64,000 bases of DNA, taken from NCBI RefSeq assembly GCF_024298845.1, contig NZ_CP101156.1, positions 3,038,001 to 3,102,000 of the forward strand, written 5' to 3'. The DNA is from Natronosalvus amylolyticus. Its GTDB lineage: Archaea; Halobacteriota; Halobacteria; Halobacteriales; Natrialbaceae. Under the pieces are notes generated by a model. It had not been told where the DNA came from. It saw only the letters and a program-made list of their open reading frames with translations, and did not search any database. A program made the translations under genes and the position numbers. Of the stretch, positions 1 through 64,000 are shown in pieces (positions within the stretch are counted from its first letter, which is position 1; every line of letters begins with the position of its first letter).

Positions 1-1
1 T

Positions 2-3000
2 CAGGGCGGATTCGACGCGGATAACGAAAAGTTCGCACTGAATCTCTTCGAGGAACTGATGGACGAAGGCGTCGTCCTCTGGGACGAAGGCCACGACCAG
101 TTCGGCGGTCTCGCGCTGGAGAACTATCACTCGTTCCGGCAGTACGCTGCCGATTCGGGCTACGACCTCGAGGCGACGACGAACCTGCTCGGGACCGCTT
201 CGCTGTTGTTCCCGTCGACGGCCAGCCAGGTCGCTCCCGACGGCGGGCCGTTGACCGACTCGAGCCACGTCGCCGTCTGGGCGGAACCGAGCGCCCAAAA
301 CGTCGACGACGACGGTGACGAAGCGTCCCATATTTACGAAAATGTGGAGATTCCGCTCGTCTCTCGAGACGGTGACGTTGTCGGGTTCGGGACGCCGGAA
401 CTGATCGAAGACGGCGATATGACCGAGGCGAACGAACGGTTCGTCTTGAACGTCCTCGAGGATACGGTCGGGAATTCGGGAACGGTCGTCTGGGACGACG
501 CCCACGAGAGCTTTTATGACTCGTCGACGTTCGGCGAGTTCGCCGATGCAATCGAAGCCGAGGGCTACGAATTCGAGGCCAGCGAGGACCTGCTCGCGGG
601 CGGGGAGAACGTCGACACTCTCGAGTTCTTCTCGACGGCGAGTTTGCTCGACGCCGACGAGCAACCGCTGACCGACGACTCGCTGGTGGCTGTCTGGGCC
701 GAACCGACGGCCGAAAACGTCGACGAAGCCGGCGATGGCTACGTCAGCTACGACCAGGCCGATGCGGACATTCCGCTCGTCGCGGTCGATGGCAACGTCG
801 TCGGGTTTGGCGCGGAACTCGGACCCGATGCCAGCGATGTCGATGCCAACCGCGAACTCATCGTCGATATTTGGGCAGATAGAATCGGCGCGAACGGGAC
901 CGTGCTCTACGACGAGAGCCACGACCAGGAACTGTCGCTGTCTGACTACTCACAACTGCAATCGCTCGCTGCCGACCGCGGCTTCTCGCTCGAGGCGACC
1001 GATGACCTCGAGGCAGACCTGTCCGAGGCCGATGGCGTGATGCTGACGACGTTCGCGACCGCGTTCACCGCAGACGAACGCGCTACACTCACCGACTTCG
1101 TCGACGACGGCGGGAGTGTCTTCATCCACGACCAGGCCGACTTCGGCGGCCACGAGACGGCGAACCTGAACGCGGTCACCGAGACGCTCGAGGTGAGTTT
1201 CCGCTTCAACTCGGATCAGGTACTCGACGAGGAAAACAGCGGCTGGGCTCCCTTCGTCGTCCAGACGACGAACGTCAACGAGGCGTTCGACTTCTTCGGT
1301 GGGAGCGAGAGCGACGAGGTTGGAATCGCAGCCGCCGACGCCGTCGCCATCGCGTCTCCCGCAGATGCCTATACCGATGCGGAACTCGAGGCACTGGAGA
1401 GCCACGTCGTCGACGGCGGCGCACTCTTCCTGTTCGACGAGTCCGAGTTCGTCAACGAGGAGACGGCGAATCTGAACGAAATCGCCGAGACGCTCGAGGT
1501 GGCGTTCCGGTTCAACGCCGATCAGGTCGAAGACGACGCGAACAACGTCAGCGGCCAGCCGTTTTTGCCGACCACGACGAACTTCAACGGGGGGTTCGAT
1601 CTGTTCGAGGGCCTCGAGAGCCCCGGCCTCGAGGACGCCCAGGGACTCGTCGTCACCTCGCCCACGGAGTCGTTCAGCGGGGCGGAACTCGACGCACTCG
1701 AATCGTTCCGCGACGATGGTGGGGCGATTTTCCTGTTCGATCAGTCCGACTTCGGCGGACAGGGGAACGACTCGTTCGGTTTCGACGAGACCGAGAACCT
1801 CAACGCGATTGCCGACGCGTTGGCCCTGTCGTTTCGCTTTAACTCGGACCAGGTCAACGATCTGGGTGATTTCGACATCGAAACGGGGAACTTCAACACC
1901 GATTACGACTACTTCGCCGACCGCGAGAAGGCCATCGGGGTCGAGTTCGAGCGGGACGAAGCCTATTACGGGCGCGTAGTTCGGGTCTTCGACGGTGACA
2001 CGTTCGAGGTCGAGTTCGACACCGAGTTCGATTACCGGGACGTCATCCGGAACGTCGGGATGGACACGGCGGAGACGGCTCCCGCGACGAACGACCCCGA
2101 GGAGTGGTTCGGCATCGAGGACCTCGATCACCTCGACACCTGGGGCTCGAACGCGACGAACTTCGCCCTCGACGTGATGGCTCCAGACGCACAGGCCGGC
2201 GAGTCAGACGTCGAGGGTCGCCGGGTGAAGGTGACCTTCGACGAGGCAGAACCCCTCCGGGGGAACTACGGTCGCCTCCTGTCGTACATGTACTACGACC
2301 CCGAGGACTACGACGCCACCCCCGACACAGGGGACTTTTCGGTCAACTACAATCTGGAAGCAGTCGAGAAGGGCTATGCTCGCGTGTACTCCTCCGGGTT
2401 CGCGAAACACGACACCTTCGCCGCTGCCGAGGAAGCCGCCCTCGCCGACGGACGCCGAGTCTGGTCGGCGGCCGATTTCGACGCCCTCGAGGAGATCAGA
2501 AACGACCCCTTCGAGGAGGTGTTCGTCCCGCGGGCCTCAAGCGTCACGACCGCGAGCGGGCCACTCGCTGACGACCGTGCGCCACTGTATGCCGGCGAGA
2601 CTGCTCACCAGGAGGCGCTCGACGACGGTGGGGCGTTCGACGAGTACGAGGACGCTCCGCTCGTCGGCGTCGATCAGGACAACGCGGTCGCCGTTGTCGG
2701 CGGGATCATGGTGAACGAGGCCTACGAGGAAGGGGCCGGATTCGAGGCGGACACCAGCGAGTACGGCAACTACGCGTTCTTCGCCAACCTCGCTCGATAC
2801 CTCTCGGACAACGACGGCCACTTCCTGCTCGAGGGTGGACACGGCCAGTTCGGGGCCGAGGGCTCGGTCTCCCTCGAGCGCGTCGAGTTCTTCCTCCGCT
2901 TTGTCGAGGGGGTCGGCAACCGACTGCGCCAGATCAACGATGTGGTGCACACGTTGCCCGAGGCGGACGACCCGACGGTCGTCTTCCTCACTGCGCCTGA

Positions 3001-3442
3001 GCGAGCCTATACCGAGGCGGAACTGGCGGCACTGCGCGAGTACCGCGACGCGGGCGGTGCGGTGATCCTGGTCGGCTCTGCGGCGGCGACCGCCGACACC
3101 CGGGCAAAACTCAACGACGTCGCGGCCGGCCTCGGCTCTGACCTGCGGCTCAACGACGACCGTATCGTGGACGGTGATGCGAACCTCGTCGACGATCCCG
3201 AACTGCCGGTTACCGGACGGTTCGACGAGTCCTTCCCACTGTTCGACCCATTCGGTGAGAACCCGATGCTCGTTCCCGAGGTGCAAGCCTACCTCGAGCG
3301 CATCGCGAACGAGGACGGCCTCATCGACCGGGCCGCACTCGACGGCGCAATCGAGGACTGGTCCGAAAACCGGATCGACAGTCGAACGCTCGAGGCAGTC
3401 GTCGAGGCTCACGAGGAGCAGGCTGTTGTCGCGGAGGTGTAA
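2..3442 (+). CDS. Large DUF4350-like repeat protein with internal thermonuclease (SNase-like) domain, 5' partial
   Basis: The frame is open from base 2, so the start lies outside the window. The visible ~1,146 residues are repeated modules of about 130-140 residues. Each begins with a motif like GTVVWDDAHES or GTVLYDESHDQ and contains a D-D-G-G-(A/S)-(V/I/L)-F turn, which resembles the DUF4350 / GATase-like fold. Between about 1930 and 2480 lies a staphylococcal-nuclease-like segment (YYGRVVRVFDGDTFEVEF, then RGNYGRLLSYMYY and EKGYARVY). In this family it is a Ca-dependent nuclease fold. After it the DUF4350-like modules resume. The next gene starts 3 bases after the stop, so the two are probably co-transcribed. 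Export is likely, but the N-terminus is not visible. Substrate unknown. Confidence 0.8.
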   Translation, partial: QGGFDADNEKFALNLFEELMDEGVVLWDEGHDQFGGLALENYHSFRQYAADSGYDLEATTNLLGTASLLFPSTASQVAPDGGPLTDSSHVAVWAEPSAQNVDDDGDEASHIYENVEIPLVSRDGDVVGFGTPELIEDGDMTEANERFVLNVLEDTVGNSGTVVWDDAHESFYDSSTFGEFADAIEAEGYEFEASEDLLAGGENVDTLEFFSTASLLDADEQPLTDDSLVAVWAEPTAENVDEAGDGYVSYDQADADIPLVAVDGNVVGFGAELGPDASDVDANRELIVDIWADRIGANGTVLYDESHDQELSLSDYSQLQSLAADRGFSLEATDDLEADLSEADGVMLTTFATAFTADERATLTDFVDDGGSVFIHDQADFGGHETANLNAVTETLEVSFRFNSDQVLDEENSGWAPFVVQTTNVNEAFDFFGGSESDEVGIAAADAVAIASPADAYTDAELEALESHVVDGGALFLFDESEFVNEETANLNEIAETLEVAFRFNADQVEDDANNVSGQPFLPTTTNFNGGFDLFEGLESPGLEDAQGLVVTSPTESFSGAELDALESFRDDGGAIFLFDQSDFGGQGNDSFGFDETENLNAIADALALSFRFNSDQVNDLGDFDIETGNFNTDYDYFADREKAIGVEFERDEAYYGRVVRVFDGDTFEVEFDTEFDYRDVIRNVGMDTAETAPATNDPEEWFGIEDLDHLDTWGSNATNFALDVMAPDAQAGESDVEGRRVKVTFDEAEPLRGNYGRLLSYMYYDPEDYDATPDTGDFSVNYNLEAVEKGYARVYSSGFAKHDTFAAAEEAALADGRRVWSAADFDALEEIRNDPFEEVFVPRASSVTTASGPLADDRAPLYAGETAHQEALDDGGAFDEYEDAPLVGVDQDNAVAVVGGIMVNEAYEEGAGFEADTSEYGNYAFFANLARYLSDNDGHFLLEGGHGQFGAEGSVSLERVEFFLRFVEGVGNRLRQINDVVHTLPEADDPTVVFLTAPERAYTEAELAALREYRDAGGAVILVGSAAATADTRAKLNDVAAGLGSDLRLNDDRIVDGDANLVDDPELPVTGRFDESFPLFDPFGENPMLVPEVQAYLERIANEDGLIDRAALDGAIEDWSENRIDSRTLEAVVEAHEEQAVVAEV

Positions 3443-3444
3443 TA

Positions 3445-5991
3445 ATGCGCTCTCGAAACAGTCGCCTCGGCGTCGTTGCGCTGACGCTCGTCCTGTGTCT
3501 CGCGGCCGTCGCGGGCGTCCCGTTCGTCCTCGGCATGGCTGACGCCGACGCGACGCTGTCGGTCGACTCGAACGAGGCGGGTGAACCGGCCGAACACACC
3601 TGGGAACTGACTGGGGTCGACTTCGAGGGCGAGGTCGACGAGATTACTCTCCAGTACCCCGAGGGTGCGAGTTTTGACGGGGTAACGAACGAGGATGTCA
3701 CCGTCGAAATCCAGCGCGAGGGCGAGACGGAACCGACGGAGATCAGCGTCAACAGCGATTCCTACGCGGGCGACACGGCGACACTCGATCTTAGCGGCGT
3801 CTTCAACACGGACGTCGACGGTCCCGTGATCGTGACGGTTGCCGACCTCAGGAACCCGCCCGAAGGTGACCACGAAGCGACGCTCACGCTCGAGGGAGCG
3901 GACGATTCGCTCTCGGTATCCGACGCATTCGAGACCGAGGGGGACTACGAGGTGCCGGAACCGCCGGAAGCTGAGGCGACGCTCGCTCTCGAGCCGACGG
4001 ACGCCGGCGAATCCGCCGTCCACACCTGGACGCTTTCGGCCGTCGACTTCGGTGACGACGAAATCGAGACGATCACCGTCGAGTATCCCGATGGGACGGA
4101 TTTCGACGGGGTGACGAACGACGACGTTACCGTCGAAATCGACCGTACGGGTGACGGCGAGCGAACCGAGATTAGCGTCAACAGTGATTCCTACGACGGC
4201 GAGCGGGCGACCTTCGACCTTAGCGGCGTGTTCAACACGAACGTCGGTGGCGACGTCGTGGTCGCCATCGACGGTCTCGAGAATCCGCCGGCTGGCGATT
4301 ACGCGGCCTCGATCACGCTTACTAGCGAGGATCGAACCAAAACCCTCGAGGCACCGTTCGAAACGACGGCCGACGCCGAACCGGTTCTCGAGGCGACCGT
4401 GTTCGCAGACGGAGGGCCGTACGCGAACGAACCGGTCGTGCTCGAGCTCGAAGGAACCGTGGCCTTCGTGACGACCGACGAAGACGGGGTCGTGACGGTC
4501 GACGTCCCTGCAACCGGCAGCTACGGCGTGACGGTCACGAGCCAGGGTGATGGCACGGCGACGGACACGGTTTCCGTCGACGGCCAGACCGGCGCTACTT
4601 TCGACCTCACGCGTGCCGAGTCGGGCGCTTTCGAGGCGACCGTGGCCGACGAGGACGGCGACCCACTTCCCGACGGGACCCTCGTGACCTTCAGCGGCGA
4701 CGACGGCTTCGGGCCGGACAGAACTGGCCAACTCGAGGACGGCTCGGTGCACATTACGGGCGTCGAACCCGGTAGCTACGAGATTACGGCCGAGACCGAC
4801 GACCTCGGGATGACCGACCCCGTCTCCGTCGAGGTGACGGCTGCCGAAACGACGGCCGTGTCAGTCGGCTACGGCGACGAGCAAACGGCCCTCGAGGGCA
4901 GCGTTCGAACACCCGACGGAACCGTCCTGGCCGACGAACTCGTCGCACTCGAGCTCTTCGGGGACGACGACCGCGTCGAACTTCTATCGACCGACGAGGA
5001 CGGCGCGTTCGCACTCGAGGATATCGAACCTGGGGAGTACGAACTCGCCGTGACTGGGCAGGGATTCGACACGAGCGAGTCGGTCTCCGTGGGTATCGAA
5101 GCCGGTGAGACGGCATCGGTCGAACTGGTGCTGGCCGACTCGGCTCCCGGAGCTTTCGAAGCGACCGTAACAGACGAAGACGGCGACCCACTCCGGGACG
5201 GGACGTTCGTCACGTTCAGCGGCGACGACGGCTTCGGCCCGGACAGAACGGGCCAGATCGAAGACGGTTCGGTACGGATTACGGGGGTCGAGCCCGGAAC
5301 CTACGCCGTCACCGCGACGACGACCGAGTTGGGGAGCACCGAACCGGTGACCCTCGATATCGGCGCGGAAACGACCGAAGCCACGTTCAGCTATCGGACC
5401 GTCGAGGACGTCGATACGGTCGTGATCGACGGAACCACGGCGACGGAGTCTCTCGAGGTGGGAAGCGTCGAGGGTGACGTGATCGTCACCGGCGCGGCCA
5501 CAATCGAAGACGAACTCCTGATTCGGGGCGACGTCGGTGGCGACGTCGTGCTATCCGGTGGGAGCACCGTCGGCGATCTGACCGTCGAGGGGGACGTCGA
5601 CGGCGGCGTTCTCGTGACCGGGTTCGTCACGGTCGACCGACTGACCGTCATGGGAAGCGTCGGCGAATCGGTCGAACTCCGGGGGGCCAGCCTGGTTCGC
5701 GAGGATCTTTCGGCAGGTGAGATCGACGACGACCTGACGCTCCAGGGCGTCTCGACCGTGGGCGGCGACCTCACTTCGGGTGCCGTCGGCGGAGATGTCA
5801 GCTTGCAGGGCGTGCCCCTCGTCCGCGGCGATCTCACCATCGAGACGCTCGAGGGCAGCCTCGAGCGACGCGGGAATCCCACCGTTGGCGGCGACATCGT
5901 CGTCGACGGTGAGGTGTCCGAGGACTCGAGCGGTCCTAGCGGACCCGGCGCAGGGAACGGCGCTGGTGGCCCGGTCTTCGTCTTCGGCTAA
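3445..5991 (+). CDS. Secreted protein: two Ig-like repeats, carboxypeptidase-regulatory-like domains and a bactofilin-like beta-helix tail
   Basis: This 848-residue protein starts with a Sec-type signal (RNSR then VVALTLVLCLAAVAGV). Two ~135-residue repeats follow (each with SVNSDSY and LSGVFNT), then three carboxypeptidase-regulatory-like beta-sandwich modules. Two of those modules share the string VTFSGDDGFGPDRTGQ. From about residue 650 to 820 is a short-period repeat (GDVIVTGAATI, GDVVLSGGSTV, GGVLVTGFVTV) typical of polymer-forming right-handed beta helices. The tail is Ser/Gly/Pro rich. It lies directly downstream of the thermonuclease-repeat gene. No catalytic residues were recognised, so a structural or adhesive surface role is inferred. 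Confidence 0.8.
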   Translation: MRSRNSRLGVVALTLVLCLAAVAGVPFVLGMADADATLSVDSNEAGEPAEHTWELTGVDFEGEVDEITLQYPEGASFDGVTNEDVTVEIQREGETEPTEISVNSDSYAGDTATLDLSGVFNTDVDGPVIVTVADLRNPPEGDHEATLTLEGADDSLSVSDAFETEGDYEVPEPPEAEATLALEPTDAGESAVHTWTLSAVDFGDDEIETITVEYPDGTDFDGVTNDDVTVEIDRTGDGERTEISVNSDSYDGERATFDLSGVFNTNVGGDVVVAIDGLENPPAGDYAASITLTSEDRTKTLEAPFETTADAEPVLEATVFADGGPYANEPVVLELEGTVAFVTTDEDGVVTVDVPATGSYGVTVTSQGDGTATDTVSVDGQTGATFDLTRAESGAFEATVADEDGDPLPDGTLVTFSGDDGFGPDRTGQLEDGSVHITGVEPGSYEITAETDDLGMTDPVSVEVTAAETTAVSVGYGDEQTALEGSVRTPDGTVLADELVALELFGDDDRVELLSTDEDGAFALEDIEPGEYELAVTGQGFDTSESVSVGIEAGETASVELVLADSAPGAFEATVTDEDGDPLRDGTFVTFSGDDGFGPDRTGQIEDGSVRITGVEPGTYAVTATTTELGSTEPVTLDIGAETTEATFSYRTVEDVDTVVIDGTTATESLEVGSVEGDVIVTGAATIEDELLIRGDVGGDVVLSGGSTVGDLTVEGDVDGGVLVTGFVTVDRLTVMGSVGESVELRGASLVREDLSAGEIDDDLTLQGVSTVGGDLTSGAVGGDVSLQGVPLVRGDLTIETLEGSLERRGNPTVGGDIVVDGEVSEDSSGPSGPGAGNGAGGPVFVFG

Positions 5992-6229
5992 CCGGATTGT
6001 CGATTTTCCGAGTTGTTTTTTCGTTTGTTCAGGCCCTGTCTGGACAGGAGGCGTAGGTGTTCTGCTTTCGCGTCGACTCGCTGGTCGCCTTGGAGGGCAG
6101 GTAACCACCTGAAAAAGAGTGCGATAGTGGAAACCGCTTTGGCCTTCGAAATGATGAGAGCGCGTGAGAGATGGTGGGTGCCCATTCAAAATAACAATCT
6201 CTTTCTCACTCGAAAAGAAGCAGCCACCT

Positions 6230-7495
6230 ATGTCAATGGCTTCGTCGGAAGGGACACAGGAAACAGCCGACCCCGGGCCGACGGACCCGTCAGAGCGGAT
6301 CGTTTCACTCGATGCGCTGCGCGGGTTTGCCCTGCTCGGCATTCTGGTAATCAACATCTGGCTATTCGGGTTACCGACGGTGGCGTCGCTCAACCCGACG
6401 CTCTACGGGGACTTTACCGGCAGTAACTACCTCGCGTGGCTGGTCAGTCACGTCTTCTTCGAACAGAAGTTCGTCACCCTGTTTACGTTCCTGTTCGGGG
6501 CCGGCATGGTCCTCTTTCTGGAGTCGAAAAATCGGAAAGGACAGGCCGGGCGGAAGCTACACTTCAGCCGAACGTTCTGGCTGCTCGTGATCGGCCTCGG
6601 ACACGCCTACCTGCTCTGGTGGGGCGACATTCTCGTCTTCTACGCGCTCGCAGGATTCCTCGTGGTCTGGGTGTGGCGGTGGCGTCCGACGCGCCAGTTC
6701 ATTCTGGGAACGGTCATGTTCGCGATTCCGTCCGTGCTCTATCTGCTCACGGCGATTGGCTACTACTCACTCTCGGCGGATGGGCAGACCGAACTCGAGG
6801 CGGAACTGCTCGGTGCGTTCGGGGCCGACCTGTCGCCCGAGGCGGAGATCGCCGTCTACCAGGGTGGCTGGGTCGACCAGGTTGCACATCGTTTTCCCGT
6901 CATGCTCGAGTTTCACACCATCGGATTCCTCTTCGAAGTGCTCTGGATGGTTGGCGGGATGATGATAATCGGGATGGCGCTGTACAAGTGGGGCGTGTTG
7001 ACCAACGAGCGGAGCACCCGCTTTTACCGGCGGGCATTCGTCGGCTTCGGCGGGGCTGGCCTAGCACTCGTACTCGCCGGGGTGTGGTCCCGTGAGGCGG
7101 TTTCCTGGGAGACGCTGCCGGTGCTCACCCTCTCGTTCCAGTTCAATTACTGGGGTGCGCCGCTGCTCGCAGTTGGGTATCTCTCAGGAATCATGCTCCT
7201 CTGTCGCTGGGCCAGTGACGGGATGATCGTTACCGGCCTGGCCGCCGTGGGACGGACCGCGTTCTCGAACTATCTGCTCCAGACCGCCCTCGCGACGACG
7301 ATCTTCTACGGCTACGGCCTGGGCCTGTTCGGCCAGTTGAGCCGCCTCGAGTTGCTCGGCGTGGTCGTGTTGATCTGGGCGATCCAGATTCCCCTGTCGG
7401 TCTGGTGGCTCGAGCGATTCCGGTTTGGCCCGGTCGAGTGGGTGTGGCGAACGCTTACGTATCGGAGCAGACAGCCGTTTCGCCTCGAGGAGTGA
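6230..7495 (+). CDS. DUF418 family multi-pass membrane protein (YeiB-like)
   Basis: A ~421-residue membrane protein beginning MSMASSEGT. It has the family opening RIVSLDALRGFALLGILVIN, then about ten hydrophobic segments including FVTLFTFLFGAGMVLFLE. The C-terminal DUF418 block contains GRTAFSNYLLQT and ends PVEWVWRTLTY. An upstream in-frame ATG at 6164 would add a stretch unlike the family, so the start at 6230 is preferred. DUF418 proteins are proposed transporters or acyl-transfer-related membrane proteins with no settled substrate. The gene stands alone in its orientation here. Confidence 0.85.
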   Translation: MSMASSEGTQETADPGPTDPSERIVSLDALRGFALLGILVINIWLFGLPTVASLNPTLYGDFTGSNYLAWLVSHVFFEQKFVTLFTFLFGAGMVLFLESKNRKGQAGRKLHFSRTFWLLVIGLGHAYLLWWGDILVFYALAGFLVVWVWRWRPTRQFILGTVMFAIPSVLYLLTAIGYYSLSADGQTELEAELLGAFGADLSPEAEIAVYQGGWVDQVAHRFPVMLEFHTIGFLFEVLWMVGGMMIIGMALYKWGVLTNERSTRFYRRAFVGFGGAGLALVLAGVWSREAVSWETLPVLTLSFQFNYWGAPLLAVGYLSGIMLLCRWASDGMIVTGLAAVGRTAFSNYLLQTALATTIFYGYGLGLFGQLSRLELLGVVVLIWAIQIPLSVWWLERFRFGPVEWVWRTLTYRSRQPFRLEE

Positions 7496-7634
7496 GTGAC
7501 GATTCCGATATGTTCGGGGCGATATCGAACCGTTTGACGGCCCCATGTGATTGGGACGGTGTGCAGTGACCTCGAGACACTGCCTCCGCCCATATGTCGC
7601 TGCATTTATACGATCCTGCTTGATCGTTCCAGCC

Positions 7635-8159
7635 ATGACTAGTTTCACGGAAAAGACACACCAGGTGGTTCGGCCTCACCTCGCGAGCGGCGAACAGCTG
7701 AAAGCCGCCAGGAATGGGACGGGCGAACGCGAGGTCATCGCTGTCACTGACCGACGCCTCATCTCCTTGCACGTCGGTGAAAACGAAATCCAGTCGTTGA
7801 CCGCGACTTCGCTCGAGGATGTCGAAGCCGTCTCCTTCTATCGATACACGGAGGACGAGTACGATGTCGAAATGAAAAATTGGTCGGAGCTATTTATGCT
7901 CGGGGCACTCATCTCACTCGGCCTGTTCGGATACAGTGTCATCGACTCGAACGGGATCATCGGCGTCACCGGGGTGATTCTGACGCTCCTATTTGCCTTC
8001 GGTGCCCTCTGGGCGAGAGAACAAATGGAGCAAGCAGGCGACTCGTTTATCACTGCCTCGGTAACCACCAATCACGACGACACCAGTCGCACGTTCACCG
8101 TTCCTGGAGACGCTACCAGCGTTGTCGCTGCCCTGTCCGAAACCGCAGCGTCACCGTAG
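7635..8159 (+). CDS. PH-domain-like membrane protein
   Basis: 174 residues. The N-terminal half (EVIAVTDRRLISLHVGENEI then SLEDVEAVSFYRY) matches the bacterial PH-like domains that read 'ltdkRLi...'. Two hydrophobic segments follow (LFMLGALISLGLFGYSVI and IIGVTGVILTLLFAFGAL), then a short acidic beta-rich tail. An A/T-rich box (CATTTATA, about 7600) lies roughly 30 bases before the ATG at 7635, which favours this start over the in-frame alternative at 7551. Haloarchaea hold many such single-copy proteins; the role is unknown. Confidence 0.7.
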   Translation: MTSFTEKTHQVVRPHLASGEQLKAARNGTGEREVIAVTDRRLISLHVGENEIQSLTATSLEDVEAVSFYRYTEDEYDVEMKNWSELFMLGALISLGLFGYSVIDSNGIIGVTGVILTLLFAFGALWAREQMEQAGDSFITASVTTNHDDTSRTFTVPGDATSVVAALSETAASP

Positions 8160-8276
8160 GTGGCCTCGAGGCTGGAGGGGTGTATCAACCGTGTGATGTC
8201 GGTACGTCGCTCGAGGCGAACGAATTACTTCGGCACGAACTGTGATAAGCGAATGCCCAGGAAGTGATGGTTCGCA

Positions 8277-8447
8277 CTCGAGGGTGCTCGCGGTGGCCCC
8301 GGATTTGACCCCGTGTTTGCTCGCGTACTGGGTGGCCTTCCGATACTGTTCGACGGCCTCCCAGGCGTCGGAATAGGCCCCGCCGTCGAAGGTGCGCGCG
8401 AGCGTTTTGTCGGTCACGAACACGGGGTTTGTCATATCGGTACTCAC
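8277..8447 (-). pseudogene. N-terminal fragment of a haloarchaeal HTH-type protein
   Basis: The frame reads MSTDMTNPVFVTD, then AVEQYRKATQYASKHGVKSG and ATASTLE. This looks like the start of a haloarchaeal homeodomain-like HTH family. After ATASTLE the frame runs on as non-family sequence to a stop near 8151. The remaining part is absent, so it appears to be a truncated relic. Confidence 0.35.
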
Positions 8448-8781
8448 AGTGTGGGCGAAAGGGGTGTGTGTCGGTCTCGAGGCGAAATTTTGGGAATCGA
8501 CAGACGGAAGTGCTTCAAGGGGTCGCTGTAGGGCTTCCGTCAGACGCTAATTATCAATTTTGAAAGCCAATCAGGTCTGGTGACAGTCTTTTCTTCGGGG
8601 GTGGCCGATGTGTTTATTAGGGAGTACTGAGGCCACACTATCAGCATCGGGTGCAACGGAAGAGACAGAAAGTGACGGTTCGGGTGTGCGTGGGTGCATC
8701 CCCCTACCCGGCCCCGTCGGTTCGGGATTCGCGTCCCGGCAAATAAGTCTTCTTACCGTTCACAGGTGCTGTGATTCAACA
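8448..8781. other. Intergenic stretch upstream of the pilin gene
   Basis: No convincing gene is visible. An A/T-rich box (CAAATAAGT, about 8740-8748) lies roughly 40 bases before the pilin ATG and may be its promoter. Confidence 0.4.
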
Positions 8782-9204
8782 ATGCGAATGGAAAGCAAAA
8801 TTCAAACCGAAGACGAATCGTCCAGCCGGGCGGTATCGCCGGTCATTGGAGTCATCCTGATGGTTGCGATTACTGTTATTCTGGCTGCCGTGATTGCGGC
8901 GTTTGTGCTGGATCTCGGGCAGAGCTCGAGTGCAAATGTCAATGCAGGTGTGAGTATCGATGGTGATGGTACCTCGGAAGTGACAGTCAGTGTACAAAGT
9001 ATGGGGAACGCAGATGGCATCTTTGTTGTTAATGACTCAGGTGACCGGGTTACCGACTCAGATGGCAATGATATTGATCTGACGAGAGTTGGTGCCTCTG
9101 CTACTTTCGATAGCACTGGTTCGTATTCTGTAGTTGCATACACCGGAAATGACGCCGACGATACGGATGACGAAACAGCAATCAACAGTTTCGAAATCCC
9201 CTAA
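8782..9204 (+). CDS. Archaeal type IV pilin (PilA-like, DUF1628 N-terminus)
   Basis: 140 residues from the ATG at 8782. The N-terminus has a charged leader ending SSSR, followed by [16 protein letters not shown], the classic haloarchaeal prepilin pattern. PibD-type peptidase would cut after Arg16, leaving the hydrophobic H-domain that drives pilus assembly. The rest is an acidic beta-rich head ending INSFEIP. No other pilus gene (pilB/C) is adjacent, so it would rely on machinery encoded elsewhere. A longer in-frame start at 8608 would bury the signal and is rejected. Confidence 0.88.
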
Positions 9205-9483
9205 TCAGTTCAATTAGCGAGGTAGAACTGATATTGCTGTAAAATAGTCCATCATATTGTCCGATAAGAACTAAATCTCGGACGTAATCGGCCCGATCGG
9301 GCCGCCCATGCCCACCAAAACACTCACTACCCACCGGGTTGCCGTCCGGCATACTACTCCGTTACGCGTCGATGTGCGTGTCGAACCGGACAACCGCTAT
9401 CGGTTCGACACCCACAGTCGGGCGTAACGAACCAGTACGCACATCCCGGACATAAATCTCAAACAACACCGAAACCGTGACGA

Positions 9484-9537
9484 CATGAAAGTCTGGCTCA
9501 GCCAGACCGAAGTTGCACAGTTCCTCGAGGCCAGTCT
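9484..9537 (+). pseudogene. Remnant of the N-terminus of a XerC/D-type integrase
   Basis: ATG at 9484 reads MKVWLSQTEVAQFLEASL, which resembles the start of short haloarchaeal tyrosine integrases (WLS.xEVxxLLxAA). The frame then loses similarity and stops at about 9617. Read as a relic of an older element at the same tRNA locus. Confidence 0.35.
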
Positions 9538-9581
9538 GCGTTGCTGGGGACGGGAGAGTGTTGCCACTCACGGTTCCGGCG

Positions 9582-9752
9582 CTACCAGTCGGGTTCGAGC
9601 TTTCCAATCGGTCTAGTGTCTCGACCAGGAGTTTTCCACAGCATCAGGTGCCTCGAGAAGCGAGCTGGGTCGTTCCCTGAATGCCGCCACTTCTCGATCG
9701 CCTCGCGGGCGACCGCTTGAGCGCTCTCGAAACTCGAGGATTGACTAGCATC
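9582..9752 (-). pseudogene. Coding-like fragment without a start codon
   Basis: The minus-strand frame reads SSSFESAQAVAREAIEKW, then DPARFSRHLMLWKTPGRD, and stops at 9582. It has the composition of a real haloarchaeal protein but begins directly after a stop codon with no ATG, GTG or TTG. It overlaps the integrase-like relic on the other strand, so at least one is decayed. Function unknown. Confidence 0.3.
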
Positions 9753-9761
9753 GAGATGCTA
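9746..9761. repeat. Perfect 16-bp palindrome TAGCATCGAGATGCTA
   Basis: A perfect dyad near the left boundary of the integrated element. It could be an operator or a short terminator hairpin. It is followed by an A/T-rich stretch. Confidence 0.4.
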
Positions 9762-9782
9762 AATTTACTCCTAGCAAAATAA

Positions 9783-9804
9783 CCGGCGAGATGGGATTCG
9801 AACC
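9783..9804 (-). other. tRNA 3'-end-like fragment (not the tRNA-Arg copy)
   Basis: The strand carries the T-loop and acceptor pattern TTCGAATCCCAT followed by CTCGCCGG. This is the end of a tRNA whose acceptor differs from the tRNA-Arg at 44058. No full cloverleaf surrounds it. It may be an attachment-site scar of another element. Confidence 0.4.
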
Positions 9805-9881
9805 ACGATCGCAGCAAAGCTGCTCCCTGCTTCGAACCCCACGTGAGCCGTTCCGCACGACTCACTGGCGTTCGTCGACGG

Positions 9882-9904
9882 AACGGGCACGATGGGATTC
9901 GAAC
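9882..9904. repeat. attL: Left attachment site: 23-bp copy of the tRNA-Arg 3' end
   Basis: These 23 bases are identical to 44056-44078, covering the discriminator, acceptor strand and T-arm of the intact tRNA-Arg(TCT) on the minus strand. Identity ends sharply at 9904. The integrase gene begins 165 bases inside. This is the standard signature of tyrosine-integrase insertion at a tRNA 3' end. Confidence 0.9.
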
Positions 9905-10069
9905 TTAAGTCAGGAACCTGACACTGCGTGTCAGAACCCTTCCAACGTTCGCCGACCACGGGTCGGCTCACCCACGACCTGACCCGAAGTCCAACCTAAC
10001 TCGTGACCCGAGCTACAGGCCTTCACTATTCTGTCTGACGGTTCGCCTGATAAATCGAGGACGAACCCC

Positions 10070-11062
10070 ATGCATACAAAGAAAGCAACGACCGTGTACC
10101 TAGACTATCGAGAGAGCGACTGTGCGCATCAAACAGTACAGAGCTACGAATATAGATTAAACAAATTTGAGGGCTGGTGGGGCGACCGGGACATAGGAGA
10201 GATGACGAAGCAAGATGTCCACGAGTGGAAACAACATCTCAATGACCAAGACTTAGCGAAGCCCACAATCAAGTCCCACATCGACACACTCCGTGGATTT
10301 CTGGCGTATATGGCTCGTCTCGACTACGTCGATGACGACCTCGTCGACGTAGCCGACTCTCCGACACTCTCAAAGGGCGATAACGTCCGAGATGACGAGG
10401 TCGAAGCCGACGTAGCGACCCAGATACTGCAGCGCCTCGATAGATTCGACTACGCTTCGATGCGTCACGCCCTAATTTTGCTCTTGTGGCGTACTTCGAT
10501 GAGAACTGGTGCCGTTCGAAGTTTGGATTTGGGCGACTACAATCCAAATGAACAATACCTACGCCTCGAACATCGCCCGGGTAGCGAGACACCTCTCAAA
10601 AATCAAGGCGAGGGAGAGCGGATGGTTGCAATCTCAGAAGAAACATGCCGGATACTCGACGACTATATCGCCGAGAAAAGAGTCGATATCGAAGATGAAC
10701 ACGGAAGAGAACCCTTGTTGACGACGAAACACGGAAGGATAGCACGGAACACAGTACGTAAATGGTGCTATCGACTCACTCGGCCATGTTGGTTCAGTGG
10801 TGAATGCCCACACGACCGGGAGCTAGACGAATGCCGAGGCAGTGTCGAGAGAAGCGACAACTACGCTTACGAATGCCCAGATTCAGTCGCTGCTCACGCC
10901 TTTCGGCGTGGTTCAATCACGCACTTTTTGAGAAACGATATGCCGGAGACCGTCGTCAGCGACCGGGCGAACGTCTCAACTGACGTGCTTGATAAGCACT
11001 ACGACCGTCGGAACGAGCGGGAGAAAATGGAGCAACGGAGAGTGTATTTGGACAACATCTAA
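10070..11062 (+). CDS. int: Tyrosine recombinase/integrase of the element
   Basis: 330 residues. The N-terminal SAM-like core-binding domain covers about residues 10-95. The catalytic domain shows Arg145 (in TSMRTGAVRS), the HAFR box (His276, Arg279) and the nucleophile Tyr311 in LDKHYDRR. Residues 240-269 form an insert with four cysteines (240, 246, 255, 269), common in haloarchaeal integrases and suggestive of a zinc knuckle. The second His/Trp position of the catalytic set is occupied by SDRA, as in many archaeal members. It lies next to attL and points inward, so it most likely catalyses tRNA-Arg integration and excision. Confidence 0.9.
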   Translation: MHTKKATTVYLDYRESDCAHQTVQSYEYRLNKFEGWWGDRDIGEMTKQDVHEWKQHLNDQDLAKPTIKSHIDTLRGFLAYMARLDYVDDDLVDVADSPTLSKGDNVRDDEVEADVATQILQRLDRFDYASMRHALILLLWRTSMRTGAVRSLDLGDYNPNEQYLRLEHRPGSETPLKNQGEGERMVAISEETCRILDDYIAEKRVDIEDEHGREPLLTTKHGRIARNTVRKWCYRLTRPCWFSGECPHDRELDECRGSVERSDNYAYECPDSVAAHAFRRGSITHFLRNDMPETVVSDRANVSTDVLDKHYDRRNEREKMEQRRVYLDNI

Positions 11063-11176
11063 GACGGGACTCTGCTGAGACTCTCAACGGGAGTATATTC
11101 ACTGTTTCCTGTCCAACATAGTAGCTATTTATCGGCAACAATGAATTTATATCCTATCACTTCACGTGTAGATACG

Positions 11177-12187
11177 ATGCCGTTCGCCGAAAGCGTGCTG
11201 CAAAAAGATGAAACACATATTGCTGAGGTTCCGGTTGAATATCAGAAGCAGTTCAACAGACACCGAATCGGTAGTATCATTGTTAGCGATGAGAGGTGTG
11301 TTTTCTTATACTTGGATGGAGATTCTTGGAAGAAGTTTACTGAGTACCAACTATCTTCAGAACCATTTGCTCAGTACCGTAACAACGACCTATACGCCGT
11401 TTTCTTGCCAATGCCTGATGGAGAGCGTATCTCACAACTAAAATCAAAATATATCTCAAAAGTGAAAGACGTAACTGGTGCCTCGTATTTCACAGATATT
11501 CTCGAGGAAGAGAGCCAAGAGCCACCCATTCAACCAGACGACTGTGACTGCAAGCGTATCTCCTCAAACAATGTTCTGGTCGAGAACGAGAACGCCGAAC
11601 TTGGCGAAAGCTTCGATGAACAGGAATTTCGACTGGTCTCATGCAAGGACTGCTACAAAATTTACGGACGTTACCGAAAGGGTCGAAAAGCGTCGCTCAA
11701 TAAACTCTTCTCCGCAGATTGGCTTCTTAGTGGCGACTCCTCGCCAGAATCAATCATTGAACTAGGAATGGATGATGCATACGCAATTCATCATCCACCC
11801 GGTGGCTCAACCCAGATTCAAGACGCTGTACTCACTCTGTCACAAATTGCTAGCCGGTCAGACGACATCATCAGCACGTACAAGCATGAGTATCAGCATG
11901 CCCTCTGTTATATTCAGAGTGATAATATGGCTGGATATCTCACTTGGGAAGACCATGACAGAGGACCAATACTGTCGCAACTATACGTGCGAAATGGGCA
12001 CAGAGGAGAAGGTATAGCAGCTTCACTTGTGGCTGGATGGTACGAGACAATATGCGAATCAGACCAATACTTCGTCGATGACCTAACCACCGGAGGGCGT
12101 GCGGTGCTTGAATCCATTGAGCATCTTGATAGGGGGTCGGGGCCTGCCCGTGAAGTATACAGTCTTATACCGATGACATTTGGTTAA
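11177..12187 (+). CDS. Protein with C-terminal GNAT-type acetyltransferase domain
   Basis: The C-terminal ~100 residues carry the acetyl-CoA-binding motif A (ILSQLYVRNGHRGEGIAASL) preceded by a beta strand with AGYLTWEDHD. The N-terminal ~200 residues are unrecognised. They contain a CDCKR...CKDC pattern that may bind zinc. The start at 11177 is preferred because a TATA-like TTTATATCC lies about 30 bases upstream; an in-frame ATG at 11141 would add 12 residues. Base composition is clearly lower in GC than the chromosome. Acceptor substrate unknown; an antitoxin or modifier role cannot be excluded. Confidence 0.6.
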   Translation: MPFAESVLQKDETHIAEVPVEYQKQFNRHRIGSIIVSDERCVFLYLDGDSWKKFTEYQLSSEPFAQYRNNDLYAVFLPMPDGERISQLKSKYISKVKDVTGASYFTDILEEESQEPPIQPDDCDCKRISSNNVLVENENAELGESFDEQEFRLVSCKDCYKIYGRYRKGRKASLNKLFSADWLLSGDSSPESIIELGMDDAYAIHHPPGGSTQIQDAVLTLSQIASRSDDIISTYKHEYQHALCYIQSDNMAGYLTWEDHDRGPILSQLYVRNGHRGEGIAASLVAGWYETICESDQYFVDDLTTGGRAVLESIEHLDRGSGPAREVYSLIPMTFG

Positions 12188-12296
12188 ACAAACAAAAAGA
12201 CGCACAGGATACTTGAGAGAATAACCAAATCTCAATTAGTATTTATGGAGTCCTTCTTGGTTGACTTTATACTCCTAAGATTCAACTACTCTTCCA

Positions 12297-13211
12297 ATGA
12301 CCAATATCTCGTTAGGAAATTATATTGAAATCGACAAAGAGTCCGCCATTGGATACGAAATTACGTTCGCCGCCCTTCTTGCGACCGCTCTACTCTTCGT
12401 TCCCAATGTAAGTACTCCGCTCTACCCGGTTGCCATCGGTTCGGCGTTTCTTCTTCTGACAACAACGCTTGTTCGGCGGATGTCATTCTTGAATCCTTAC
12501 TCAAAAGACCTCCTCCGAAGTACAACCCCTCTATTAGTCATTTCGACAGCGTTCGGACTGCTCTATTTGACACTTGTACTTGGGAGTTTTACCCAACCTT
12601 ATATTCCGTTCGTTAATCCCCGTCCATCCACGCTAGGACTTCTGTATGCAGTAGCTTTTTGCCTCGGTTTTGTTCTTCTATATGAAGCACTATTTCGTGA
12701 TTTTTTCCTCTTGATTTGTATATTCGCTTATAACCAGCATCTTGAACATCAAGGGACGATACTGGGAAGAATCGCTCTCACTATTTCGAAGAAATCCCTC
12801 TCATCATCACTACTTCCAAAATCTGAATGGCCAAAAGAAGTGCGTAAAATTCAAACGGTTGACTCTCAGTCCTCTCCCAATGTCAGCGTGAGAATCCGCA
12901 TTCTCCATCTGATTGGAACTCTCCTCGCTATATTAGGAATCGTCCTGATTTTCTCTCTCCCCCTCGTAGTATTTTATTTGCTGATGTCAATGGTCGCGAG
13001 TCCAAATGTTACATCCATCATCATAGACGGGGGACTTCTCGCAATCGCTGTTAACTATCTTATCGTCTCACTTCGGTTCTTGTACGGAAGATATGGTCAA
13101 ACCCCATTTACAGAAATAGCATCTCCTAAACGTTATATGTACTATTCACTGATTCTGTATGCTCTTTACTTCATTCACGTTGCTTATGAACAGGGGTTGT
13201 TTTTGAGTTAG
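12297..13211 (+). CDS. Multi-pass membrane protein, unrecognised
   Basis: 304 residues with about seven or eight hydrophobic segments, for example ITFAALLATALLFVP, PLLVISTAFGLLYLTLVLG, ILHLIGTLLAILGIVLIF and YSLILYALYFIHVAY. A basic-acidic loop of ~60 residues lies in the middle (about 165-210). No catalytic motif was seen. It is A/T-rich like the preceding GNAT gene and not like the flanking chromosome, consistent with element cargo. Confidence 0.6.
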   Translation: MTNISLGNYIEIDKESAIGYEITFAALLATALLFVPNVSTPLYPVAIGSAFLLLTTTLVRRMSFLNPYSKDLLRSTTPLLVISTAFGLLYLTLVLGSFTQPYIPFVNPRPSTLGLLYAVAFCLGFVLLYEALFRDFFLLICIFAYNQHLEHQGTILGRIALTISKKSLSSSLLPKSEWPKEVRKIQTVDSQSSPNVSVRIRILHLIGTLLAILGIVLIFSLPLVVFYLLMSMVASPNVTSIIIDGGLLAIAVNYLIVSLRFLYGRYGQTPFTEIASPKRYMYYSLILYALYFIHVAYEQGLFLS

Positions 13212-13215
13212 TCTT

Positions 13216-13365
13216 CTAATGTTCTCGTTGTTCATGCATCCAAAGGTCGTCTTGTCGAGTATCGCCGCAATAGACCTTTTTACCACACCGCTTGCATCGA
13301 TACCACCCATCATCATCAGTCGACTCGTAATACTGCTCGAGAACACTCCTGACACTTCTGTCCAT
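13216..13365 (-). CDS. Small zinc-finger protein, 49 residues
   Basis: The minus-strand frame from ATG at 13365 reads MDRSVRSVLEQYYE, then GWYRCKRCGKKVYCGD and LWMHEQREH. A CxxC pair (Cys24, Cys27) and two C-terminal histidines (His44, His49) make a compact C2H2/BED-like finger. It ends 5 bases from the end of the membrane-protein gene on the other strand. Probably a DNA-binding or adaptor protein; target unknown. Confidence 0.6.
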   Translation of the reverse strand: MDRSVRSVLEQYYESTDDDGWYRCKRCGKKVYCGDTRQDDLWMHEQREH

Positions 13366-13446
13366 ATCTATAGGGGTGTGAAATTAGTACATTGGTGTTT
13401 GGATGAAATTAAGCCCTATAAGTGGATTTAGAGCGTCTCAACAATC

Positions 13447-13632
13447 ATGGCACACGTCAGAATGGAAGCAGCAGACCTCGTCGTCGACATCAACGATGAA
13501 TCAATGAATGCAGACGAGTTGGCCGACGTAGCGGACGCCGAGATGCAAATGATGATGCAAAAGTGGGTGTCGGCTGACGAGAGTTTGATAAAATGCTCAC
13601 CTCAACACCCGACGTTCTCGCTCGGAGATTAA
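13447..13632 (+). CDS. Small acidic protein, 61 residues, unrecognised
   Basis: The frame begins MAHVRMEAADLVVDIND and is acidic and helix-prone up to about residue 45, then becomes less regular. A TATA-like CCTATAAGT at 13418 lies about 27 bases before the ATG, fitting a leaderless transcript. It sits just before the origin-like repeat region. No domain was recognised. It could be truncated at its C-terminus. Confidence 0.4.
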   Translation: MAHVRMEAADLVVDINDESMNADELADVADAEMQMMMQKWVSADESLIKCSPQHPTFSLGD

Positions 13633-13690
13633 ACGGCTCAGATTCGATTCTCAACGGTTTTCGTTGTGGTGTGTCCAATCACACTCTCCA

Positions 13691-14131
13691 GTTGCGCCCG
13701 TGCGTAGACGATGCGGATAGGACGCTTCATCGTCCTCGCTACGCTCCTCCGTACCACTAAATCACAGTGTGTCCTATCCGCATCTATGCCACCCCGACGC
13801 AGTCTGCCATGTTGCGGCCAAATACGGGTTGTTGCGCCCTGTTGCGGGGTTGTTGCGGGGGTGGGTGCAACAGCTCTCGCTCAAGAATTCACAAGGCAGA
13901 GGCTCTCTACTTAACTTAACTATATTATGTTGCACTATATTCTCTAGAGGGGTACGTGTGAGAGGAGAGAAGCTGAGAGGAACTCTGTGAGAACATAGAC
14001 ACCAAAAACTATTTGCCGCAACACAAAATCGCCAATCGAGTTAGAAGCTCTGTAGCTACTGTGAACAGGCAGTAGGAGTGTTGCACCACCCCCCGCAACA
14101 AGGGTGGTTTTGGGGTGCAACAAGTCGCAAC
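13691..14131. other. oriC-like: Candidate replication origin: GTTGCG iterons around an A/T-rich core
   Basis: This gene-free region holds GTTGCG at 13691, 13811, 13831, 13841 and 13852 in one direction and its complement CGCAAC at 14017, 14094 and 14126 in the other. Variants GTTGCAC/GTGCAAC lie between and after them. The two clusters face each other across an A/T-rich stretch (about 13908-13945). A small ribbon-helix-helix-like gene and the PrimPol-helicase gene follow directly. Iterons, unwinding element and adjacent replication genes together suggest the element's own origin; this is inference. Confidence 0.5.
13710..13784. repeat. 14-bp perfect inverted repeat (GATGCGGATAGGAC)
   Basis: The arms are 13710-13723 and 13771-13784, with a 47-base spacer. 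They lie at the left edge of the candidate origin and could be initiator-binding or hairpin sequence. Confidence 0.55.
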
Positions 14132-14178
14132 TGGTGGAGCAACATAGATATTTTACTGTATTTCGGTCTTGACAAAAA

Positions 14179-14188
14179 CCTATATACC
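14179..14188 (+). promoter_or_regulatory. TATA box for the RHH/PrimPol operon
   Basis: CCTATATACC at 14179 is centred about 25 bases upstream of the ATG at 14207. That is the normal spacing for a leaderless haloarchaeal transcript and supports the 14207 start. Confidence 0.5.
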
Positions 14189-14206
14189 CATATCACATTG
14201 TATACA

Positions 14207-14488
14207 ATGGATATGTTCGATAACAGCACAATACAGATGGATTATATTGATGCACTTGGTATCGACCCCAAGGACATTGCCGAGCAGTCTAACATGGTTA
14301 GACTGGATGGAGAGGTAGCGCTCAAATTAGAGATAATGGATGCTGTGACTCCCGGACGCACGACTAAGCGGTCTCTCGTGCGTGAGTCGGTGGAGTCATA
14401 CTACGACGATTATTTCGGCAAAATCGACGAACCAGACCCGTTTGACACGGTGAATAATCATAGCGAAGATATCGCTCAGCATATGTAA
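14207..14488 (+). CDS. Ribbon-helix-helix-like small protein (possible copy-control regulator)
   Basis: 93 residues. The central part (GEVALKLEIMDAVTPGRTTK then RSLVRESVESYYDDYF) has the short strand plus two helices expected of CopG/Arc-type DNA-binding proteins. The C-terminus is acidic. It lies between the iteron region and the PrimPol-helicase, 17 bases before the latter, so it probably shares its transcript and may control replication. The longer frame from 14078 is rejected because of the TATA box at 14179. Confidence 0.5.
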   Translation: MDMFDNSTIQMDYIDALGIDPKDIAEQSNMVRLDGEVALKLEIMDAVTPGRTTKRSLVRESVESYYDDYFGKIDEPDPFDTVNNHSEDIAQHM

Positions 14489-14505
14489 CCAGAAGGTGAT
14501 TAAGT

Positions 14506-17136
14506 ATGTTCGCAATCAATAATACAAAGTCTGACAGTTTAGGCGTATCGGCAAGAGGAGAGTCGGAATTAGTTGACTCACTCAAAAACTACCCTAGTTG
14601 GGTGGGGTTCACATCCGACAAAATGCCAATTAATCCCGAAACAGGCAATGCTGCCCGTATCAACGACAGCAGCACGTGGTCTGATTATCAGACTGCATCA
14701 GGCTACTGTGAGCGCACCGGGGACTACCTCGGGTTTGCGCTGGATGGGTCTGAAGATATTGTGTTCATCGACCTCGACGGGTGCCGAAACCCCGAGACTG
14801 GTGTCGTCGAGGACTGGGCAGTAGATATCATAGACCGTGTGGATTCGTACACAGAATTATCGAAATCGGGCACTGGATATCACATCCTCGCACGTGGGGA
14901 TATAGCTCTGCATGCGCATAAGCAGAAGATGGAGGCCGAGAAGGTGGACGTGGACAAGACCTCAGAAATCGAGGTGTACGTCGATGGTCGGTTTGCGATA
15001 TTCACATTCGACCACATCGAACCTATGTCTACTGATATCACAACTTGTGATAACCTCCAAGCCATCTACACAGACTACTACGGTGAAGAGCAAGAGCCGT
15101 CTGAAGGAGACAGCTTTTACGACGTAGAGGTCTCGATGACGGCAGAGGAGATTCTGAACAAGGCAAAATCGAGTGATGAGAAGTTCGTGAAGCTCTGGAA
15201 CGGAGATAAGTCGATGCACTCCGGGGACCATTCGGCTGCAGATTTGGCGCTGGTTTCAAAGCTGGCGTTTTGGACGGCCTGTGACCGGGATATGATGGAT
15301 TCGCTGTTCCGAAAATCGGACCTCATGCGTGGCAAATGGGACGAGAAGCGTGGGGACCAGACATATGGGGAGATGACTATCGATAAGGCAGTCCAGTCCA
15401 CGACTGATGTGTATCAGGGACACACCGGGTTGCCTGATGATATCAACCTCAACGTCAAGGATGGTTGTTACGGCCATCTTGGCACCGATGAGGTTGGCAC
15501 CCCCGTGTTCAGAGAGGTTACTAACTTTACTCTGGCTCGCAAGGAAATCCTCCGAGAGGATGGAGAACAGTACGTCAAACTCGAAGTACGGCCTGCTAAC
15601 GGGAAGAATTTCGAAGTCACTGTTAAACCAGAGGTGTTCAACGACTCCCGTTCGTTCAAAGATGCGGTCTGCACTCGCCTGAGCACATCATTCAGCGGCT
15701 CGAGCCATGACCTCCCTGAACTGCGAAAGGTCGTCCTCAGGCAAGACAGTCCAGAGCGTACGTCGACGACGAAAATTGGGTTACATGATGGGGAGTTTGT
15801 GGCACCATCGACAACGTTCTCACCGAACGATGAACACACGCACGTATACCGAGATACGGGGGCTTCCGTGGCAGAGAAAATCCAAATCGAAGATTTGGAC
15901 TATAACGAGGATGAAGTGCGTGACATCCTCGAATTGCTTCCACAAATTCGGGACACTAAACGATGGATACCAGTTATCGGATACTACTATTCGGCTCTGT
16001 TCGCCCCACTCATCCGAGACATTGAGGGGGAGCTTCCGATTCTCTCTATCACTGGAGAAACTGGGTCTGGTAAGTCGTCGTCAATGCGTGTGGTCTCTCG
16101 AGCGTTCGGGTCGGATGGAACAGCGTTCGCTATCGATTCGACGAAATTCTCCCTCATCAAGCATCTGAGTGCTATAAACAACGTTCCTGTCTGGTATGAT
16201 GAGTACAAGCCAGCAGATATCCAATCATACAAACTGGACCGCTTTCAGGCACTCCTGCGTGCTGCAACGAATGGCCGTACGGAGACCCGAGGGCAGAAGA
16301 GTATGGGTGAGAATCTGTATCGATTGACGGCACCTGTGGCTATCACGGGAGAGCAGCAAATCCAAGGGTCTGCGGAGCAGCGTCGAGCGATTATGACGCA
16401 ATTCCAACGGTCGACGACGGACCCGGGGACCCCGACCCAAGTAGCGTTCACTGAGATTCAACAGTTGAATCTGAATGACCACGCTAAATTCTCCGTCGAG
16501 CAAGTCCTGCAACGGATTGCGAGCGACGAAGACCTCGACGGAATCTGGGAGCAGTGTAAGGACCACGTCCGAGGTCTCGCCGACGATGATGTTGGAGGTC
16601 TCGCCATCAACGCTTTAGCAATGGTCAAGCTCGGGATGGTCGTTTACGGCCTCCTTTGCGACCGTGTAGGCGCTACACCAGCCGTAGACACTGACGCCAT
16701 CGACGACGCAATTACATACGTTGCTGGGCAGAAAGGGGTTGAGAATCGTAAGACACACGTCGACGAGTTGATGGAGCAAGTAGTCCGTTGCATCGACAAC
16801 GGCGACCTTACCCCACTTCAGTCAACGACCCAACGTGGAGACTATACGTTCGTCAACCTTGATGATGACGGCGAGGAACTGCGTCTGAAATTCAGCCGGG
16901 TCTACCCCGCCGTGTCCAAATACCTGAAGGACCACAATCTAGATATCGACTTGCTGGGTCCGGATGATTACAAGGACCGCTTTGGCGACATGGAGAGTGA
17001 CGAGACCAGCTACGTGGTTGCTGCATCCAAACAAACACGGGGGCTCAATCGCTGTGTCGCTGTGAATGCACGGGACATAGAGGACAAACTGGATATCGAC
17101 TTGGATGATGTTCGAGATGACCTCCACACGTCCTGA
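14506..17136 (+). CDS. PrimPol-helicase replication protein
   Basis: 876 residues. The N-terminal ~200 residues look like an NrS-1/archaeo-eukaryotic primase-polymerase domain. They have the opening SWVGFTSDKMPINPETGN, the metal site FIDLDG (Asp89, Asp91) and the SGTGYH motif (Ser121-His126). The C-terminal half is an SF3/AAA-like helicase with Walker A GETGSGKS (Gly517 to Ser524), a Walker B-like VPVWYDEYK and a downstream APVAITGEQ segment. Such fusions initiate plasmid or viral DNA synthesis by making a primer and unwinding the origin. It is preceded by the iteron region. This is the main evidence that the element can replicate on its own. Confidence 0.8.
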   Translation: MFAINNTKSDSLGVSARGESELVDSLKNYPSWVGFTSDKMPINPETGNAARINDSSTWSDYQTASGYCERTGDYLGFALDGSEDIVFIDLDGCRNPETGVVEDWAVDIIDRVDSYTELSKSGTGYHILARGDIALHAHKQKMEAEKVDVDKTSEIEVYVDGRFAIFTFDHIEPMSTDITTCDNLQAIYTDYYGEEQEPSEGDSFYDVEVSMTAEEILNKAKSSDEKFVKLWNGDKSMHSGDHSAADLALVSKLAFWTACDRDMMDSLFRKSDLMRGKWDEKRGDQTYGEMTIDKAVQSTTDVYQGHTGLPDDINLNVKDGCYGHLGTDEVGTPVFREVTNFTLARKEILREDGEQYVKLEVRPANGKNFEVTVKPEVFNDSRSFKDAVCTRLSTSFSGSSHDLPELRKVVLRQDSPERTSTTKIGLHDGEFVAPSTTFSPNDEHTHVYRDTGASVAEKIQIEDLDYNEDEVRDILELLPQIRDTKRWIPVIGYYYSALFAPLIRDIEGELPILSITGETGSGKSSSMRVVSRAFGSDGTAFAIDSTKFSLIKHLSAINNVPVWYDEYKPADIQSYKLDRFQALLRAATNGRTETRGQKSMGENLYRLTAPVAITGEQQIQGSAEQRRAIMTQFQRSTTDPGTPTQVAFTEIQQLNLNDHAKFSVEQVLQRIASDEDLDGIWEQCKDHVRGLADDDVGGLAINALAMVKLGMVVYGLLCDRVGATPAVDTDAIDDAITYVAGQKGVENRKTHVDELMEQVVRCIDNGDLTPLQSTTQRGDYTFVNLDDDGEELRLKFSRVYPAVSKYLKDHNLDIDLLGPDDYKDRFGDMESDETSYVVAASKQTRGLNRCVAVNARDIEDKLDIDLDDVRDDLHTS

Positions 17137-17240
17137 TATGCGACGTTCCTTCGTCAACTGACTAATTACCTTTGTACGACATAGAACTCGAATAGCGGCT
17201 GCGCTGGCAGGGATAGAATGGGTTTGATTGAATATAATAG

Positions 17241-17384
17241 TCATACTTCGGTTGCTTGCTCTTCGTGATGATGGCAGTAGTGGTCCTCGGCGTCTACAGT
17301 GTATCGGTCGATACCGAACCACGTACTGCACTGGTCTCCGTCCGTGGTCTCGCCCCGGCATCGGATTCTCTCGCATGGACCCAT
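17241..17384 (-). CDS. Small zinc-finger protein, 47 residues
   Basis: The frame begins MGPCERIRCRGETTDGDQCS and contains DHYCHHHEEQ. Four cysteines and a histidine cluster (C9, C19, C37, H40 the likely set) fit the tiny haloarchaeal zinc-finger family written C-x9-C...YC-x2-H. It starts 2 bases after the stop of the preceding minus-strand frame, so it is the last gene of that operon. Function unknown; a DNA or protein adaptor role is inferred. Confidence 0.6.
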   Translation of the reverse strand: MGPCERIRCRGETTDGDQCSTWFGIDRYTVDAEDHYCHHHEEQATEV

Positions 17385-17386
17385 GC

Positions 17387-17947
17387 TTACTCACCCACGA
17401 AATATTCTTGCAGGTCGATGTATTCGACGTCCATGCCTTCGATGTAGATTTCCCCACTCGCGAGGTCTACGTTGATTGGCTGCCCATCCGGGAGTCGAAT
17501 GGCGACCACAGGGAATTAGCCTTCGAAGTAGAATTGGCAGCCTTCGGCGGTTTCTAGCTGTTAGTCGGTCGCACCATCGTTGCAGATGACTTCCACATGT
17601 GTCCGAAGGACCTATCGATTGTCAACAAAGCGGACACACAACAGGTCGCTATCTAATGTGGAGTTCACCTCTCGAACGATATCTGCACGTTCCATCTTTG
17701 CTAAGATGAATGCAATGGTGGGTTCGTTCACTTGTGTGTTGGATGGAACATTCATCACGAGTTCTTGGTTATTCTGCCAGTATTCGACATACGCTATATC
17801 GGAATCACCGAGTGCTTCGTCGAATAGTTCAACCACTTTGGAGAGATTCCGACCATTTGCAATTTCCTCGATATTATCGATTGTGAGCGTTATCTGTTGG
17901 AAATCTGCGGGCCCCCTATGTTGACGAGCACAGGCGGTCGTGTCCAT
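17387..17947 (-). pseudogene. Acidic protein gene interrupted by three in-frame stops (first ORF 17612-17947)
   Basis: The first 111 codons (MDTTACARQH...LLCVRFVDNR) end in TAG at 17612-17614. The same frame then continues as VLRTHVEVICNDGATD to TAA (17561-17563), QLETAEGCQFYFEG to TAA (17516-17518), and FPVVAIRLPDGQPINV...LQEYFVGE to a final TAA (17387-17389). Each inter-stop piece has normal haloarchaeal protein composition and there is no frameshift over 186 codons. The simplest reading is a decaying gene. A GTG at 17509 could start a separate 40-residue protein. Family unrecognised. Confidence 0.5.
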
Positions 17948-18212
17948 CTATAGCGTTGTGAGATATCGATTCATCGCATTCATCACACTGATAGTACAGT
18001 TTTCGGAGTGTCCACCCCTTATTCGTGAGGAAATACGGGTCGCGTCCATCGACTTCTTCGAAGTGGTCCTCACAGAATTTCCACTCTTCATCTGGATGGC
18101 CGTGCTGACTGGATATCGCATATTTGGCATCCTCATCACAGCCACGTGTTTGGCAAACCGGAGTGGCTGTAAGATGCCCGACTCGGAGCGGCTCTAGTGA
18201 TGATTCACTCAT
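17916..18212 (-). CDS. Zinc-finger protein, 98 residues
   Basis: Starting at MSESSLEPLR, it carries CQTRGCDEDAKYAI, then WKFCEDHFEEVDG and a second cluster YQCDECDESISHNAIDGHDR ending LC. This is two zinc-binding sites of C4/C2HC type. The ATG at 18210-18212 overlaps the upstream stop by 8 bases, which supports this start over an earlier one at 18272. Member of a minus-strand operon of small proteins. Function unknown. Confidence 0.6.
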   Translation of the reverse strand: MSESSLEPLRVGHLTATPVCQTRGCDEDAKYAISSQHGHPDEEWKFCEDHFEEVDGRDPYFLTNKGWTLRKLYYQCDECDESISHNAIDGHDRLCSST

Positions 18213-18639
18213 GATGCCCCATTTCCTCCCTCTCATGGAGGAATTCTCGAAGGTTTTCCCACCCGGCTTCAACGGGAACCGGCTCTACTTCTTCTGTCTT
18301 AGCGGGCCCCGGCTGTATTTCCCCAATTGCGAAGTCGGAGTATATCGGGACTCTACCGAAGAAGCTTGGTCCGTCCATGTCGAATATCCAGTCAGTATTA
18401 TACGTCTCTCCGTTGAACTCGACCGTGTCACACTGTTCGACAACAGTAGCACCGGTAGCCGGTGGTAGATAGACTTTGAAGCAGAGCCCATTCGCACTGG
18501 ATAGTTCCTTTTCGAGTCCAATTGCAGCCGCCCCCTCAGAGATGAGTCTCTGAATTGGCTCTTCGAGCGAGACCGCGTCGGTTTCGGGTGATTTCGGTTG
18601 TCGACTATTCGCGAGCCGCTTATCCGTTTCTTCAGTCAT
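18205..18639 (-). CDS. Hypothetical acidic protein, 144 residues
   Basis: The frame has a polar N-terminus (MTEETDKRLANSRQPKSPET), a helix (IQRLISEGAAAIGLEKELSS), then a beta-rich core with TVEFNGETYNTDWIFDMDGP and an acidic tail ending EMGHHE. No family was recognised. It is the first gene of the minus-strand run 18639-17241. An A/T-rich TTTATATC element lies about 35 bases upstream on the minus strand and may be its promoter. Confidence 0.5.
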   Translation of the reverse strand: MTEETDKRLANSRQPKSPETDAVSLEEPIQRLISEGAAAIGLEKELSSANGLCFKVYLPPATGATVVEQCDTVEFNGETYNTDWIFDMDGPSFFGRVPIYSDFAIGEIQPGPAKTEEVEPVPVEAGWENLREFLHEREEMGHHE

Positions 18640-18904
18640 CGTGTGATTAACTGTTTGCTTTATCCAGATATAAACTTTACGAACGAAGGTTTTAACCCAT
18701 ATATTTGGATGAATGCTCTATATTTGTCTATCCGTTGTGAGAATTTAGGCCTCACGCAAATACAGTACTTTCGTGCGGGTCTCTGCCCGCTCAACCATGA
18801 ACCAACAATATGCATAAATAGTCAGTTGTATAATATAAGAAATCAGGAGGGATTGTTTGGGGTTTGATTTATAAAATTTGCTACCAAATATATGTAAATA
18901 ATAA

Positions 18905-19042
18905 TTATAATTTAATGGTGGCTTCAATAGCGTAGACTTCGAAGAGTTCCACGGGAAACGTGGCAGGCTCATCTTGACTCTGTGGATGTGCTGGGAGTGA
19001 GACTTGCATGTATGCAAACTTCTCATCTTCACCGTATTTCAT
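18905..19042 (-). CDS. Small hypothetical protein, 45 residues
   Basis: The frame reads MKYGEDEKFAYMQVSLPAHP and ends FEVYAIEATIKL. Its ATG overlaps the preceding gene's stop by one base (TAATG), which argues for translational coupling and a real gene. No family recognised. Downstream (18640-18904) is A/T-rich with no supported gene beyond a 17-codon frame ending near 18745. Confidence 0.5.
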   Translation of the reverse strand: MKYGEDEKFAYMQVSLPAHPQSQDEPATFPVELFEVYAIEATIKL

Positions 19043-19236
19043 TATTCGATTGATGGCCTCCATTCCCACGGGTGGGCATCAAACGTTATCCAGAGGTCTT
19101 TCAACCCAACCCGAACCATCGAATTCTTGTCATTAATGTCGATAATTATCCCGTGTTCGGAGTGCAACTTGTGATGAGGGGGTGTTTCATCTGGAATATC
19201 GATACGGACGCGTTCACCACGTGCAAAGCGGTGCAT
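19042..19236 (-). CDS. Small SH3/KOW-like basic-acidic protein, 64 residues
   Basis: The frame begins MHRFARGERVRIDIPDET, then HSEHGIIIDINDKNSMVRVG. This is the pattern of short haloarchaeal beta-barrel proteins found on plasmids and proviruses. It is coupled to the next gene by a TAATG overlap. Partner and role unknown. Confidence 0.55.
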   Translation of the reverse strand: MHRFARGERVRIDIPDETPPHHKLHSEHGIIIDINDKNSMVRVGLKDLWITFDAHPWEWRPSIE

Positions 19237-19291
19237 ACAGTTGCTCCCTGCGTTTTCTCATTTAAACCTCAGTGAGAAGAATACGCACGGG

Positions 19292-20020
19292 TTAGGCGAC
19301 GACAGTCTCCTCTGACTCATCGTCTTCGTTAAGCAGGCCGTCAACATCATATCCGTATGCGAGTCCAAGTTCGATATATTCGTCCTGTCGGTCCATGATG
19401 TTCGCGATGGTTCCCTGTGCGATTCCCGTCTCTTCCTCCGTCTCTGAGTACGAATATCCCCGGGCTCGCATGCTGAGAACGCGAAGTACGGCGTCGAAAT
19501 TCTTGTCTGGGACGAGATACTGTCCATTCTCATCGAACTGTGTTCCTGTCGGCGGTCGTCCCTGATAGTAGCCGTTCTCAACACGCTGTTTGATTTTTCG
19601 TTTGGCCTTCTGGATATCTCTACGTTTGGCGACGTCGTCCATATAGTTTCGAATCATCTCGATGAGCCAGCTTTCGTCGTCGCCGAAATCGACGCGTTGT
19701 CCATCAGTGGTTGTCCACAACTCCACGTCCCACTCATCAAGGTCGTAGTAGAGCATCGACCGTTCCCGCTTGTCTCTCGATAACCGGTCACGGTCGCGGA
19801 CGATGAGAACGTCAATCTCCTCGTCTTCGAGGACGGCCTGCATTTCGAGGTATTGGTCACGCTCATTGTCGAACCCAGATGATTTCTGCCCGTCGTCAAA
19901 AATTTCAAGCAGTTTGAACCCCTGCTCGTCGGCGAGGTCCCGAATTTCTCGTTTCTGGTCCGGGATGCTGGTATCGCTCGTTTGGGAGAGCCGGGTGTAG
20001 CCGATGGCCGTCTTACTCAT
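19292..20020 (-). CDS. Serine recombinase (resolvase/invertase family)
   Basis: 242 residues from ATG at 20020. The N-terminal resolvase domain has GYTRLSQTSDTSIPDQKREI with catalytic Ser12, and RDRDRLSRDKRER, the conserved arginine cluster. A helical region (RRDIQKAKRKIKQRVENGYY) and a small C-terminal HTH (YSYSETEEETGIAQGTIANI) follow. Enzymes of this class use a Ser-DNA intermediate to invert or resolve DNA. Its start overlaps the AbrB-like gene's stop by 8 bases (ATGAGTAA), so the two are coupled. Candidate sites are the palindromes at 20263-20286 and 22317-22531; that link is inference. Confidence 0.85.
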   Translation of the reverse strand: MSKTAIGYTRLSQTSDTSIPDQKREIRDLADEQGFKLLEIFDDGQKSSGFDNERDQYLEMQAVLEDEEIDVLIVRDRDRLSRDKRERSMLYYDLDEWDVELWTTTDGQRVDFGDDESWLIEMIRNYMDDVAKRRDIQKAKRKIKQRVENGYYQGRPPTGTQFDENGQYLVPDKNFDAVLRVLSMRARGYSYSETEEETGIAQGTIANIMDRQDEYIELGLAYGYDVDGLLNEDDESEETVVA

Positions 20021-20213
20021 CGTCGTCACGCTCTTTCACGCTTACTCGGAGTGCGTCAGCACCTTTCACCTCCCAACTTATCTCGGCTCCCCCAAGTCGC
20101 ATGGCCTCAGCGATACTTTTCGGGACAGTCGTGCGATATTGTGTCACGGTTCGTTCTGAACCATCCTCATTTTCGACCGTATACTCGGTCACAGAAACAG
20201 TTGATTTAGCCAT
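20013..20213 (-). CDS. AbrB/MazE-like DNA-binding protein (SpoVT-AbrB fold)
   Basis: 66 residues. The core YRTTVPKSIAEAMRLGGAEI followed by SWEVKGADALRVSV is the swapped-hairpin AbrB pattern (T-V-P-K-x-I ... W-x-V). It lies directly before, and overlaps, the serine recombinase gene. It probably regulates this operon through the repeats immediately upstream. An antitoxin role is possible, but no toxin is adjacent. Confidence 0.7.
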   Translation of the reverse strand: MAKSTVSVTEYTVENEDGSERTVTQYRTTVPKSIAEAMRLGGAEISWEVKGADALRVSVKERDDDE

Positions 20214-20220
20214 CTCTGGT

Positions 20221-20241
20221 TTGCACTACTTATTGCACTAC
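20221..20241. promoter_or_regulatory. Direct repeats TTGCACTAC (possible AbrB operator)
   Basis: Two copies, 20221-20229 and 20233-20241, are spaced 12 bases apart and end 8 bases upstream of the AbrB-like gene's ATG. The position over the promoter suggests autoregulation. Confidence 0.45.
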
Positions 20242-20262
20242 ATTAGGTGTTACTCCGCCCCA

Positions 20263-20286
20263 CTCAAGATATCGGGATATCCTGAG
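20263..20286. repeat. 24-bp near-perfect palindrome
   Basis: CTCAAGATATCG faces GGATATCCTGAG with one mismatched pair plus the central GG. A half-copy (GATATCCTGA) recurs near 20411. It may be an operator or a recombination site for the adjacent serine recombinase. Confidence 0.4.
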
Positions 20287-20429
20287 TAGTAGTCAGCCAA
20301 AGCTACCCCGAACTATTCCCTTTACTGTAAGGTTTCTGGACCAGTGCTACGCAAAACGGGCTCGCAGTCTTAGTGTTCGCAATCAATAGCGTCGTATTCC
20401 TACGAGTTCTCCGATATCCTGATGGCGAG

Positions 20430-20975
20430 TTATACTTGGGTCCAAGCAACCTCTTCGCCCGTTTTACCATCAATTTCAACGGCTCGCTCTACATCTTCTA
20501 GCGAAACTCCAAAAACATGGTTCAATACCCGGGTTGAGACTCTCAATGCTTCTTCAGGAGTCCAATCGTAGTCTGCTGCCGTGATATGGGACTTGTCTTC
20601 AATCATTATTTCTAAGTCCTCGTCATCAATAAGTTCTCTAAATGCCTTTTCACGTTCGTCGTTAAGATTGACTATGTTGTATGCCCCCCATTGAAATTGA
20701 TATAGACTCTCTACCTCTCCTTCATACGGAAAATATACGTTAATGAAAGGAGCGGGGCCGGGGTTGTCTCCTGCGGCAGTTAATTTTTCGTGATGGTGTT
20801 CAAGGAGAGTTAATAACTGAACTTCCTTCTCGCCTCCGGTCATCAACCCCGCACCGGGTTTGAACTCCTCTACGATGTCCCATAGGGTTTCTCGCTCTAT
20901 GTCTGTATTCTCAGAGGCAGCGTCAACCCATTCGCTAAGGGTCATGAAGTCATCTCTTGGGGGTACTGTACCCAT
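20430..20975 (-). CDS. Hypothetical acidic protein, 181 residues
   Basis: No family was recognised. The N-terminal part (LSEWVDAASENTDIERETLW) looks like a small helical DNA-binding or winged-helix start, followed by a segment with PFINVYFPYEGEVESLYQFQ. The C-terminal half is helical and acidic. It is a single gene between the recombinase operon and a plus-strand zinc-finger gene. Confidence 0.5.
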   Translation of the reverse strand: MGTVPPRDDFMTLSEWVDAASENTDIERETLWDIVEEFKPGAGLMTGGEKEVQLLTLLEHHHEKLTAAGDNPGPAPFINVYFPYEGEVESLYQFQWGAYNIVNLNDEREKAFRELIDDEDLEIMIEDKSHITAADYDWTPEEALRVSTRVLNHVFGVSLEDVERAVEIDGKTGEEVAWTQV

Positions 20976-21126
20976 TACTTAGAATGACTGTATGTATAGT
21001 TGAAAAGGTTTTGCACCCACCTGTCGTATTTGGAGTGTTCTCCGACTCGGTCCGCCGACAAGTAGTAGCTCACTCACGTTCCGACTCTAAGAATAGATTC
21101 ATAATCACAAACGATAGACGCCCACT

Positions 21127-21273
21127 ATGGCAACTTGTGACGAATGTAGCAAGAGGGTCGGACCGGGGGAAGGAGTATCAGCTGGGTTTAGCCCGAACAT
21201 TTTCTGTTCTTCTACCTGCCGTGAGATGTACCGAAGGAAGGCCAGTAGCAGACAACGTACTGACGAGAGCTAA
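21127..21273 (+). CDS. Small zinc-finger protein, 48 residues
   Basis: ATG at 21127 reads MATCDECSKRVGPGEGV, then SPNIFCSSTCREMYRRKASS. CxxC (Cys4, Cys7) and CxxxC (Cys27, Cys31) make a compact zinc ribbon, and the tail is basic. It is the fourth such mini-protein of the element. Confidence 0.55.
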   Translation: MATCDECSKRVGPGEGVSAGFSPNIFCSSTCREMYRRKASSRQRTDES

Positions 21274-21435
21274 CGTCGTATTTTGAGGTATTCGCGGACA
21301 TCCATCCACATCTGGTAAGGGGAATCGGACAGTAGAGGGATGGACTTCGTGTCCAAATTGGTTCTGCGCAACGAGATTCAAGTAGCAGTCAACTCATTCG
21401 AAACAATTTTGTTATTTACTTTAGTACATATTGTC

Positions 21436-22137
21436 ATGTTTGACGCTGGCCTGCTTGACATTGACGAGGACACGGCGGCGAGGATGGAGGACGCGGGCTA
21501 TAGCGATTACATGACGGTCGCTGTCGCCAGTCCCGCTGAACTGCGTGCGACTCTCGGAATCGGGGAACAGCAGGCAGAGCAGATAATATCAATATCCAGA
21601 GAGCAAGCCAGTGGCGGTGGATTTCAGACCGCGTCCGAGGTCAAAGACCCACCGGACTTACGCAAGGTTAATGTTATCGAAAATGTCGACGGATGGGTGT
21701 TGGAGCGCCAGAGCCGGGACCGTATCGTCTGGCTCTCTCCCTCCGATTTTTCGGTCACCATCACTAACCAGTCCACTCGCGATGGCAACGGATGGACATT
21801 CGAAGTGAGCGGAATTCAACCCCCAAAAGACGACGAAAACCATAATCCACGTCAGACGAAGCAGGAGCGGCGTATTCTGAAGGATGGAATAGAAACGGTT
21901 GAAGAGGCCGTTGGATTTGCTATTGGTTGGATGGAAACGTCCTCAATCGAGTTCGAGGAGGATTTGACTGAGTTTACAGGAATCAGCGAACGAACTGCGG
22001 AATATCTACTACTGAAACACGATATCGAAAATCATCAGCAACTCTACGAACTATACGTAGATAGGACCCTGCACGATATTGTTGGCAGCCAGTGGCATGG
22101 GGAGTTGGAAGAGGAAATGAAGGAGATATTTGGTTAA
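21436..22137 (+). CDS. Protein with RadA-type helix-hairpin-helix domain fused to an unknown domain
   Basis: 233 residues. The first ~60 (LLDIDEDTAARMEDAGYSDY, MTVAVASPAELRATLGIGEQ, then QAEQIISISREQ) closely follow the N-terminal HhH domain of haloarchaeal RadA, ending at GGGFQTASEV. The RecA ATPase core is absent. The following beta-rich part (VDGWVLERQSRDRIVW) is unknown. A second HhH-like element (LTEFTGISERTAEYLLLKHD) sits near the C-terminus. A TTATTTAC box about 27 bases upstream supports the 21436 start over 21340. It probably binds DNA; a replication or recombination accessory role is inferred. Confidence 0.6.
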   Translation: MFDAGLLDIDEDTAARMEDAGYSDYMTVAVASPAELRATLGIGEQQAEQIISISREQASGGGFQTASEVKDPPDLRKVNVIENVDGWVLERQSRDRIVWLSPSDFSVTITNQSTRDGNGWTFEVSGIQPPKDDENHNPRQTKQERRILKDGIETVEEAVGFAIGWMETSSIEFEEDLTEFTGISERTAEYLLLKHDIENHQQLYELYVDRTLHDIVGSQWHGELEEEMKEIFG

Positions 22138-22316
22138 TACCCTCAATCACTGCTCCCATCATCGTTCGATATTGCTCTCGTAAATCATACTAGTCTTTCT
22201 CCGAATTGCGCAGAACTACTAGGGTCTCTTAAGGGAGTACCTCAGCGAATGAAGCAAACAATACTTGGGCTTGAGCATGGCGGTTGTCCAGCCATAGTGT
22301 GTTAACTCTTGACGTA

Positions 22317-22332
22317 CTAACAGTGTTGTTAG
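22317..22332. repeat. Palindrome CTAACAGTGTTGTTAG (copy 1)
   Basis: Six-base arms CTAACA/TGTTAG with a 4-base centre. It is the inverted counterpart, with one mismatch, of copy 2 at 22514-22529. Probably a protein-binding or recombination site. Confidence 0.5.
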
Positions 22333-22511
22333 GCGAGAAACGGCTTACCCTGTTACTCGAAGCTTCTTTTCTTCGCTTCTTCGTTAATAGACAGGACACT
22401 AACGAAGGTTTTCTAGTATTACTTACACACATACACACCCTTTCTTTCTATCAGGCTGCAGTGTGTGATGAAGCCATTTCACCTCCTGCCTAACAGGACC
22501 GCTTCGAATCG

Positions 22512-22531
22512 TCCTAACAACGCTGTTAGGA
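22512..22531. repeat. Palindrome TCCTAACA-N4-TGTTAGGA (copy 2)
   Basis: Perfect 8-base arms around ACGC. Together with copy 1 it encloses about 180 bases upstream of the HSDR_N gene. Confidence 0.55.
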
Positions 22532-22868
22532 CCCAGCGGGGGATGTGGAAGGCGTCCTCCGCCACGCCAACCGAGGACTTCAGTCGCTCTACTCTATGCA
22601 CGCCACCAATAAAGCAATTTCCCATGACTGTCACTCTTTGTTGAATCATAGTCATGTAGTTCTGTTGAAACTCATATAACATGCATTGAATTTTGACCTA
22701 TCTAATAGAATATATTATATTTAGTTAGGCCGCCGTTTGTTGGCAATGACGTGGTAGTGGAACGGGCTAACTGCTCACATCACCACAGAATTTGAACCTG
22801 CCTCAGAACAAAAAGAGAGATTTGTTCACAGGGATTGATATGCTGTCAGTAAGACGTGGCAAGATAAG

Positions 22869-24029
22869 ATGGATAGAAATGCAGTTCAGGAGTTTGTGAA
22901 GCAATCTGAAGCCGTCATGGACTCCTCTCCGCAGATGGATGAAGCCAACACGAAGGCCGCTGTTCTGCGCGAGTTCTTAGACCTTCTTGATTGGGAAATT
23001 CCGAAGAATACACAACTCGAATATCCCGTTGAAGCGTTCGGACGGACATACAAAGTCGATTACGCGCTCATTCTCGAAGGCACACCCGTCGCCTTTCTTG
23101 AAGCAAAAGGGGCTGACACTGCCCTGACTGCCGACCACGACGAACAATTGTCCTCCTATATGATGAACAAGAATGTCACCTATGGTATCCTCACGAACGG
23201 CAAGCAATATCGTTTCTTCCAACGGCGGGTGGACGCGTCCAACGTGGACGTACAGATGGTTGGTGACGTAGACCTCAGAAACCTGCCTAGCCGTCTCGCC
23301 GTCCTAAAGGCCTATGAGAGAGATGCTATCGAGTCGGGAGAGTCCGGAAAAATACTCGGTCGTATTAACGAGTTACGAGAAGCACGCCGGGTTCTTGAAG
23401 CCAAAAAGGATGATTTGGCTGTTGAACTCTCAAACGTGCTGGCCGACCGCGTTTCCGGTTCTATCTCATCACTCGCTGAAACACAAACAAAGGAGATGAT
23501 TGACAGGCTTGTCGCAGATATTGAATCCGAGATAGACGCTGACAGCGGTGGTATAGACGTCCTGATAGGTGGTGGCGGTAGTGGTGGTGTCGAACCCACA
23601 GATAATCACGTTGTCAGTCAAATCAAACGGACTAAAATTGAGGGTGGGGATGAGGCGAAAGTCGCTGTTTTCCCGACAAAGGAATCAGGTCTATCGTTCT
23701 TAAAGGAGAACAACGCATGGGGATTCGTTCGCATTGGGAGCGAGTTCGAATACGTGGCGATGTACGTGACCGGCGACGTGCGTCAGGTCAAATACTTCGC
23801 TACGGTCAAGGATGTTGTTCGCCCGGAGACAGCCGAATTATCTCGTCCCATCGAAGAATATGCTGACGGGGAGAAAATAGCGGAGGACAAGATGATTATT
23901 CGATTTAAGCCGGAAAGTCTGTATGAATTGGAAGACCCCATTCCTTACGAGACGAAATATCCGCAGAATCTTCGCTATTCCGCGCTCGGAGCACTTCGGA
24001 CAGCCGAAACGACCGACGACATGCTCTGA
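22869..24029 (+). CDS. HSDR_N-type PD-(D/E)xK nuclease protein
   Basis: 386 residues. The N-terminal domain matches the type I restriction subunit R N-terminus. Asp64 in YKVDYALI is followed by ExK (Glu78, Lys80) in VAFLEAKGAD, then DEQLSSYMMNKNVTYGILTN with the conserved Gln93. A long coiled-coil-prone region (about 155-230) and a Gly-rich linker (LIGGGGSGGV) precede a C-terminal beta-rich domain of unknown type. Unlike HsdR it has no helicase motor; the next gene, 129 bases on, supplies one. It is probably the DNA-cleaving part of a multi-gene defence system. Confidence 0.75.
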   Translation: MDRNAVQEFVKQSEAVMDSSPQMDEANTKAAVLREFLDLLDWEIPKNTQLEYPVEAFGRTYKVDYALILEGTPVAFLEAKGADTALTADHDEQLSSYMMNKNVTYGILTNGKQYRFFQRRVDASNVDVQMVGDVDLRNLPSRLAVLKAYERDAIESGESGKILGRINELREARRVLEAKKDDLAVELSNVLADRVSGSISSLAETQTKEMIDRLVADIESEIDADSGGIDVLIGGGGSGGVEPTDNHVVSQIKRTKIEGGDEAKVAVFPTKESGLSFLKENNAWGFVRIGSEFEYVAMYVTGDVRQVKYFATVKDVVRPETAELSRPIEEYADGEKIAEDKMIIRFKPESLYELEDPIPYETKYPQNLRYSALGALRTAETTDDML

Positions 24030-24158
24030 TTCGCGGTGTCCCTATAGCCATGTTATCCGTATTCGGGTACCTACCTTTCTGAGTTTGGTCTAACTGCGAA
24101 TCCCCAGATACTGCAGCGAAAGACTAAGTTGATTTGATGAGAATTCCAAGTATCCAGA

Positions 24159-27100
24159 ATGCTCTCCGTCCCCCCACTTGTCGATAACACGAATAAAAAT
24201 CTCGAAGAAGTCTACAAAAAAATTATTCCGAAAATCGAAGAGGCGCGAATCGCGACTGGCTACTTCTATCTCTCCGGTTTCGACCTCTACAAGGAGGACT
24301 TGGGCAATCTAGCCGACCCCGACGAACTCGGTCATGCACCGCTTCGCATTCTCATGGGCCGTCAGACCAACCAGCAGACCGCCGATGAAATCGAGGAGGG
24401 ACAGAACCTTCGGGAAGCGTTCAAACAGGAACTTAAGGACGACATCGAGAGTCTGAACAACGCGCAACTCGGACGACTCAACCGGCTTCGAGAGTTTGTC
24501 GCGGAGGGAATCGTTGAAGTCCGTGTTCGAAACCCCGAGAACGGGTATTTTCACGCGAAGGGGGCAGCGTTCCGCGCCCCACTTGAAGAGGATGAGGGCC
24601 CCCCGTCAGAGGACGAAGAGGATACACGTGCCTGCGCAACTATCGTCGGTTCCTCAAACTTCTCGGCAAGCGGCCATCGGAATAACATCGAACTCAACCT
24701 CACCAGCCAAGACCGCTACCAGACCCAAAAGTTCGAAGAGTGGTACGATAATCAGTGGGCGAACGCCGAGGAATTCTCCGAAGAAATCATCCGCATCATC
24801 GAGAACAGCGACCAGTACAAGGAGTGGAAGGAGAAGCAAGAAAAGAAAACGTCCGATGGTGGGCCTGACGACGAAGAACTCGGAACCTATCTCGAACCCT
24901 TCGAACTCTACAAACTCCTCGCATACGACGAACTCAGCGGCAACGTCAGTGCCCGAGACAGCCCGCTATACTATTTCCAGAAACTCGGCTACGAGAGCGC
25001 ACGTGAGAAACTTTCCCAGTACGACGGCTGTATCATCTCGGACTCTGTTGGGCTCGGGAAGTCGTTCATCGGTGGTGAACTCCTCTACGACTATCGACAG
25101 CGCGGTGACCGCTGTCTCCTCATCGTCCCCGCGAACCTGACTGACCAGTGGGAAGACCTTCTCCAAGATGGGACTGACGAGGACGGTAATCCCTACTTCG
25201 GGCTGGAGATGGACGGAACTCACCTCGACGTGATGAGCGTCAGTAAGTTCCAAAATCTCACCTACGAGGAGGTTCAAGAACTCCGCGACGACTTCGACGT
25301 GCTGCTCATCGACGAGGCCCACCGCTTCCGTAACTTTGGGAAGTGGCGACCGAACCCCGACCACGATGACGACTACAAGGGGACGCGGCGGCACGCGAAC
25401 CTCCGTCAGTTGCGTGGAAAAACGATGATTATGCTGACCGCGACGCCCATCAACAACAGCGCTACCGACCTGAAGAACCTCATCAGCCTGTTTACGAGCC
25501 CGGAGGAGATTCGCAACAAGGCCTCACTTGACTTCGACGCTTTCGACGAGTACATCGAACTCGCGGAGACGCGCAAGCGCATCGCCGCTGGCAAAGAGGA
25601 GGTCTCCGACGAGAAGCAGCAACAAATCACCGAGCAGTTGCAGCGCCAGTCGAAAGAAATCTCGAACATCCTCAACGAAGTAATGGTTCTGCGGACGCGC
25701 AAGCATGTCAAGGACCTGATTCGGGACGACGAGGACTTCGAGATGAGTTTCAAACCACCGAAACTCAACAAGGAACAGTACTCACTGCCGCCCGCCTACC
25801 AGCCAATCTACCGGATGCTCCCCGACGTAATGGACGCACTCCATCTCCCGCACATCACGGTGAAGAACCCGAAGGCAGGGAGTACACTCAAAGCCCTCTA
25901 CAAACTGAACCTCCTCAAGCGACTGGAATCCTCAACATACGCGTTCGTGCAGTCCATCGAAACATTGCACCAGAGTGAGCGGCGACTGCTCGGTCTGCTG
26001 GAGGACCTGCCTGAAGACGAAGACATCGAAATGCTCCGTGCGGTACAGGATGGAGAAGCCCCTGCAACCATCGACGACTTCGTTGAAGGGAAGGACGCCG
26101 CCGAAGACCTCGAACAGACGCTCGAAGAATTCGGCTTCGACTCGACCGCCGTGCGTGCTGATGAGGGTGAATCGGAGACGCAGGACGAACTGGTAGACGC
26201 GACTGTTGGGGAGGTCAAGACCTACATCCGCGAGGACCTGACGCTGCTCGCGCACTTCCTCACGCAGTTCATCGGGGATGTGGCACGGGACACTGGAGAC
26301 GTAAGTGACCACGCAGTCACGGTACGACAGTGGCTCCACGACCACAACGCGGGCACACTCCCCGACGTACCGGAGGAAGAGATGAATCCCATCCTGTACC
26401 CGAGGAGCGACCTGACGGAAGTAGACTCCGCGACTCGGGACTTCTACGAGGCTGTGTTCTCCCTGCGCGAGTTCCGCGACCCGAAAATCGACCGCCTCGC
26501 AAACGTCCTCCAGAGTCACGATAAGAAAGTCCTCATCTTTACCCAGTATCGAGGAACCGCCGACTACGTGTATCGGACGCTCCGCGACAACCCGGACTCA
26601 CCGTTGACGGCGGAGAACAGCGCGGTCGTGAAAGGCGGCGATGAGAACAAGCAAGACATCATTCAGCGGTTCGCGCCGCAAGCATCCGGGTATCAGAGTA
26701 CGCTCGCAGAGTCGGACGAAACTGAACTTCAGTACGTCGTCGCGACCGACACGCTCAGCGAGGGCGTAAACCTGCAGGACGTTCAAGTCGCAGTCAACTA
26801 CGACTTGCCGTGGAACCCAATGCGCATCGTCCAGCGCGTCGGTCGTATTGACCGCATCGGGAGTACGGCGGAGAAGCACGTCCACAACTTCTACCCCGAC
26901 GGGGACATCGAGGCGGCCATTAAGCTGCTGAAGCGACTGCAAGCGAAAATCAACGATATCGCGCTCATCGTCGGGAAGGAGAACAACATCCTCGACCCGA
27001 ACGAGGACCAGATTCTGGAGAAGGCGGGCGTCGAGACGCAGAAGACCATCGGGGAACTGGAGGTCGAGGAAATCGAGGACTCGCTACGGAAGTCTCGCGA

Positions 27101-27971
27101 GGTTTCTGACGTGAATGAACTTGACGACACCTCGAAAAACCCGCTCCTGCGAAATGCTGGGAGTAATGAAGAGGCCGCGTACGACCGCTTCCTGCTCAAA
27201 CGCGAGTTAAACGAGGAGTACGGGCTCACGACTGACGACTTTGAGTACGCTGAGGATTTTTTCGACGACCCACCAGACGAGCGGGAGTTCCTCTACACGA
27301 ACGCCATCAACCACGACAAGGGACCGCGCCCCGGTTTGTTCGGGCTCGCACACCTCTGGTTCGACAATGAAGACGAGAACGCTCCGCTCGGACGGGTACG
27401 TCGGGCGTTCTACTACAAGCCGTTTAGCGATGACGTGAAAGAACGGTCCGTGCAAACGCTCTCAATCAGCCCATCTGTCGAGGGTGAGCCGGTTTCGGGG
27501 AATACCGACCACGTGCTGACGAACCGCGAAGAGATTGAGGAGGTACTCGACGACCGGCTCGAAGCGATACGTGAAGGACAGGTTGAGGGTGCGTTCAAGC
27601 AGGGCGATTCCTATTCAAAGGAGCAGGAGACGATTCTAGACTTCATCTCATACTACATCCAGCCGAACTTCGGGGACGACCCCTGCTCACACGAGGAATA
27701 TGAGACGATAGGTGAGTGGGCGGACGACCTTCACAGTCGGCTGAAGAACGTGAAACTCGGGAACACCGACGAGGACAGGATTCTCCGGGAGACGTTCCGG
27801 CACCACAAGGAGTACGAATCGTTCCCGGACTGGCCGCCCATCGAGTTCCTCGAAACGCTTGAAGTCTTCCTCGGGGAGAACATCGAAGCGTCTACCGAGT
27901 ATCAGGAGACGTTAGTCGGTGAGAGTAAGGTACACGCAGACCTTATCTGCTGGGGTATTATCGGGTCTTGA
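24159..27971 (+). CDS. PLD-nuclease / SF2 (SNF2-like) helicase fusion
   Basis: 1,270 residues. The N-terminal phospholipase-D-like domain shows the HxK motif (His132, Lys134, in GYFHAKGAAF) followed by VGSSNFSASGHRNN (about 163-176). The helicase core has Walker A VGLGKS (297-302), DEAH at 385-388, motif III ATPINNS and a C-terminal lobe with VATDTLSEGVNLQDV and QRVGRIDRIG (near 893). Long helical and C-terminal regions follow. This type is known from DISARM-like and other restriction systems, where the helicase tracks along DNA and the PLD domain may cut it. It ends 7 bases from the convergent methylase gene. Confidence 0.85.
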   Translation: MLSVPPLVDNTNKNLEEVYKKIIPKIEEARIATGYFYLSGFDLYKEDLGNLADPDELGHAPLRILMGRQTNQQTADEIEEGQNLREAFKQELKDDIESLNNAQLGRLNRLREFVAEGIVEVRVRNPENGYFHAKGAAFRAPLEEDEGPPSEDEEDTRACATIVGSSNFSASGHRNNIELNLTSQDRYQTQKFEEWYDNQWANAEEFSEEIIRIIENSDQYKEWKEKQEKKTSDGGPDDEELGTYLEPFELYKLLAYDELSGNVSARDSPLYYFQKLGYESAREKLSQYDGCIISDSVGLGKSFIGGELLYDYRQRGDRCLLIVPANLTDQWEDLLQDGTDEDGNPYFGLEMDGTHLDVMSVSKFQNLTYEEVQELRDDFDVLLIDEAHRFRNFGKWRPNPDHDDDYKGTRRHANLRQLRGKTMIMLTATPINNSATDLKNLISLFTSPEEIRNKASLDFDAFDEYIELAETRKRIAAGKEEVSDEKQQQITEQLQRQSKEISNILNEVMVLRTRKHVKDLIRDDEDFEMSFKPPKLNKEQYSLPPAYQPIYRMLPDVMDALHLPHITVKNPKAGSTLKALYKLNLLKRLESSTYAFVQSIETLHQSERRLLGLLEDLPEDEDIEMLRAVQDGEAPATIDDFVEGKDAAEDLEQTLEEFGFDSTAVRADEGESETQDELVDATVGEVKTYIREDLTLLAHFLTQFIGDVARDTGDVSDHAVTVRQWLHDHNAGTLPDVPEEEMNPILYPRSDLTEVDSATRDFYEAVFSLREFRDPKIDRLANVLQSHDKKVLIFTQYRGTADYVYRTLRDNPDSPLTAENSAVVKGGDENKQDIIQRFAPQASGYQSTLAESDETELQYVVATDTLSEGVNLQDVQVAVNYDLPWNPMRIVQRVGRIDRIGSTAEKHVHNFYPDGDIEAAIKLLKRLQAKINDIALIVGKENNILDPNEDQILEKAGVETQKTIGELEVEEIEDSLRKSREVSDVNELDDTSKNPLLRNAGSNEEAAYDRFLLKRELNEEYGLTTDDFEYAEDFFDDPPDEREFLYTNAINHDKGPRPGLFGLAHLWFDNEDENAPLGRVRRAFYYKPFSDDVKERSVQTLSISPSVEGEPVSGNTDHVLTNREEIEEVLDDRLEAIREGQVEGAFKQGDSYSKEQETILDFISYYIQPNFGDDPCSHEEYETIGEWADDLHSRLKNVKLGNTDEDRILRETFRHHKEYESFPDWPPIEFLETLEVFLGENIEASTEYQETLVGESKVHADLICWGIIGS

Positions 27972-27978
27972 TTAGAAC

Positions 27979-30900
27979 TTACTGTTGATGACTATCTTCA
28001 CTAAGTTGGTGGAACTTCTCAGAGACTAATTCAAAGTACTCATCATCCATAAACCGAGGATTGCTCACTTGATAGAAGTCGTTTAGGATAAATCCCACAT
28101 CTCCTTGGTTGAAACCGTAGGCATGGAAGGCTGCGGCATCCAGTTCTGCCTGAACATGACGACGCTCTTGCTTCGTTTTTACGGGTTCTGGATTTCCAAT
28201 TTTTCTCCGAATGTCAGCAAACTCTTCTCCATATGCATTTAACCGGGCTGCTCTAGACGAGATATATTCAAACCAGTCGTCTCCCTGTGTAAGACGGGGA
28301 ATTTGCGATTCCTCAATAGTATTCACGCTCATAGTTGTATCAAACTTTGTCCGGACAATATAATCAAAGGGAATACTGTTTAGAAGACCGAGTGCAAGGA
28401 ATAACTCTTCACCCGTGAAAATTGGGTCATACACGTCATGGAGAGTCTCCTTTGCAAGGTCTTCCCGCTCAGGATTAATCTCATATGGTCGAATGGTGGG
28501 ACATTTGTTGTGGCAGATTGCCCCTCTCGGGAGTGCTGCTGCGACCATACTCCGTTCGTTCGTACTATTCGACACATCACGGAATCCGATACGGTGAGAC
28601 GTACAGTCCAATAGTACGTCTTCCAGTTTTAGAGGGTCACCTCTATGGGTTTCGAGCAAATCGTTCACGAATCCGATTTGGGAACCACTTCCATCAAACG
28701 CTTCGTAAATCTCTTTCTTCAGTCTCTTCTGGTTTTTCTCTCTAATCCTCCTTTTGGCACTCTTTTTTGGGTTAGACTCTTCATCAACACTCCAATATTC
28801 AAATTCTTCAAGGTCCTCAATTTCATTATTGTAGGCAAATAGCCAAATATTCTTACCACCGTAGACAGGGTAATCCCCGTCTTCTTTCTCTTCAACGAAG
28901 TATTCCGTGTCTCGCGTACGGTGAAGTTCCTCACCGTATATGTTGATGTACCACTTCTCCTCCCTCTTTTCGCTAACTGGTGGATACTGGACAACCTTAT
29001 TGAGGACAGACACTTCTGACTGGTTTGTGATTTGAGGGAATATGGTCGTGACTGGTGAATACTTCTTTAGAATTTCTGCCGGAACATCTAGTAAGTTCTC
29101 TTTATTCCGTAGTATTTCTAAATCTCTCTGGAGGAATTTGGTATTAATGTGATTAGTTGTGCCAGAGTTCTTGAACGAGACTATCCCAAACTTGTATTGG
29201 TTGTGAATGTCGTCAAAGATTCCTTTATTCTCGAATCCGATGAGGTAGTCAAGTCTCACATCAGACAGTAAGTAATTACGTAAGTCGCTAGAAGAAGTAC
29301 CGATGAAGAGTTTCCCGGGTAAAACGAACGAAGTATAACCTTGCGTGCTTGCAAGGTCAAAAGACCGTTCTAAAAACAGCATCGACAGGTCTGTCGTACC
29401 TTGTCCTCCGACCTCGGGGCTCTGCAAGTTGTAGGCTGGGTTTTCCCCGTAGAATTTTCGGAGACGGTCGATATTATCCTTGTATTCTTCCCAACCTTCC
29501 GCAATTTCGTCATCCTCGCATAATTCTTCAATCCGTGCCTCCTTCTCATTCGCACTCAGCGATTTAAACCTCGGTTCGTACTGCCCGAAGTAGTCATTCC
29601 GGTCAGGAGTAAGAGCCCGCCACGGTGGATTTCCGAGAACAATGTCAAATCCACCATCCCGATAAACGGGGGCAAATTCGAGTACCCAATGGAATGGTGA
29701 GAAGGACCGAATATCCTCTATTGTCACGGCCTCTACACCGGAACTATGAAAGTCTCGAAGAGTTTTATTATTCAATTCGTCGCGGTATGATTTAATTCTG
29801 GATTCAGCGACCTTTCGCGCGTTTGCTACCTCCTCTGCTGTCGTCGCATCCCTATGTCGCTCAATCGCTTTGATAACGTCCTCGTAGAATTCTTTAACAC
29901 CGGTACCAGTCCCACCACCCCAATTGTTCAATGAGGCGTCGCCATCGTCATTTGTTTCGACTAATTGAGTATATCCGATGAGCGAGTTCCCCTGTCGAAT
30001 GTTGAAGTCGATGTTGGGGAGCGGTTCAACCTCGCCGGGCTCGTCCTCGATGTCTGCGACCATCGAAAGCCACAGCCGTAGTTTACAGATTTCGACCGCT
30101 CCTTCGTCGATGTCCACCCCGTAGAGGTTGTTCAGGATGATTGTGCGCTTCGCATACAGCGATGCGTTCCCCTTCCCAGACGCGATAGTGTCCAATTCGT
30201 CACGCGTTTGCGAGGAGAGTTCCCATCCCTTCCCCTCGTCTTCGAGGCGCTGAAAGAACTCGATACACTGCATATAGAGGTCGAGCAGCACCTCCTGTCC
30301 GGCGAGGAGGAACGCCCCACTACCGACTGCAGGGTCAAGGAGTTTTGCTTCCTTCAGGATGTCGTGGTAGAGCGTCTCGACGTGCCCAACATCGACGTTC
30401 TCGGTCGGAGCCTGATGAGTGACCATTCCTCCGTCAGCGATGGCTGTCGTATCAGCACTCGCGCTAGCCTCAGGGAAGCCGAATACATCGTCGATTTCGT
30501 CGTAAAATGCTCCAACGGTCTCGTTCAGTTGGTCGAGGAGGTAGGGATGGACCGTCCGACGAGCCATGAAGCCCGTAATTTCCTCGGGCGTGTAGTACGC
30601 GCCCATCTCCTTCTGGTTGACTGTCTGCTCGAAGATGTGCCCGAGGACAGCTGGGGAGAGGTTCTTCGGGTCGACGATGTCGAGCCGTTCGTCAACGTTC
30701 CAGTTCCAGTCGGAGAGAAAGTCGAGAATATCGTCGTACAGTTCGTTCGTCTCTTTAGCGGAGTTGCCCAGTTTCGCGTCTTCGAACTCCTCCTCAATGG
30801 GGTTCTTCGCGAACAGACCACCGTTCAGGTATGGGAGTTTGCCGAAGTCCGGGTTCTGCTTGTCCTCCGCGAGGTAGTCGAAGAACAGCGGCGCGTAGAA

Positions 30901-31578
30901 CTCCTCGTAGCGGTCCTCGCCATCGTCCACAACCTCAGCAGGCTGCTCGTGAAGATAGTCTGGGTTCCGGTCGAGCAGACGTTTCTCTTGGATGAAGTAG
31001 AGGAAAATCATTCGGTCGAGAATGACCTGAACGTACCGCTGCTTCGCGTCACCTCGGTCGTCGGGGATGCCGGAGACCTCCTGCACAAGGTCGGTGCGCA
31101 GGCTCTCGAACTGCTGGTAGAACTCCTTGACGACCTGCCGGGTGTCGTAGAGCGTGTCGTAGATGGCCGCGGACGAACCGTACTCGATGGAGTTCAGTTT
31201 CTGCAGGATAGTGTTCTTCTCGCCGCTCTCAGAGCGAAATTGCTCCTTGTTAAACGAGAGTTTCTGATGCTTGATTCGACCGTGCTGTTGGCCTTCCCAA
31301 CTGCGGACGCGCGTGATGAAGGTGAAGCCCTCGTAGTCGTTGGTGGCGACAAGGTTCGTGTGACGCGTGCGATTTTGTGGCTTGAAGTCGGTCGCTGACT
31401 CGCCGGGTCCGGCCTCAACGATGGTGACGAACTCGTCATCTGCGAGTTGGAGAACGAGTTCGTGGTCTTCCCCAAGGTTCGGTCGTGGTTTGAGCCCGCG
31501 TTTCTCAAATGAATCTGCGATGTCCTGTAGAGAGTCCCAGCCCGCAATGTCAGACGCCGTAATTTGCTGGAGAGCCAT
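27979..31578 (-). CDS. Eco57I/PglX-like adenine-specific DNA methyltransferase
   Basis: 1,199 residues. Motif I is LLDPAVGSGAFLL (about residue 414) and motif IV is the N6-adenine signature GNPPW (about 649). Between them are DIDEGAVEICKLRLWLSMVA and an Asn-rich segment. The C-terminal ~350 residues resemble the target-recognition part of type IIG enzymes. The N-terminus is acidic; no clear nuclease motif was seen there, so cleavage probably rests with the neighbouring PLD and HSDR_N proteins. It is convergent with the helicase and divergent from the DUF262 gene (109-base gap). It probably methylates host DNA to mark self. Confidence 0.85.
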   Translation of the reverse strand: MALQQITASDIAGWDSLQDIADSFEKRGLKPRPNLGEDHELVLQLADDEFVTIVEAGPGESATDFKPQNRTRHTNLVATNDYEGFTFITRVRSWEGQQHGRIKHQKLSFNKEQFRSESGEKNTILQKLNSIEYGSSAAIYDTLYDTRQVVKEFYQQFESLRTDLVQEVSGIPDDRGDAKQRYVQVILDRMIFLYFIQEKRLLDRNPDYLHEQPAEVVDDGEDRYEEFYAPLFFDYLAEDKQNPDFGKLPYLNGGLFAKNPIEEEFEDAKLGNSAKETNELYDDILDFLSDWNWNVDERLDIVDPKNLSPAVLGHIFEQTVNQKEMGAYYTPEEITGFMARRTVHPYLLDQLNETVGAFYDEIDDVFGFPEASASADTTAIADGGMVTHQAPTENVDVGHVETLYHDILKEAKLLDPAVGSGAFLLAGQEVLLDLYMQCIEFFQRLEDEGKGWELSSQTRDELDTIASGKGNASLYAKRTIILNNLYGVDIDEGAVEICKLRLWLSMVADIEDEPGEVEPLPNIDFNIRQGNSLIGYTQLVETNDDGDASLNNWGGGTGTGVKEFYEDVIKAIERHRDATTAEEVANARKVAESRIKSYRDELNNKTLRDFHSSGVEAVTIEDIRSFSPFHWVLEFAPVYRDGGFDIVLGNPPWRALTPDRNDYFGQYEPRFKSLSANEKEARIEELCEDDEIAEGWEEYKDNIDRLRKFYGENPAYNLQSPEVGGQGTTDLSMLFLERSFDLASTQGYTSFVLPGKLFIGTSSSDLRNYLLSDVRLDYLIGFENKGIFDDIHNQYKFGIVSFKNSGTTNHINTKFLQRDLEILRNKENLLDVPAEILKKYSPVTTIFPQITNQSEVSVLNKVVQYPPVSEKREEKWYINIYGEELHRTRDTEYFVEEKEDGDYPVYGGKNIWLFAYNNEIEDLEEFEYWSVDEESNPKKSAKRRIREKNQKRLKKEIYEAFDGSGSQIGFVNDLLETHRGDPLKLEDVLLDCTSHRIGFRDVSNSTNERSMVAAALPRGAICHNKCPTIRPYEINPEREDLAKETLHDVYDPIFTGEELFLALGLLNSIPFDYIVRTKFDTTMSVNTIEESQIPRLTQGDDWFEYISSRAARLNAYGEEFADIRRKIGNPEPVKTKQERRHVQAELDAAAFHAYGFNQGDVGFILNDFYQVSNPRFMDDEYFELVSEKFHQLSEDSHQQ

Positions 31579-31687
31579 ACGCAGGGCAAGTAACTCACAT
31601 CATATCAATGTATGGCAAATCAACATCAAGAAGAATCTAACAGTAGACCCACATCACTATAATGTCGCAATATAATGTTTCGAGAGA

Positions 31688-33457
31688 ATGAGTGCAAGTC
31701 AGATTGACGCAAAGGAAGAGTTTCTGAGCAAACTCTACGACGACTACCACTACAAGATTCCTAAGTTCCAACGCCCGTTTTCGTGGACTGAGGAACATTT
31801 CGTGGACCTCATCGACGACCTTACTGATGCATACGATGTCGGGCGAGATGCTCACGGGACGCTGCTCGACGAAACAGGCGAACTAAAGAAGCAGACTCTC
31901 GATGCGTACGAGCCCTATTTCCTCGGGAGCATCATCCTGAACGATGGGAGTGACTCCGGTGAACGCTCTGACATCATCGACGGACAACAACGATTGACCT
32001 CCCTCGCGATTCTGATTGCCGTTCTGAGAGACTTAGTAAATGATGAACCACGAGCGAATTCGCTCGGCGGACTCATTTACGAAGAGAGCGACCCAATTAA
32101 GGGGAAATCAGAGACGGTACGGCTCGAAATTCGAGAACGCGACCGCGACTTCTTTGACAAGCACATTCTCACCCGGGGAGCGACCGAGGACGCCCCCGAC
32201 CCTTCAACGGGTGACAGCGAACCCAAGCAGAATATCCTGCAGGCCATTCAAACCTTCCGGGAGGAACTGGCCGAATGGCAAGACGAAGAATACGGCGACC
32301 TCGGTGACTTCGCGACCTATCTCACACTCCGCGTCGTGATGGTTCGCATCTCGACGAACTCACTAAGTTCTGCATTCCGGCTGTTCAACGTCACAAATGC
32401 GCGAGGGATGCCGCTTAACAATGCTGACCTGCTGAAGTCGGAGAACCTGAGCCACATTGACGATGACGACAAGCGGGAGGAATACCAGCGAAAGTGGGAG
32501 GATATGGAAGAAGAGGTGGGGAACGAGGGGCTGGAGCGGTTTATCGGTTTCATGCGCCATATCATCGTGAAGGAAAAGTCTCAGAAATCGGTCTACGACG
32601 AGTTCAAAGACCGCGTGTTCCCCGAAGATAACACGTTCAGGGGTGAGAGGTTCGTCGATTATCTAGAGACTGTCTTCGATGTCCATCGACATCGTATCTA
32701 TAATGCAGAGTTAGATGCTGCCTCCTACGCGGAGGAGGTCTACTACCACAATTTGGTTTCTCTGATGCGTGACTTCTATCCTTCCGATGAATGGATGGTC
32801 GCACTCATCCAATTCGATGCGAAATTCGACGATGACTCTACTCTGTTGTCGTTTGTTGAGCAACTGGAGCGCCGACTCACTGTTGACTGGCTCACGGGCT
32901 CGTCGAACACAGGTCGGTATAGTCGTGTATACTCACTTCTCCGCGAAATTGAGGAGGCCAGTACGCCAGAAGACGTTCTCAATCTCCCGATGCTCAACGA
33001 GAAAATCGTGGAGGAGAGCGAGGCGTTCGAGAACGCACTTGACCTCAGTAACTTCTACCGGAAAGGGAACTATCAGTGGCCGAAGTACATCCTCATGCGG
33101 ATTAACGGTGAGCGATTCGACAATCGTAACTCGAAGGTGGAGTACGGCAATAACGTCACTATCGAACATATTCTCCCCCAGACGCCAAACAACGACTATT
33201 GGCTGATTAGATTCGACGATGAGCACTGGCGGGACACGTGGACTGACCGTATGGGGAACCTCGTACCTCTCGACGGGCGGAAAAACTACAAGGTGAGTAA
33301 CAAGCCCTTCACCGCGAAGTATGAGGAGTACTTCAAGAAGAAGAGTGACTTCCCGCTCGTCAATGAACTCGAAGAGTACGATGAGTGGACACCCGAAAAT
33401 CTCCGGGAACGGCACGAACGCCTAAAACAGGAAGCTAAGGAAATCTGGCTTTCATAA
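31688..33457 (+). CDS. DUF262-DUF1524 fusion (GmrSD-like restriction protein)
   Basis: 589 residues. The N-terminal DUF262 (GmrS) domain has IPKFQRPFSWTEEHF and the nucleotide-binding signature DGQQRLTS (98-105). The C-terminal DUF1524 (GmrD) domain has the His-Me/HNH-like NVTIEHILPQTPN followed by DRMGNLVPLDGRKNYKVSN. Known members (GmrSD, BrxU, SspE) are NTP-driven nucleases that attack modified or foreign DNA. It shares an upstream region with the divergent methylase gene. It may be part of the same system or an independent type IV enzyme. Confidence 0.85.
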   Translation: MSASQIDAKEEFLSKLYDDYHYKIPKFQRPFSWTEEHFVDLIDDLTDAYDVGRDAHGTLLDETGELKKQTLDAYEPYFLGSIILNDGSDSGERSDIIDGQQRLTSLAILIAVLRDLVNDEPRANSLGGLIYEESDPIKGKSETVRLEIRERDRDFFDKHILTRGATEDAPDPSTGDSEPKQNILQAIQTFREELAEWQDEEYGDLGDFATYLTLRVVMVRISTNSLSSAFRLFNVTNARGMPLNNADLLKSENLSHIDDDDKREEYQRKWEDMEEEVGNEGLERFIGFMRHIIVKEKSQKSVYDEFKDRVFPEDNTFRGERFVDYLETVFDVHRHRIYNAELDAASYAEEVYYHNLVSLMRDFYPSDEWMVALIQFDAKFDDDSTLLSFVEQLERRLTVDWLTGSSNTGRYSRVYSLLREIEEASTPEDVLNLPMLNEKIVEESEAFENALDLSNFYRKGNYQWPKYILMRINGERFDNRNSKVEYGNNVTIEHILPQTPNNDYWLIRFDDEHWRDTWTDRMGNLVPLDGRKNYKVSNKPFTAKYEEYFKKKSDFPLVNELEEYDEWTPENLRERHERLKQEAKEIWLS

Positions 33458-33515
33458 ACGCTATCTCTGCCGACACCTCCCGGTGGATGACTGGCTAATC
33501 GTAACTCACCATCCT

Positions 33516-34496
33516 TTAGCCAGAATCGGCACTATGGTCTGCAATTTGATGGTGGTTCGCGAGATACTGCGGTCCAATGTCGTGTTCTTCTCGTACTAGA
33601 AGTCGTCTCCCATCTATTTCAGACTCGTATTGATGCGTGATTTCCAGTGTTTGAGGGTCCACTGTTACCATTCTATTTTCGAAATCGACGTGGTGATTTG
33701 GACAGACAACAACCATGTTCTCTGGTTTGTCTGGCCCATCTTCCCCGAGTGGCATCAAGTGATGAACTTCTGAATAGCCACTCTCAGGACTACTTTGACG
33801 TCGCTCACCACAAATCTGGCAGCGGTCATCATACAGTCGTTTAAGTTCTCGGACGAGGGCATCATCACGAATTACTTCTTCTCGATAGGCCTCGCGGCGT
33901 TCGGTGACAGAAGTACCTTCTGACAACTGTGTATTGGTGTTCTCCTTAGTCTCGGTTTTCTCGCTTTCAGTAGCCGCGGAGGTTGCGAGGTCGTGTCCCT
34001 TCTGTGTTAACTGATTTACGTTCCCAGACCGCTCAATATAGCCTAGAACCTGTAGCCATTCCCGGTGGCGAGTAGCGACACCGACTGATTCCATATTTAT
34101 ATCTTCAAATTCGCTGACCAACACATCTCTAATCTCCTTGTCAGTGAGCGGGGTTTGCAGTAGTTGTTCAAGGGTTGTGTCGAAACCTTTCACATTCGAC
34201 TGGAGGGCTCTGTATAGGACATCTAGGTCGGTAGACTCGATATATTGTTGTCCTCTCCGTCCAATTATGACTGCATCCTCATTTTGTTCAATCAATTCGA
34301 TAGCTTCTAAGAAGCCCAAATGATGGTCAATGGCATCCCTGCTTGTAGCGTTTGTATTTTCCAAAATCCAGTCTTTTGCCTCTGACCGGGAGGGAGACTC
34401 CATCTCAATATAGGAAAGGAAGCGCTGGAGTAGCTGAAGGCGTCGACTGGTCCCTCCGTAGAATCGGTCGGTGGTCAAACGTCGGCCATCGGCCAT
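33516..34496 (-). CDS. HNH endonuclease with N-terminal winged-helix-like domains
   Basis: 326 residues from MADGRRLTTDR. The N-terminal ~220 residues look like two helical winged-helix-type modules (RFLSYIEMESPSRSEAKDWI; LGYIERSGNVNQLTQKGHDL), separated by a Thr/Glu-rich linker from a C-terminal HNH domain. That domain holds CQICGERR, VHHLMPLG and MVVVCPNHHVDFEN. An in-frame start at 34715 would overlap the GIY-YIG gene and lacks family character. The start 64 bases after that gene supports a shared operon. Probably a restriction or homing-type nuclease. Confidence 0.75.
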   Translation of the reverse strand: MADGRRLTTDRFYGGTSRRLQLLQRFLSYIEMESPSRSEAKDWILENTNATSRDAIDHHLGFLEAIELIEQNEDAVIIGRRGQQYIESTDLDVLYRALQSNVKGFDTTLEQLLQTPLTDKEIRDVLVSEFEDINMESVGVATRHREWLQVLGYIERSGNVNQLTQKGHDLATSAATESEKTETKENTNTQLSEGTSVTERREAYREEVIRDDALVRELKRLYDDRCQICGERRQSSPESGYSEVHHLMPLGEDGPDKPENMVVVCPNHHVDFENRMVTVDPQTLEITHQYESEIDGRRLLVREEHDIGPQYLANHHQIADHSADSG

Positions 34497-34560
34497 TTGA
34501 TGCAAATTCACACCATGGGCATATGATACTACGTCAATCGAGTGGTCGAAATAGGAGGTC

Positions 34561-35454
34561 TCAGGGAAGGCGTTCCTCGTAACCAAACTGAGCGAGTGGC
34601 ACGTCATTCTCGGCGAGATAGTGAGCCCCGATGAGGTCCGTCTCGACTTCGCTTCGCTTGTGCGGCGCGTCAAGGTGAACCCCCTCAGCATAAGTAAAGT
34701 AAGCGTCTTCTCCAAACGTCTGTTCGTGGTTGTACAATCGGGACGCGATATTACTAGATTCCCCGATGTAGGCTAATGCTGGTCCGTCTGGGCAATCTTC
34801 GTACCAAATTCGGTAGAGTCCGTTTTTGGGTGGGTTGGCGTCGAGTCGCTCTTGCAGTTCATATGGTTCCGACCAGTTGAGCCCCATCCACGTTGGGGAC
34901 GTGGTTTTTTTCCAATTCTGCCATTCTGGAGGCTCTATTCCACTTACACAATTCGGTTCAACCTCGTCTGAATCCAGTGGGCCACCTTTGTAGGCAGGGT
35001 CATTGTAGCTATAGCACGACTGCTTATATCCGTCAAGCATCCGTCCAAAGTTAGCAGTTGGACTTCGTCTCGTTTCTCGCCGGTGTAGCGCGATTAATGC
35101 CTCCTCCGTCCCTTTACGGTCTTGCTCGCTATCGGCGTAGTCTGGTGTTGTGTATGAAACCTCAAGTTCGGAACCTACAGCGTCTCGAACCGCCCACAGA
35201 CAGGGGGCCGCTGTATGTGGGTCGCGGTAAGGCATTTCGTCTGCGAACGTTCCACGTGCAAGACTTTGGATGCGCCTCCGTGTATCCCCAGATTCACCAA
35301 TGTATTCGAGAAAATCCCGTTCCTCCTTCTGATGCCGGATTCGGTAAATTCCCGGCTCTTTTGGCACTGTAGTGAAGGACCCTGCGTTGAGTGGCATCCA
35401 GTCAGACCAGTCGAGGTTCAGCCATTGAGGAGAATGAAACTCAGTTTCTGTCAT
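34561..35454 (-). CDS. Tandem GIY-YIG nuclease domain protein
   Basis: 297 residues with two GIY-YIG cores. The first is GIYRIR (35-40) and YIGES (51-55); the second is GLYRIW (212-217) and YIGES (229-233). Each is preceded by a similar W-x-L/M-x-L-x-W motif (WLNLDWSDW and WMGLNWSEPY), indicating an internal duplication. Each has the following arginine. Such duplication within one chain is uncommon, since most GIY-YIG nucleases have one domain. It could let one monomer nick both strands. Its neighbours are an HNH nuclease and a winged-helix regulator on the same strand. Confidence 0.75.
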   Translation of the reverse strand: MTETEFHSPQWLNLDWSDWMPLNAGSFTTVPKEPGIYRIRHQKEERDFLEYIGESGDTRRRIQSLARGTFADEMPYRDPHTAAPCLWAVRDAVGSELEVSYTTPDYADSEQDRKGTEEALIALHRRETRRSPTANFGRMLDGYKQSCYSYNDPAYKGGPLDSDEVEPNCVSGIEPPEWQNWKKTTSPTWMGLNWSEPYELQERLDANPPKNGLYRIWYEDCPDGPALAYIGESSNIASRLYNHEQTFGEDAYFTYAEGVHLDAPHKRSEVETDLIGAHYLAENDVPLAQFGYEERLP

Positions 35455-35497
35455 AGCTCCTGTTTGTGTTCTTGCACGGATTATTCCTTATGCTCGC

Positions 35498-36025
35498 CTA
35501 ACTACTAGAGTCCATCCGCTCCTTAAATACATTGAGTGATTCCTCGTGGATATCTTGGTAATTCGGGAGAGCTGACGCGTTCGACAGATAGTCACGATGG
35601 ACGTCAATGCACGCTTCTATATACTCCTTCTCAACCTCTAAGTTGTGGACTTCCTCCTCTTTCGTCGAGAGTCGTCGCTCCAACTCTTCAATCCGCTCTG
35701 CGTTATCCTCAGGTTCGATAGTGGCCCGGCGCTGTTCAGCTTCGACCGTCAACCCCTTCTGAATCTCCTCACGAGCGAAATCAGAGAGGGATGCAACCGT
35801 AATTGGAGCTACCCCTGATGGCGTCGCGTTGGAGTTGTACTCTGTCTCGATGAGGCCAATGTTCTCCAGTTTCTTGAACCGGTATCTGACAGACGAGTTT
35901 CCAAGGCCCGTTGCTCTCCGAACATCTGTCGTAGAAGCTGTCCCGCCATGGCGCTCAATAGCGTGAACGATGTCACGCGAGCCCTCGTCAAGTTCCATAT
36001 GGTAATTAAATGATATTTTGTGCAT
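35498..36025 (-). CDS. Winged-helix regulator with coiled coil
   Basis: 175 residues from ATG at 36025; the TTG at 36040 and the ATG at 35998 are alternatives. The N-terminal wHTH (ELDEGSRDIVHAIERHGGTA then RATGLGNSSVRYRFKKLENI) is of MarR/ArsR-like archaeal type. A long coiled coil follows (NAERIEELERRLSTKEEEVH, about 110-140). It lies 43 bases before the tandem GIY-YIG gene and probably controls the downstream nuclease pair. Confidence 0.7.
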   Translation of the reverse strand: MHKISFNYHMELDEGSRDIVHAIERHGGTASTTDVRRATGLGNSSVRYRFKKLENIGLIETEYNSNATPSGVAPITVASLSDFAREEIQKGLTVEAEQRRATIEPEDNAERIEELERRLSTKEEEVHNLEVEKEYIEACIDVHRDYLSNASALPNYQDIHEESLNVFKERMDSSS

Positions 36026-36040
36026 TGGTGTTGTGGTCAA

Positions 36041-36543
36041 TAATCGAAGACATTAGAGGATAATATCCGTCAAAAGTGAATTGTCGAAAATATCGTCAAC
36101 AGCCGTCAGCAGAGCCCTGCGACGACTACTTTGTATAGACACACCTCCATAAAGTAAGAGTTGAAAACTCTCTGGGTGAATTGAGGTAATCAGTGGTCAA
36201 AGAAGGGGACTCTATCTCTTGCATAAATATTGCTTTGGGAGGGACACCCAAGAATAGTGCTCAAGATGTCTCTATCTCGACTGGGTGTATTCTGCGGAGA
36301 CAAGCCTCATGAAACCGAAGTGACGGCTCTGGTGAATCGCCATGCTGTGTCGGGTTTTAGTGCCTTGCTGTCTTTCTGAGCCCGGGCAATTGGTTCGGCA
36401 CCACCCGATTTCTCGAGCGACATGATTTCTCATCGAAAGTCGCCGTACTCTAGGTGGTTCACCAGAGCCGAGGTGACCTAAAGAAAGTCGTGAAAAGGAA
36501 ACGCTGAGAATTGCTTAAGTGAATTACTATCACACTATATGAT
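36041..36543. other. Gene-free stretch upstream of the regulator, containing a MITE-like element
   Basis: No gene is supported here. The content of note is the terminal-inverted-repeat element at 36325-36469. Confidence 0.4.
36325..36469. mobile_element. MITE-like element, 145 bp, with 12-bp terminal inverted repeats
   Basis: The ends GGCTCTGGTGAA (36325-36336) and TTCACCAGAGCC (36458-36469) are perfect inverted repeats. The flanks GAAGTGAC and GAGGTGAC (7 of 8 identical) look like an 8-bp target duplication. That duplication length fits IS1595/ISH4-type elements. It carries no open frame. Confidence 0.5.
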
Positions 36544-36804
36544 ATGATTGTATTCATCAAGAGGAAGGCCGGGAGTTTCATGAGATGGATTCGGGAACCG
36601 TGGTGCGGAGACCGTATCACTCGACCCGTCAGTCGGGACCCCGCGTCAACCGGCGAGTCACAAGCGCTAATACTGACGCACAAGGGGCTGACTGCACTGG
36701 TCGCCCTCATATACAGGATGTTGGTTGATGTGCCGCTGTACGTCGGTCGGTTCGTTGGCGGAATTGTAGCAGACCTCTGGCAGTCGGATTATCTCTACAT
36801 CTGA
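36544..36804 (+). CDS. Small hypothetical protein, 86 residues
   Basis: The frame reads MIVFIKRKAGSFMRWIREPW, then LTALVALIYRMLVDVPLYVG near a hydrophobic C-terminal half. A CTTAAGTG element about 30 bases upstream could serve as a TATA box. No family recognised; the reality of the gene is uncertain. Confidence 0.35.
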   Translation: MIVFIKRKAGSFMRWIREPWCGDRITRPVSRDPASTGESQALILTHKGLTALVALIYRMLVDVPLYVGRFVGGIVADLWQSDYLYI

Positions 36805-36922
36805 TATTATGGAGGAATGCCGGTCTCTGCGCTGGTGTTGACGGGAAAGATGGTTCTAAAGTCGTAGTGACTATCGCGGCCGCGATGGGCCGACTGCTAC
36901 GAGACCTCATTAACGAGTAGAG

Positions 36923-37258
36923 TTACGTCGAGATGGTAAACCAATTGATGACAATATTTGTTACTGTATAGCAGAATCCGAAGCCAACAACAAGTAACGC
37001 CGGTTTTGCCTTATCAAGCGTAATTGCAGCACCGACGAGCCCTGCTACGATGCTGATGATTGCGCCTAATGGCGACGTCGGAACCCATACAAAGACGAGG
37101 ACGACGAGAGTGTGGGCGAAGACGTCAATCGCTTCTGCCGGGCCGTCTGCCGCTTGAAGACGCATTAAGTAGAATAGCATGAAGAGACTGACGGCGGCAG
37201 TCGCTCCAATCCCGAATAGTTCTCCAAGGTTTTTCATGCTTTGTAATTGAACATTCAT
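36923..37258 (-). CDS. Small membrane protein, 111 residues, three or four TM segments
   Basis: From MNVQLQSMKN, it has hydrophobic stretches GATAAVSLFMLFYLMRL, TLVVLVFVWVPTSPLGAI, ISIVAGLVGAAITL and ALLVVGFGFCYTVTNIVI. Its ATG overlaps the previous stop (TGATG), so it is the third gene of an operon with 37258-37428 and 37431-37832. A small membrane protein coupled to two small soluble proteins could be an effector module; that is inference. Confidence 0.55.
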   Translation of the reverse strand: MNVQLQSMKNLGELFGIGATAAVSLFMLFYLMRLQAADGPAEAIDVFAHTLVVLVFVWVPTSPLGAIISIVAGLVGAAITLDKAKPALLVVGFGFCYTVTNIVINWFTIST

Positions 37259-37428
37259 CAAGCATGAGGATAAGTTGTAGGGGTGGGGGTGCAACCGATC
37301 TCAATTTTGTAAACAAAAGTTTCTCTTTTGGCTATGAGATGGTCTTCCAGTTCCTTGACCATCCAACCATCTTTTTCATATAATTTCTCTAACCAGTACG
37401 GCGGGTCGTCAAACTCCTCCCAAGACAT
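37258..37428 (-). CDS. Small protein, 56 residues, with HTH-like start
   Basis: The frame begins MSWEEFDDPPYWLEKLYEKD, then GWMVKELEDHLIAK, resembling the first helices of haloarchaeal HTH proteins (YWLEKLY...GW.V.ELE..L). The tail is irregular. It lies 2 bases after the preceding stop and overlaps the next start by one base, which supports translation. Confidence 0.5.
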   Translation of the reverse strand: MSWEEFDDPPYWLEKLYEKDGWMVKELEDHLIAKRETFVYKIEIGCTPTPTTYPHA

Positions 37429-37430
37429 CC

Positions 37431-37832
37431 CTATGCGAAGACGCGAGAATGGATATCCTCTAATTGCGAGAGTATTGGTTCTACTTCCTGCGCACTCGGG
37501 TGGTATTCAAACAGGAATTCGTCATCCATCTTGTCCAGTAGTGATGCACTCGTCTCGATTATCTCTCTGCGGTCGTCTTCCATCGGCCGCTCACAAGTAA
37601 TCTCCGCGACAATCAACCGAACATCATTTTCTGACAATTCTATCTCAAACTCTGCGTCGAATTCTTCGCCTGCAAACTCTAGGGGCGCGTGAAGAGCGAA
37701 CCAGCAAAGGCAATCCTCCATCATCGGGTCTACTGTTGAGACGCGGTTGCCTATTCCTTCTTCGACGAGTGTGCAGAATTCGACAACACGGTCGTCCGCC
37801 ATATCGGGAATTCGGGATTCAACGTCTGTCAT
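37431..37832 (-). CDS. Acidic hypothetical protein, 133 residues
   Basis: The frame reads MTDVESRIPDMADDRVVEFC and continues with helix-rich acidic sequence (DDEFLFEYHPSAQEVEPIL). No family recognised. It is the first gene of a compact three-gene minus-strand operon. Confidence 0.55.
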   Translation of the reverse strand: MTDVESRIPDMADDRVVEFCTLVEEGIGNRVSTVDPMMEDCLCWFALHAPLEFAGEEFDAEFEIELSENDVRLIVAEITCERPMEDDRREIIETSASLLDKMDDEFLFEYHPSAQEVEPILSQLEDIHSRVFA

Positions 37833-37973
37833 GTATCAATGATGACGAAGATACGGGTTATAAATCTGGTTCTCCAAAGATGTACCTAAGACGTAGTTGA
37901 GTGAGTTTCATCCGGACTATCTCGGGTAGCCAGAACAATAGGTTTCTTGAATAGACAGAATCATTCTGTCTTC

Positions 37974-38966
37974 ATGACAGACGAGCCTGATTCGCAGGGA
38001 ATCACTGATATCTTATCTTTTCGCTGGTTTGGTGCTTTATTAGTCGCACTCTTAGTAGGTGTAGTTAGCGGGGCATCTATCATTTCAATACATACATCAA
38101 CGCCATATTTGGACGTGATGAACGTCGTTGGTGCGCTTGCGTCCATATCTCTGTCTGCTGTTCTTGCATACTTGTACCTCCGTATGAGTGACATACAGGG
38201 TCAGCAAAAATCGATAATGACTCAGCAGCAAAAAATAATGGAAGCGGAACACCTACCGCACCTTTACCTGCAAAATATTGAAATTGAACAAGAGAAGATG
38301 CCGATAAGTGTCTCAAAGAAAATTGCTGACTCGAAATTAGGATTCGAGCTTGGTGAAATGGGTGAATTTAACGTTGACGTGGTTGAGCTATCTCTTCACA
38401 ATGTTGGCAACGGCCTTGCAAAAGATTTGAGATTAGAGGTAGAAGTTGAGGGCAATAGTGAACAGAGTCTTACACTCTTCAGCCAAGAGGCAATTGGAAA
38501 GCCAATGTCTGAGTACCGACACAACAATAAGGCACTCCGTGAGAAAGAAATGCAGAGAGATACTGACCAGAATCATAGAGATTTTATTGAATCCAAAAAG
38601 AGCGGGAAGTTCTGGGTTCGTCCTTTATTTTTTGTGTGGACATATGAAGATGTAGTAGAAGTCCCATTTAGTTTTCTCTCAAAGTTGTATTCACAGCAGG
38701 ATGTTGATGAGATTTATGTGAAGATAGGGCTGTCATACAAAGATATGGCCGGGAAACGTCACTATGGAGATATAGATGAGAAAACAATACCAATGAATGA
38801 GATTGGTCGTGGAGAGGGGTTAGCGGCTGTGGTTGAAAAAAAGGATATAGTTACCAATTCAGATAGCAGTGACCCAGAAATGGAAAATGTGTTCCATCCC
38901 CGGGGATTCTACATAGACAATGTACCTTCAGACTGGCCTCAGGTAGAACCAGATACGTTAGGGTGA
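37974..38966 (+). CDS. Membrane-anchored protein with cytoplasmic beta-rich domain
   Basis: 330 residues from MTDEPDSQGI (an earlier in-frame ATG lies at 37947). Two transmembrane helices occur near the start (WFGALLVALLVGVVSGASII and VVGALASISLSAVLAYLYL). A short coiled-coil (QGQQKSIMTQQQKIMEAEHL) and a soluble domain with LSLHNVGNGLAKDLRLEVE follow. The A/T-rich composition suggests transfer. No enzymatic motif was seen. Confidence 0.55.
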   Translation: MTDEPDSQGITDILSFRWFGALLVALLVGVVSGASIISIHTSTPYLDVMNVVGALASISLSAVLAYLYLRMSDIQGQQKSIMTQQQKIMEAEHLPHLYLQNIEIEQEKMPISVSKKIADSKLGFELGEMGEFNVDVVELSLHNVGNGLAKDLRLEVEVEGNSEQSLTLFSQEAIGKPMSEYRHNNKALREKEMQRDTDQNHRDFIESKKSGKFWVRPLFFVWTYEDVVEVPFSFLSKLYSQQDVDEIYVKIGLSYKDMAGKRHYGDIDEKTIPMNEIGRGEGLAAVVEKKDIVTNSDSSDPEMENVFHPRGFYIDNVPSDWPQVEPDTLG

Positions 38967-39135
38967 CGGTTTTGTTGTTCAAATTTCTCACATTGGGAGT
39001 CTATTGTAGGACTCCCAAACTCAACCGTGATTTCGGCCTGATAACCCCCTGATTTCACCTCGAAAATAGGCTTCTCTGCAGATTCCCCGACTCACACAAC
39101 ACCTTAGTACTCTATTGACATATTATAATACACAC

Positions 39136-39315
39136 ATGAATTGTAAGAATTGTAGCGAAGAACTTCCCGACTATCCTCAGAGAGAGGTTGAAGATGGTGA
39201 CCTGAACGAGGTCATTATGCACAAGTACACTCCGGATGATGCACCATCCTACGTCTGTAGCCGTACAGACTACTACTGCAGCATTGAGTGCATTGCAGAG
39301 GTGAGCGAGCGATGA
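39136..39315 (+). CDS. Small zinc-finger protein, 59 residues
   Basis: The frame reads MNCKNCSEELPDYPQREVED, then SYVCSRTDYYCSIECIAEV. CxxC (Cys3, Cys6) and a downstream YCSIEC pair make a zinc site. An in-frame ATG at 39115 is less likely because a TATA-like TAGTACTC box lies about 27 bases upstream of 39136. It is the first of five overlapping genes that end in a tyrosine recombinase. Confidence 0.6.
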   Translation: MNCKNCSEELPDYPQREVEDGDLNEVIMHKYTPDDAPSYVCSRTDYYCSIECIAEVSER

Positions 39316-39422
39316 ACACCTCTGACAAGCTCCTCGTCAAATACGCTGAGATATACCGGCAGAAACACGGCGAACTGCCAGAATTGCTCGAAGGGCAGGT
39401 CAACGAGGTGGTCGGACGATGA
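39312..39422 (+). CDS. Tiny protein, 36 residues
   Basis: The frame reads MNTSDKLLVKYAEIYRQKHG, then ELPELLEGQVNEVVGR. Its ATG overlaps the preceding stop (ATGA) and its own end overlaps the next start, which supports translation. Helical; role unknown. Confidence 0.5.
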   Translation: MNTSDKLLVKYAEIYRQKHGELPELLEGQVNEVVGR

Positions 39423-39505
39423 GACCCAACGTACGCTTGCTCGTGGCTGCCTTGATATTCAAAACCGGGCTCGGGCTCACGATGTTCGGGGTGTTCTGGA
39501 CATGA
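39419..39505 (+). CDS. Tiny membrane peptide, 28 residues
   Basis: The frame reads MRPNVRLLVAALIFKTGLGL, then TMFGVFWT, a single hydrophobic segment. ATGA overlaps occur at both ends. Probably membrane-inserted; role unknown. Confidence 0.45.
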   Translation: MRPNVRLLVAALIFKTGLGLTMFGVFWT

Positions 39506-39750
39506 GTGAAAATTTCACCCTCCAAGTCCACGACCGACGAGACCTCCGACGAGCACTCGACCGACTCTCACTCGAGCACGATGACCTCTGGGACGCCGAC
39601 TCGTGTGACATTGGCGAAGCAATCGTGCGATTAGCGCTGGATAACCCCGACCTGCTGCTCCAAAAGCTCGGCCAAGTGGCTGGCGAAAATAATTCAGCCG
39701 TATTAGAGGGGTCGGATGCTCACTTACCAACAGGTGATAGCAATGAGTGA
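39502..39750 (+). CDS. Small acidic helical protein, 82 residues
   Basis: The frame reads MSENFTLQVHDRRDLRRALD, then EAIVRLALDNPDLLLQKLGQ. A strand followed by helices is compatible with a ribbon-helix-helix fold. Its end overlaps the recombinase start by 8 bases (ATGAGTGA), so it is probably a partner or regulator of that recombinase. Confidence 0.5.
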   Translation: MSENFTLQVHDRRDLRRALDRLSLEHDDLWDADSCDIGEAIVRLALDNPDLLLQKLGQVAGENNSAVLEGSDAHLPTGDSNE

Positions 39751-40363
39751 AACCGTCGTACACCGTCACTTTACGTTGGCACAGATAGACGACCTGCGAG
39801 ACGCTGCGCATAGTCGAGACGCACGCTATGATTCGTCGCTGCGGGATGAGGTCTATGTAGTACTCTCAACCGACCTTGGAACCCGGGTAGGCGAGACCGT
39901 CCCACTGACTCACCAAATGTTTGACCTCGAAAACGGGGAAGTAACGCTTCCTGCTGGAATCCAGAAGGACTATCCAGTAGACGGTAAGTCGCCAAAGGCT
40001 GCGACGCTCCGACTGGACCCGTACGGCCACTTCGGGACGGTCAGACTGCTCAGAGTGTACTTCAAAGAGCTTGAGGACGATGGTCACGACTACCTGTTTC
40101 CGAGCAGGCAGAGCGACCACATGTCGACGGAGGCCGCTCGAGACATCGTGCGTAGGTTAGCTGTCGAAGCCGACGTTTCGCCCCGGAGAACAGACGGACA
40201 GCCTGCCGACCCGTCAGAAGCGCATCCACACGCATTCCGGCACTCACTCGCCAACTACATGCTGGCGGACGAGTCCACACGATTAGTCGACGTGCGCAAC
40301 AGACTCCGTCACCGCAGCATCACGACGACCGAACGAGTCTATGAGCACTTCCAACGCCGATAA
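39743..40363 (+). CDS. Tyrosine recombinase, catalytic domain only (206 residues)
   Basis: The catalytic set is visible: Arg48 (LGTRVGE), His163 and Arg166 (HAFRHSLA), His190 (RLRHRSITTT) and Tyr200 (ERVYEHFQRR). The usual N-terminal core-binding domain is missing, as in short plasmid and viral recombinases. It is translationally coupled to the 82-residue protein. The last codons, including the tyrosine, are repeated at 42390-42437, so the 3' end of this gene may itself have served as a recombination site. Confidence 0.85.
   Translation: MSETVVHRHFTLAQIDDLRDAAHSRDARYDSSLRDEVYVVLSTDLGTRVGETVPLTHQMFDLENGEVTLPAGIQKDYPVDGKSPKAATLRLDPYGHFGTVRLLRVYFKELEDDGHDYLFPSRQSDHMSTEAARDIVRRLAVEADVSPRRTDGQPADPSEAHPHAFRHSLANYMLADESTRLVDVRNRLRHRSITTTERVYEHFQRR
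40332..40353. repeat. 22-bp repeat inside the recombinase 3' end (left copy)
   Basis: AACGAGTCTATGAGCACTTCCA-type sequence covering the catalytic Tyr200 codon. It matches 42406-42427 with a single base difference. The two direct copies bracket 2.05 kb containing the Mrr cassette. Confidence 0.7.
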
Positions 40364-40399
40364 TTCTATTTATCTACAGTTAGAGTATTCGACAACTCA

Positions 40400-41044
40400 A
40401 TGAGCCTGAGTCTGTTCCAAGCAGTATCTCTAACTATTGCTGGCGTTTCTGTTGTAATTTCGTATATCAAATACCGGGAATATAAATACGAAAAGCAACG
40501 GGACATCTACCAATCCATCGTTGGCAATGAATATGAGTTCGAAATCACAGGTGAGGATGAAACCAACTGCTTCGAGGTCGTGAACATCGATGTGAAGAGT
40601 GGCCGTCGTCCGTGGAAGTGGCATACACTGGTTGTAATTGAATTTGATATCGAGGAATTCCCGTGGGATTCTCGTGATGATGATGTCGCTAATGATGCGG
40701 CTAAAGACCTCGCATGGACGTTCAACCTGCTAACAAAGGAAACACCAGAGATACGAGGGGCCGAACTATTTGAATCCTACAAAGCACCTGCTCTAACAGT
40801 CGTCTTTCCATCTACCGATTTATTCGCTATAACCGATTTTTTGCGGAAAACACAGACAACTATAGGTCACGTGTTCTGGCATTACGAAAGCGACGAAATG
40901 GCTGAGATGCCGATGAGACTTCATGCCCATTATTTGGAGGAACACTTGGAGTTGCTTCTACAAAACACCGACTCTGACCGTGAGGATTCAATGACCACAC
41001 CTGTTTCATGGGTGGAAAATATAATGAGACACCATACAATATAG
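40400..41044 (+). CDS. Membrane-anchored hypothetical protein, 214 residues
   Basis: One N-terminal transmembrane helix (LFQAVSLTIAGVSVVISYI) is followed by a basic KYREYKYEKQR stop-transfer and a soluble acidic domain. No catalytic motif was seen. Its stop lies 23 bases before the Mrr-type nuclease gene, so the two probably act together; the first gene may anchor or sense. Confidence 0.5.
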   Translation: MSLSLFQAVSLTIAGVSVVISYIKYREYKYEKQRDIYQSIVGNEYEFEITGEDETNCFEVVNIDVKSGRRPWKWHTLVVIEFDIEEFPWDSRDDDVANDAAKDLAWTFNLLTKETPEIRGAELFESYKAPALTVVFPSTDLFAITDFLRKTQTTIGHVFWHYESDEMAEMPMRLHAHYLEEHLELLLQNTDSDREDSMTTPVSWVENIMRHHTI

Positions 41045-41066
41045 GTAAAGAGTACATCCAATTTTC

Positions 41067-41984
41067 ATGAATTTAGAGAATATTCAGTGGAGAGAGTTTG
41101 AAGAGTTAATTGCCGTTTTGTGGGAGAAATTTGGCTACAAAACTAGGATTACGCCGCCCGGAAGGGACGGAGGGATAGATGTCATTGCCGAGCGGAGCGT
41201 GCCATATCAAGAAAGAATATTAATTCAGGTAAAGAACTACTCAATTGATAATAAGATTGGGGTGAAATTCGTACGAGAATATAGTTCGCTTCTTCATCGA
41301 CCAAATGTTGATGGAGTTGTCATTGTGACTACTGGATTCTTCACTAAGCAAGCACGGGATGAAGCCAGAGAGATTGGGGTAAAATTAGTTGACCGCAGCG
41401 AGATTGAACGATTTATTGATGAGCATATATCTGAACTCCAACTATCAAAATTCACCCGAGAGCCAAATGGTTACAAAGGCGTGAACGATGCTGCTGAACT
41501 TGAAACATCTGAGAAGCCGACCGAGGTAGACCGGGAATCATCGAATTCAGAAAGTAGGACATTATCAGGGTATGATAGAGACAACGACTTCCCAAAAATA
41601 GCAGAAGACGACCCGGTACCTGATGTAACGGTACCCACATTTATTCGTGATGGGATTAGAGAACACCTTCTCAGCAACTCCCAGTACATGAATGCATTCT
41701 CGGGAAATGATAAAAACCCAATCTACCAATATATCTCGACTATACATCAGATTCCTATTAGTGGCCAAGTTAACCGAGACGCTATCATGGAAATTTGTGA
41801 TAAGTACAATCTTCAATACATAGACAATTCAGAACAGAACATTGCCGTGAGATGGGAAAAGTATTGGAATGATTCTACACTAAACGTCAATTTAGAACAT
41901 GATTCGATGATTGCTACCAAGTTTATTAATGAGATTTGCGAAAAATTGGATAATGTGGAATTAAAACAAACACCATCTGAATAG
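41067..41984 (+). CDS. Mrr-type restriction endonuclease
   Basis: 305 residues. The N-terminal Mrr-cat domain has WREFEELIAVLWEKFGYKT, then GGIDVIAE (Asp38), and ILIQVKNY with the Q-x-K pair (Gln54, Lys56). This is the PD-(D/E)xK variant of type IV enzymes that cut methylated DNA. VDGVVIVTTGFFTKQARDEA follows. The C-terminal ~150 residues are unknown and may be target-sensing. If the methylase upstream modifies host DNA, this enzyme would need a different specificity. Confidence 0.8.
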   Translation: MNLENIQWREFEELIAVLWEKFGYKTRITPPGRDGGIDVIAERSVPYQERILIQVKNYSIDNKIGVKFVREYSSLLHRPNVDGVVIVTTGFFTKQARDEAREIGVKLVDRSEIERFIDEHISELQLSKFTREPNGYKGVNDAAELETSEKPTEVDRESSNSESRTLSGYDRDNDFPKIAEDDPVPDVTVPTFIRDGIREHLLSNSQYMNAFSGNDKNPIYQYISTIHQIPISGQVNRDAIMEICDKYNLQYIDNSEQNIAVRWEKYWNDSTLNVNLEHDSMIATKFINEICEKLDNVELKQTPSE

Positions 41985-42119
41985 TGGGGGAGTGTTTTCC
42001 ACACCATCCACTGCAAAGGTAGTATTATTTCTGTCAAGCATGTTCGCTCTCGCCCACCCCCAGCGGCTTTTCCTTTTGCGTGGATAGCTACTTTTAGTTA
42101 GAATAAACAATATCTTCGT

Positions 42120-42389
42120 ATGACTGATTGGTCACCAAAAGAGGAAATGGGGTTGTTCGGATACCTCAAGTTTAAATTTGGATTTTGGGTTCAGGTATCG
42201 TCATTGCCGGGATGGGTGTACAAAGCTAATGACGGCTACTACGAAGGATACATCGATAAGCACGGTCAAAGGCCGTATGACGTTGAGAATATCTATACTG
42301 GAGACAATCTTGAATATAAGATATTCTATAGGACAGTAGGAGCACCGGGGCACATCAACGAAGAATACTATGCACGGCTCAACCGATGA
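42120..42389 (+). CDS. Small hypothetical protein, 89 residues
   Basis: The frame reads MTDWSPKEEMGLFGYLKFKF, then NDGYYEGYIDKHGQRPYD. It is aromatic-rich and unrecognised. Its stop is in frame with, and directly followed by, the recombinase-end remnant. Confidence 0.45.
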   Translation: MTDWSPKEEMGLFGYLKFKFGFWVQVSSLPGWVYKANDGYYEGYIDKHGQRPYDVENIYTGDNLEYKIFYRTVGAPGHINEEYYARLNR

Positions 42390-42437
42390 AAAACGAGTCA
42401 GACTAAACGAGTCTACGAGCACTTCCAGAGGCGTTAA
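42390..42437 (+). pseudogene. Duplicated C-terminus of the tyrosine recombinase
   Basis: The frame reads KTSQTKRVYEHFQRR and stops at 42435-42437. The last nine residues before the stop are the same as in the recombinase ending at 40363, including its catalytic tyrosine. No upstream part of a recombinase is present. This is the far end of a 2-kb insertion at the recombinase 3' end. Confidence 0.7.
42406..42427. repeat. 22-bp repeat (right copy) bracketing the Mrr cassette
   Basis: Direct repeat of 40332-40353 with one substitution (T to C, silent in the Tyr codon). Confidence 0.7.
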
Positions 42438-42880
42438 CGACGCTCTCGTGGTGGTTGTGTCTGGAAGTGCCCCTCTGGGTCCACGTCGTCATCGACTACT
42501 TGTGCGGCGATGAGTGCCCTATCGCTCCATACTGTAGCGAATTTCGCCTTCCGGTCGCCGCAAACGATGTACTTGCTATTGTGCTTTGGATTGGTCGACG
42601 ACAGGTTTTGATGACGTCCCCACGTGACTGAGATGTACTTGTCCGAGTCAATACGAGGATAGATGCGCATTAACTGGTCCCCTTCCCATGGTTTGAATGC
42701 GTTATTGTCCCACCATAGTGGAAGAGTGTCGTGCTTCTTCAATCCGCTGAGGTCGAGTTTATTTCTGAATTCAGCCATGCACTGCCCGTTCTGAGATTTA
42801 CTTTTATAACCTCTTCGACGGAGGATGGATGAATGGTCACACAATACAGTAAAATACCCAACCTCGCCTAAATCAGCCAT
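42434..42880 (-). CDS. Hypothetical protein, 148 residues
   Basis: The frame begins MADLGEVGYFTVLCDHSSIL and includes YISVTWGRHQNLSSTNPKHN and a conserved-looking KYIVCGDRKAKFATVWSDRA. No family recognised. It starts 7 bases after the stop of the 61-residue gene upstream and probably forms an operon with it. Its last codons overlap the recombinase relic on the opposite strand. Confidence 0.55.
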   Translation of the reverse strand: MADLGEVGYFTVLCDHSSILRRRGYKSKSQNGQCMAEFRNKLDLSGLKKHDTLPLWWDNNAFKPWEGDQLMRIYPRIDSDKYISVTWGRHQNLSSTNPKHNSKYIVCGDRKAKFATVWSDRALIAAQVVDDDVDPEGHFQTQPPRERR

Positions 42881-42886
42881 AGAATG

Positions 42887-43072
42887 TCAATCGGGACGCA
42901 CGACGGACACGTCTTTAACGGAGACCGATGTCCAGTCGTCAGTTAAAAATTGAAACTGGTTGTGACACGCATGTATTACGGTATCTAGGTCGTCGCTCGG
43001 AGTGCCTGTAACGGACACGAACACGGTATCGTCCGACTGCATCATCTCGCATCGAGGTCCTTGTTCTGACAT
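42887..43072 (-). CDS. Small hypothetical protein, 61 residues
   Basis: The frame reads MSEQGPRCEMMQSDDTVFVS, then VIHACHNQFQFLTDDWTSVS. Unrecognised, acidic and beta-rich; first gene of a two-gene operon. An ATG one codon earlier (43075) is equally possible. Confidence 0.45.
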   Translation of the reverse strand: MSEQGPRCEMMQSDDTVFVSVTGTPSDDLDTVIHACHNQFQFLTDDWTSVSVKDVSVVRPD

Positions 43073-43204
43073 CACATCTGGATTTCGTGCCTAGAATGAT
43101 AAACGGGTGAAAATATTTCGGATTGGATATTAAAGAATAAAACTCATAGATATTTAAGTACATTATCAATGGAACCAAGGTTATCCAGAAAAAAGAAATC
43201 TCAC

Positions 43205-43879
43205 ATGAATGAAAAATGGACTCGGAGACAATACTTAGCGGGTTCAGCAGTTGTTGTTGCAGGCTTAGCTGGGTGTGCAGAAGATAATACTGGAAGTAAT
43301 GAAGACGGAAAGATATTCGACGGGGGTGAAACCCACCAATTCGAAAGCAGCGGTATGGAAGAAACAGACAGATTTGACCTCAATGAAGGAATTGTTGAAA
43401 TAGACTATGAAATACCTGAAGAGGATATAACAACTGCACATCTTGTCTCAATGGATGACGGGACCGAGACACTTCTGTTAAATTGGTCAGGTCCACTTGA
43501 AGCAGAACTAGCACGTGTAGTGACTGGAGGAGAATACTTGCTTAGCGTTGAGGCAGAAGGGGACTGGTCTTTCGAAATTAACCAGCCAGAAGTTGAAGAA
43601 AACGAGGTTGAGGGCCTTCCATACGAAGCGGAGGGCTCAGAACCAACTTACGTTGGTCCAGTTGATGTGCCTGAAGAAGCTGAGATTCACGCACAACATG
43701 ACGGCAAATCTGAACATGAAAGTGACCCGTTCTCCGTCGACACACTAACGGCAGATGGACTATGGAGCGGATTTAACGAAAGTGGAAATGTCGATATGAC
43801 AAGACCACTCAGAGATGATGGCGTTATGTGGTTCTCCATCCACGCCTACCATGACTGGTCGTTCGAAGTTTCTGAATAA
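43205..43879 (+). CDS. Tat-exported lipoprotein, unrecognised
   Basis: 224 residues from MNEKWTRRQYLAG; an in-frame ATG at 43169 would add 12 residues before the signal. Twin arginine (Arg7-Arg8), a hydrophobic stretch and the lipobox LAGC at Cys24 give a haloarchaeal Tat lipoprotein. The mature part is acidic with repeated segments (DWSFEINQPE and DWSFEVSE) in beta-sandwich-like modules. It lies just inside attR. Surface role unknown. Confidence 0.7.
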   Translation: MNEKWTRRQYLAGSAVVVAGLAGCAEDNTGSNEDGKIFDGGETHQFESSGMEETDRFDLNEGIVEIDYEIPEEDITTAHLVSMDDGTETLLLNWSGPLEAELARVVTGGEYLLSVEAEGDWSFEINQPEVEENEVEGLPYEAEGSEPTYVGPVDVPEEAEIHAQHDGKSEHESDPFSVDTLTADGLWSGFNESGNVDMTRPLRDDGVMWFSIHAYHDWSFEVSE

Positions 43880-43963
43880 CACGCATCCACACTGAATTTA
43901 ATTCACACGCTTATCACTCTGGGGCGCATCGTATCAAGCGGAATCGCCAGATAGGGTCGACTG

Positions 43964-44059
43964 CCGTGATGCGGGATAACGATATCACCACGGTTCGAGA
44001 GTAAAATTCAGACCGAACCCCGAGCCCTCTGTGATACCTGACCGTGATGCGGAGTAACG
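43964..44059. repeat. 18-bp direct repeat next to the right attachment site
   Basis: CCGTGATGCGG followed by GATAACG at 43964-43981 recurs as CCGTGATGCGG followed by AGTAACG at 44042-44059 (16 of 18 identical). The second copy runs into the tRNA end. Such repeats beside an att core are candidates for integrase arm sites. Confidence 0.45.
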
Positions 44060-44078
44060 GGCACGATGGGATTCGAAC
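44056..44078. repeat. attR: Right attachment site: 23-bp repeat in the tRNA-Arg gene
   Basis: Identical to 9882-9904. It covers the 3' end of the intact tRNA-Arg(TCT), which the integrated DNA abuts. Confidence 0.9.
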
Positions 44079-44132
44079 CCACGACCGTCGGATTAGAAGT
44101 CCGACGCTCTATCCAGACTGAGCTACGTGCCC
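44058..44132 (-). tRNA. tRNA-Arg (anticodon TCT)
   Basis: 75 nt, minus strand. The acceptor pairs GGGCACG with CGTGCCC. D-arm GCTC...GAGC, anticodon stem TCGGA/TCCGA with loop CTTCTAA (anticodon TCT), and T-arm GTGGG-TTCGAAT-CCCAT are all present. The discriminator is G and CCA is not encoded. No intron. Its 3' end is the element's integration target. Confidence 0.95.
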
Positions 44133-44175
44133 TCGAGTCCTTCTCGTCGTCCAATCGGCATAAGCAATGGGGATT

Positions 44176-45330
44176 TTATTCGCTCTCGAACCCAACCCGT
44201 TCGGCGTCAGCGAGACACCGCTCAGTGGCCCCCTCGAGGTCCGGCTCCCGGACGCGTTCGCCGTCGCGAATCAGTGGCTCGAGCAGCGGCTCACCGTCCT
44301 GGGGCGCTGGTTGATCAGCGAGGCGAACTTCGTGGCCGCCGTCGGGCGTTCGATACACCTGTTTGTCCCCGGAGAGCTTCCCGCGTTTGGCGATCGGCTC
44401 GCCCTCAACTTCGACCAGGTCGAGACTGAAATCGACGCTGTCGGCACCCGTGATGTAGCTTCCGACGCCGAACCCGTCGGCGATGTCTCGAACCGAGCGA
44501 ATCGAGTCGGGCGTGAGCCCCCCGCTACAGAAAATGTCGACGTCTTCGTGACCGCGGGCGTCCAGCTCCCAGCGCACTTCGCGGAGAATGTGGCGGAAAT
44601 CACCGCGTCTCGAGCCGGTGGTATCGATGCGGACGCCGTCGAGGGAATCGCCGAGCGTCTCGGCTGCGAGGAGGCTCTCTTCGTGTTCGTCCCAGAAGGT
44701 GTCCACGAGGGCGATTCGGGGAACGTCCGCATCGACCGCCTCGTCGAACGCTCGCCAGGCGGCGTCCTGGTTCCCAGCGCCGAAAATCAACAGGAGCGCG
44801 TGGGGCATCGTTCCGCCAGCCTCACGCTCGAGGATGTCGCCAGCGGCGACGTGAGAAAAGCCGTCCAGGCCGGCCAACAGGGCCGCACGTTCGACCGTCG
44901 CCGCGATAGCGGGATGGACGTGGCGTGCCCCAAAGGAGAGGACGAGGGAGTCGGGCGCCGCCAGTCGTGTCTCGAGGGCGGCCGTCGCGAAGCCGCTGGG
45001 CTGGGAGAGAAAGCCAAGCAGCGAGGTCTCGAGTTCGGCGAACTCGAGGTAGGGGCCTTCGATACGCAGGACTGGCCCGCCATCGAATAGCTGTCCTTCG
45101 GGCAGCGCATCGACGTCGACGTCCCGGCCTTCGAAGAGCGTCCCAACGTCCTCTATCCCGGCGAACACCTCGAAAGAGCCCGTGGGGAACTGATCGGCGG
45201 TCACTTCGGCGACGACGTGTGGGTTTCGACCCGCGTGCTCGAGCGTTTCTCTGGTGCGCTCGAAGTAGGCATCGGTGGCACGCCCCTCGAGAATGGCCTC
45301 GTCGGAGACGATTCCGAACGGATTCGACAT
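44176..45330 (-). CDS. pncB: Nicotinate phosphoribosyltransferase
   Basis: 384 residues. It shows DAYFERTRETLEHAGRNPHV, the acidic FSFGARHVHPAIA region and VDIFCSGGLTPDSIRSVRDI, which match archaeal type II NAPRTases. It converts nicotinate plus PRPP to NaMN in NAD salvage. Length is normal for the archaeal family. A nicotinamidase-like gene lies 3.7 kb away on the other strand (49015), so the region carries two consecutive salvage steps. Chromosomal in composition. Confidence 0.88.
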   Translation of the reverse strand: MSNPFGIVSDEAILEGRATDAYFERTRETLEHAGRNPHVVAEVTADQFPTGSFEVFAGIEDVGTLFEGRDVDVDALPEGQLFDGGPVLRIEGPYLEFAELETSLLGFLSQPSGFATAALETRLAAPDSLVLSFGARHVHPAIAATVERAALLAGLDGFSHVAAGDILEREAGGTMPHALLLIFGAGNQDAAWRAFDEAVDADVPRIALVDTFWDEHEESLLAAETLGDSLDGVRIDTTGSRRGDFRHILREVRWELDARGHEDVDIFCSGGLTPDSIRSVRDIADGFGVGSYITGADSVDFSLDLVEVEGEPIAKRGKLSGDKQVYRTPDGGHEVRLADQPAPQDGEPLLEPLIRDGERVREPDLEGATERCLADAERVGFESE

Positions 45331-45409
45331 ACGTTGGCTTTCTGGCGCGAGGCGTTAAAGGTCTCCCTTCGGCGTTACTGTCCGATGCCATGCACGCGTT
45401 GTCTTTCGG

Positions 45410-46948
45410 CTATCGTGTGGTGCTCGCCGTCGCTGCGGTTCCCTCAGTCGAGGCTGAGATAGTCGGCCCGCCACTCGAGGCGGTTGTGACGCCACTCGAG
45501 GCGGTGGTCATTCCAACACGTGGGTCGCTGGCCGTCGGTCCCTCGAGTGCGGAAACCGAGTCCCCGGTTGCGGGTCGAATCGCCTCGAGATCGGCCACCG
45601 TGGGTGCAGCCACGATTTCGACCCGGTCGCCGTCGACGGTCAGTTTGTAGGCACCCGAAAACTGGTCGTCACTGATTCGGTACGTGTCGCCGCTGTCGTC
45701 GACAGCCGTTCCGCCGCGGGTCTCGAGCAGGTCCCGGTAGGTGTCGGCGAAGCGCTCTGCGGCGGCCTCGCTTTCCCACTCGAGTGCCCAGACGTGACCC
45801 GTCGGGCCCTCGCCTTCGGCCCCATCGCCAGCGGCTTCGTAGGCGACGAACGTGTCGCCGGCCCAGGCGGCTGTCACGGGGTTATCGTAGGTGTACGGCG
45901 AGAGGGGCGTCGAGTCGTCGAACAGCGAACCCTCGAGGACGTTGTTCGTCCAGAGACCGGCAAACAGCGTCGCCTCACCGATGGTTTCGGTTCGAATTTC
46001 GCCGTCCTCGTCGGTGATCGGTTCCCAGCCACCACTCGAGCGGTCCTCGAGGGCCACCTCCCGCGGTTGCTGGTCCGGATACCGTTCGGGATGGATGAGC
46101 TGTGAGGTACTCACCGGCCGGTTCTCGAACGCGTCGTCGATCGCCTCCCAGCCACCGGTTCGGTGCAGGTGTTCGACGAAGGTTGCACCCTCGGAGTAGG
46201 GGGCGAAAATCGAGAGGAACAGGCCGACGTTCAGGTCCGTTTCCCCGCCACTCCCGTTCTCGAGCGCCTCGAGTTCGGGAAGACACTCCCACTCGACGTC
46301 ACAGCGCTGTTCGTACAGGTAGGGGAGATAGTTCGCCTCGCCCTCGATCAGGCCGGTTTCGGCCCGGCGTTCGTCGAGGGTCGAGCCACGGCGCTCGAGG
46401 CCGACGTGCTGGTCCTGCAAGGCGTGGGTGAGTTCGTGGACGAGCGTGTCCCGACTGATTCGAATCGCCTCGGGGTCGTCGGTCACGACGACGACGCGGC
46501 CTGACTGATAAAACCCCTGTACTGAGTCGCCATAGAGTGTCTCGAACGCCTCGTTAACGTCGGTCTCGCCGTCGACGATAAACGGCGCACGCCACAGTTC
46601 GTTGGTAAACGCATCCGCTGGCTCGTCGCCGCGGTCGAACTGTTCGCGGACTTCCTCGCGGGTATAGACCTCTATTTCGACGTCCTCGGTGAACCGGACG
46701 CCACGAATCACCTCGATGCGAGCCATCGCCCGGTAGGACACGGCCTCGAGTTCGGCCCGGGTCAGCGCTTCGGGATCACCGATTTCGATCTCGTCGTCGG
46801 GTCCGAAGCCGTTGATCGAGCCGAGTTCGCGGTCATCGGCGCCAGGGCTGTCGGCCGGTGCCGAAAGCGGCGCCGTACAGCCCGTAATTGCAATGATCGC
46901 GACGAGGGCGACGACGATCAGCGTGTGGCGACGGTGCCCGGCGTCCAT
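45410..46948 (-). CDS. Hvo_1808-type surface metallopeptidase homologue (lipoprotein form)
   Basis: 512 residues. A hydrophobic N-terminus with lipobox-like ITGCTA suggests a lipoprotein. The zinc-peptidase motif HELTHALQDQH is at about residue 170, with EGEANYLPYLYEQ following. The C-terminus is Ser/Thr-rich, and no PGF-CTERM signal is present. It is tandem with a paralogue at 47094-48833. The Hvo_1808 family is defined only as haloarchaeal surface proteins; protease activity is inferred from HExxH. Confidence 0.8.
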   Translation of the reverse strand: MDAGHRRHTLIVVALVAIIAITGCTAPLSAPADSPGADDRELGSINGFGPDDEIEIGDPEALTRAELEAVSYRAMARIEVIRGVRFTEDVEIEVYTREEVREQFDRGDEPADAFTNELWRAPFIVDGETDVNEAFETLYGDSVQGFYQSGRVVVVTDDPEAIRISRDTLVHELTHALQDQHVGLERRGSTLDERRAETGLIEGEANYLPYLYEQRCDVEWECLPELEALENGSGGETDLNVGLFLSIFAPYSEGATFVEHLHRTGGWEAIDDAFENRPVSTSQLIHPERYPDQQPREVALEDRSSGGWEPITDEDGEIRTETIGEATLFAGLWTNNVLEGSLFDDSTPLSPYTYDNPVTAAWAGDTFVAYEAAGDGAEGEGPTGHVWALEWESEAAAERFADTYRDLLETRGGTAVDDSGDTYRISDDQFSGAYKLTVDGDRVEIVAAPTVADLEAIRPATGDSVSALEGPTASDPRVGMTTASSGVTTASSGGPTISASTEGTAATASTTR

Positions 46949-47093
46949 TGGTCCTCGAAAGGCCTCGAGCGAAATATAGGCTTGGCTATCTCGTCATCGC
47001 TAACGACCTACGAGGAGTCGGAGTTGGTATCACGAATGGCCGACACTACCCCTCGAAACCCAGTCTCCGTTCCGATCCAGAACGCTGCCCGTT

Positions 47094-48833
47094 TTATTCG
47101 CCCGGGCGGTTGTCGCCAACTCGAGCGACGAACCCGACGGCGAGGAGGGCGGCTACGGCGACGGCAGGCCCGAAGCCTGGAATCGAATCGTCGGCCGTGT
47201 CGTCATCGTTGGCGGCGTCATCGCCGGCTTCGTCGTCAGCCGTGTCGTCATCGTCGTCAGCCGGGGGCTCGACCGATTCGACGTCAGCGTGGACGCCCTC
47301 GAGGTCCTCGAGGGTAGGCGCGGTGACGATCCAGAGGCGGTCGTCGTCGACGATCACGGTCATAGCCATGTCGAAGTCACTGCCATCGTCGAAGACGTAG
47401 GTATTCTCACTGCCCTCGAGGTGTTCGCCGCCGCGGTGGTCGATCAGCTGTTCGTAGGCGTCGAGGAACGTCGTTGCGTCCTCGGCGTCCTCCCAGGCCA
47501 GTTTCCAGACGGCTCCGGCCTGACCGTCGTTCTCGTAGACGTACAGCTTATCGCCTTCCCAGCCGCTGGTCGCCTCGAGGTCGTAGTTGAGCGGATTCTC
47601 CGGATCGATGTCACCCGTTTCCGGATCGATGTTCAGGAACTCCTCCTGGGGGACGATCGGGTTGAAATCGTACGCCGGCTCCATCAGAATTGCCGAGAGA
47701 CCGGCCTGACCGATCACGTTGTAATCGGGCTCGTCCTCGAACGTCATGCGTTCCCAGTCGTCGTCGCTTCGATCGGGGACCTCGAGGTCGGCGACGGTAA
47801 ACTCGCCGTAGCGCTCGGGGTAGATGATCTCGACGGCGGAGCGAGGCATGTCGTCGTAGACGGCGTTGACGGCGTCCCAGCCACCCTGCTCGTACACGTG
47901 GTCGATGAAGTTCGGCCCGTCGCTGTAGGGCTGGAACTGCATGAAATACAGGCCCCAGCTTGGCGGTTCCCCCGCCCCAGCGCCGTCTTCGGCGTCGTCG
48001 AGGATGCACGGTTCGTTCCAGACGCCCTCCTCACAGTACTCGAGATACTGCTGTTCGACGCGGTGGACGTCTCCTTCGATGACTCCGAGTTTCCCGTTAT
48101 CGAGATCGCGGGTGTTTCGTTCGTATCGAGCCAGATCGAAGTGCTGGTTCTGGAGGGCGTGGCCGAGTTCGTGGGCGAGGATGGCTTCGTCGAGTTGTAA
48201 CTGGTCTGGATCGTCGGAGATGACGACGACTTCGTCGTTGATGAAGTCGTAGTAGCCGCCGACGGTGGCGCTGCGGTCGGCTTCTCTGACTTCGACGGAG
48301 TCTTCGGTACCGCCGATGAGCAACAGCGCCTCGAACTGGGCGTTGTCGAACAGTCGCGTCTGCTCGTCGACCTCGCCGTACTGCCCGGTGGTCTCTTCGG
48401 CGAACGCTTCGCGGTCGACGATTTCGACTGGCGGGATTTCCTCGAAGGTCAGACACCGTAACGCCTCGAACCGGGCGGCCGTCCGGGCGCTGACCTGCTC
48501 GAGTTCGTCTTCAGTCAGGCCGTCCGTGGCGTCGATATCGAGCGGCTGGTTGTACCAGTAGCCGTCGAACCAGCCGATGGTGTCGTTGCCATCGGCGGGG
48601 GCCGAGAAGTCAGCCGGCGGTTCGGCCGCACACTCGTGAACGTGGTCGTGGTCGGCCGCATACAGCGTCGATGCGTCTACTCCCTCGAGCGTGGTGTAAT
48701 CGGCAGATTCCTCGAGCGTGGTCGTCGTATCGGTTGCGGCGACTCCACTCGTACCGGCGACCGCGACACCGGTCAGGAGGGCCAGGCCGAGAACGACGGC
48801 CGCGAGGAAAAATCGATTGTGTCCGGGTCCCAT
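47094..48833 (-). CDS. Hvo_1808-type surface metallopeptidase homologue with PGF-CTERM anchor
   Basis: 579 residues. It has an N-terminal signal (FFLAAVVLGLALLTGVAVAG), HELGHALQNQH at about residue 218 and the EGDVHRVEQQYLEYCEEG helix. An Asp-rich linker leads to the C-terminal PGF-CTERM (SIPGFGPAVAVAALLAVGFV), which archaeosortase ArtA would process. The same orientation as its paralogue and a 145-base gap suggest a local duplication with divergent anchoring. Confidence 0.85.
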   Translation of the reverse strand: MGPGHNRFFLAAVVLGLALLTGVAVAGTSGVAATDTTTTLEESADYTTLEGVDASTLYAADHDHVHECAAEPPADFSAPADGNDTIGWFDGYWYNQPLDIDATDGLTEDELEQVSARTAARFEALRCLTFEEIPPVEIVDREAFAEETTGQYGEVDEQTRLFDNAQFEALLLIGGTEDSVEVREADRSATVGGYYDFINDEVVVISDDPDQLQLDEAILAHELGHALQNQHFDLARYERNTRDLDNGKLGVIEGDVHRVEQQYLEYCEEGVWNEPCILDDAEDGAGAGEPPSWGLYFMQFQPYSDGPNFIDHVYEQGGWDAVNAVYDDMPRSAVEIIYPERYGEFTVADLEVPDRSDDDWERMTFEDEPDYNVIGQAGLSAILMEPAYDFNPIVPQEEFLNIDPETGDIDPENPLNYDLEATSGWEGDKLYVYENDGQAGAVWKLAWEDAEDATTFLDAYEQLIDHRGGEHLEGSENTYVFDDGSDFDMAMTVIVDDDRLWIVTAPTLEDLEGVHADVESVEPPADDDDDTADDEAGDDAANDDDTADDSIPGFGPAVAVAALLAVGFVARVGDNRPGE

Positions 48834-49014
48834 TCCTGGGTTACTCTCGGGAGAAGCGAGTGATAAAAGTGTCTGTTGTCAGAACGCGAACGAATTCTCG
48901 CGTATCGTCCTCGAGTGAACGCCAGATGTCCTACGCGAGTGGGTTCTTTCCGGGTAGCCCTCCCGAGTGGGTTCTGACGCCACAGTTTTTGGCTGAGGGA
49001 CCCTACAATCACGT

Positions 49015-49587
49015 ATGCACCTCGAGACAGAGACGACGGCCGTGGTCGTCGTCGACATGCAAAACGGCTTCTGTCACCCGGAGGGATCGCTGTACGCGCC
49101 GGGGAGCGAGGCGGTGATCGATCCAATCGTCGAACTGGTGTCACGTGCTCGCGAGGCCGGCACGCGAATCGTCTACACGCGAGACGTCCATCCGCCCGAG
49201 CAGTTCGAGGACGCCCACTACTACGACGAGTTCGAACAGTGGGGCGAACACGTCCTCGAGGGGTCGTGGGACGCCGAACTGGTCGCCGAACTCGACGTCC
49301 GCGACGATGATCTGGTGGTCGAAAAACACACCTACGACGCCTTCCACCGAACCCAACTCGAGGGCTGGCTCGAGGCCCGTGGTATCGAGGATCTCGCGTT
49401 CTGTGGCACTCTCGCCAACGTGTGTGTTCTCCACACTGCTGGCAGTGCGGGGCTTCGAGACTATCGTCCGATACTGGTCGAAGACTGTATCGGTGCCCTC
49501 GAGGACGACCACCGGGAGTACGCTCTCGAGCACGCCGACTGGCTGTTCGGTGAGGTCACAGCGCGCGAGTCGTTGTCGTTCGAGTAG
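49015..49587 (+). CDS. Isochorismatase-family cysteine hydrolase (nicotinamidase-like)
   Basis: 190 residues. The catalytic triad is visible: Asp14 (VVDMQNGF), Lys104 (EKHTYDAF) and Cys137 (GTLANVCVLHTA). TRDVHPPEQFEDAHYY contributes metal-site residues typical of PncA-like enzymes. A PncA role (nicotinamide to nicotinate) would feed the PncB-like gene at 44176; other amide substrates remain possible. Confidence 0.8.
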   Translation: MHLETETTAVVVVDMQNGFCHPEGSLYAPGSEAVIDPIVELVSRAREAGTRIVYTRDVHPPEQFEDAHYYDEFEQWGEHVLEGSWDAELVAELDVRDDDLVVEKHTYDAFHRTQLEGWLEARGIEDLAFCGTLANVCVLHTAGSAGLRDYRPILVEDCIGALEDDHREYALEHADWLFGEVTARESLSFE

Positions 49588-49725
49588 CAGGTTCGAGACG
49601 AGTGGCAGATAGTGGAGTCACGGAGACGAGTAGCGAAGTCACCGAGGCGAGTGACGGGTTCGAGCGGGTGGCAAGCTTCTCCCTCGAGCGATAGCTAATT
49701 AGGTCACGGACGGTACCGCTCGCAT

Positions 49726-51354
49726 ATGGACGCGGCACTCGTTATTCTCGACGGCTGGGGCCTCGGTAGCGACGACGGCGGGCGCAACGCAATCGAGGGG
49801 GCACACACGCCCATTTTCGACCGATTGACCGACCGCGGTGTGGCTGGCTCGCTCGAGGTTGCCGGCCGACGTGTCGGCTTGCCTGACGGGCAGATGGGCA
49901 ACAGCGAAGTCGGTCACCTCAACATCGGTGCGGGCCGGGTCGTCCTCCAGGAGTACACGCGGATCGCCGACGCCGTCGCCGACGGCAGCTTCCAGGAAAA
50001 CGACGCCATCAACGCTGCTTTCGAGTACGCCCTCGAGCACGATGGCACGGTTCACTTCCTCGGGCTCGTCAGCGACGGCGGCGTCCACTCCGACCAGGAA
50101 CACCTTCACGCGCTGATCGGAATGGCCGCCGAGCGCGGCGTCGACGCCGTCACCCATGCATTCACCGACGGCCGGGATACCGCGCCACACGGCGGGGAGA
50201 GCTACCTCGAGGCGCTCGAGTCGGTCGTCGACGAAGCTGGCACGGGCCACGTCGGGACGGTCACGGGACGATACTACGCGATGGACCGCGACGAAAACTG
50301 GGAGCGGACCGCTCGGGCCTACGACGCGATCGTCAACCGGGAGGCGGCGTTCGAAGCCGACTCGGCGGTCGACGCCGTCAGCGAGTCCTACGAGCGCGGC
50401 GAGACCGACGAGTTCGTCGAACCGACGCTGGTTCGTGGGGACGGCCTCGAGGCTGGCGCTACCGACGACGACGAACTGACAGACGAGGACCTGGCGCTCT
50501 CCGACGGCGACGCCGTCGTCTGGTTCAACTTCCGATCGGATCGCGCCCGCCAATTGACACGGATGCTCGGCGACATCCGCCCCGAATGGGATGTCGAAAC
50601 CTCGCCACCCGACATCGAACTCGTGACGCTGACCCAGTACGACGAGACGTTCGACCTGCCGGTCGCGTTCCCGCCGACGTATCCGGAGAACGTGCTCGGA
50701 AAGGTGCTCGCCGACGCCGGCAAGACCCAGCTACGCATCGCCGAATCCGAGAAATACCCGCACGTCACCTACTTTTTCAATGGCGGCGACGAGGTGGCGT
50801 TCGAAGGCGAAACCCGCACCATCGTCGAGAGCCCCGACGTACCGACCTACGATATACAACCGGAAATGAGCGCGCCCGAGGTCACCGACGCCGCTATCGA
50901 CGCCATCGAAACCGACGACCCCGACGTGCTCGTGTTGAACTACGCCAATCCAGACATGGTCGGTCACACCGGTGACTACCGGGCGACCGTCGAAGCCGTC
51001 GAGGCCGTCGACACCCAGCTCGGTCGCCTGGTGGAGACGCTCGAGGCCCAGGGTGCGCACGTGTTCGTGACGGCCGATCACGGCAACGCCGACGATATGG
51101 GCACCGAAGACGACCCACACACGGCACACACGTACAACGCCGTGCCGTTCTGTTATCTCGCGCCTCGAGACGAAGCTCCTGCGGCCACGGAGTCGGCCAC
51201 TGCCGTCGACGAATCTGCTGACGAAGCCGAAGGTGAGACGACAGCCGTCTCGGTCAGACCTGGCGGCACCCTCGCCGACATCGCGCCGACGATACTCGAG
51301 TGTCTCAGCATCCAACAGCCACCCGAGATGACCGGCGAGTCGTTGCTCGAGTAA
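49726..51354 (+). CDS. gpmI: 2,3-bisphosphoglycerate-independent phosphoglycerate mutase
   Basis: 542 residues. The N-terminal ALVILDGWGL metal site, the nucleophile Ser60 in GQMGNSEVGHLNIGAGR and THAFTDGRDTAPHGG are diagnostic. C-terminal NYANPDMVGHTGDY and VFVTADHGNADDM complete the alkaline-phosphatase fold. It interconverts 3- and 2-phosphoglycerate. A low-complexity acidic insert occurs near residues 490-515. Chromosomal. Confidence 0.92.
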   Translation: MDAALVILDGWGLGSDDGGRNAIEGAHTPIFDRLTDRGVAGSLEVAGRRVGLPDGQMGNSEVGHLNIGAGRVVLQEYTRIADAVADGSFQENDAINAAFEYALEHDGTVHFLGLVSDGGVHSDQEHLHALIGMAAERGVDAVTHAFTDGRDTAPHGGESYLEALESVVDEAGTGHVGTVTGRYYAMDRDENWERTARAYDAIVNREAAFEADSAVDAVSESYERGETDEFVEPTLVRGDGLEAGATDDDELTDEDLALSDGDAVVWFNFRSDRARQLTRMLGDIRPEWDVETSPPDIELVTLTQYDETFDLPVAFPPTYPENVLGKVLADAGKTQLRIAESEKYPHVTYFFNGGDEVAFEGETRTIVESPDVPTYDIQPEMSAPEVTDAAIDAIETDDPDVLVLNYANPDMVGHTGDYRATVEAVEAVDTQLGRLVETLEAQGAHVFVTADHGNADDMGTEDDPHTAHTYNAVPFCYLAPRDEAPAATESATAVDESADEAEGETTAVSVRPGGTLADIAPTILECLSIQQPPEMTGESLLE

Positions 51355-51428
51355 CCCACTGGAGCGCCCGCCTCGAGACGGTTACCGAAGCCACAATAGG
51401 GAAGTAGTTCTGTCGACCACTCGAGACC

Positions 51429-53108
51429 GTGTTTCTCCCACCGTGGCCGGCAACGTTCTCCGTGCTCGCTGGCCTCGGGACCGTCGGGCTCATCGCACAC
51501 CTCTGGAAACACCGACACGAAACCGGGGCCATCTGGTTCCTCGCCACTCTCGTCAGCCAGGCTGTCTGGTGTTTTTCGTATGGTGCCGCGTTGCTCGTCA
51601 CCGGACCCACGCTGCGCCTCGCCCTCGAGATCGTATCGCTGGTGGCGATGAGCTGGATCGGGGTGGCCTTCCTGGGCTTTGCCCTGCTGTATACGGGACG
51701 AGGCAAACTCGTCCGTTCGCGCGGGTTTACCCTTCTGCTGGCCGTTCCCGCGCTGACGACGATTCTTCTGCCGACCAACTCGGTCCACGAACTGGTGTTC
51801 AGCGACTACACGGTCGACCCCGTCTTCGGCGTTCAGACGGTTTCGTACACGCTCGAGGGATGGGCGTACTTCGCCATCGGCGTCGCGACGCTCGCGGTTG
51901 CGGCAGGGACGCTGTTGCTGTTCGATACGGTCGTGAGCTACGGCCCGCTCTACCGCGCCGAGGCGCTGGCGGTCGCCGTGAGCGCCGTTCCGCCCGGGGT
52001 GGCCCTGCTCGTCTGGGCGCTCGAGCTTGGGCCGTATCCTCAACTGAACCTGACGACCGTCTTGTTCCTGCCACACGTCGCTCTCGACGCGTACGCCTTC
52101 GGTCGCGGGAAGATGTTCGAGTACAGCCCGGTCGCCCATCGAACGGCCGAACGAAACGCTATCGAGGAGCTGGACAATCCCGTCCTGGCGCTGGACGCCG
52201 ACGGCCGCGTCATCACGCACAACACCAGTGCGAGCCGCTTATTCGACGTCGAGCCCACGCAAATCCTCGGCGAGCCGTTCGATTCCGTCGTGGACACACC
52301 AGTTGACCTCGAGGCCGACCAACAGACCGTCTCTTTGCATGCGGCGGGAGAACGCCGCGAGTTCGCGATCTCCATCTCGACACTCACTGACTACGACGAC
52401 GACCCGGTCGGCCACACGGTGGTCTTTCAGGACGTAACGACCCAGCGGCGGCGCAAACAACGCCTCGAGATTCTCAACCGCATCCTCCGGCACAATCTGC
52501 GGAACGAACTCAACGTCGCACACGGCTACGTTGGGATCGTGGCCGACCAACTCGAGGACGAGGCGTTACGGACCCAACTCGAGGGCGCACAGGGCGACAT
52601 CGCGGGCGTCATCCGGATGGGCGAGAAGGCCTGGGCGTTCGAACGGGCCATCGACTCGATGGACGACGAACCGACGCCAATTGCCCTGTCGGACACGCTC
52701 GAGGGGGTCGCCACCGATGTCGAGGCGACGTTCGACGGGGAGATCGACGTCTCGGTACCGGCTGACGTTCGACTCGTCTGCACAGGGGCGGTCTTCGAAC
52801 AGCTGTTCGAGCAGTTGCTCGAAAACGCCCTCGAGCACGCCGAAAACGGGACACCCCGAGCAGAGGTCACACTCGAGACGGTAACCGACGCCGGCGAGGC
52901 CGTCCTGACTGTCCGCGACAGCGGGCCCGGGATCCCCGAACACGAACTGGCAGTCCTCGAGCGCGGGCAAGAGACGGCGCTCGAACACGGCAGCGGGATC
53001 GGCCTCTGGATCGTCCTCTGGTGTGTGACGGCACTCGGCGGCGACCTCGAGTTCGAGACCGACGACGACGGCACGACGGTGCGGGTGACGGTTCCTGGTG
53101 TCGTGTGA
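51429..53108 (+). CDS. Membrane histidine kinase (7TM-PAS-HATPase)
   Basis: 559 residues with a GTG start. Seven N-terminal transmembrane helices (histidine kinase 7TM type, to about residue 220) precede a PAS-like domain (NPVLALDADGRVITHNTSAS). The H-box HNLRNELNVAHGYVG lies near residue 355. The ATPase domain shows LLENALEHAENG and VRDSGPGIPEHEL. No response regulator is adjacent. Typical of haloarchaeal orphan kinases. Confidence 0.88.
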   Translation: MFLPPWPATFSVLAGLGTVGLIAHLWKHRHETGAIWFLATLVSQAVWCFSYGAALLVTGPTLRLALEIVSLVAMSWIGVAFLGFALLYTGRGKLVRSRGFTLLLAVPALTTILLPTNSVHELVFSDYTVDPVFGVQTVSYTLEGWAYFAIGVATLAVAAGTLLLFDTVVSYGPLYRAEALAVAVSAVPPGVALLVWALELGPYPQLNLTTVLFLPHVALDAYAFGRGKMFEYSPVAHRTAERNAIEELDNPVLALDADGRVITHNTSASRLFDVEPTQILGEPFDSVVDTPVDLEADQQTVSLHAAGERREFAISISTLTDYDDDPVGHTVVFQDVTTQRRRKQRLEILNRILRHNLRNELNVAHGYVGIVADQLEDEALRTQLEGAQGDIAGVIRMGEKAWAFERAIDSMDDEPTPIALSDTLEGVATDVEATFDGEIDVSVPADVRLVCTGAVFEQLFEQLLENALEHAENGTPRAEVTLETVTDAGEAVLTVRDSGPGIPEHELAVLERGQETALEHGSGIGLWIVLWCVTALGGDLEFETDDDGTTVRVTVPGVV

Positions 53109-53313
53109 TGAGGTCACAATGTGCCGGCGAACGCTCGCTACGGGGCCTGTGATCTGCGTGACGCGACGCCAGCAATCCCTACGCGAACGGTCCGCACTGG
53201 CCACAGGCCTTTGATGGCTACCCTGTACTCGAGCGTTTCGCTAGTGTTCCGACCTTCGACGCCGTCGGCGCACATCGAATCGCAAAAATACTCGCGGCCG
53301 AAAGCTTCCTCGA

Positions 53314-53793
53314 GTGACCACCCGCGTCCACGTTCGACCGGCATCGCTGGCCGACGCGCCGACCCTCGCTCGCCTGTATAGGGACGCCTACGCGACGAAC
53401 GTCGAACTCGGCTTTCCCTCCCGTGCCGCCGAGGCTGATCGGGCCGACCTCGAGGCATGGATTCGAGAGACGCGCGTTTTCGTCGCCGTCGAGGGGGGCA
53501 AACTCGTCGGGAGCGTTCGCTATCGCGACCAGGGGAAGTATCACCCTGAATCGCCCGAATTCGGCCGACTGGCCGTCCCGCCTCGAGCGCGCGGTCGGGG
53601 TATCGCCGATACGCTGCTGGCGTTCGTCGAAGACCGTGCCCGCCGAGACGGGCACGACAGACTGCGCCTGCGAACGTTCGCCGGCCACCCGTTTTTGCCC
53701 GACGTCTACCGACGACGAGGATACAGGGACGTTCGGGTTCGCGAACTCGAGGGCGCGCCCTTCGACGTGTTGCACATGTGCAAATCTCTCTGA
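53314..53793 (+). CDS. GNAT family acetyltransferase
   Basis: 159 residues with a GTG start. It contains LARLYRDAYATNVELGFPSR, VFVAVEGGKLVGSVRY, and the acetyl-CoA loop LAVPPRARGRGIADTLL. The tail DVYRRRGYRDVRVREL is standard. Substrate unknown. Confidence 0.85.
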   Translation: MTTRVHVRPASLADAPTLARLYRDAYATNVELGFPSRAAEADRADLEAWIRETRVFVAVEGGKLVGSVRYRDQGKYHPESPEFGRLAVPPRARGRGIADTLLAFVEDRARRDGHDRLRLRTFAGHPFLPDVYRRRGYRDVRVRELEGAPFDVLHMCKSL

Positions 53794-53877
53794 GAGCGAT
53801 TTGTGGGACGCTCCAGAGACCACTCGAGCGGTGCGAACGAAACACAGAAACGAATCGACACCAACGATCAGGTGAGG

Positions 53878-54075
53878 ATGACCCAGACACTTCACGTCAC
53901 CGGAATGGGCTGTAGCGGCTGTGAGGAAACCATCGAATCCGCGCTTTCGGACGTCGAAGGCGTCGCCTCGGCGAACGCGGACAACGAAACGGACAGCGTC
54001 ACCGTCGAGGGCGAGGCCGACCTCGAGACGGTTATCGCTGTAATCGAGGACGCTGGCTACGAAGCCGAAACATAG
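53878..54075 (+). CDS. Heavy-metal-associated (HMA) domain metallochaperone
   Basis: 65 residues with the metal-binding motif GMGCSGCEE (Cys12, Cys15). This CopZ-type beta-alpha-beta-beta-alpha-beta domain carries Cu(I) or similar ions to partners. A longer in-frame start at 53803 is not family-like. No copper ATPase is adjacent. Confidence 0.85.
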   Translation: MTQTLHVTGMGCSGCEETIESALSDVEGVASANADNETDSVTVEGEADLETVIAVIEDAGYEAET

Positions 54076-54084
54076 GGCTCGAAT

Positions 54085-54705
54085 TCACTTCTTCGACCGC
54101 TCCAGAGGGTCATCGATCCAGTTGTAACACCGGAACGAGGCCGGTTCCTGGTTCTCGGTCACCATCGCGAGCGGGATGAATCCCTCACCACCTCTGGCCC
54201 CGGCCTGTCTCACCTCGGGGTCGTCAGCACGGGTCATCAGCTTCGCCTTCATCGAGAACGTCACCTCGAGGGTCCCCACGTGGTTTTCGTCGGGGTCGAA
54301 CGTCATCGATACGTCGCCGCTTCCGAGGCCCAGGATTGCGGTTTCGTTCGGCGTCTCGATACCGAGGTCGTGACTGGTGAGAGCGTCCGAGCAGTCCTCG
54401 AGCCACGCCCGCATCGTCTCGCGGTCGAGTGCCTGTTGTAGCTCGAATTCACCCTCTCCGCCGATCTCGCCGTCATCGAAGGTGAGGGTTGGATAGACGA
54501 GTTCGTCCTCGGAGAGCACGTGGTCAGTCGTTTCCGGGTCGGGCGGCTCCGCGGGGACCTCGAGTTCGTCGCTGATCGCCGAGCGCGTCACAGTGGTCGA
54601 TGACGGTTCTTGTGCGGCTGTGAGCGACGCTGTTTCGTCGTGTTCGGTCGTAACCGGCCTCTCGTCGCTGTTCGAGCCGACCTCGTTTCCATCGCCATCG
54701 GTCAT
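54085..54705 (-). CDS. Hypothetical haloarchaeal protein, 206 residues
   Basis: An acidic low-complexity N-terminus (about 80 residues) leads to a structured part with LVYPTLTFDDGEIGGEGEFE and VTFSMKAKLMTRADDPEVRQ. No family was recognised with confidence. It is convergent with the HMA gene, leaving only 9 bases between the stops. Confidence 0.55.
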   Translation of the reverse strand: MTDGDGNEVGSNSDERPVTTEHDETASLTAAQEPSSTTVTRSAISDELEVPAEPPDPETTDHVLSEDELVYPTLTFDDGEIGGEGEFELQQALDRETMRAWLEDCSDALTSHDLGIETPNETAILGLGSGDVSMTFDPDENHVGTLEVTFSMKAKLMTRADDPEVRQAGARGGEGFIPLAMVTENQEPASFRCYNWIDDPLERSKK

Positions 54706-54808
54706 CGGTCGTGCATTGTCCGGTCGATACTTGACTTCGGGGGGTCGTCGTGAGGACTCATGCCGGTCACGCCGCGTCTTTTAAGGAGCCTCCCCTCCGT
54801 CTTTCCGT

Positions 54809-55195
54809 ATGGCCACGGGTCTGATCACGGACGAGACAGCAGATCAAATCGTTACCACCTGTCGAACTGCCGTCGGCGACAGCCTGCGCTCGGTGACGTA
54901 CTTTACACGCGACGATTACGAGCAACTGTACCTTCGCGAGGACCTCGAGCGCGATGCGGACCTCACCAGCTTTATCGGCCACGAGTGGCGCGGCTTCAAG
55001 ACGACGCAGGCGGCCTACGAGGGGTCGGAACTCGGGGATTACAATTACACGATTCGCGTTTTCGACAACGGATTCCTCATCCGGGTTACGACCGACCGAG
55101 AGGGCGTGTTCGCGACAACCGACGGCCTCACGATGAAGGATTTCGAGGAAGTCGCAACGAGCCTTCAGTCGTTCCTCGGAGAACGCGTCGAGTAA
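54809..55195 (+). CDS. Conserved haloarchaeal protein (DUF7522-like), 128 residues
   Basis: The frame reads TADQIVTTCRTAVGDSLRSV, then YFTRDDYEQLYLREDLERDA and GLTMKDFEEVATSLQSFL. This roadblock-like pattern is found across haloarchaea. Function unknown. Confidence 0.7.
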   Translation: MATGLITDETADQIVTTCRTAVGDSLRSVTYFTRDDYEQLYLREDLERDADLTSFIGHEWRGFKTTQAAYEGSELGDYNYTIRVFDNGFLIRVTTDREGVFATTDGLTMKDFEEVATSLQSFLGERVE

Positions 55196-55644
55196 CCGCT
55201 ACCGATCGCCTCGAGAAACCTCCAGTTCGTCTTCAGAGTCGTGTTGACTCGAGGGAGCGCTCATCGGGAGGCCGGATCCGAGTTGTCCATCGGTTCCCAG
55301 CAGGCGAGCGAACCGTCGTTTTTCTGCAACGTATTTATCGAGAGCCATGCCACAGGACCACCACCGATTGCCACGTAGTTATGCGGCGTGTGCAGGGTGT
55401 AACGGACGATTAGGATTCGCGAAACGGTGTGCGCGGCGACACGACGACCGGCTGGAAACTCGGCTCGCTGAGGTCCTGAAAATCCGATCAATTCGGTCAA
55501 TTTCCGTAGGCACTCGAGTGGTGCTCTCCAGTAGCCTCTCCCTGAACACGCTCTGAATGCCTGACCGACACCGAACGCACAGTGGGTCTCCGGCCCCTCA
55601 CCGAACCGAACGGAGACGCACGATTCCGCGCTGACGACAGGCCT
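55196..55644. other. Gene-free 449-bp stretch
   Basis: Short frames exist on both strands but none has protein-like composition or a family pattern. No repeat or RNA gene was recognised. Confidence 0.4.
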
Positions 55645-56238
55645 ATGAATCGACCGCCCATACCGCTCCCCATGAGCGAGTTACCCGAACCGATGCGGGT
55701 CGCCTTCGACAGTCACGATGCGTTCACTCGAACCGACGAGATGGACGGTGCGAACGAAACGGATGACTCGAATGCGGACGAGGGAGGCTATCGACTCGAG
55801 ACGACCGTGTTCGAGACGGTCGTGACGGCTGATCCGGCCGAAGGGAAACGCGATGGCGAAATCACGGTGACGATGACGCTTCCGACGCTGGATGCCGCGA
55901 GCGAGGATCACGTCGCGCCGATCGTCGAGGAAGGCTGGTTCGACACGTTCGAACGGCGACTCGAGGACGTCTTCACTGTCGCCGAAACGGGAACGTACGA
56001 ACCGCCATCGGTCGACTACGACGCCGAGGCCGGGGACGTTCGAGTGACGCTCGAGTACGTCGCCTGGGACGCTCGAACCGGTGTCGAGGACGCCAAGGTC
56101 CTCATCGAGTACGTCGAAGGGACCTACGCACAGGGGTTAATTCCTGGCTATACGTACCGCGGACCCGCTGAAACCCTGCTCGCCACCGCACAGCAGGCGG
56201 GTACGGACGCTGCGGCCGGAAATGAGCCGTCGCTGTAG
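55645..56238 (+). CDS. DUF5813-like conserved haloarchaeal protein
   Basis: 197 residues from 55645, or 188 from an internal ATG at 55672 that begins MSELPEPMRVAFDSHDAF. The core YRLETTVFETVVTADPAEG and EYVEGTYAQGLIPGYTYRGP follow the haloarchaeal DUF5813 pattern. An acidic linker separates the two parts. Function unknown. Confidence 0.7.
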   Translation: MNRPPIPLPMSELPEPMRVAFDSHDAFTRTDEMDGANETDDSNADEGGYRLETTVFETVVTADPAEGKRDGEITVTMTLPTLDAASEDHVAPIVEEGWFDTFERRLEDVFTVAETGTYEPPSVDYDAEAGDVRVTLEYVAWDARTGVEDAKVLIEYVEGTYAQGLIPGYTYRGPAETLLATAQQAGTDAAAGNEPSL

Positions 56239-56445
56239 GCCGTCGCTACGTCGCTCCTCGAGTGGGTGGGTCCGATTCGATTTCCAGACGCGACGGGTAT
56301 CGGTCACCTGGGCTGTCTCTACCCGACTAATGTCTCAATAGTTATTTAATTAAAAAACCGTAGTTAATATTGTCACCATAGCTATTATCGCATACCCGTT
56401 CTAAAGCTCGTTTTCGTGGTGAGGAACGATGGCGGTTGGACTGGC

Positions 56446-56744
56446 CTCGAGCACTGAGTGATCGGACGGGAGGTGCTCGCTCGAGGAAGCAAACGGTCTG
56501 GCCGAGAAACCGGTGTTCGTCGGCCTCGACGAACCCGGTGAGCCGGGGAAAGGTTGGGGCCCCGGCACAGTCACCGCGAGGGAGCGACGCGACCGAGCGG
56601 GCCGACGAACGACCGTCGGGAGTGAGGAGTGCTTTTGGTCCAGCTTTTGCCGAGCGTCGGGCTGTCGTGCAGCAGCTCGCTGCTGTCGACAGCCCCGAGC
56701 GCAGGGCAAAAGGTGGGGGTTCTAGTCCATCGCGATGTACGTTT
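56446..56744. repeat. Left arm of a ~299-bp inverted repeat around trkA
   Basis: Near-identical in reverse complement to 58051-58347, with a few substitutions and small indels. It starts with the last codons of the E1-alpha gene (CTCGAGCACTGAG) and ends with the last codons of the flanking Lrp-like gene. It contains an internal hairpin (GGGCTGTCG...CGACAGCCC) that may terminate transcription. Confidence 0.85.
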
Positions 56745-56952
56745 TCGTGTCGGTGACACCCTCGAGGCCCTGTATTCCACCGGAGGCTGCTTTGAGCACG
56801 CCGTACACCTCTTCGGCGTCGACCTCGGCGATGATATCGTAGTTCCCGGCGACGATATGGGCGTCCGAAACCTGCTCGAGGTCGCGGATGCCAGCGAGCA
56901 GTCCCTCGGATTTTCCGGCGGCGGTTTTCACCATGATAAACGCGTGAACCAT
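56722..56952 (-). CDS. Lrp/AsnC ligand-binding (RAM) domain protein, left copy
   Basis: 76 residues with no DNA-binding domain. It reads MVHAFIMVKTAAGKSEGLL, then VSDAHIVAGNYDIIAEVDAE and ends TKTYIAMD. Stand-alone RAM domains next to TrkA genes are common in haloarchaea and probably bind a small effector. Its last codons fall in the inverted-repeat arm. It is divergent from trkA. Confidence 0.85.
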   Translation of the reverse strand: MVHAFIMVKTAAGKSEGLLAGIRDLEQVSDAHIVAGNYDIIAEVDAEEVYGVLKAASGGIQGLEGVTDTKTYIAMD

Positions 56953-57082
56953 CGTCGCAGTGTGGTACTCTCTGTCATGACTAAAGCTTTTGCCCGTTTC
57001 GCTGGTGATCGAGCAGTGTTCGCGTGAACGAAAACCATGTTTCAGGGTAACATTATTCATGGGTGGCACCGTATCCCCCGAT

Positions 57083-57841
57083 ATGCGGTTTGTCATCATC
57101 GGAGCCGGTCGAGTTGGCCTCCGGACCGCTCGCGTCCTGCGCGAGGAAGGTCACGAGGTGACGCTGATCGAACGCGACGAGTCAGCGGTACGACGTGCCC
57201 GCAATCAGGAGTTCGAGGTCATCCAGGGCGATGGCGCTCGAGAGCCCTTACTCGAGGAGGCAGGCATCAGCGACGCCGACGCGCTTGGGGCGCTCACCAG
57301 CGACCTGAACGTCAACTTCGCGGCGTGTATGATCGGGAAACATCACGGCTGTCGAACGATCATGCGCATCGACGAGGATTATCGCGAGGAGATTTACCGC
57401 AAGTACGCCGACGAGGTCGACGAGGTGATCTATCCCGAGCGACTGGGTGCGATGGGCGCGAAAAACGCCTTACTCGGGGGCACCATCCGGGCCATCGCCG
57501 ATATTGCCCAGCACCTGCAGGTGGTCGAACTGACCATCACCCCCGAGGCACCCGTCCGTGGGTACACCATTAGCGAACTCCAGTTACCCGCGGACGCCAC
57601 GTTGCTCGCCTTCGGAAAGGAAAACGGCACGCTCGCGATCCCGACGGCCGACGAATCACTCGAGGTTGGCGACCGACTGGTCGTTCTCGCGGATTTCGAC
57701 GTGTTGAGCGACGTCCGCCAGATTCTGGTCGGCGAGCCGGCGCGAAACATGGCGACGGATGGCGGCCTCGAGGCGGGCACCGGTTCCGATTCCAGTACGC
57801 ACTCGAGCGAACCACGCGACCCACACAACGGAGGACACTGA
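57083..57841 (+). CDS. trkA: TrkA potassium-uptake NAD-binding regulatory protein
   Basis: 252 residues from MRFVIIGAGRVG. The N-terminal Rossmann domain (GAGRVG, residues 7-12) is followed by the TrkA-C (RCK_C) domain with APVRGYTISELQLPADATLL. It gates K+ channels or transporters in response to NAD(H) or nucleotides. K+ import is central to salt-in halophiles. It is followed one base later by the right Lrp-like gene. An earlier in-frame start at 56990 is rejected. Confidence 0.88.
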   Translation: MRFVIIGAGRVGLRTARVLREEGHEVTLIERDESAVRRARNQEFEVIQGDGAREPLLEEAGISDADALGALTSDLNVNFAACMIGKHHGCRTIMRIDEDYREEIYRKYADEVDEVIYPERLGAMGAKNALLGGTIRAIADIAQHLQVVELTITPEAPVRGYTISELQLPADATLLAFGKENGTLAIPTADESLEVGDRLVVLADFDVLSDVRQILVGEPARNMATDGGLEAGTGSDSSTHSSEPRDPHNGGH

Positions 57842-57842
57842 G

Positions 57843-58073
57843 ATGGTTACTGCATTCGTGATGATCAAGGCGAATACGGGCGAGGCGGATCGACTGAAAG
57901 AAAACATTGCGGAGATCGAGGGCGTCGAATCGGCACACATCGTCGCCGGCGACGTCGACATCATCGCCAAAGCGCGCGTCGAGACGCCGGCAGCGGTCAA
58001 AGAGATCGCGGCGACACGTATTCAGGGGATTCAGGGCGTCGAGGATACGCAAACGTACATCGCGATGGACTAG
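57843..58073 (+). CDS. Lrp/AsnC ligand-binding (RAM) domain protein, right copy
   Basis: 76 residues, the same length as the left copy. It reads MVTAFVMIKANTGEADRL, then VESAHIVAGDVDIIAKARVE and ends TQTYIAMD. It starts one base after the trkA stop, so it is co-transcribed. The last ~8 codons lie in the inverted-repeat arm and match the left copy. Confidence 0.85.
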   Translation: MVTAFVMIKANTGEADRLKENIAEIEGVESAHIVAGDVDIIAKARVETPAAVKEIAATRIQGIQGVEDTQTYIAMD

Positions 58074-58347
58074 AACCCCCACCTTTTGCCCTGCGCTCGG
58101 GCTGTCGACAGCAGCGAGCTGCTGCACGACAGCCCGACGCTCGGCAAAAGCTGGACCAAAAGCACTCCTCACTCCCGACGGTCGTTCGTCGGCCCGCTCG
58201 GTCGCGTCGCTCCCTCGCGGTGACTGTGCCGGGGCCCCAACCTTTCCCCGGCTCACCGGGTTCGTCGTGGACGACGAACGCCGGTTCCCGGCCAGACCGT
58301 TTGTTTCCTCGAGCGAGCACCTCCCGCCCGATCACTCAGTGCTCGAG
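58051..58347. repeat. Right arm of the ~297-bp inverted repeat around trkA
   Basis: Inverted counterpart of 56446-56744. Its outer end includes the last 12 bases of the E1-alpha gene on the minus strand, which suggests the right arm is the original and the left the copy. Confidence 0.85.
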
Positions 58348-59454
58348 TTCCTGCACGTCGTGCGTTTCGAGGAAGCCCTCGAGCCAGTCGCGCTGGTCGG
58401 CCAGTCGGGGTGACAGGTCGCTGTAGACCGGGTCGAAGACGTCCGTGGGCTCGGGCGCTGGTGTCGTTTCAGCCACCTCGATAGCGTCCTCGAGTTCGGC
58501 TTCGACGTCTTCTCGGATCGTTTCGACGAGGTCGTCGTCGAGTACTCCCTGTGCGCGGAGATAGGTTTCGTAGCGCTCGAGCGGGTCGGCGGTCCGCCAC
58601 TCGGGGAGGTCATCTCGCTCGTCGCGATAGCGCGTGGGGTCGTCGCTGGTCGTGTGCGCTCCCTGCCGGTAGGTCAGGCTCTCGACGAGCACCGGCTCGC
58701 CGTCTCGAGCGCATTCGAGGGCTTCCAGGGTGGTCTCGAGGACCGCCAACGGGTCGTTTCCGTCGACCTGTACCCCATCGAAGCCGTAGGCCTCGGCTTT
58801 CTGGGCGATTGTCGCACTGGCGGTCTGGCGCTCGCGCGGGAGCGAAATCGCCCAGTCGTTGTTCTCACAGAAGAAGACGACGGGTGCGTCGAACACGCCC
58901 GCGAAGTTGAGACCCTCGTGGAAGTCGCCCTCGCTCGTGGCTCCGTCGCCGAAATAACAGAGCACGGCCTGTTCGTCACCACGGTAGTTCCGGGCCATAC
59001 CCAGTCCGGCGGCGTGTGGAATCTGCGTCGCAATCGGCACCGCCTGTGGGAACACGTTGTACTCGTGGTCGGAGGTGAATTCGGGGTGGCCGCGTCGAAA
59101 GAGGAAGATGTCGCTCATCGGTACCCCGTGGGCGATCTGCAGCGCGTTCGACCGATAGGTCGGCACGAGCCAGTCGTCGTCGGCGAGGGCGTGGGCGGCT
59201 CCGACCTGGGACGCTTCCTGGCCCTTATACGGCGGATAGCCACTCATCCAACCCCGTCGTTGCAGCGCGACCGCTCGCTCGTCGAACCGTCGTGTCCGAA
59301 CGATATCCCGGTAGACGGCCAGCGCGTCCTCCTCGCTGAACGGCGTCTCCTCGAGGTCCCGTTCCCCGATAATTCGCTTCATGGCGGAGGGGTCGACCGC
59401 GGCCGTGAAAGTGGTTCTGGTCTCGGTTGCTCGTTCGCGGTCGAACTTCATCAC
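58336..59454 (-). CDS. TPP-dependent dehydrogenase E1 component alpha subunit
   Basis: 372 residues. The thiamine-diphosphate motif GDGATSEGDFHEGLNFAG ends near NN (about 167-197). RRGWMSGYPPYKGQEASQVG and VPTYRSNALQIAHG are typical of pyruvate or branched-chain 2-oxoacid E1-alpha. An E1-beta gene is not adjacent in the window. Start could be 59451 or the internal ATG at 59382. Substrate (pyruvate or branched-chain acid) cannot be assigned from sequence alone. Confidence 0.85.
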   Translation of the reverse strand: MMKFDRERATETRTTFTAAVDPSAMKRIIGERDLEETPFSEEDALAVYRDIVRTRRFDERAVALQRRGWMSGYPPYKGQEASQVGAAHALADDDWLVPTYRSNALQIAHGVPMSDIFLFRRGHPEFTSDHEYNVFPQAVPIATQIPHAAGLGMARNYRGDEQAVLCYFGDGATSEGDFHEGLNFAGVFDAPVVFFCENNDWAISLPRERQTASATIAQKAEAYGFDGVQVDGNDPLAVLETTLEALECARDGEPVLVESLTYRQGAHTTSDDPTRYRDERDDLPEWRTADPLERYETYLRAQGVLDDDLVETIREDVEAELEDAIEVAETTPAPEPTDVFDPVYSDLSPRLADQRDWLEGFLETHDVQELEH

Positions 59455-59580
59455 TCGAGGGCTCGACGCCGACCGCCGCTCGAGTGCCGAACACTATCGT
59501 AGCCATAGAACCGATTTACACACCTACCACGATGGTGTCTTGCGATAGGATGTGCAGTGACTTTCGATGGCTACTATAGC

Positions 59581-59652
59581 TTCGGACAGCCCATGCTGTT
59601 TGGACTGCCCATACCGTTCGGACAGCCCATCCGGTTCCGACAGCGAAAAGAA
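59581..59652. repeat. Tandem 18-bp repeats upstream of a small membrane-protein gene
   Basis: Units starting at 59581, 59599, 59617 and 59635 share TTCGGACAGCCCAT-type sequence. The period is a multiple of three. They lie just upstream of the ATG at 59674. Confidence 0.55.
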
Positions 59653-59673
59653 CGCTCGGTTGCTATCGAAGGT

Positions 59674-59994
59674 ATGGACGCTTTCGTCGACGCGGGAGGA
59701 CTGCTCCTCATGGTCGGCTTGCACACCTTGTTCGCGGCCGTCGCGACCCGTTTCTTCAGGCTTCGCCTCGAGACGAGTTGGGGCGCGCTCGTTTACATCG
59801 CCTTCGCCATCCCGGTCGTTCTCTTTGCCTCGATGTTGTTCCTCTCGGGGGCGCTCGGCCTCGGCCCTGACCTGGGCTCGAGAGAGGCGGTGTTCGTCGT
59901 CGTCATCGCCTTGCCGGTCATCCTCGGCTACACCATCGACGTGTTCTGGATGCCCCACCCTGACGACGTGGAGTTGCCGGATACGGTCGAATGA
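59674..59994 (+). CDS. Small haloarchaeal membrane protein (DUF7991-like)
   Basis: 106 residues from MDAFVDAGGLLLMVGLHTLF, with three hydrophobic segments (GALVYIAFAIPVVLFASMLF and EAVFVVVIALPVILGYTIDV) and an acidic tail. An in-frame extension upstream would read through the 18-bp repeats and is less likely. Function unknown. Confidence 0.6.
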   Translation: MDAFVDAGGLLLMVGLHTLFAAVATRFFRLRLETSWGALVYIAFAIPVVLFASMLFLSGALGLGPDLGSREAVFVVVIALPVILGYTIDVFWMPHPDDVELPDTVE

Positions 59995-60110
59995 CATCCT
60001 CTTCGGCGTGAACGCCCGGTTTTCCTCGCGCCTGGAGTCTCGGCTATGCCGAGTTGGTTCAGGAGAGCAAACTCTCTCGTCAACGCCGTGAACGGCGGGG
60101 GACTCTCTCA
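59993..60110. mobile_element. IS200/IS605-end-like relic
   Basis: TGACATCCTCTTCGGCGTGA near 59993 and CGCCGTGAACGGCGGGGG near 60086 resemble the hairpin right ends found beside haloarchaeal TnpB genes. No transposase or TnpB frame remains. Confidence 0.35.
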
Positions 60111-60214
60111 CTGTTTCACGTAGAAAGCTCCGACGGTGCCGCCACGTCGAACTTTTTGCCTTTCACCGTCGTTCCGAGCCCGTTGACCGCTCCCATCGTT
60201 CTCTCGAGCCAGAT

Positions 60215-60814
60215 TCACTCGCGCTCGAGGCGGTCGGCGAGCACGGTTTCGACGCGCTCGAGGACTTCCTCCGGCGATTGGCTGGCGTCGACGCGGACGA
60301 ACCGCTCGGGTTCGTTCTCGATGAGTCGCTCGTAGTTCGCTCGAACCTGTGAGAGATAGGCGGCGTGTTCGAACTTGTTGGTCGCTCCGGCGCGTGCGGC
60401 GGCCGTCTCGGGATCGAGATCGAGGTAAATCGTCAGATCGGGAACGACGGTGAACGCGCGGTGGATGCCGACGATATACTCCATCGGGCGGGTGACTCGA
60501 CCCTCCAGGGTCGCTCCCTGATAGGCGTAGCGCGAGTCGGCGAATCGGTCGGAGATCACGAGGTCGCCGGCCTCGAGCGCCGGTTCGACGACCCGCGCGA
60601 GGTGGTCGGCGTGGTCGGCCGTGTACAAAAACAGTTCCGCGAGCGAATCGGCGTCGTCATCCTGAATCGAACGGTAGACGGCGTCGCCGTACCAGGAACC
60701 GGTCTCGCCGGCGGTAGGTTCCCTGGTGAACGTCGCTTCAGGATACGTATCGTGTAAGGCTTCCCACACCGTCGTCTTGCCGGTGCCGTCCAGTCCCTCG
60801 AGCGTGACGAGCAT
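60215..60814 (-). CDS. tmk: Thymidylate kinase
   Basis: 199 residues. P-loop GLDGTGKTT (7-15), the DRF motif in [13 protein letters not shown] and the LID region ([12 protein letters not shown]) are all present. It phosphorylates dTMP to dTDP. Stands alone and looks complete. Confidence 0.9.
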
Positions 60815-60922
60815 ATCACGTTATCACCCGTTCTGGTTTATGTGTCTGTCTGTCGCCGTTTCTCGAGAACCCTAACAGAGTTAGGTCATACGTATATCCG
60901 GGTGGCCGTCGTGTATACATCC

Positions 60923-61849
60923 ATGAACGTACTGGTCGCTGGCGGAACTGGCTTCATCGGGCAGAACCTGTGTCGAGAACTCCGAGACCGCGACCACGAG
61001 GTAACGGCCCTCTCGAGAAACCCGGACCCGGATTCGGTCCCTGAGGGGGTCGAGACCGCCGTCGGTGACGTCGGTGCCTACGATTCCATCGCCGAGACGG
61101 TCGCCGCACACGACGCCGTGGTCAATCTCGTCGCGCTGTCGCCGCTGTTCGACCCCCCGAGTGGTCTCACGCACGAGGGCGTCCACCTCGATGGGACGAA
61201 AAACCTCGTCCGGGCCGCCGAAGAAGGCGACACGCCCCGGTTCATCCAGATGAGCGGCCTCGGCGTCGATCCCGACGCACCGACGGAGTACCTTCGAACG
61301 AAAGGCCTCGCCGAGGAGGTCGTTCAGGACTCGAGTCTCGAGTGGACGATCTTTTGCCCCTCGGTCGTCTTCGGCGAGGGTGACGAGTTCGTCGGCTTCA
61401 CGAAACTGCTCACCACGCCGTACATCACCGGCTTGCCGGGCGGCGGGAAAACGCCGTTCCAGCCCATCTGGGTGGGCGATCTGGTCCCCATGATGGCAGA
61501 CGCCTTCGAGGACGAGCGCCACGCCGGCAAGTCCTACGAAATCGGTGGCCCGGAGGTCCTCACGATGAAGGAGGTGGCGAAGCTGGCGTACAAGGCCGAC
61601 GGTCGGCCGGTCAAAGTCCTCCCCGTGCCGATGATTCTGGCGAAGTTTGGCCTCACCATGGCGGGCCCGATTCCGTTCATTCCGTTCGGCCCGGATCAGG
61701 CGCGGTCACTCAAAGTGAACAACACCGTCGAGGAGAACGATATCGCCGTGTTCGGCAAGAGCGAAGCCGAATTACGAACCCTCGAGGACTACCTCGGCCT
61801 GACCGAGTCGGTTTCGACGCAGCCTACGGCGCAGTCCGAAGCCGCCTGA
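60923..61849 (+). CDS. NAD(P)-binding epimerase, NDUFA9-like
   Basis: 308 residues from MNVLVAGGTGFIGQNL. It has an N-terminal Rossmann GxxGxxG, then the complex-I NDUFA9 subfamily features FIQMSGLGVDPDAPTEYLRT and GGGKTPFQPIWVGDLVPMMA. The C-terminal tail (QPTAQSEAA) falls within the first unit of a 29-bp tandem repeat, so the end may have been altered by repeat change. Role may be quinone- or lipid-related; not assigned. Confidence 0.85.
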   Translation: MNVLVAGGTGFIGQNLCRELRDRDHEVTALSRNPDPDSVPEGVETAVGDVGAYDSIAETVAAHDAVVNLVALSPLFDPPSGLTHEGVHLDGTKNLVRAAEEGDTPRFIQMSGLGVDPDAPTEYLRTKGLAEEVVQDSSLEWTIFCPSVVFGEGDEFVGFTKLLTTPYITGLPGGGKTPFQPIWVGDLVPMMADAFEDERHAGKSYEIGGPEVLTMKEVAKLAYKADGRPVKVLPVPMILAKFGLTMAGPIPFIPFGPDQARSLKVNNTVEENDIAVFGKSEAELRTLEDYLGLTESVSTQPTAQSEAA

Positions 61850-61945
61850 AACCCACGGCGCAGTCCGAAGCCGCCTGAAACCCACGGCGCAGTCCGAAGC
61901 CGCCTGAAACCCACGACGCAGTCTGAAGCCGCCTGAAACCCTTTG
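61823..61945. repeat. 29-bp tandem repeat, four units
   Basis: CAGTCCGAAGC recurs at 61832, 61861, 61890 and 61919, exactly 29 bases apart, within a unit containing CCTGAAACCCACGGCG. The first unit overlaps the epimerase stop codon; the last carries two substitutions. There are no spacers, so it is not CRISPR. Confidence 0.85.
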
Positions 61946-62024
61946 CTCCTCCATTCCTCGAGAACCCGTCCACAGTAATCGAGTGCGAACAGCGGCGTTG
62001 TCGGATGACGGGTCTTTTGAAACG

Positions 62025-63749
62025 CTACAGCCCGGTAATCGTCCCGTCCGGTTTCACGTCGATCTCCTTTGCTGCCGGCTCCGACGGGAGTCCGGGCATC
62101 GTCATCACGTCGCCCGTCAGGGCAACGACGAACCCTGGCCCGGCAGAGGGGTAGAGCCGACGGACGGTGAGCGTCCAGTCGGTGGGGACGCCGAGTGCCG
62201 TCGGATCGTCCGACAGCGAGGACGGCACCTTCGAAATGCACACCGGCAGGTCGGCAAAGCCCTGTTCGGCCAGTTCTTCGAGGTCGGACCGCGCTCCCTT
62301 CGTGAAGTCGACGCCGTCCGCGCCGTACACCTCGGTGGCGACCGTCTCGAGTTTCGCTTCGAGACTGTCCTCGAGGTCGTACAGCGGCTCGAAGTCGGGC
62401 GCGCCACGGTCGGCGGCATCGCGAGCGGCCCGGGCGAGTTCGACGCCACCCTCGCCACCGTTGCGGTAGACGTCGGAGACGGCAGCCGTCACCCCGCGCT
62501 CTCGACAGTGGGCACGTACGGCCTCGAGGTCGGCCTCGCTGTCGTCGGGGAAGCGGTTGATCGCCACGACGGGGTCGAAGCCGACGTGCTCGAGGACGTC
62601 CAGGTGGTGGTCGAGGTTGGCGAAACCGGCCTCGAGCGCCTCGAGCGAGCGGTCACCGGGAGTCACCGCTTCGTCGAGCGCGTCCTCGCTTTCGAGTACG
62701 TGTTCCCCGTGGTGTTTCAGCGCACGGACGGTTACGACGAGGACGACGGCATCCGGCTCGAGGTCGTGTCTCGAGACGATATCGAAGAACTTCTCGGCCC
62801 CGAGGTCGGCCCCGAAGCCGGCTTCGGTGACGACGTAATCGGCGAGCGAGAGTCCGATCTGGTCGGCGACGATGGTGTTGGTCCCGTGGGCGATGTTCGC
62901 GAAGGGGCCACCGTGGATGAACGCCGGCGTGCCCTCGAGCGTCTGGACGAGGTTCGGTCGGATCGCGTCCCGGAGGACGGCGGCGACGGCACCGGTTGCC
63001 CCGAGGTCGTCGACCGTGACGGGTTCGCCGTCGACGTCGTGGGCGACGATCACGCGGCCGACGCGTGTTTTGAGGTCGGGGATATCGGTCGCCATCCCGA
63101 CGACGGCCATGAGTTCCGAGGCGGCCGTGATGAGAAACTCCGATTCTCGGGGGACGCCGTTGACCGACCCGCCGAGGCCGACGACGACGTTTCGGAGCGC
63201 CCGGTCGTTCATGTCCAGGGCTCGAGGCCAGACGACCTCGCCCGGGTCGATACGGGGCTCCTGGTCCTGGTGGAGGTGGTTGTCGACCATCGCGGCGATG
63301 AGATTGTGAGCGACGGTAATCGCGTGGATATCGCCCGTGAAGTGGACGTTGATGTCGTCCATCGGGATGACCTGGCTGTAGCCGCCACCCGCTGCGCCGC
63401 CTTTGATACCGAATATTGGGCCGAGGGAGGGCTGTCGGACGGCGACGAGTCCGTCCTCGCCCAGTTTGCCGAGCCCCTGTCCAAGCCCGACGGTGGTGAC
63501 GGTTTTCCCCTCACCGGCGCGAGTCGGCGTCATTGCAGTGACGAGGATGAGTTTGCCGTCCCGTGACTCCGCTGTGTGCCGCTGGATCGCGTCGTGGGTC
63601 ACCTTGGCTTTCGTCGACCCCAGCCGTTCGATTTCGTCCGTCTCGAGACCCAGATCGCGGGCGATGTCTTCGATGGGACGATAGCTCGCCGCGTTCGAAA
63701 TTTCGGCGTCGGACGGGATTTCCTCGAGGTGCGTTGTCGTGTCTGTCAT
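62025..63749 (-). CDS. fhs: Formate-tetrahydrofolate ligase
   Basis: 574 residues from MTDTTTHLEEIPSD. It has PTRAGEGKTVTTVGLGQGLG (ATP site), RQPSLGPIFGIKGGAAGGGY and FTGDIHAITVAHNLIAA, the classic FTHFS motifs. It makes 10-formyl-THF from formate, ATP and THF. A start at 63770 is possible but not family-like. It feeds one-carbon and purine metabolism. Confidence 0.92.
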   Translation of the reverse strand: MTDTTTHLEEIPSDAEISNAASYRPIEDIARDLGLETDEIERLGSTKAKVTHDAIQRHTAESRDGKLILVTAMTPTRAGEGKTVTTVGLGQGLGKLGEDGLVAVRQPSLGPIFGIKGGAAGGGYSQVIPMDDINVHFTGDIHAITVAHNLIAAMVDNHLHQDQEPRIDPGEVVWPRALDMNDRALRNVVVGLGGSVNGVPRESEFLITAASELMAVVGMATDIPDLKTRVGRVIVAHDVDGEPVTVDDLGATGAVAAVLRDAIRPNLVQTLEGTPAFIHGGPFANIAHGTNTIVADQIGLSLADYVVTEAGFGADLGAEKFFDIVSRHDLEPDAVVLVVTVRALKHHGEHVLESEDALDEAVTPGDRSLEALEAGFANLDHHLDVLEHVGFDPVVAINRFPDDSEADLEAVRAHCRERGVTAAVSDVYRNGGEGGVELARAARDAADRGAPDFEPLYDLEDSLEAKLETVATEVYGADGVDFTKGARSDLEELAEQGFADLPVCISKVPSSLSDDPTALGVPTDWTLTVRRLYPSAGPGFVVALTGDVMTMPGLPSEPAAKEIDVKPDGTITGL

Positions 63750-64000
63750 ACGGGAACCTCGGTCGGCCACCCTGTTAAAACGCGGCAGTAATTGCGAGAC
63801 AGTGAGAACGACGGTGGACCCGCTTCACTACAGTGAAAGCGATGATGAACGTGCTCACAACAACATCCAGAGAGACAGTTGCCGATGACACGCTCGAGTG
63901 AGGTGTATAAAGGTCAACTGAGTAACCTGTGGGCCGATGCCATCTCCCCCGCTCTAGGCTGAAACCGACGTACGCGTGTCTGGTGATTTCGGGGTTATTC

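What the first reader, a model, noticed from the sequence alone, without database searches (positions are those of the whole stretch)
22869..33457. Unassigned restriction-like system: HSDR_N nuclease, PLD-helicase, Eco57I-type methylase, GmrSD-like protein
Four large adjacent genes divide the jobs of a restriction enzyme. They are a stand-alone PD-(D/E)xK HSDR_N protein, a PLD-SF2 helicase, an adenine methylase lacking its own visible nuclease, and a DUF262-DUF1524 nuclease. The methylase and helicase are convergent 7 bases apart. No BREX pglZ/brxC and no DISARM drmB (DUF1998) is present, so it fits neither known layout.
Basis: partly seen in the sequence, partly recalled or inferred. Interest (0 to 1): 0.75.

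Follow-up and report, generated by a model that had tools for sequence, protein, structure and literature searches.

The report
Two-gene archaeal restriction module, sometimes switchable
Two of the four genes, a nuclease-helicase and a DNA-marking enzyme, form a widespread two-gene restriction-like module carried here on an inserted element; in close relatives a DNA segment flips so that the marking enzyme changes its predicted target-recognition half, a reversible switch that I found described for no archaeon.

Summary
The PLD-SNF2 helicase (24159-27971) and the adenine methylase (27979-31578) are a tight pair: 49 of 50 haloarchaeal helicase loci have this methylase next door (the 50th contig ends), convergent in all but three. 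Distant two-gene pairs sit on plasmids of Lactococcus, Enterococcus, Lactiplantibacillus and others. HSDR_N is mostly a solitary gene (beside the pair in 4 of 50 loci). GmrSD recurs at none of the 54 sampled haloarchaeal neighbourhoods. The module rides a 34-kb element (9882-44078) inserted in tRNA-Arg; a congener has the empty site. DUF499 is absent, PglZ has no hit above cut-off, and DUF1998 proteins lie elsewhere in the genome.

Most likely the methylase reads and marks a site and the helicase, holding the pair's only invariant nuclease motif, attacks unmarked DNA (inferred). In sister lineages the methylase's first ~435 codons with its upstream region lie between inverted repeats and flip between two different C-terminal halves, beside a dedicated tyrosine recombinase (12/12 two-cassette loci; no single-cassette locus). 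The Halorussus vallis plasmid record contains both orientations of one locus. The window's copy has one cassette and is not switchable.

The parts
24159..27971 (+). Core gene 1: PLD-SNF2 helicase (1270 aa). N-terminal PLD nuclease domain, SNF2/RapA-like translocase core.
   Evidence: Pfam. Across 34 archaeal and bacterial relatives the PLD residues H132, K134, G164, S165, N167, N176, E178 and helicase motifs GxGK 298-301, DExH 385-388, ATP 428-430 and QRxGRxxR 892-899 are invariant. RapA is the best sequence hit among solved structures.
27979..31578 (-). Core gene 2: adenine-specific DNA methylase (1199 aa), BrxX/PglX-MmeI-like, with its own C-terminal target-recognition region and no nuclease.
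   Evidence: Pfam Eco57I. Motif I D415-F423 and motif IV N650-P652 invariant. Predicted structure (pLDDT 80.7) is nearest BrxX/PglX, CamA and MmeI, though overall TM-scores are low (0.34-0.40 to BrxX/PglX). Beside the helicase in 49 of 50 haloarchaeal loci.
27972..27978 (.). 7-bp gap between the convergent stop ends of helicase and methylase
22869..24029 (+). HSDR_N (PD-(D/E)xK) protein: occasional companion, not core
   Evidence: Pfam. Sequence keeps D...E-A-K and a downstream Q..Y. Homologues in 104 of 391 genomes, beside the helicase/methylase pair in only 4.
31688..33457 (+). GmrSD-like (DUF262-DUF1524) predicted type IV nuclease: neighbour, probably independent
   Evidence: Pfam; no P0004 relative in 54 haloarchaeal neighbourhoods; a different DUF262 protein lies inside the Deinococcus version.
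30233..30273 (-). Place in the methylase that corresponds to the inversion site of the switch-bearing relatives (codes MQCIEFFQRLEDEG); here unpaired, 10 of 41 bases differ
9882..9904 (+). attL: 23-bp direct repeat AACGGGCACGATGGGATTCGAAC
44056..44078 (+). attR: the same 23 bp at the 3' end of tRNA-Arg (44058-44132, -)
   Evidence: congener G253 has the uninterrupted site (95% over 225 bp)
10070..11062 (+). Tyrosine integrase of the 34-kb element that carries the module
   Evidence: PF00589 plus SAM-like N-terminal domain

Best explanation
A two-gene, translocase-coupled restriction-modification module on an integrative element. The methylase (PglX/MmeI-like, with its own recognition region) methylates adenine at one target and provides self/non-self recognition. 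The PLD-SNF2 helicase is the restriction effector: it engages DNA whose target lacks the methyl group, translocates, and cuts with its PLD domain. Shown here: intact and invariant catalytic motifs in both proteins, near-obligate genetic linkage, rapid divergence of the methylase's C-terminal half, and mobility. Inferred: the coupling, the cleavage and antiviral function. In related lineages the same module carries a specificity switch. A tyrosine recombinase gene (its role inferred from perfect association) sits beside two inward-facing C-terminal halves, and a 1467-bp segment with the upstream region and N-terminal methylase part (motif I) flips between them, so that the active enzyme alternates between two recognition regions. 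The inversion itself is shown by sequence; the change of target is inferred. The window's copy is a single-cassette, non-switching form.
For: Linkage: helicase at >=59% identity at 50 loci in a 391-genome sample of the class; methylase beside it wherever the contig reaches far enough, convergent except L069-L071. Distant (~27%) methylase+helicase pairs in Lactococcus, Enterococcus, Lactiplantibacillus, Deinococcus, Planktothrix; convergent pair on Haloquadratum walsbyi PL47. Catalysis: PLD and helicase motifs invariant in 34 sequences; methylase motifs I and IV invariant; fold nearest BrxX and MmeI. Specificity: between the window and Halovivax KZCA124, methylase residues 1-550 are 82-98% identical per block and residues 551-1150 only 36-62%, although the helicases are 94% identical. 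Switch: opposed cassettes; L086 and L087 identical over >15 kb apart from the inverted segment; Halorussus vallis NZ_CP100003.1 positions 1-46183 repeat 121286-167465 at 99.95-99.99% with that segment inverted; repeats 38-80 bp exact inside 76-89% flanks; recombinase (PF00589) at 12/12 two-cassette loci and at no single-cassette locus. Mobility: att repeats and empty site.
Against: No methylome, cleavage or infection data. Convergent genes cannot be one operon, so co-regulation is unproven. The helicase model is poor (pLDDT 63.6), so the PLD-to-motor arrangement and any methylase-binding surface are not seen. About half of the genomes with a relative of this methylase lack the helicase, so related methylases can act alone. 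The duplicated stretch of the H. vallis record could in principle be a real 46-kb duplication rather than an untrimmed circular overlap; the inversion stands either way. The recombinase's role rests on association alone.
Confidence: 0.72

Rival explanations
1. A four-gene system: the HSDR_N protein is the main nuclease, the helicase the motor, the methylase the marker, and GmrSD a backup against modified DNA.
For: The genes are adjacent, and HSDR_N lies directly upstream of and codirectional with the helicase in three loci (window, L204/G219, L205/G275) and beyond the methylase in a fourth (L072). HSDR_N keeps its catalytic residues. A DUF262 gene lies between methylase and helicase in Deinococcus radiophilus.
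Against: 46 of 50 helicase/methylase loci lack HSDR_N; HSDR_N occurs without the pair in most of its 104 genomes, sometimes with its own small neighbours. No relative of the window's GmrSD in 54 neighbourhoods. The helicase already carries an invariant nuclease motif.
Confidence: 0.08
2. Epigenetic regulator or plasmid-maintenance device rather than antiviral defence: the methylase is the business end and the helicase-nuclease serves only to punish loss of the methylase.
For: Orphan relatives of the methylase are common without the helicase, and an archaeal survey lists a BREX-like orphan methylase (HG5, CTGGAG m6A) persistent in Haloterrigena (PMC10609329). Many copies are on plasmids. The switch changes recognition halves, as phasevarions do.
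Against: The nuclease and helicase motifs are invariant over archaea and bacteria, and the helicase is much better conserved than the methylase's recognition half, as expected for an effector shared among specificities.
Confidence: 0.1
3. A degenerate BREX, BREX-related or DISARM locus that lost its other genes.
For: The methylase fold is nearest BrxX/PglX; the helicase scores against DrmD and BrxH profiles.
Against: Scores are far below family cut-offs (DrmD 140 of 610 bits, PglX 66 of 500); no DUF499, no PglZ over its cut-off, no DUF1998 nearby. The two-gene form is stable over archaea and bacteria, including an 11.8-kb Lactiplantibacillus plasmid with little else.
Confidence: 0.05
4. The inverted arrangement in relatives is an assembly artefact or homologous-recombination noise rather than a switch.
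For: Many short-read contigs end inside this region (L197, L204, L205, L213, L214), and G375 (L091) shows an odd 3.1-kb palindrome.
Against: Finished plasmids show both orders. In most genomes the two repeat copies match each other although repeats differ between genomes; identity is exact for only 38-80 bp and falls to 76-89% beyond; a dedicated recombinase is present at every two-cassette locus.
Confidence: 0.04

Closest known systems
BREX methylase PglX/BrxX (PDB 8c45, 9ewz) and BREX-like orphan archaeal methylases (HG5 in PMC10609329)
   Same: Nearest solved fold; adenine methylase with N-terminal helical region, C-terminal recognition region, no nuclease. Inversion of pglX in Lactobacillus BREX is recalled from memory; not tested here.
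   Different: No PglZ over cut-off, no DUF499 in the genome; NCBIfam PglX score 66 against a cut-off of 500 bits.
DISARM class 1 (DrmD helicase + DrmMI methylase)
   Same: SNF2 helicase next to an adenine methylase.
   Different: No DrmA/DrmB/DrmC beside it; DrmD score 140 against 610 bits; the PLD domain is fused to the helicase instead of being a separate DrmC.
BREX-related DUF499 systems (PMC12839542)
   Same: N6-methylase plus SNF2 helicase-nuclease acting as an RM-like unit.
   Different: DUF499 ATPase absent; the nuclease is an N-terminal PLD, not a C-terminal PD-(D/E)xK; no DUF1156 match in the methylase.
Type ISP (LlaGI/LlaBIII) and type IIL/IIG (MmeI, DrdV)
   Same: Methylase with its own recognition region; in type ISP coupled to a translocating SF2 motor and a nuclease.
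   Different: The functions are on two proteins, with a PLD nuclease and no PD-(D/E)xK; the methylase lacks MmeI's nuclease.
Phase-variable type I RM (SpnD39III/cod locus, hsdS inversions by PsrA; PMC4948785)
   Same: Inversion between short repeats beside a tyrosine recombinase swaps the recognition region.
   Different: In the relatives the flipped piece is the upstream region plus N-terminal catalytic half of the methylase, which chooses between two fixed C-terminal halves; archaeal; PLD-helicase partner.
NCBIfam NF042964 PLD anti-phage protein / PADLOC HKD+Snf2 (PDLC01075)
   Same: Same domain order, PLD then SNF2 (PADLOC 272 bits, E 3e-81).
   Different: NCBIfam score 144 against an equivalog cut-off of 1100 bits; the methylase partner is not part of that definition as given.

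Membership tests
BREX | PglZ | tested here: not met
   No match over cut-off in the whole genome; one sub-threshold hit (22.4 of 25 bits) in a gene at window ~50.9 kb, outside the element
BREX | BrxC/DUF499-type ATPase beside the methylase | tested here: not met
   DUF499 absent from the genome; no BrxC profile hit among the neighbouring proteins scanned
BREX | PglX/BrxX methylase | tested here: inconclusive
   Fold nearest BrxX, but profile score far below cut-off
DISARM | DrmB (DUF1998) and DrmA beside the methylase | tested here: not met
   DUF1998/MZB hits lie on another contig or 1.7 Mb away
BREX-related (DUF499) systems | DUF499 ATPase | tested here: not met
Type IIG/IIL | Nuclease and methylase in one polypeptide | tested here: not met
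   No PD-(D/E)xK pattern among conserved positions of the methylase N-terminus
Type ISP | Nuclease, SF2 motor, methylase and recognition domain in one chain | tested here: not met
   Two separate genes
Type IV GmrSD | GmrSD_N plus GmrSD_C in one protein (gene 31688-33457 only) | tested here: met
   130 and 91 bits, both over cut-off
Two-gene PLD-SNF2 helicase + PglX/MmeI-like methylase pair | Adjacent genes with both catalytic motif sets intact | tested here: met
Inversion-switched methylase (as in haloarchaeal relatives) | Opposed second cassette, inverted repeats and recombinase | tested here: not met
   Met in 12 relatives but not in the window: one methylase copy and no recombinase match at E<=1e-30 in the genome
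Restriction-modification in general | Site-specific methylation and cleavage of unmethylated DNA | not testable with these tools
   needs methylome and biochemistry

The most novel reading that the evidence does not exclude
The haloarchaeal family is an archaeal phasevarion-like bet-hedging RM system: a dedicated tyrosine recombinase flips the upstream region and N-terminal half of the methylase between two recognition halves, so that members of one population carry different methylomes and different virus and plasmid barriers, with the PLD-helicase serving both specificities. The window's copy is a single-cassette form that changes target only by replacement of its C-terminal half.
Probability: 0.5. 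Interest if true: 0.75.

Novelty: new variant of a known kind. Interest (0 to 1): 0.58.

Why it matters
It defines a minimal two-gene helicase-plus-methylase restriction-like module spread over archaea and bacteria that matches no single system at its cut-off in the profile libraries searched here. It also points to an inversion-switched specificity system in archaea, testable at once by long-read sequencing of named strains (Halorussus vallis XZYJT10, Halobaculum saliterrae WSA2, Halorubrum salipaludis WN019). My searches of an open-access library found inversion-switched methylase specificity described only for bacteria; most subscription papers are not in that library.

Tried and rejected
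Four-gene unit: rejected from the distribution data. BREX, DISARM and DUF499 systems: rejected by missing genes and low scores. A nuclease hidden in the methylase N-terminus: no conserved PD-(D/E)xK pattern. Switch in the window itself: one methylase copy, no opposed cassette, no close recombinase; the 215-aa tyrosine recombinase at 39716-40363 is 8 kb away and was not matched by the switch recombinase at E<=1e-30. Helicase structure: model too poor to interpret. IMG/VR viral contigs: no match with the patterns used. Serine resolvase at 19292-20029: relatives occur in some neighbourhoods but it is not a recurrent partner of the switch.

Full report
What is there. The four genes are real and at the stated places, including the 7-bp gap between the convergent helicase and methylase. 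They sit on a low-G+C stretch (45-58% against about 60-66% outside) that is an integrative element. A 23-bp repeat of the tRNA-Arg 3' end stands at 9882-9904 and 44056-44078, a tyrosine integrase lies just inside the left copy, and a congener (G253) has the uninterrupted site at 95% identity over 225 bp.

Which genes belong together. In a 391-genome sample of the class, the helicase occurs at 50 loci at 59-100% identity. I fetched their surroundings. The methylase lies beside the helicase at 49 of them; the 50th contig stops about 1.4 kb after the helicase. The genes converge everywhere except three loci with the order methylase-helicase-methylase, all codirectional (L069-L071). More distant helicases (26-37% identity) pair with a methylase in codirectional two-gene arrangements, in haloarchaea (L075-L085) and on bacterial plasmids of Lactococcus, Enterococcus and Lactiplantibacillus; Deinococcus, Planktothrix and Thermococcus have a few genes between. 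Haloquadratum walsbyi plasmid PL47 has the convergent form. HSDR_N has homologues in 104 of 391 genomes but stands beside the pair in only four (window, G219, G275, G037); its closest relatives elsewhere (about 83%) are in genomes without the helicase, or on another contig, partly with their own small neighbours. No relative of the window's GmrSD was found in 54 neighbourhoods. DUF262 proteins of other kinds do occur near some relatives, so a loose association of this nuclease class with the module remains possible.

Catalytic state. The helicase's PLD residues (H132, K134, S165, N167, N176, E178) and its motor motifs are invariant over 34 archaeal and bacterial sequences. The methylase keeps motif I (D415-F423) and NPPW (650-653), and its N-terminus shows no nuclease motif. 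Its predicted structure (pLDDT 80.7) is nearest BrxX/PglX, CamA and MmeI, with modest overall TM-scores. The invariant PLD site is therefore the only nuclease common to the pair, which makes the helicase the likely restriction effector. That coupling is inference.

Specificity region. Between the window and Halovivax sp. KZCA124 the helicases are 94% identical and methylase residues 1-550 are 82-98% identical per 50-residue block, while residues 551-1150 drop to 36-62%. The C-terminal half appears to be exchanged as a unit even in non-switching forms.

The switch in relatives. In two lineages of the helicase tree the methylase locus reads: helicase>, <C-terminal half A, [N-terminal segment], C-terminal half B>, <tyrosine recombinase. 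The first ~433 codons and about 160 bp upstream lie between inverted repeats placed inside the coding sequence just after motif I (lineage I) or at YGVDIDxGAVEICKLRLW (lineage II). Cassettes A and B are about 34-76% identical per block beyond the repeat. Motif I is in the flipping part and motif IV plus the recognition region are in the fixed halves, so the idle half should be inactive (inference). Both orientations are seen. L086 and L087 are identical over more than 15 kb except for an inverted 1467-bp segment; Halorubrum salipaludis and H. salinarum differ in the same way at 98-99.7% identity outside the segment. L086 and L087 come from the two ends of one plasmid record, Halorussus vallis NZ_CP100003.1: positions 1-46183 equal 121286-167465 at 99.95-99.99%, replication genes included. 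The simplest reading is an untrimmed circular overlap in which the same locus was assembled in both orientations from one culture. In most genomes the two repeat copies match each other although they vary between genomes, and exact identity covers 38-80 bp while the flanks are 76-89% identical, which favours site-specific exchange. The recombinase (PF00589) is present at all 12 completely visible two-cassette loci and at no single-cassette locus. The window and its nearest relatives (L196, L032-L035) form a separate clade with single cassettes, and the own genome has one methylase copy and no close recombinase.

What it is not. PglZ (no hit over cut-off), DUF499 (no hit) and DUF1998 (only far away) exclude BREX, the DUF499-centred BREX-related systems of PMC12839542, and DISARM as intact systems. 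Helicase and methylase score far below the NCBIfam cut-offs for DrmD, PglX and the PLD anti-phage protein. Orphan relatives of the methylase without the helicase are common; a published survey lists a BREX-like orphan methylase with CTGGAG m6A in Haloterrigena (PMC10609329), and whether it is one of these was not tested.

Literature. Four searches aimed at invertible or phase-variable methylases and term searches inside the archaeal recombinase review (PMC8371274), the archaeal RM surveys (PMC10609329, PMC6471742) and a 2026 methyltransferase review (PMC13076061) gave no description of an inversion-switched methylase in archaea. The library holds only open-licence papers. Inversion of pglX in Lactobacillus BREX is known to me from memory and was not checked.

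Verdict. The window holds a non-switching member of a two-gene module that is not a named system in the profile libraries searched. The more surprising result lies outside the window, in the switch of its sister lineages.

Noticed in passing
L032:5526-6140 (-) and equivalents in L033, L035, L044, L049, L072: A TBP-family (TATA-binding protein) gene, median 187 aa, in six helicase/methylase loci; where inspected (L032) it lies between helicase and methylase.
   Followed up: partly
L066:12908-13942 (-) and equivalents in L058, L059, L061-L065: A 344-aa protein with a NucS C-terminal nuclease match lies between helicase and methylase in a cluster of loci: a second kind of insert at the same place.
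   Followed up: partly
window 56446-56751 and 58044-58347: A 306-bp inverted repeat at 97% identity about 1.3 kb apart, outside the element.
   Followed up: no
L091 (G375, Natrinema sp. DC36 plasmid): A 3.1-kb palindrome at the switch region with two broken N-terminal segments; either an aberrant recombination product or an assembly mixture.
   Followed up: no
L187, L188, L193: Relatives of the switch recombinase (65-70%) sit beside other large methylases, so recombinase-methylase pairing is wider than this module.
   Followed up: partly
window 39716-41984: A second tyrosine recombinase (215 aa) and an Mrr-type nuclease near the right end of the element.
   Followed up: no
L222 (Lactiplantibacillus plantarum, 11.8-kb plasmid): The bacterial helicase-methylase pair is followed, after a small toxin-antitoxin pair, by a site-specific integrase; possible switching there was not examined.
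   Followed up: no
NZ_CP100003.1 (Halorussus vallis plasmid unnamed3; L223, L224): The 'complete' circular record carries the same ~46 kb at both ends, so the true plasmid is probably about 121 kb.
   Followed up: yes

Follow-up and report, generated by a model that had tools for sequence, protein, structure and literature searches.

The question raised by this locus is how a nuclease gene came to lie between the end of a recombinase gene and a second copy of that end. The window analyzed here (64,000 nucleotides of contig NZ_CP101156.1 of Natronosalvus amylolyticus) belongs to a 4.2 Mb genome in 5 contigs. A 34-kb island occupies the tRNA-Arg(TCT) gene at 9882–44078. It is bounded by an exact 23-bp repeat with two sites in the window: attL (9882–9904), a copy of the tRNA-Arg 3′ end, and attR (44056–44078), inside the tRNA-Arg(TCT) gene (44058–44132). 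The empty site is seen in a genome of the same genus, where window positions 9831–9904 and 44056–45360 align to one continuous stretch with a 23-bp overlap. A full-length tyrosine integrase (10070–11062, forward strand; Pfam Phage_int_SAM_1 and Phage_integrase) adjoins attL and, judging from its domains and position, probably acts for the whole island. A short direct repeat near attR (43964–43974 and 44042–44052) possibly represents arm-type sites of this integrase. The island is rich in defense-type genes, including an HKD/Snf2 helicase (24159–27971), a type IIG restriction-methylation gene (27979–31578), a GmrSD-type nuclease (31688–33457) and an HNH protein (33516–34715).

The recombinase repeat and its contents

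The recombinase in question, R, is a small tyrosine recombinase of 206 residues (39743–40363, forward strand). It matches Pfam Phage_integrase over residues 12–203 (E 1.1e-18; 68 bits against a cut-off of 27.1), and the invariant R, H and Y columns are present in an alignment of 8 recombinase members. We considered R as the tRNA-Arg integrase of the island and dropped this assignment, since the full-length integrase sits beside attL.

The end of R is repeated about 2 kb downstream. The direct repeat (40327–40363 and 42401–42437) matches at 30 of 37 positions (81%). As the initial annotation had stated, 22 nt within it (40332–40353 and 42406–42427) are identical save for one silent difference, TAT/TAC. 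The recurrence had been placed at 42390–42437; the repeat itself is real, but recombinase-like sequence begins only at about 42401. Allowing up to 3 mismatches, the 21-mer ACGAGTCTAYGAGCACTTCCA is confined to these two places in the window (mean in shuffled sequences, 0.01). A degenerate version of the motif matches exactly twice across the genome, with no further site at 1 mismatch.

Three forward-strand reading frames lie between the copies, in agreement with the membrane protein, Mrr nuclease and small protein originally listed. The first (40400–41044) encodes a predicted membrane protein with one hydrophobic segment by Kyte-Doolittle analysis and no confident family in profile searches. 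The second (41067–41984) is an Mrr-type nuclease (Pfam Mrr_cat, E 3.2e-28; 98.6 bits against a cut-off of 21). The third (42120–42389), an open reading frame only, encodes a small protein with no confident Pfam family. The 206-aa frame of R is intact beside this cassette, in line with the restoration on one side that had been proposed.

The far copy (42401–42437, forward strand) is recognized as a relic of a recombinase 3′ end by repeat match, tail comparison and exact runs, and it matches the recombinase end at 9 of 9 residues, stop included. On its left, the core is flanked by only about 13 nt of recombinase-like sequence; to the right, the two copies encode the same QRR-stop by different codons (CAA CGC CGA TAA and CAG AGG CGT TAA). 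Over 29 nt, the relic matches the tail of a cassette-free sister gene (L018, below) at 26 positions and the tail of R at 24 (the latter counted by eye), while over the full 37 nt it matches each at 30; the score of its fit to the sister tail was reached by 0 of 1309 null windows. Because its right half uses other codons and fits the sister tail better over 29 nt, the relic is, on these comparisons, more than a simple copy of the R tail.

Relatives with and without the cassette

The family search gave matches in 113 of 391 genomes; 80 of these regions were retrieved, together with further loci, and these do not comprise all matches. Cassette-free relatives exist. L018, from Natronoglomus mannanivorans (the same stretch as G046/L031), and L067 (in G116) are sited at tRNA-Arg(TCT), like the window, and their recombinases are 79% and 84% identical to R, respectively. 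Each has a single recombinase 3′ end followed directly by a convergent gene, which is different in each. Both share with the window the tRNA-proximal stretch and a conserved promoter-like region (42780–42880, reverse strand), which bounds a variable slot; this region is also common to L052 (below) and is found in L173 at up to 2 mismatches. In the window, the slot holds a convergent gene (42434–42880, reverse strand; true start probably 42778) whose stop overlaps that of the relic, and another gene takes its place in L018, L067 and L052. Farther along, a 62-aa gene (42887–43075, reverse strand) is kept in L018 (79%) by sequence match. On the 5′ side of R, a small gene (39502–39750, forward strand) is kept in L018 and L052 (54% and 48% by tblastn), and window positions 39324–39669 have a DNA match in L067 (86%).

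Only one close homologue of the Mrr protein was found among the 391 genomes (59–60%, full length, in G125), the next best being about 45% or less and partial. Its gene follows an R-family recombinase gene after 45 bp (locus L052), at tRNA-Val; the membrane protein and the small protein are absent from this locus. Behind the Mrr gene, TTCAGCGGCGCT, part of a recombinase-like end minus one base, abuts a convergent gene. This second relic is modest, with 12 nt exact and a score equaled by 2 of 2733 null windows. The locus L173 (in G075), also at tRNA-Val, has no Mrr gene there: its recombinase is followed by 22 bp, a convergent gene, and then a gene that by eye resembles the next gene of L052. 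Thus, states with and without the cassette occur in two lineages, window versus L018 and L067 at tRNA-Arg, and L052 versus L173 at tRNA-Val. No pair differs by the cassette alone, because the convergent gene beside the slot also varies. The presence of the cassette in at least two lineages may reflect separate uptake, or an ancestral cassette lost by the sisters.

Searches for further forms of the cassette gave little. The tail pattern occurs in 4 of 391 genomes, namely the window's own, G125, G051 and G071 (a 3-mismatch site); the match in G051 belongs to another family member, and no relic was found there. The 391 genomes yielded neither a free circle nor any further cargo carrying this tail. 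Plasmid searches returned no match to the Mrr protein (E 1e-40) or to the membrane protein, and viral contigs contained no relative of R and no exact tail pattern. A search of genome contigs with R gave two relatives. A DNA query of tail plus membrane gene matched only a Haloterrigena recombinase fragment. This fragment (L032 in G063; Haloterrigena sp. KLK7 plasmid NZ_CP149789.1, 46523–46669) retains only the last ~49 codons of a relative recombinase, and the DNA right after its stop is similar to that after the recombinase of L072.

The point at which the cassette joins the recombinase gene can be located from the pattern of similarity among these loci. In the body of the protein, the window recombinase is 83% identical to L067 and 73% to L052, which is itself 83.5% identical to L173. 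The last 7 codons depart from this order: window and L052 are identical at 21 of 21 nt, compared with 17 of 21 for window and L067 and 16 of 21 for L052 and L173. Of the codons that specify the same residue in window and L052, 55 of 139 are identical in the body and 8 of 9 at the very end, with 3 of 18 in the stretch immediately preceding it. The longest exact run between these two genes is a 30-nt tail, the next longest being 16 nt, and L052 and L173 share an exact run of 21 nt ending in GAGTCTATGA. Since L052 is L173-like through GAGTCTATGA and then identical to the window for an overlapping 30 nt, the join can be narrowed to a 10-bp interval in the 3′ end of the recombinase gene. The homologous interval in R is 40335–40344 (forward strand), and the recombinase tail and noncoding DNA that follow (40345–40380, forward strand), nearly identical to L052, appear to be borne by the cassette. 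After the stop, window and L052 match at 15 of 17 nt by eye and 20 of 29 by script, and this noncoding part may be a promoter. Codon bias and a shared promoter could also have raised the tail identity.

Proposed exchange and competing explanations

From these sequence comparisons we consider it reasonably probable that the Mrr cassette was joined to the 3′ end of R by reciprocal crossing-over in roughly the final 30 bases of the recombinase gene. The cassette, presumably as a circular intermediate, would supply its own last recombinase codons and a promoter-like stretch, and the recombinase gene would stay open because the cassette carries these codons. The original last codons of the host gene would remain on the far side as the relic against the convergent gene. 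The exchange would be reversible, with gain and precise loss of the cassette as one reaction in opposite directions, and the loci compared fit either. Behind this proposal stand the observed repeat, the two forms in each of two lineages, a switch in similarity that falls within 10 bp in one lineage, and a relic that matches the tail of a cassette-free sister.

R or a relative is the putative catalyst, and the recombinase gene's 3′ end would be its secondary site; we hold this part tentatively, and somewhat doubt it. A palindromic 12-8-12 core at 38990–39021, 0.75 kb 5′ of R, is the one such site, at up to 3 mismatches, in both the window and the genome. Comparable palindromes occur within 800 bp upstream in 51 of 80 family loci versus downstream in 9 of 80, so the upstream palindrome is probably the cognate site of this small recombinase family; it also marks the left boundary of shared DNA at many family loci. 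This site weighs against the proposed explanation, as does the finding that recombinase 3′ ends are not core-like across the 27 loci tested (mean rank 0.44). The 3′ end of R scores 12 against the upstream core, the gene mean being 7.2. The two have GAGTCTAT in common, which is a lead only, since another stretch of the R gene scores higher (13). Over those 27 loci, the family as a whole gave no support for reading the 3′ end as a duplicate of the upstream core. In L052, the upstream core is degenerate and, as read from the alignment, has no match to the recombinase 3′ end. The short L052 relic with its lost base, the equal 37-nt match of the window relic to both tails, and the failure to find a circle or another cargo with that tail weigh on the same side.

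The loxP-like 12-8-12 palindrome is seen with ~200-aa haloarchaeal recombinases at L084–L099, L035, L036, L063, L128, L130 and other loci. It lies about 105 bp ahead of the start of the catalytic domain, and many of these recombinases have a third half-site at the gene start.

The initial annotation had read the locus as site-specific insertion of defense cargo at the recombinase end. Insertion at that point agrees with the cassette-free L018 and L067, the Mrr cassette at the same codons in L052, and its absence from L173. Site-specificity is less well served, given the upstream position of the probable cognate site and 3′ ends that do not resemble it.

A search for other cargo at the same codons had also been suggested. 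A downstream, same-strand copy of the last 8 residues and stop (at least 6 of 9 matching) is present at only 3 of 81 loci, the window, L063 and L064, a scarcity that also counts against the explanation above; the controls, 0.24 Mb of upstream and 1.05 Mb of opposite-strand sequence, contained none. A DNA test over 81 loci likewise placed only these three clearly above the rest. The 81-locus counts are restricted to loci with a full-length recombinase match: the DNA test includes L065, a duplicate of L019, whereas the residue test leaves it out and takes in L173. The palindrome count above and the convergent-frame count below use 80 loci, without L065 and L173, and loci in all counts are not independent because several family members are near-identical. 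At L063 the cargo is a TumE/HVO_A0114-type toxin-antitoxin pair, and the recombinase on the far side lacks internal parts, retaining model positions 147–199 and an internal remnant. At L064 a 267-aa protein is followed by an 80-aa reading frame covering model positions 115–199. Both have cargo followed by a copy of the 3′ end, but that copy forms part of a longer, decayed recombinase.

These two of the three loci make a serious rival of a different history, in which a whole related element was joined by homologous recombination within the recombinase genes and the second recombinase then decayed to its last codons. Fragments of 3′ ends are common in the family, although the search favors the better conserved 3′ half. 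In the window, however, no recombinase remnant was detected between the Mrr gene and the relic (41985–42400), and window and L052 would both need to have lost all but the last codons. The recombinase genes of the two lineages also share few long exact runs (at most 11 nt for L067 and L173, and 18 nt for L018 and L173), and such short runs are a poor substrate for homologous recombination. We regard tandem integration and decay as possible, although unlikely, for the window.

Insertion by microhomology or illegitimate joining in a region of rapid gene turnover, with no dedicated process, is less probable again. The convergent gene that fills the space from the recombinase 3′ end to the conserved promoter differs from locus to locus among L018, L067, the window and L052, so gene turnover there is high. 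Among 32 pairs of relatives at ≥84% identity, which are not independent, homology ends within 20 nt of the stop in 19; 11 pairs stay homologous for more than 200 nt, and the other 2 diverge at 21–200 nt. At 18 of 80 loci, a convergent reading frame (≥60 aa) terminates no more than 25 bp from the stop; the same holds at 281 of 2370 random positions. Such insertion does not readily account for two lineages that differ in a cassette at the same codons, with the frame kept and the ends reciprocal. Finally, a chance match or unrelated fragment, which the weak L052 relic taken alone would allow, is very improbable and largely refuted for the window relic by its 0.01 expected sites, 0 of 1309 null windows and 9 of 9 residues with stop.

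Two pairs of loci, L090/L091 (G141/G181) and L096/L097 (G331/G380), share ~11 kb at 99.97% and 99.09% identity, respectively, between genomes of different families, indicating recent transfer or contamination.

If the exchange through the recombinase end is site-specific, archaeal islands could trade defense genes while the recombinase stays whole and in place, and this would offer a testable explanation for the gathering of Mrr and toxin-antitoxin genes beside recombinases. Even if it is not site-specific, the two with/without pairs show the end of the recombinase gene to be a recurrent joining point for cargo.

Comparison with known systems

In literature searches, no account of cargo entering at the 3′ end of a recombinase gene came to light, which does not prove that none is in print. 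Several known systems share part of the arrangement. In integrons, gene cassettes are recombinase-less cargo beside a resident tyrosine recombinase, and here too recombinase-less cargo lies beside a tyrosine recombinase that stays in place. The likeness is one of gene arrangement: at most one Mrr cassette is seen per locus, and R scores 23.7 bits against the integron-integrase model TIGR02249 (cut-off 265), placing it outside that family. A broader and rather speculative reading, also drawn from sequence, which we think unlikely at present, is an integron-like platform for cassette capture in haloarchaea, built on a minimal tyrosine recombinase whose own gene 3′ end serves as attachment point. 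Its cassettes would be recombinase-less defense or toxin-antitoxin cargo carrying the last codons, leaving the recombinase intact after every exchange. In the pdif modules of Acinetobacter, small units of cargo are mobilized by a tyrosine recombinase whose gene lies elsewhere; unlike these, the cassette has no flanking dif-like pair that we could see, and the genome has one core.

The Int2 proteins of halophages phiH1, phiCh1 and ChaoS9 are ~40% identical to R. Upstream palindromes are present in phiH1 and phiCh1, a convergent gene lies at the int2 stop, and ChaoS9 has an extra gene there. Among these loci (L180, L181 and L182 for phiH1, phiCh1 and ChaoS9), the int2 stop of phiH1 lies in a 4-bp overlap with a VapC-family gene, whose homologue overlaps int2 likewise in phiCh1. 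In ChaoS9, a homologue of phiH1_250 lies between VapC and int2; phiH1_250 itself is located elsewhere in phiH1.

Archaeal suicidal (SSV-type) integrases carry the att site within the integrase gene (PMC8371274). The likeness is a recombination point within the recombinase's own coding sequence that is translated into protein, as presented there (PMC8371274). Here the gene is restored rather than split, with its 206-aa frame intact beside the cassette, the point lies at the extreme 3′ end, and the inserted DNA has only a recombinase tail. The window locus also resembles gene-restoring island integration at tRNA 3′ ends, of which the 34-kb island itself is an example: incoming DNA replaces the 3′ end of a gene and a copy is left on the far side. 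The difference is that the target here is the recombinase gene.
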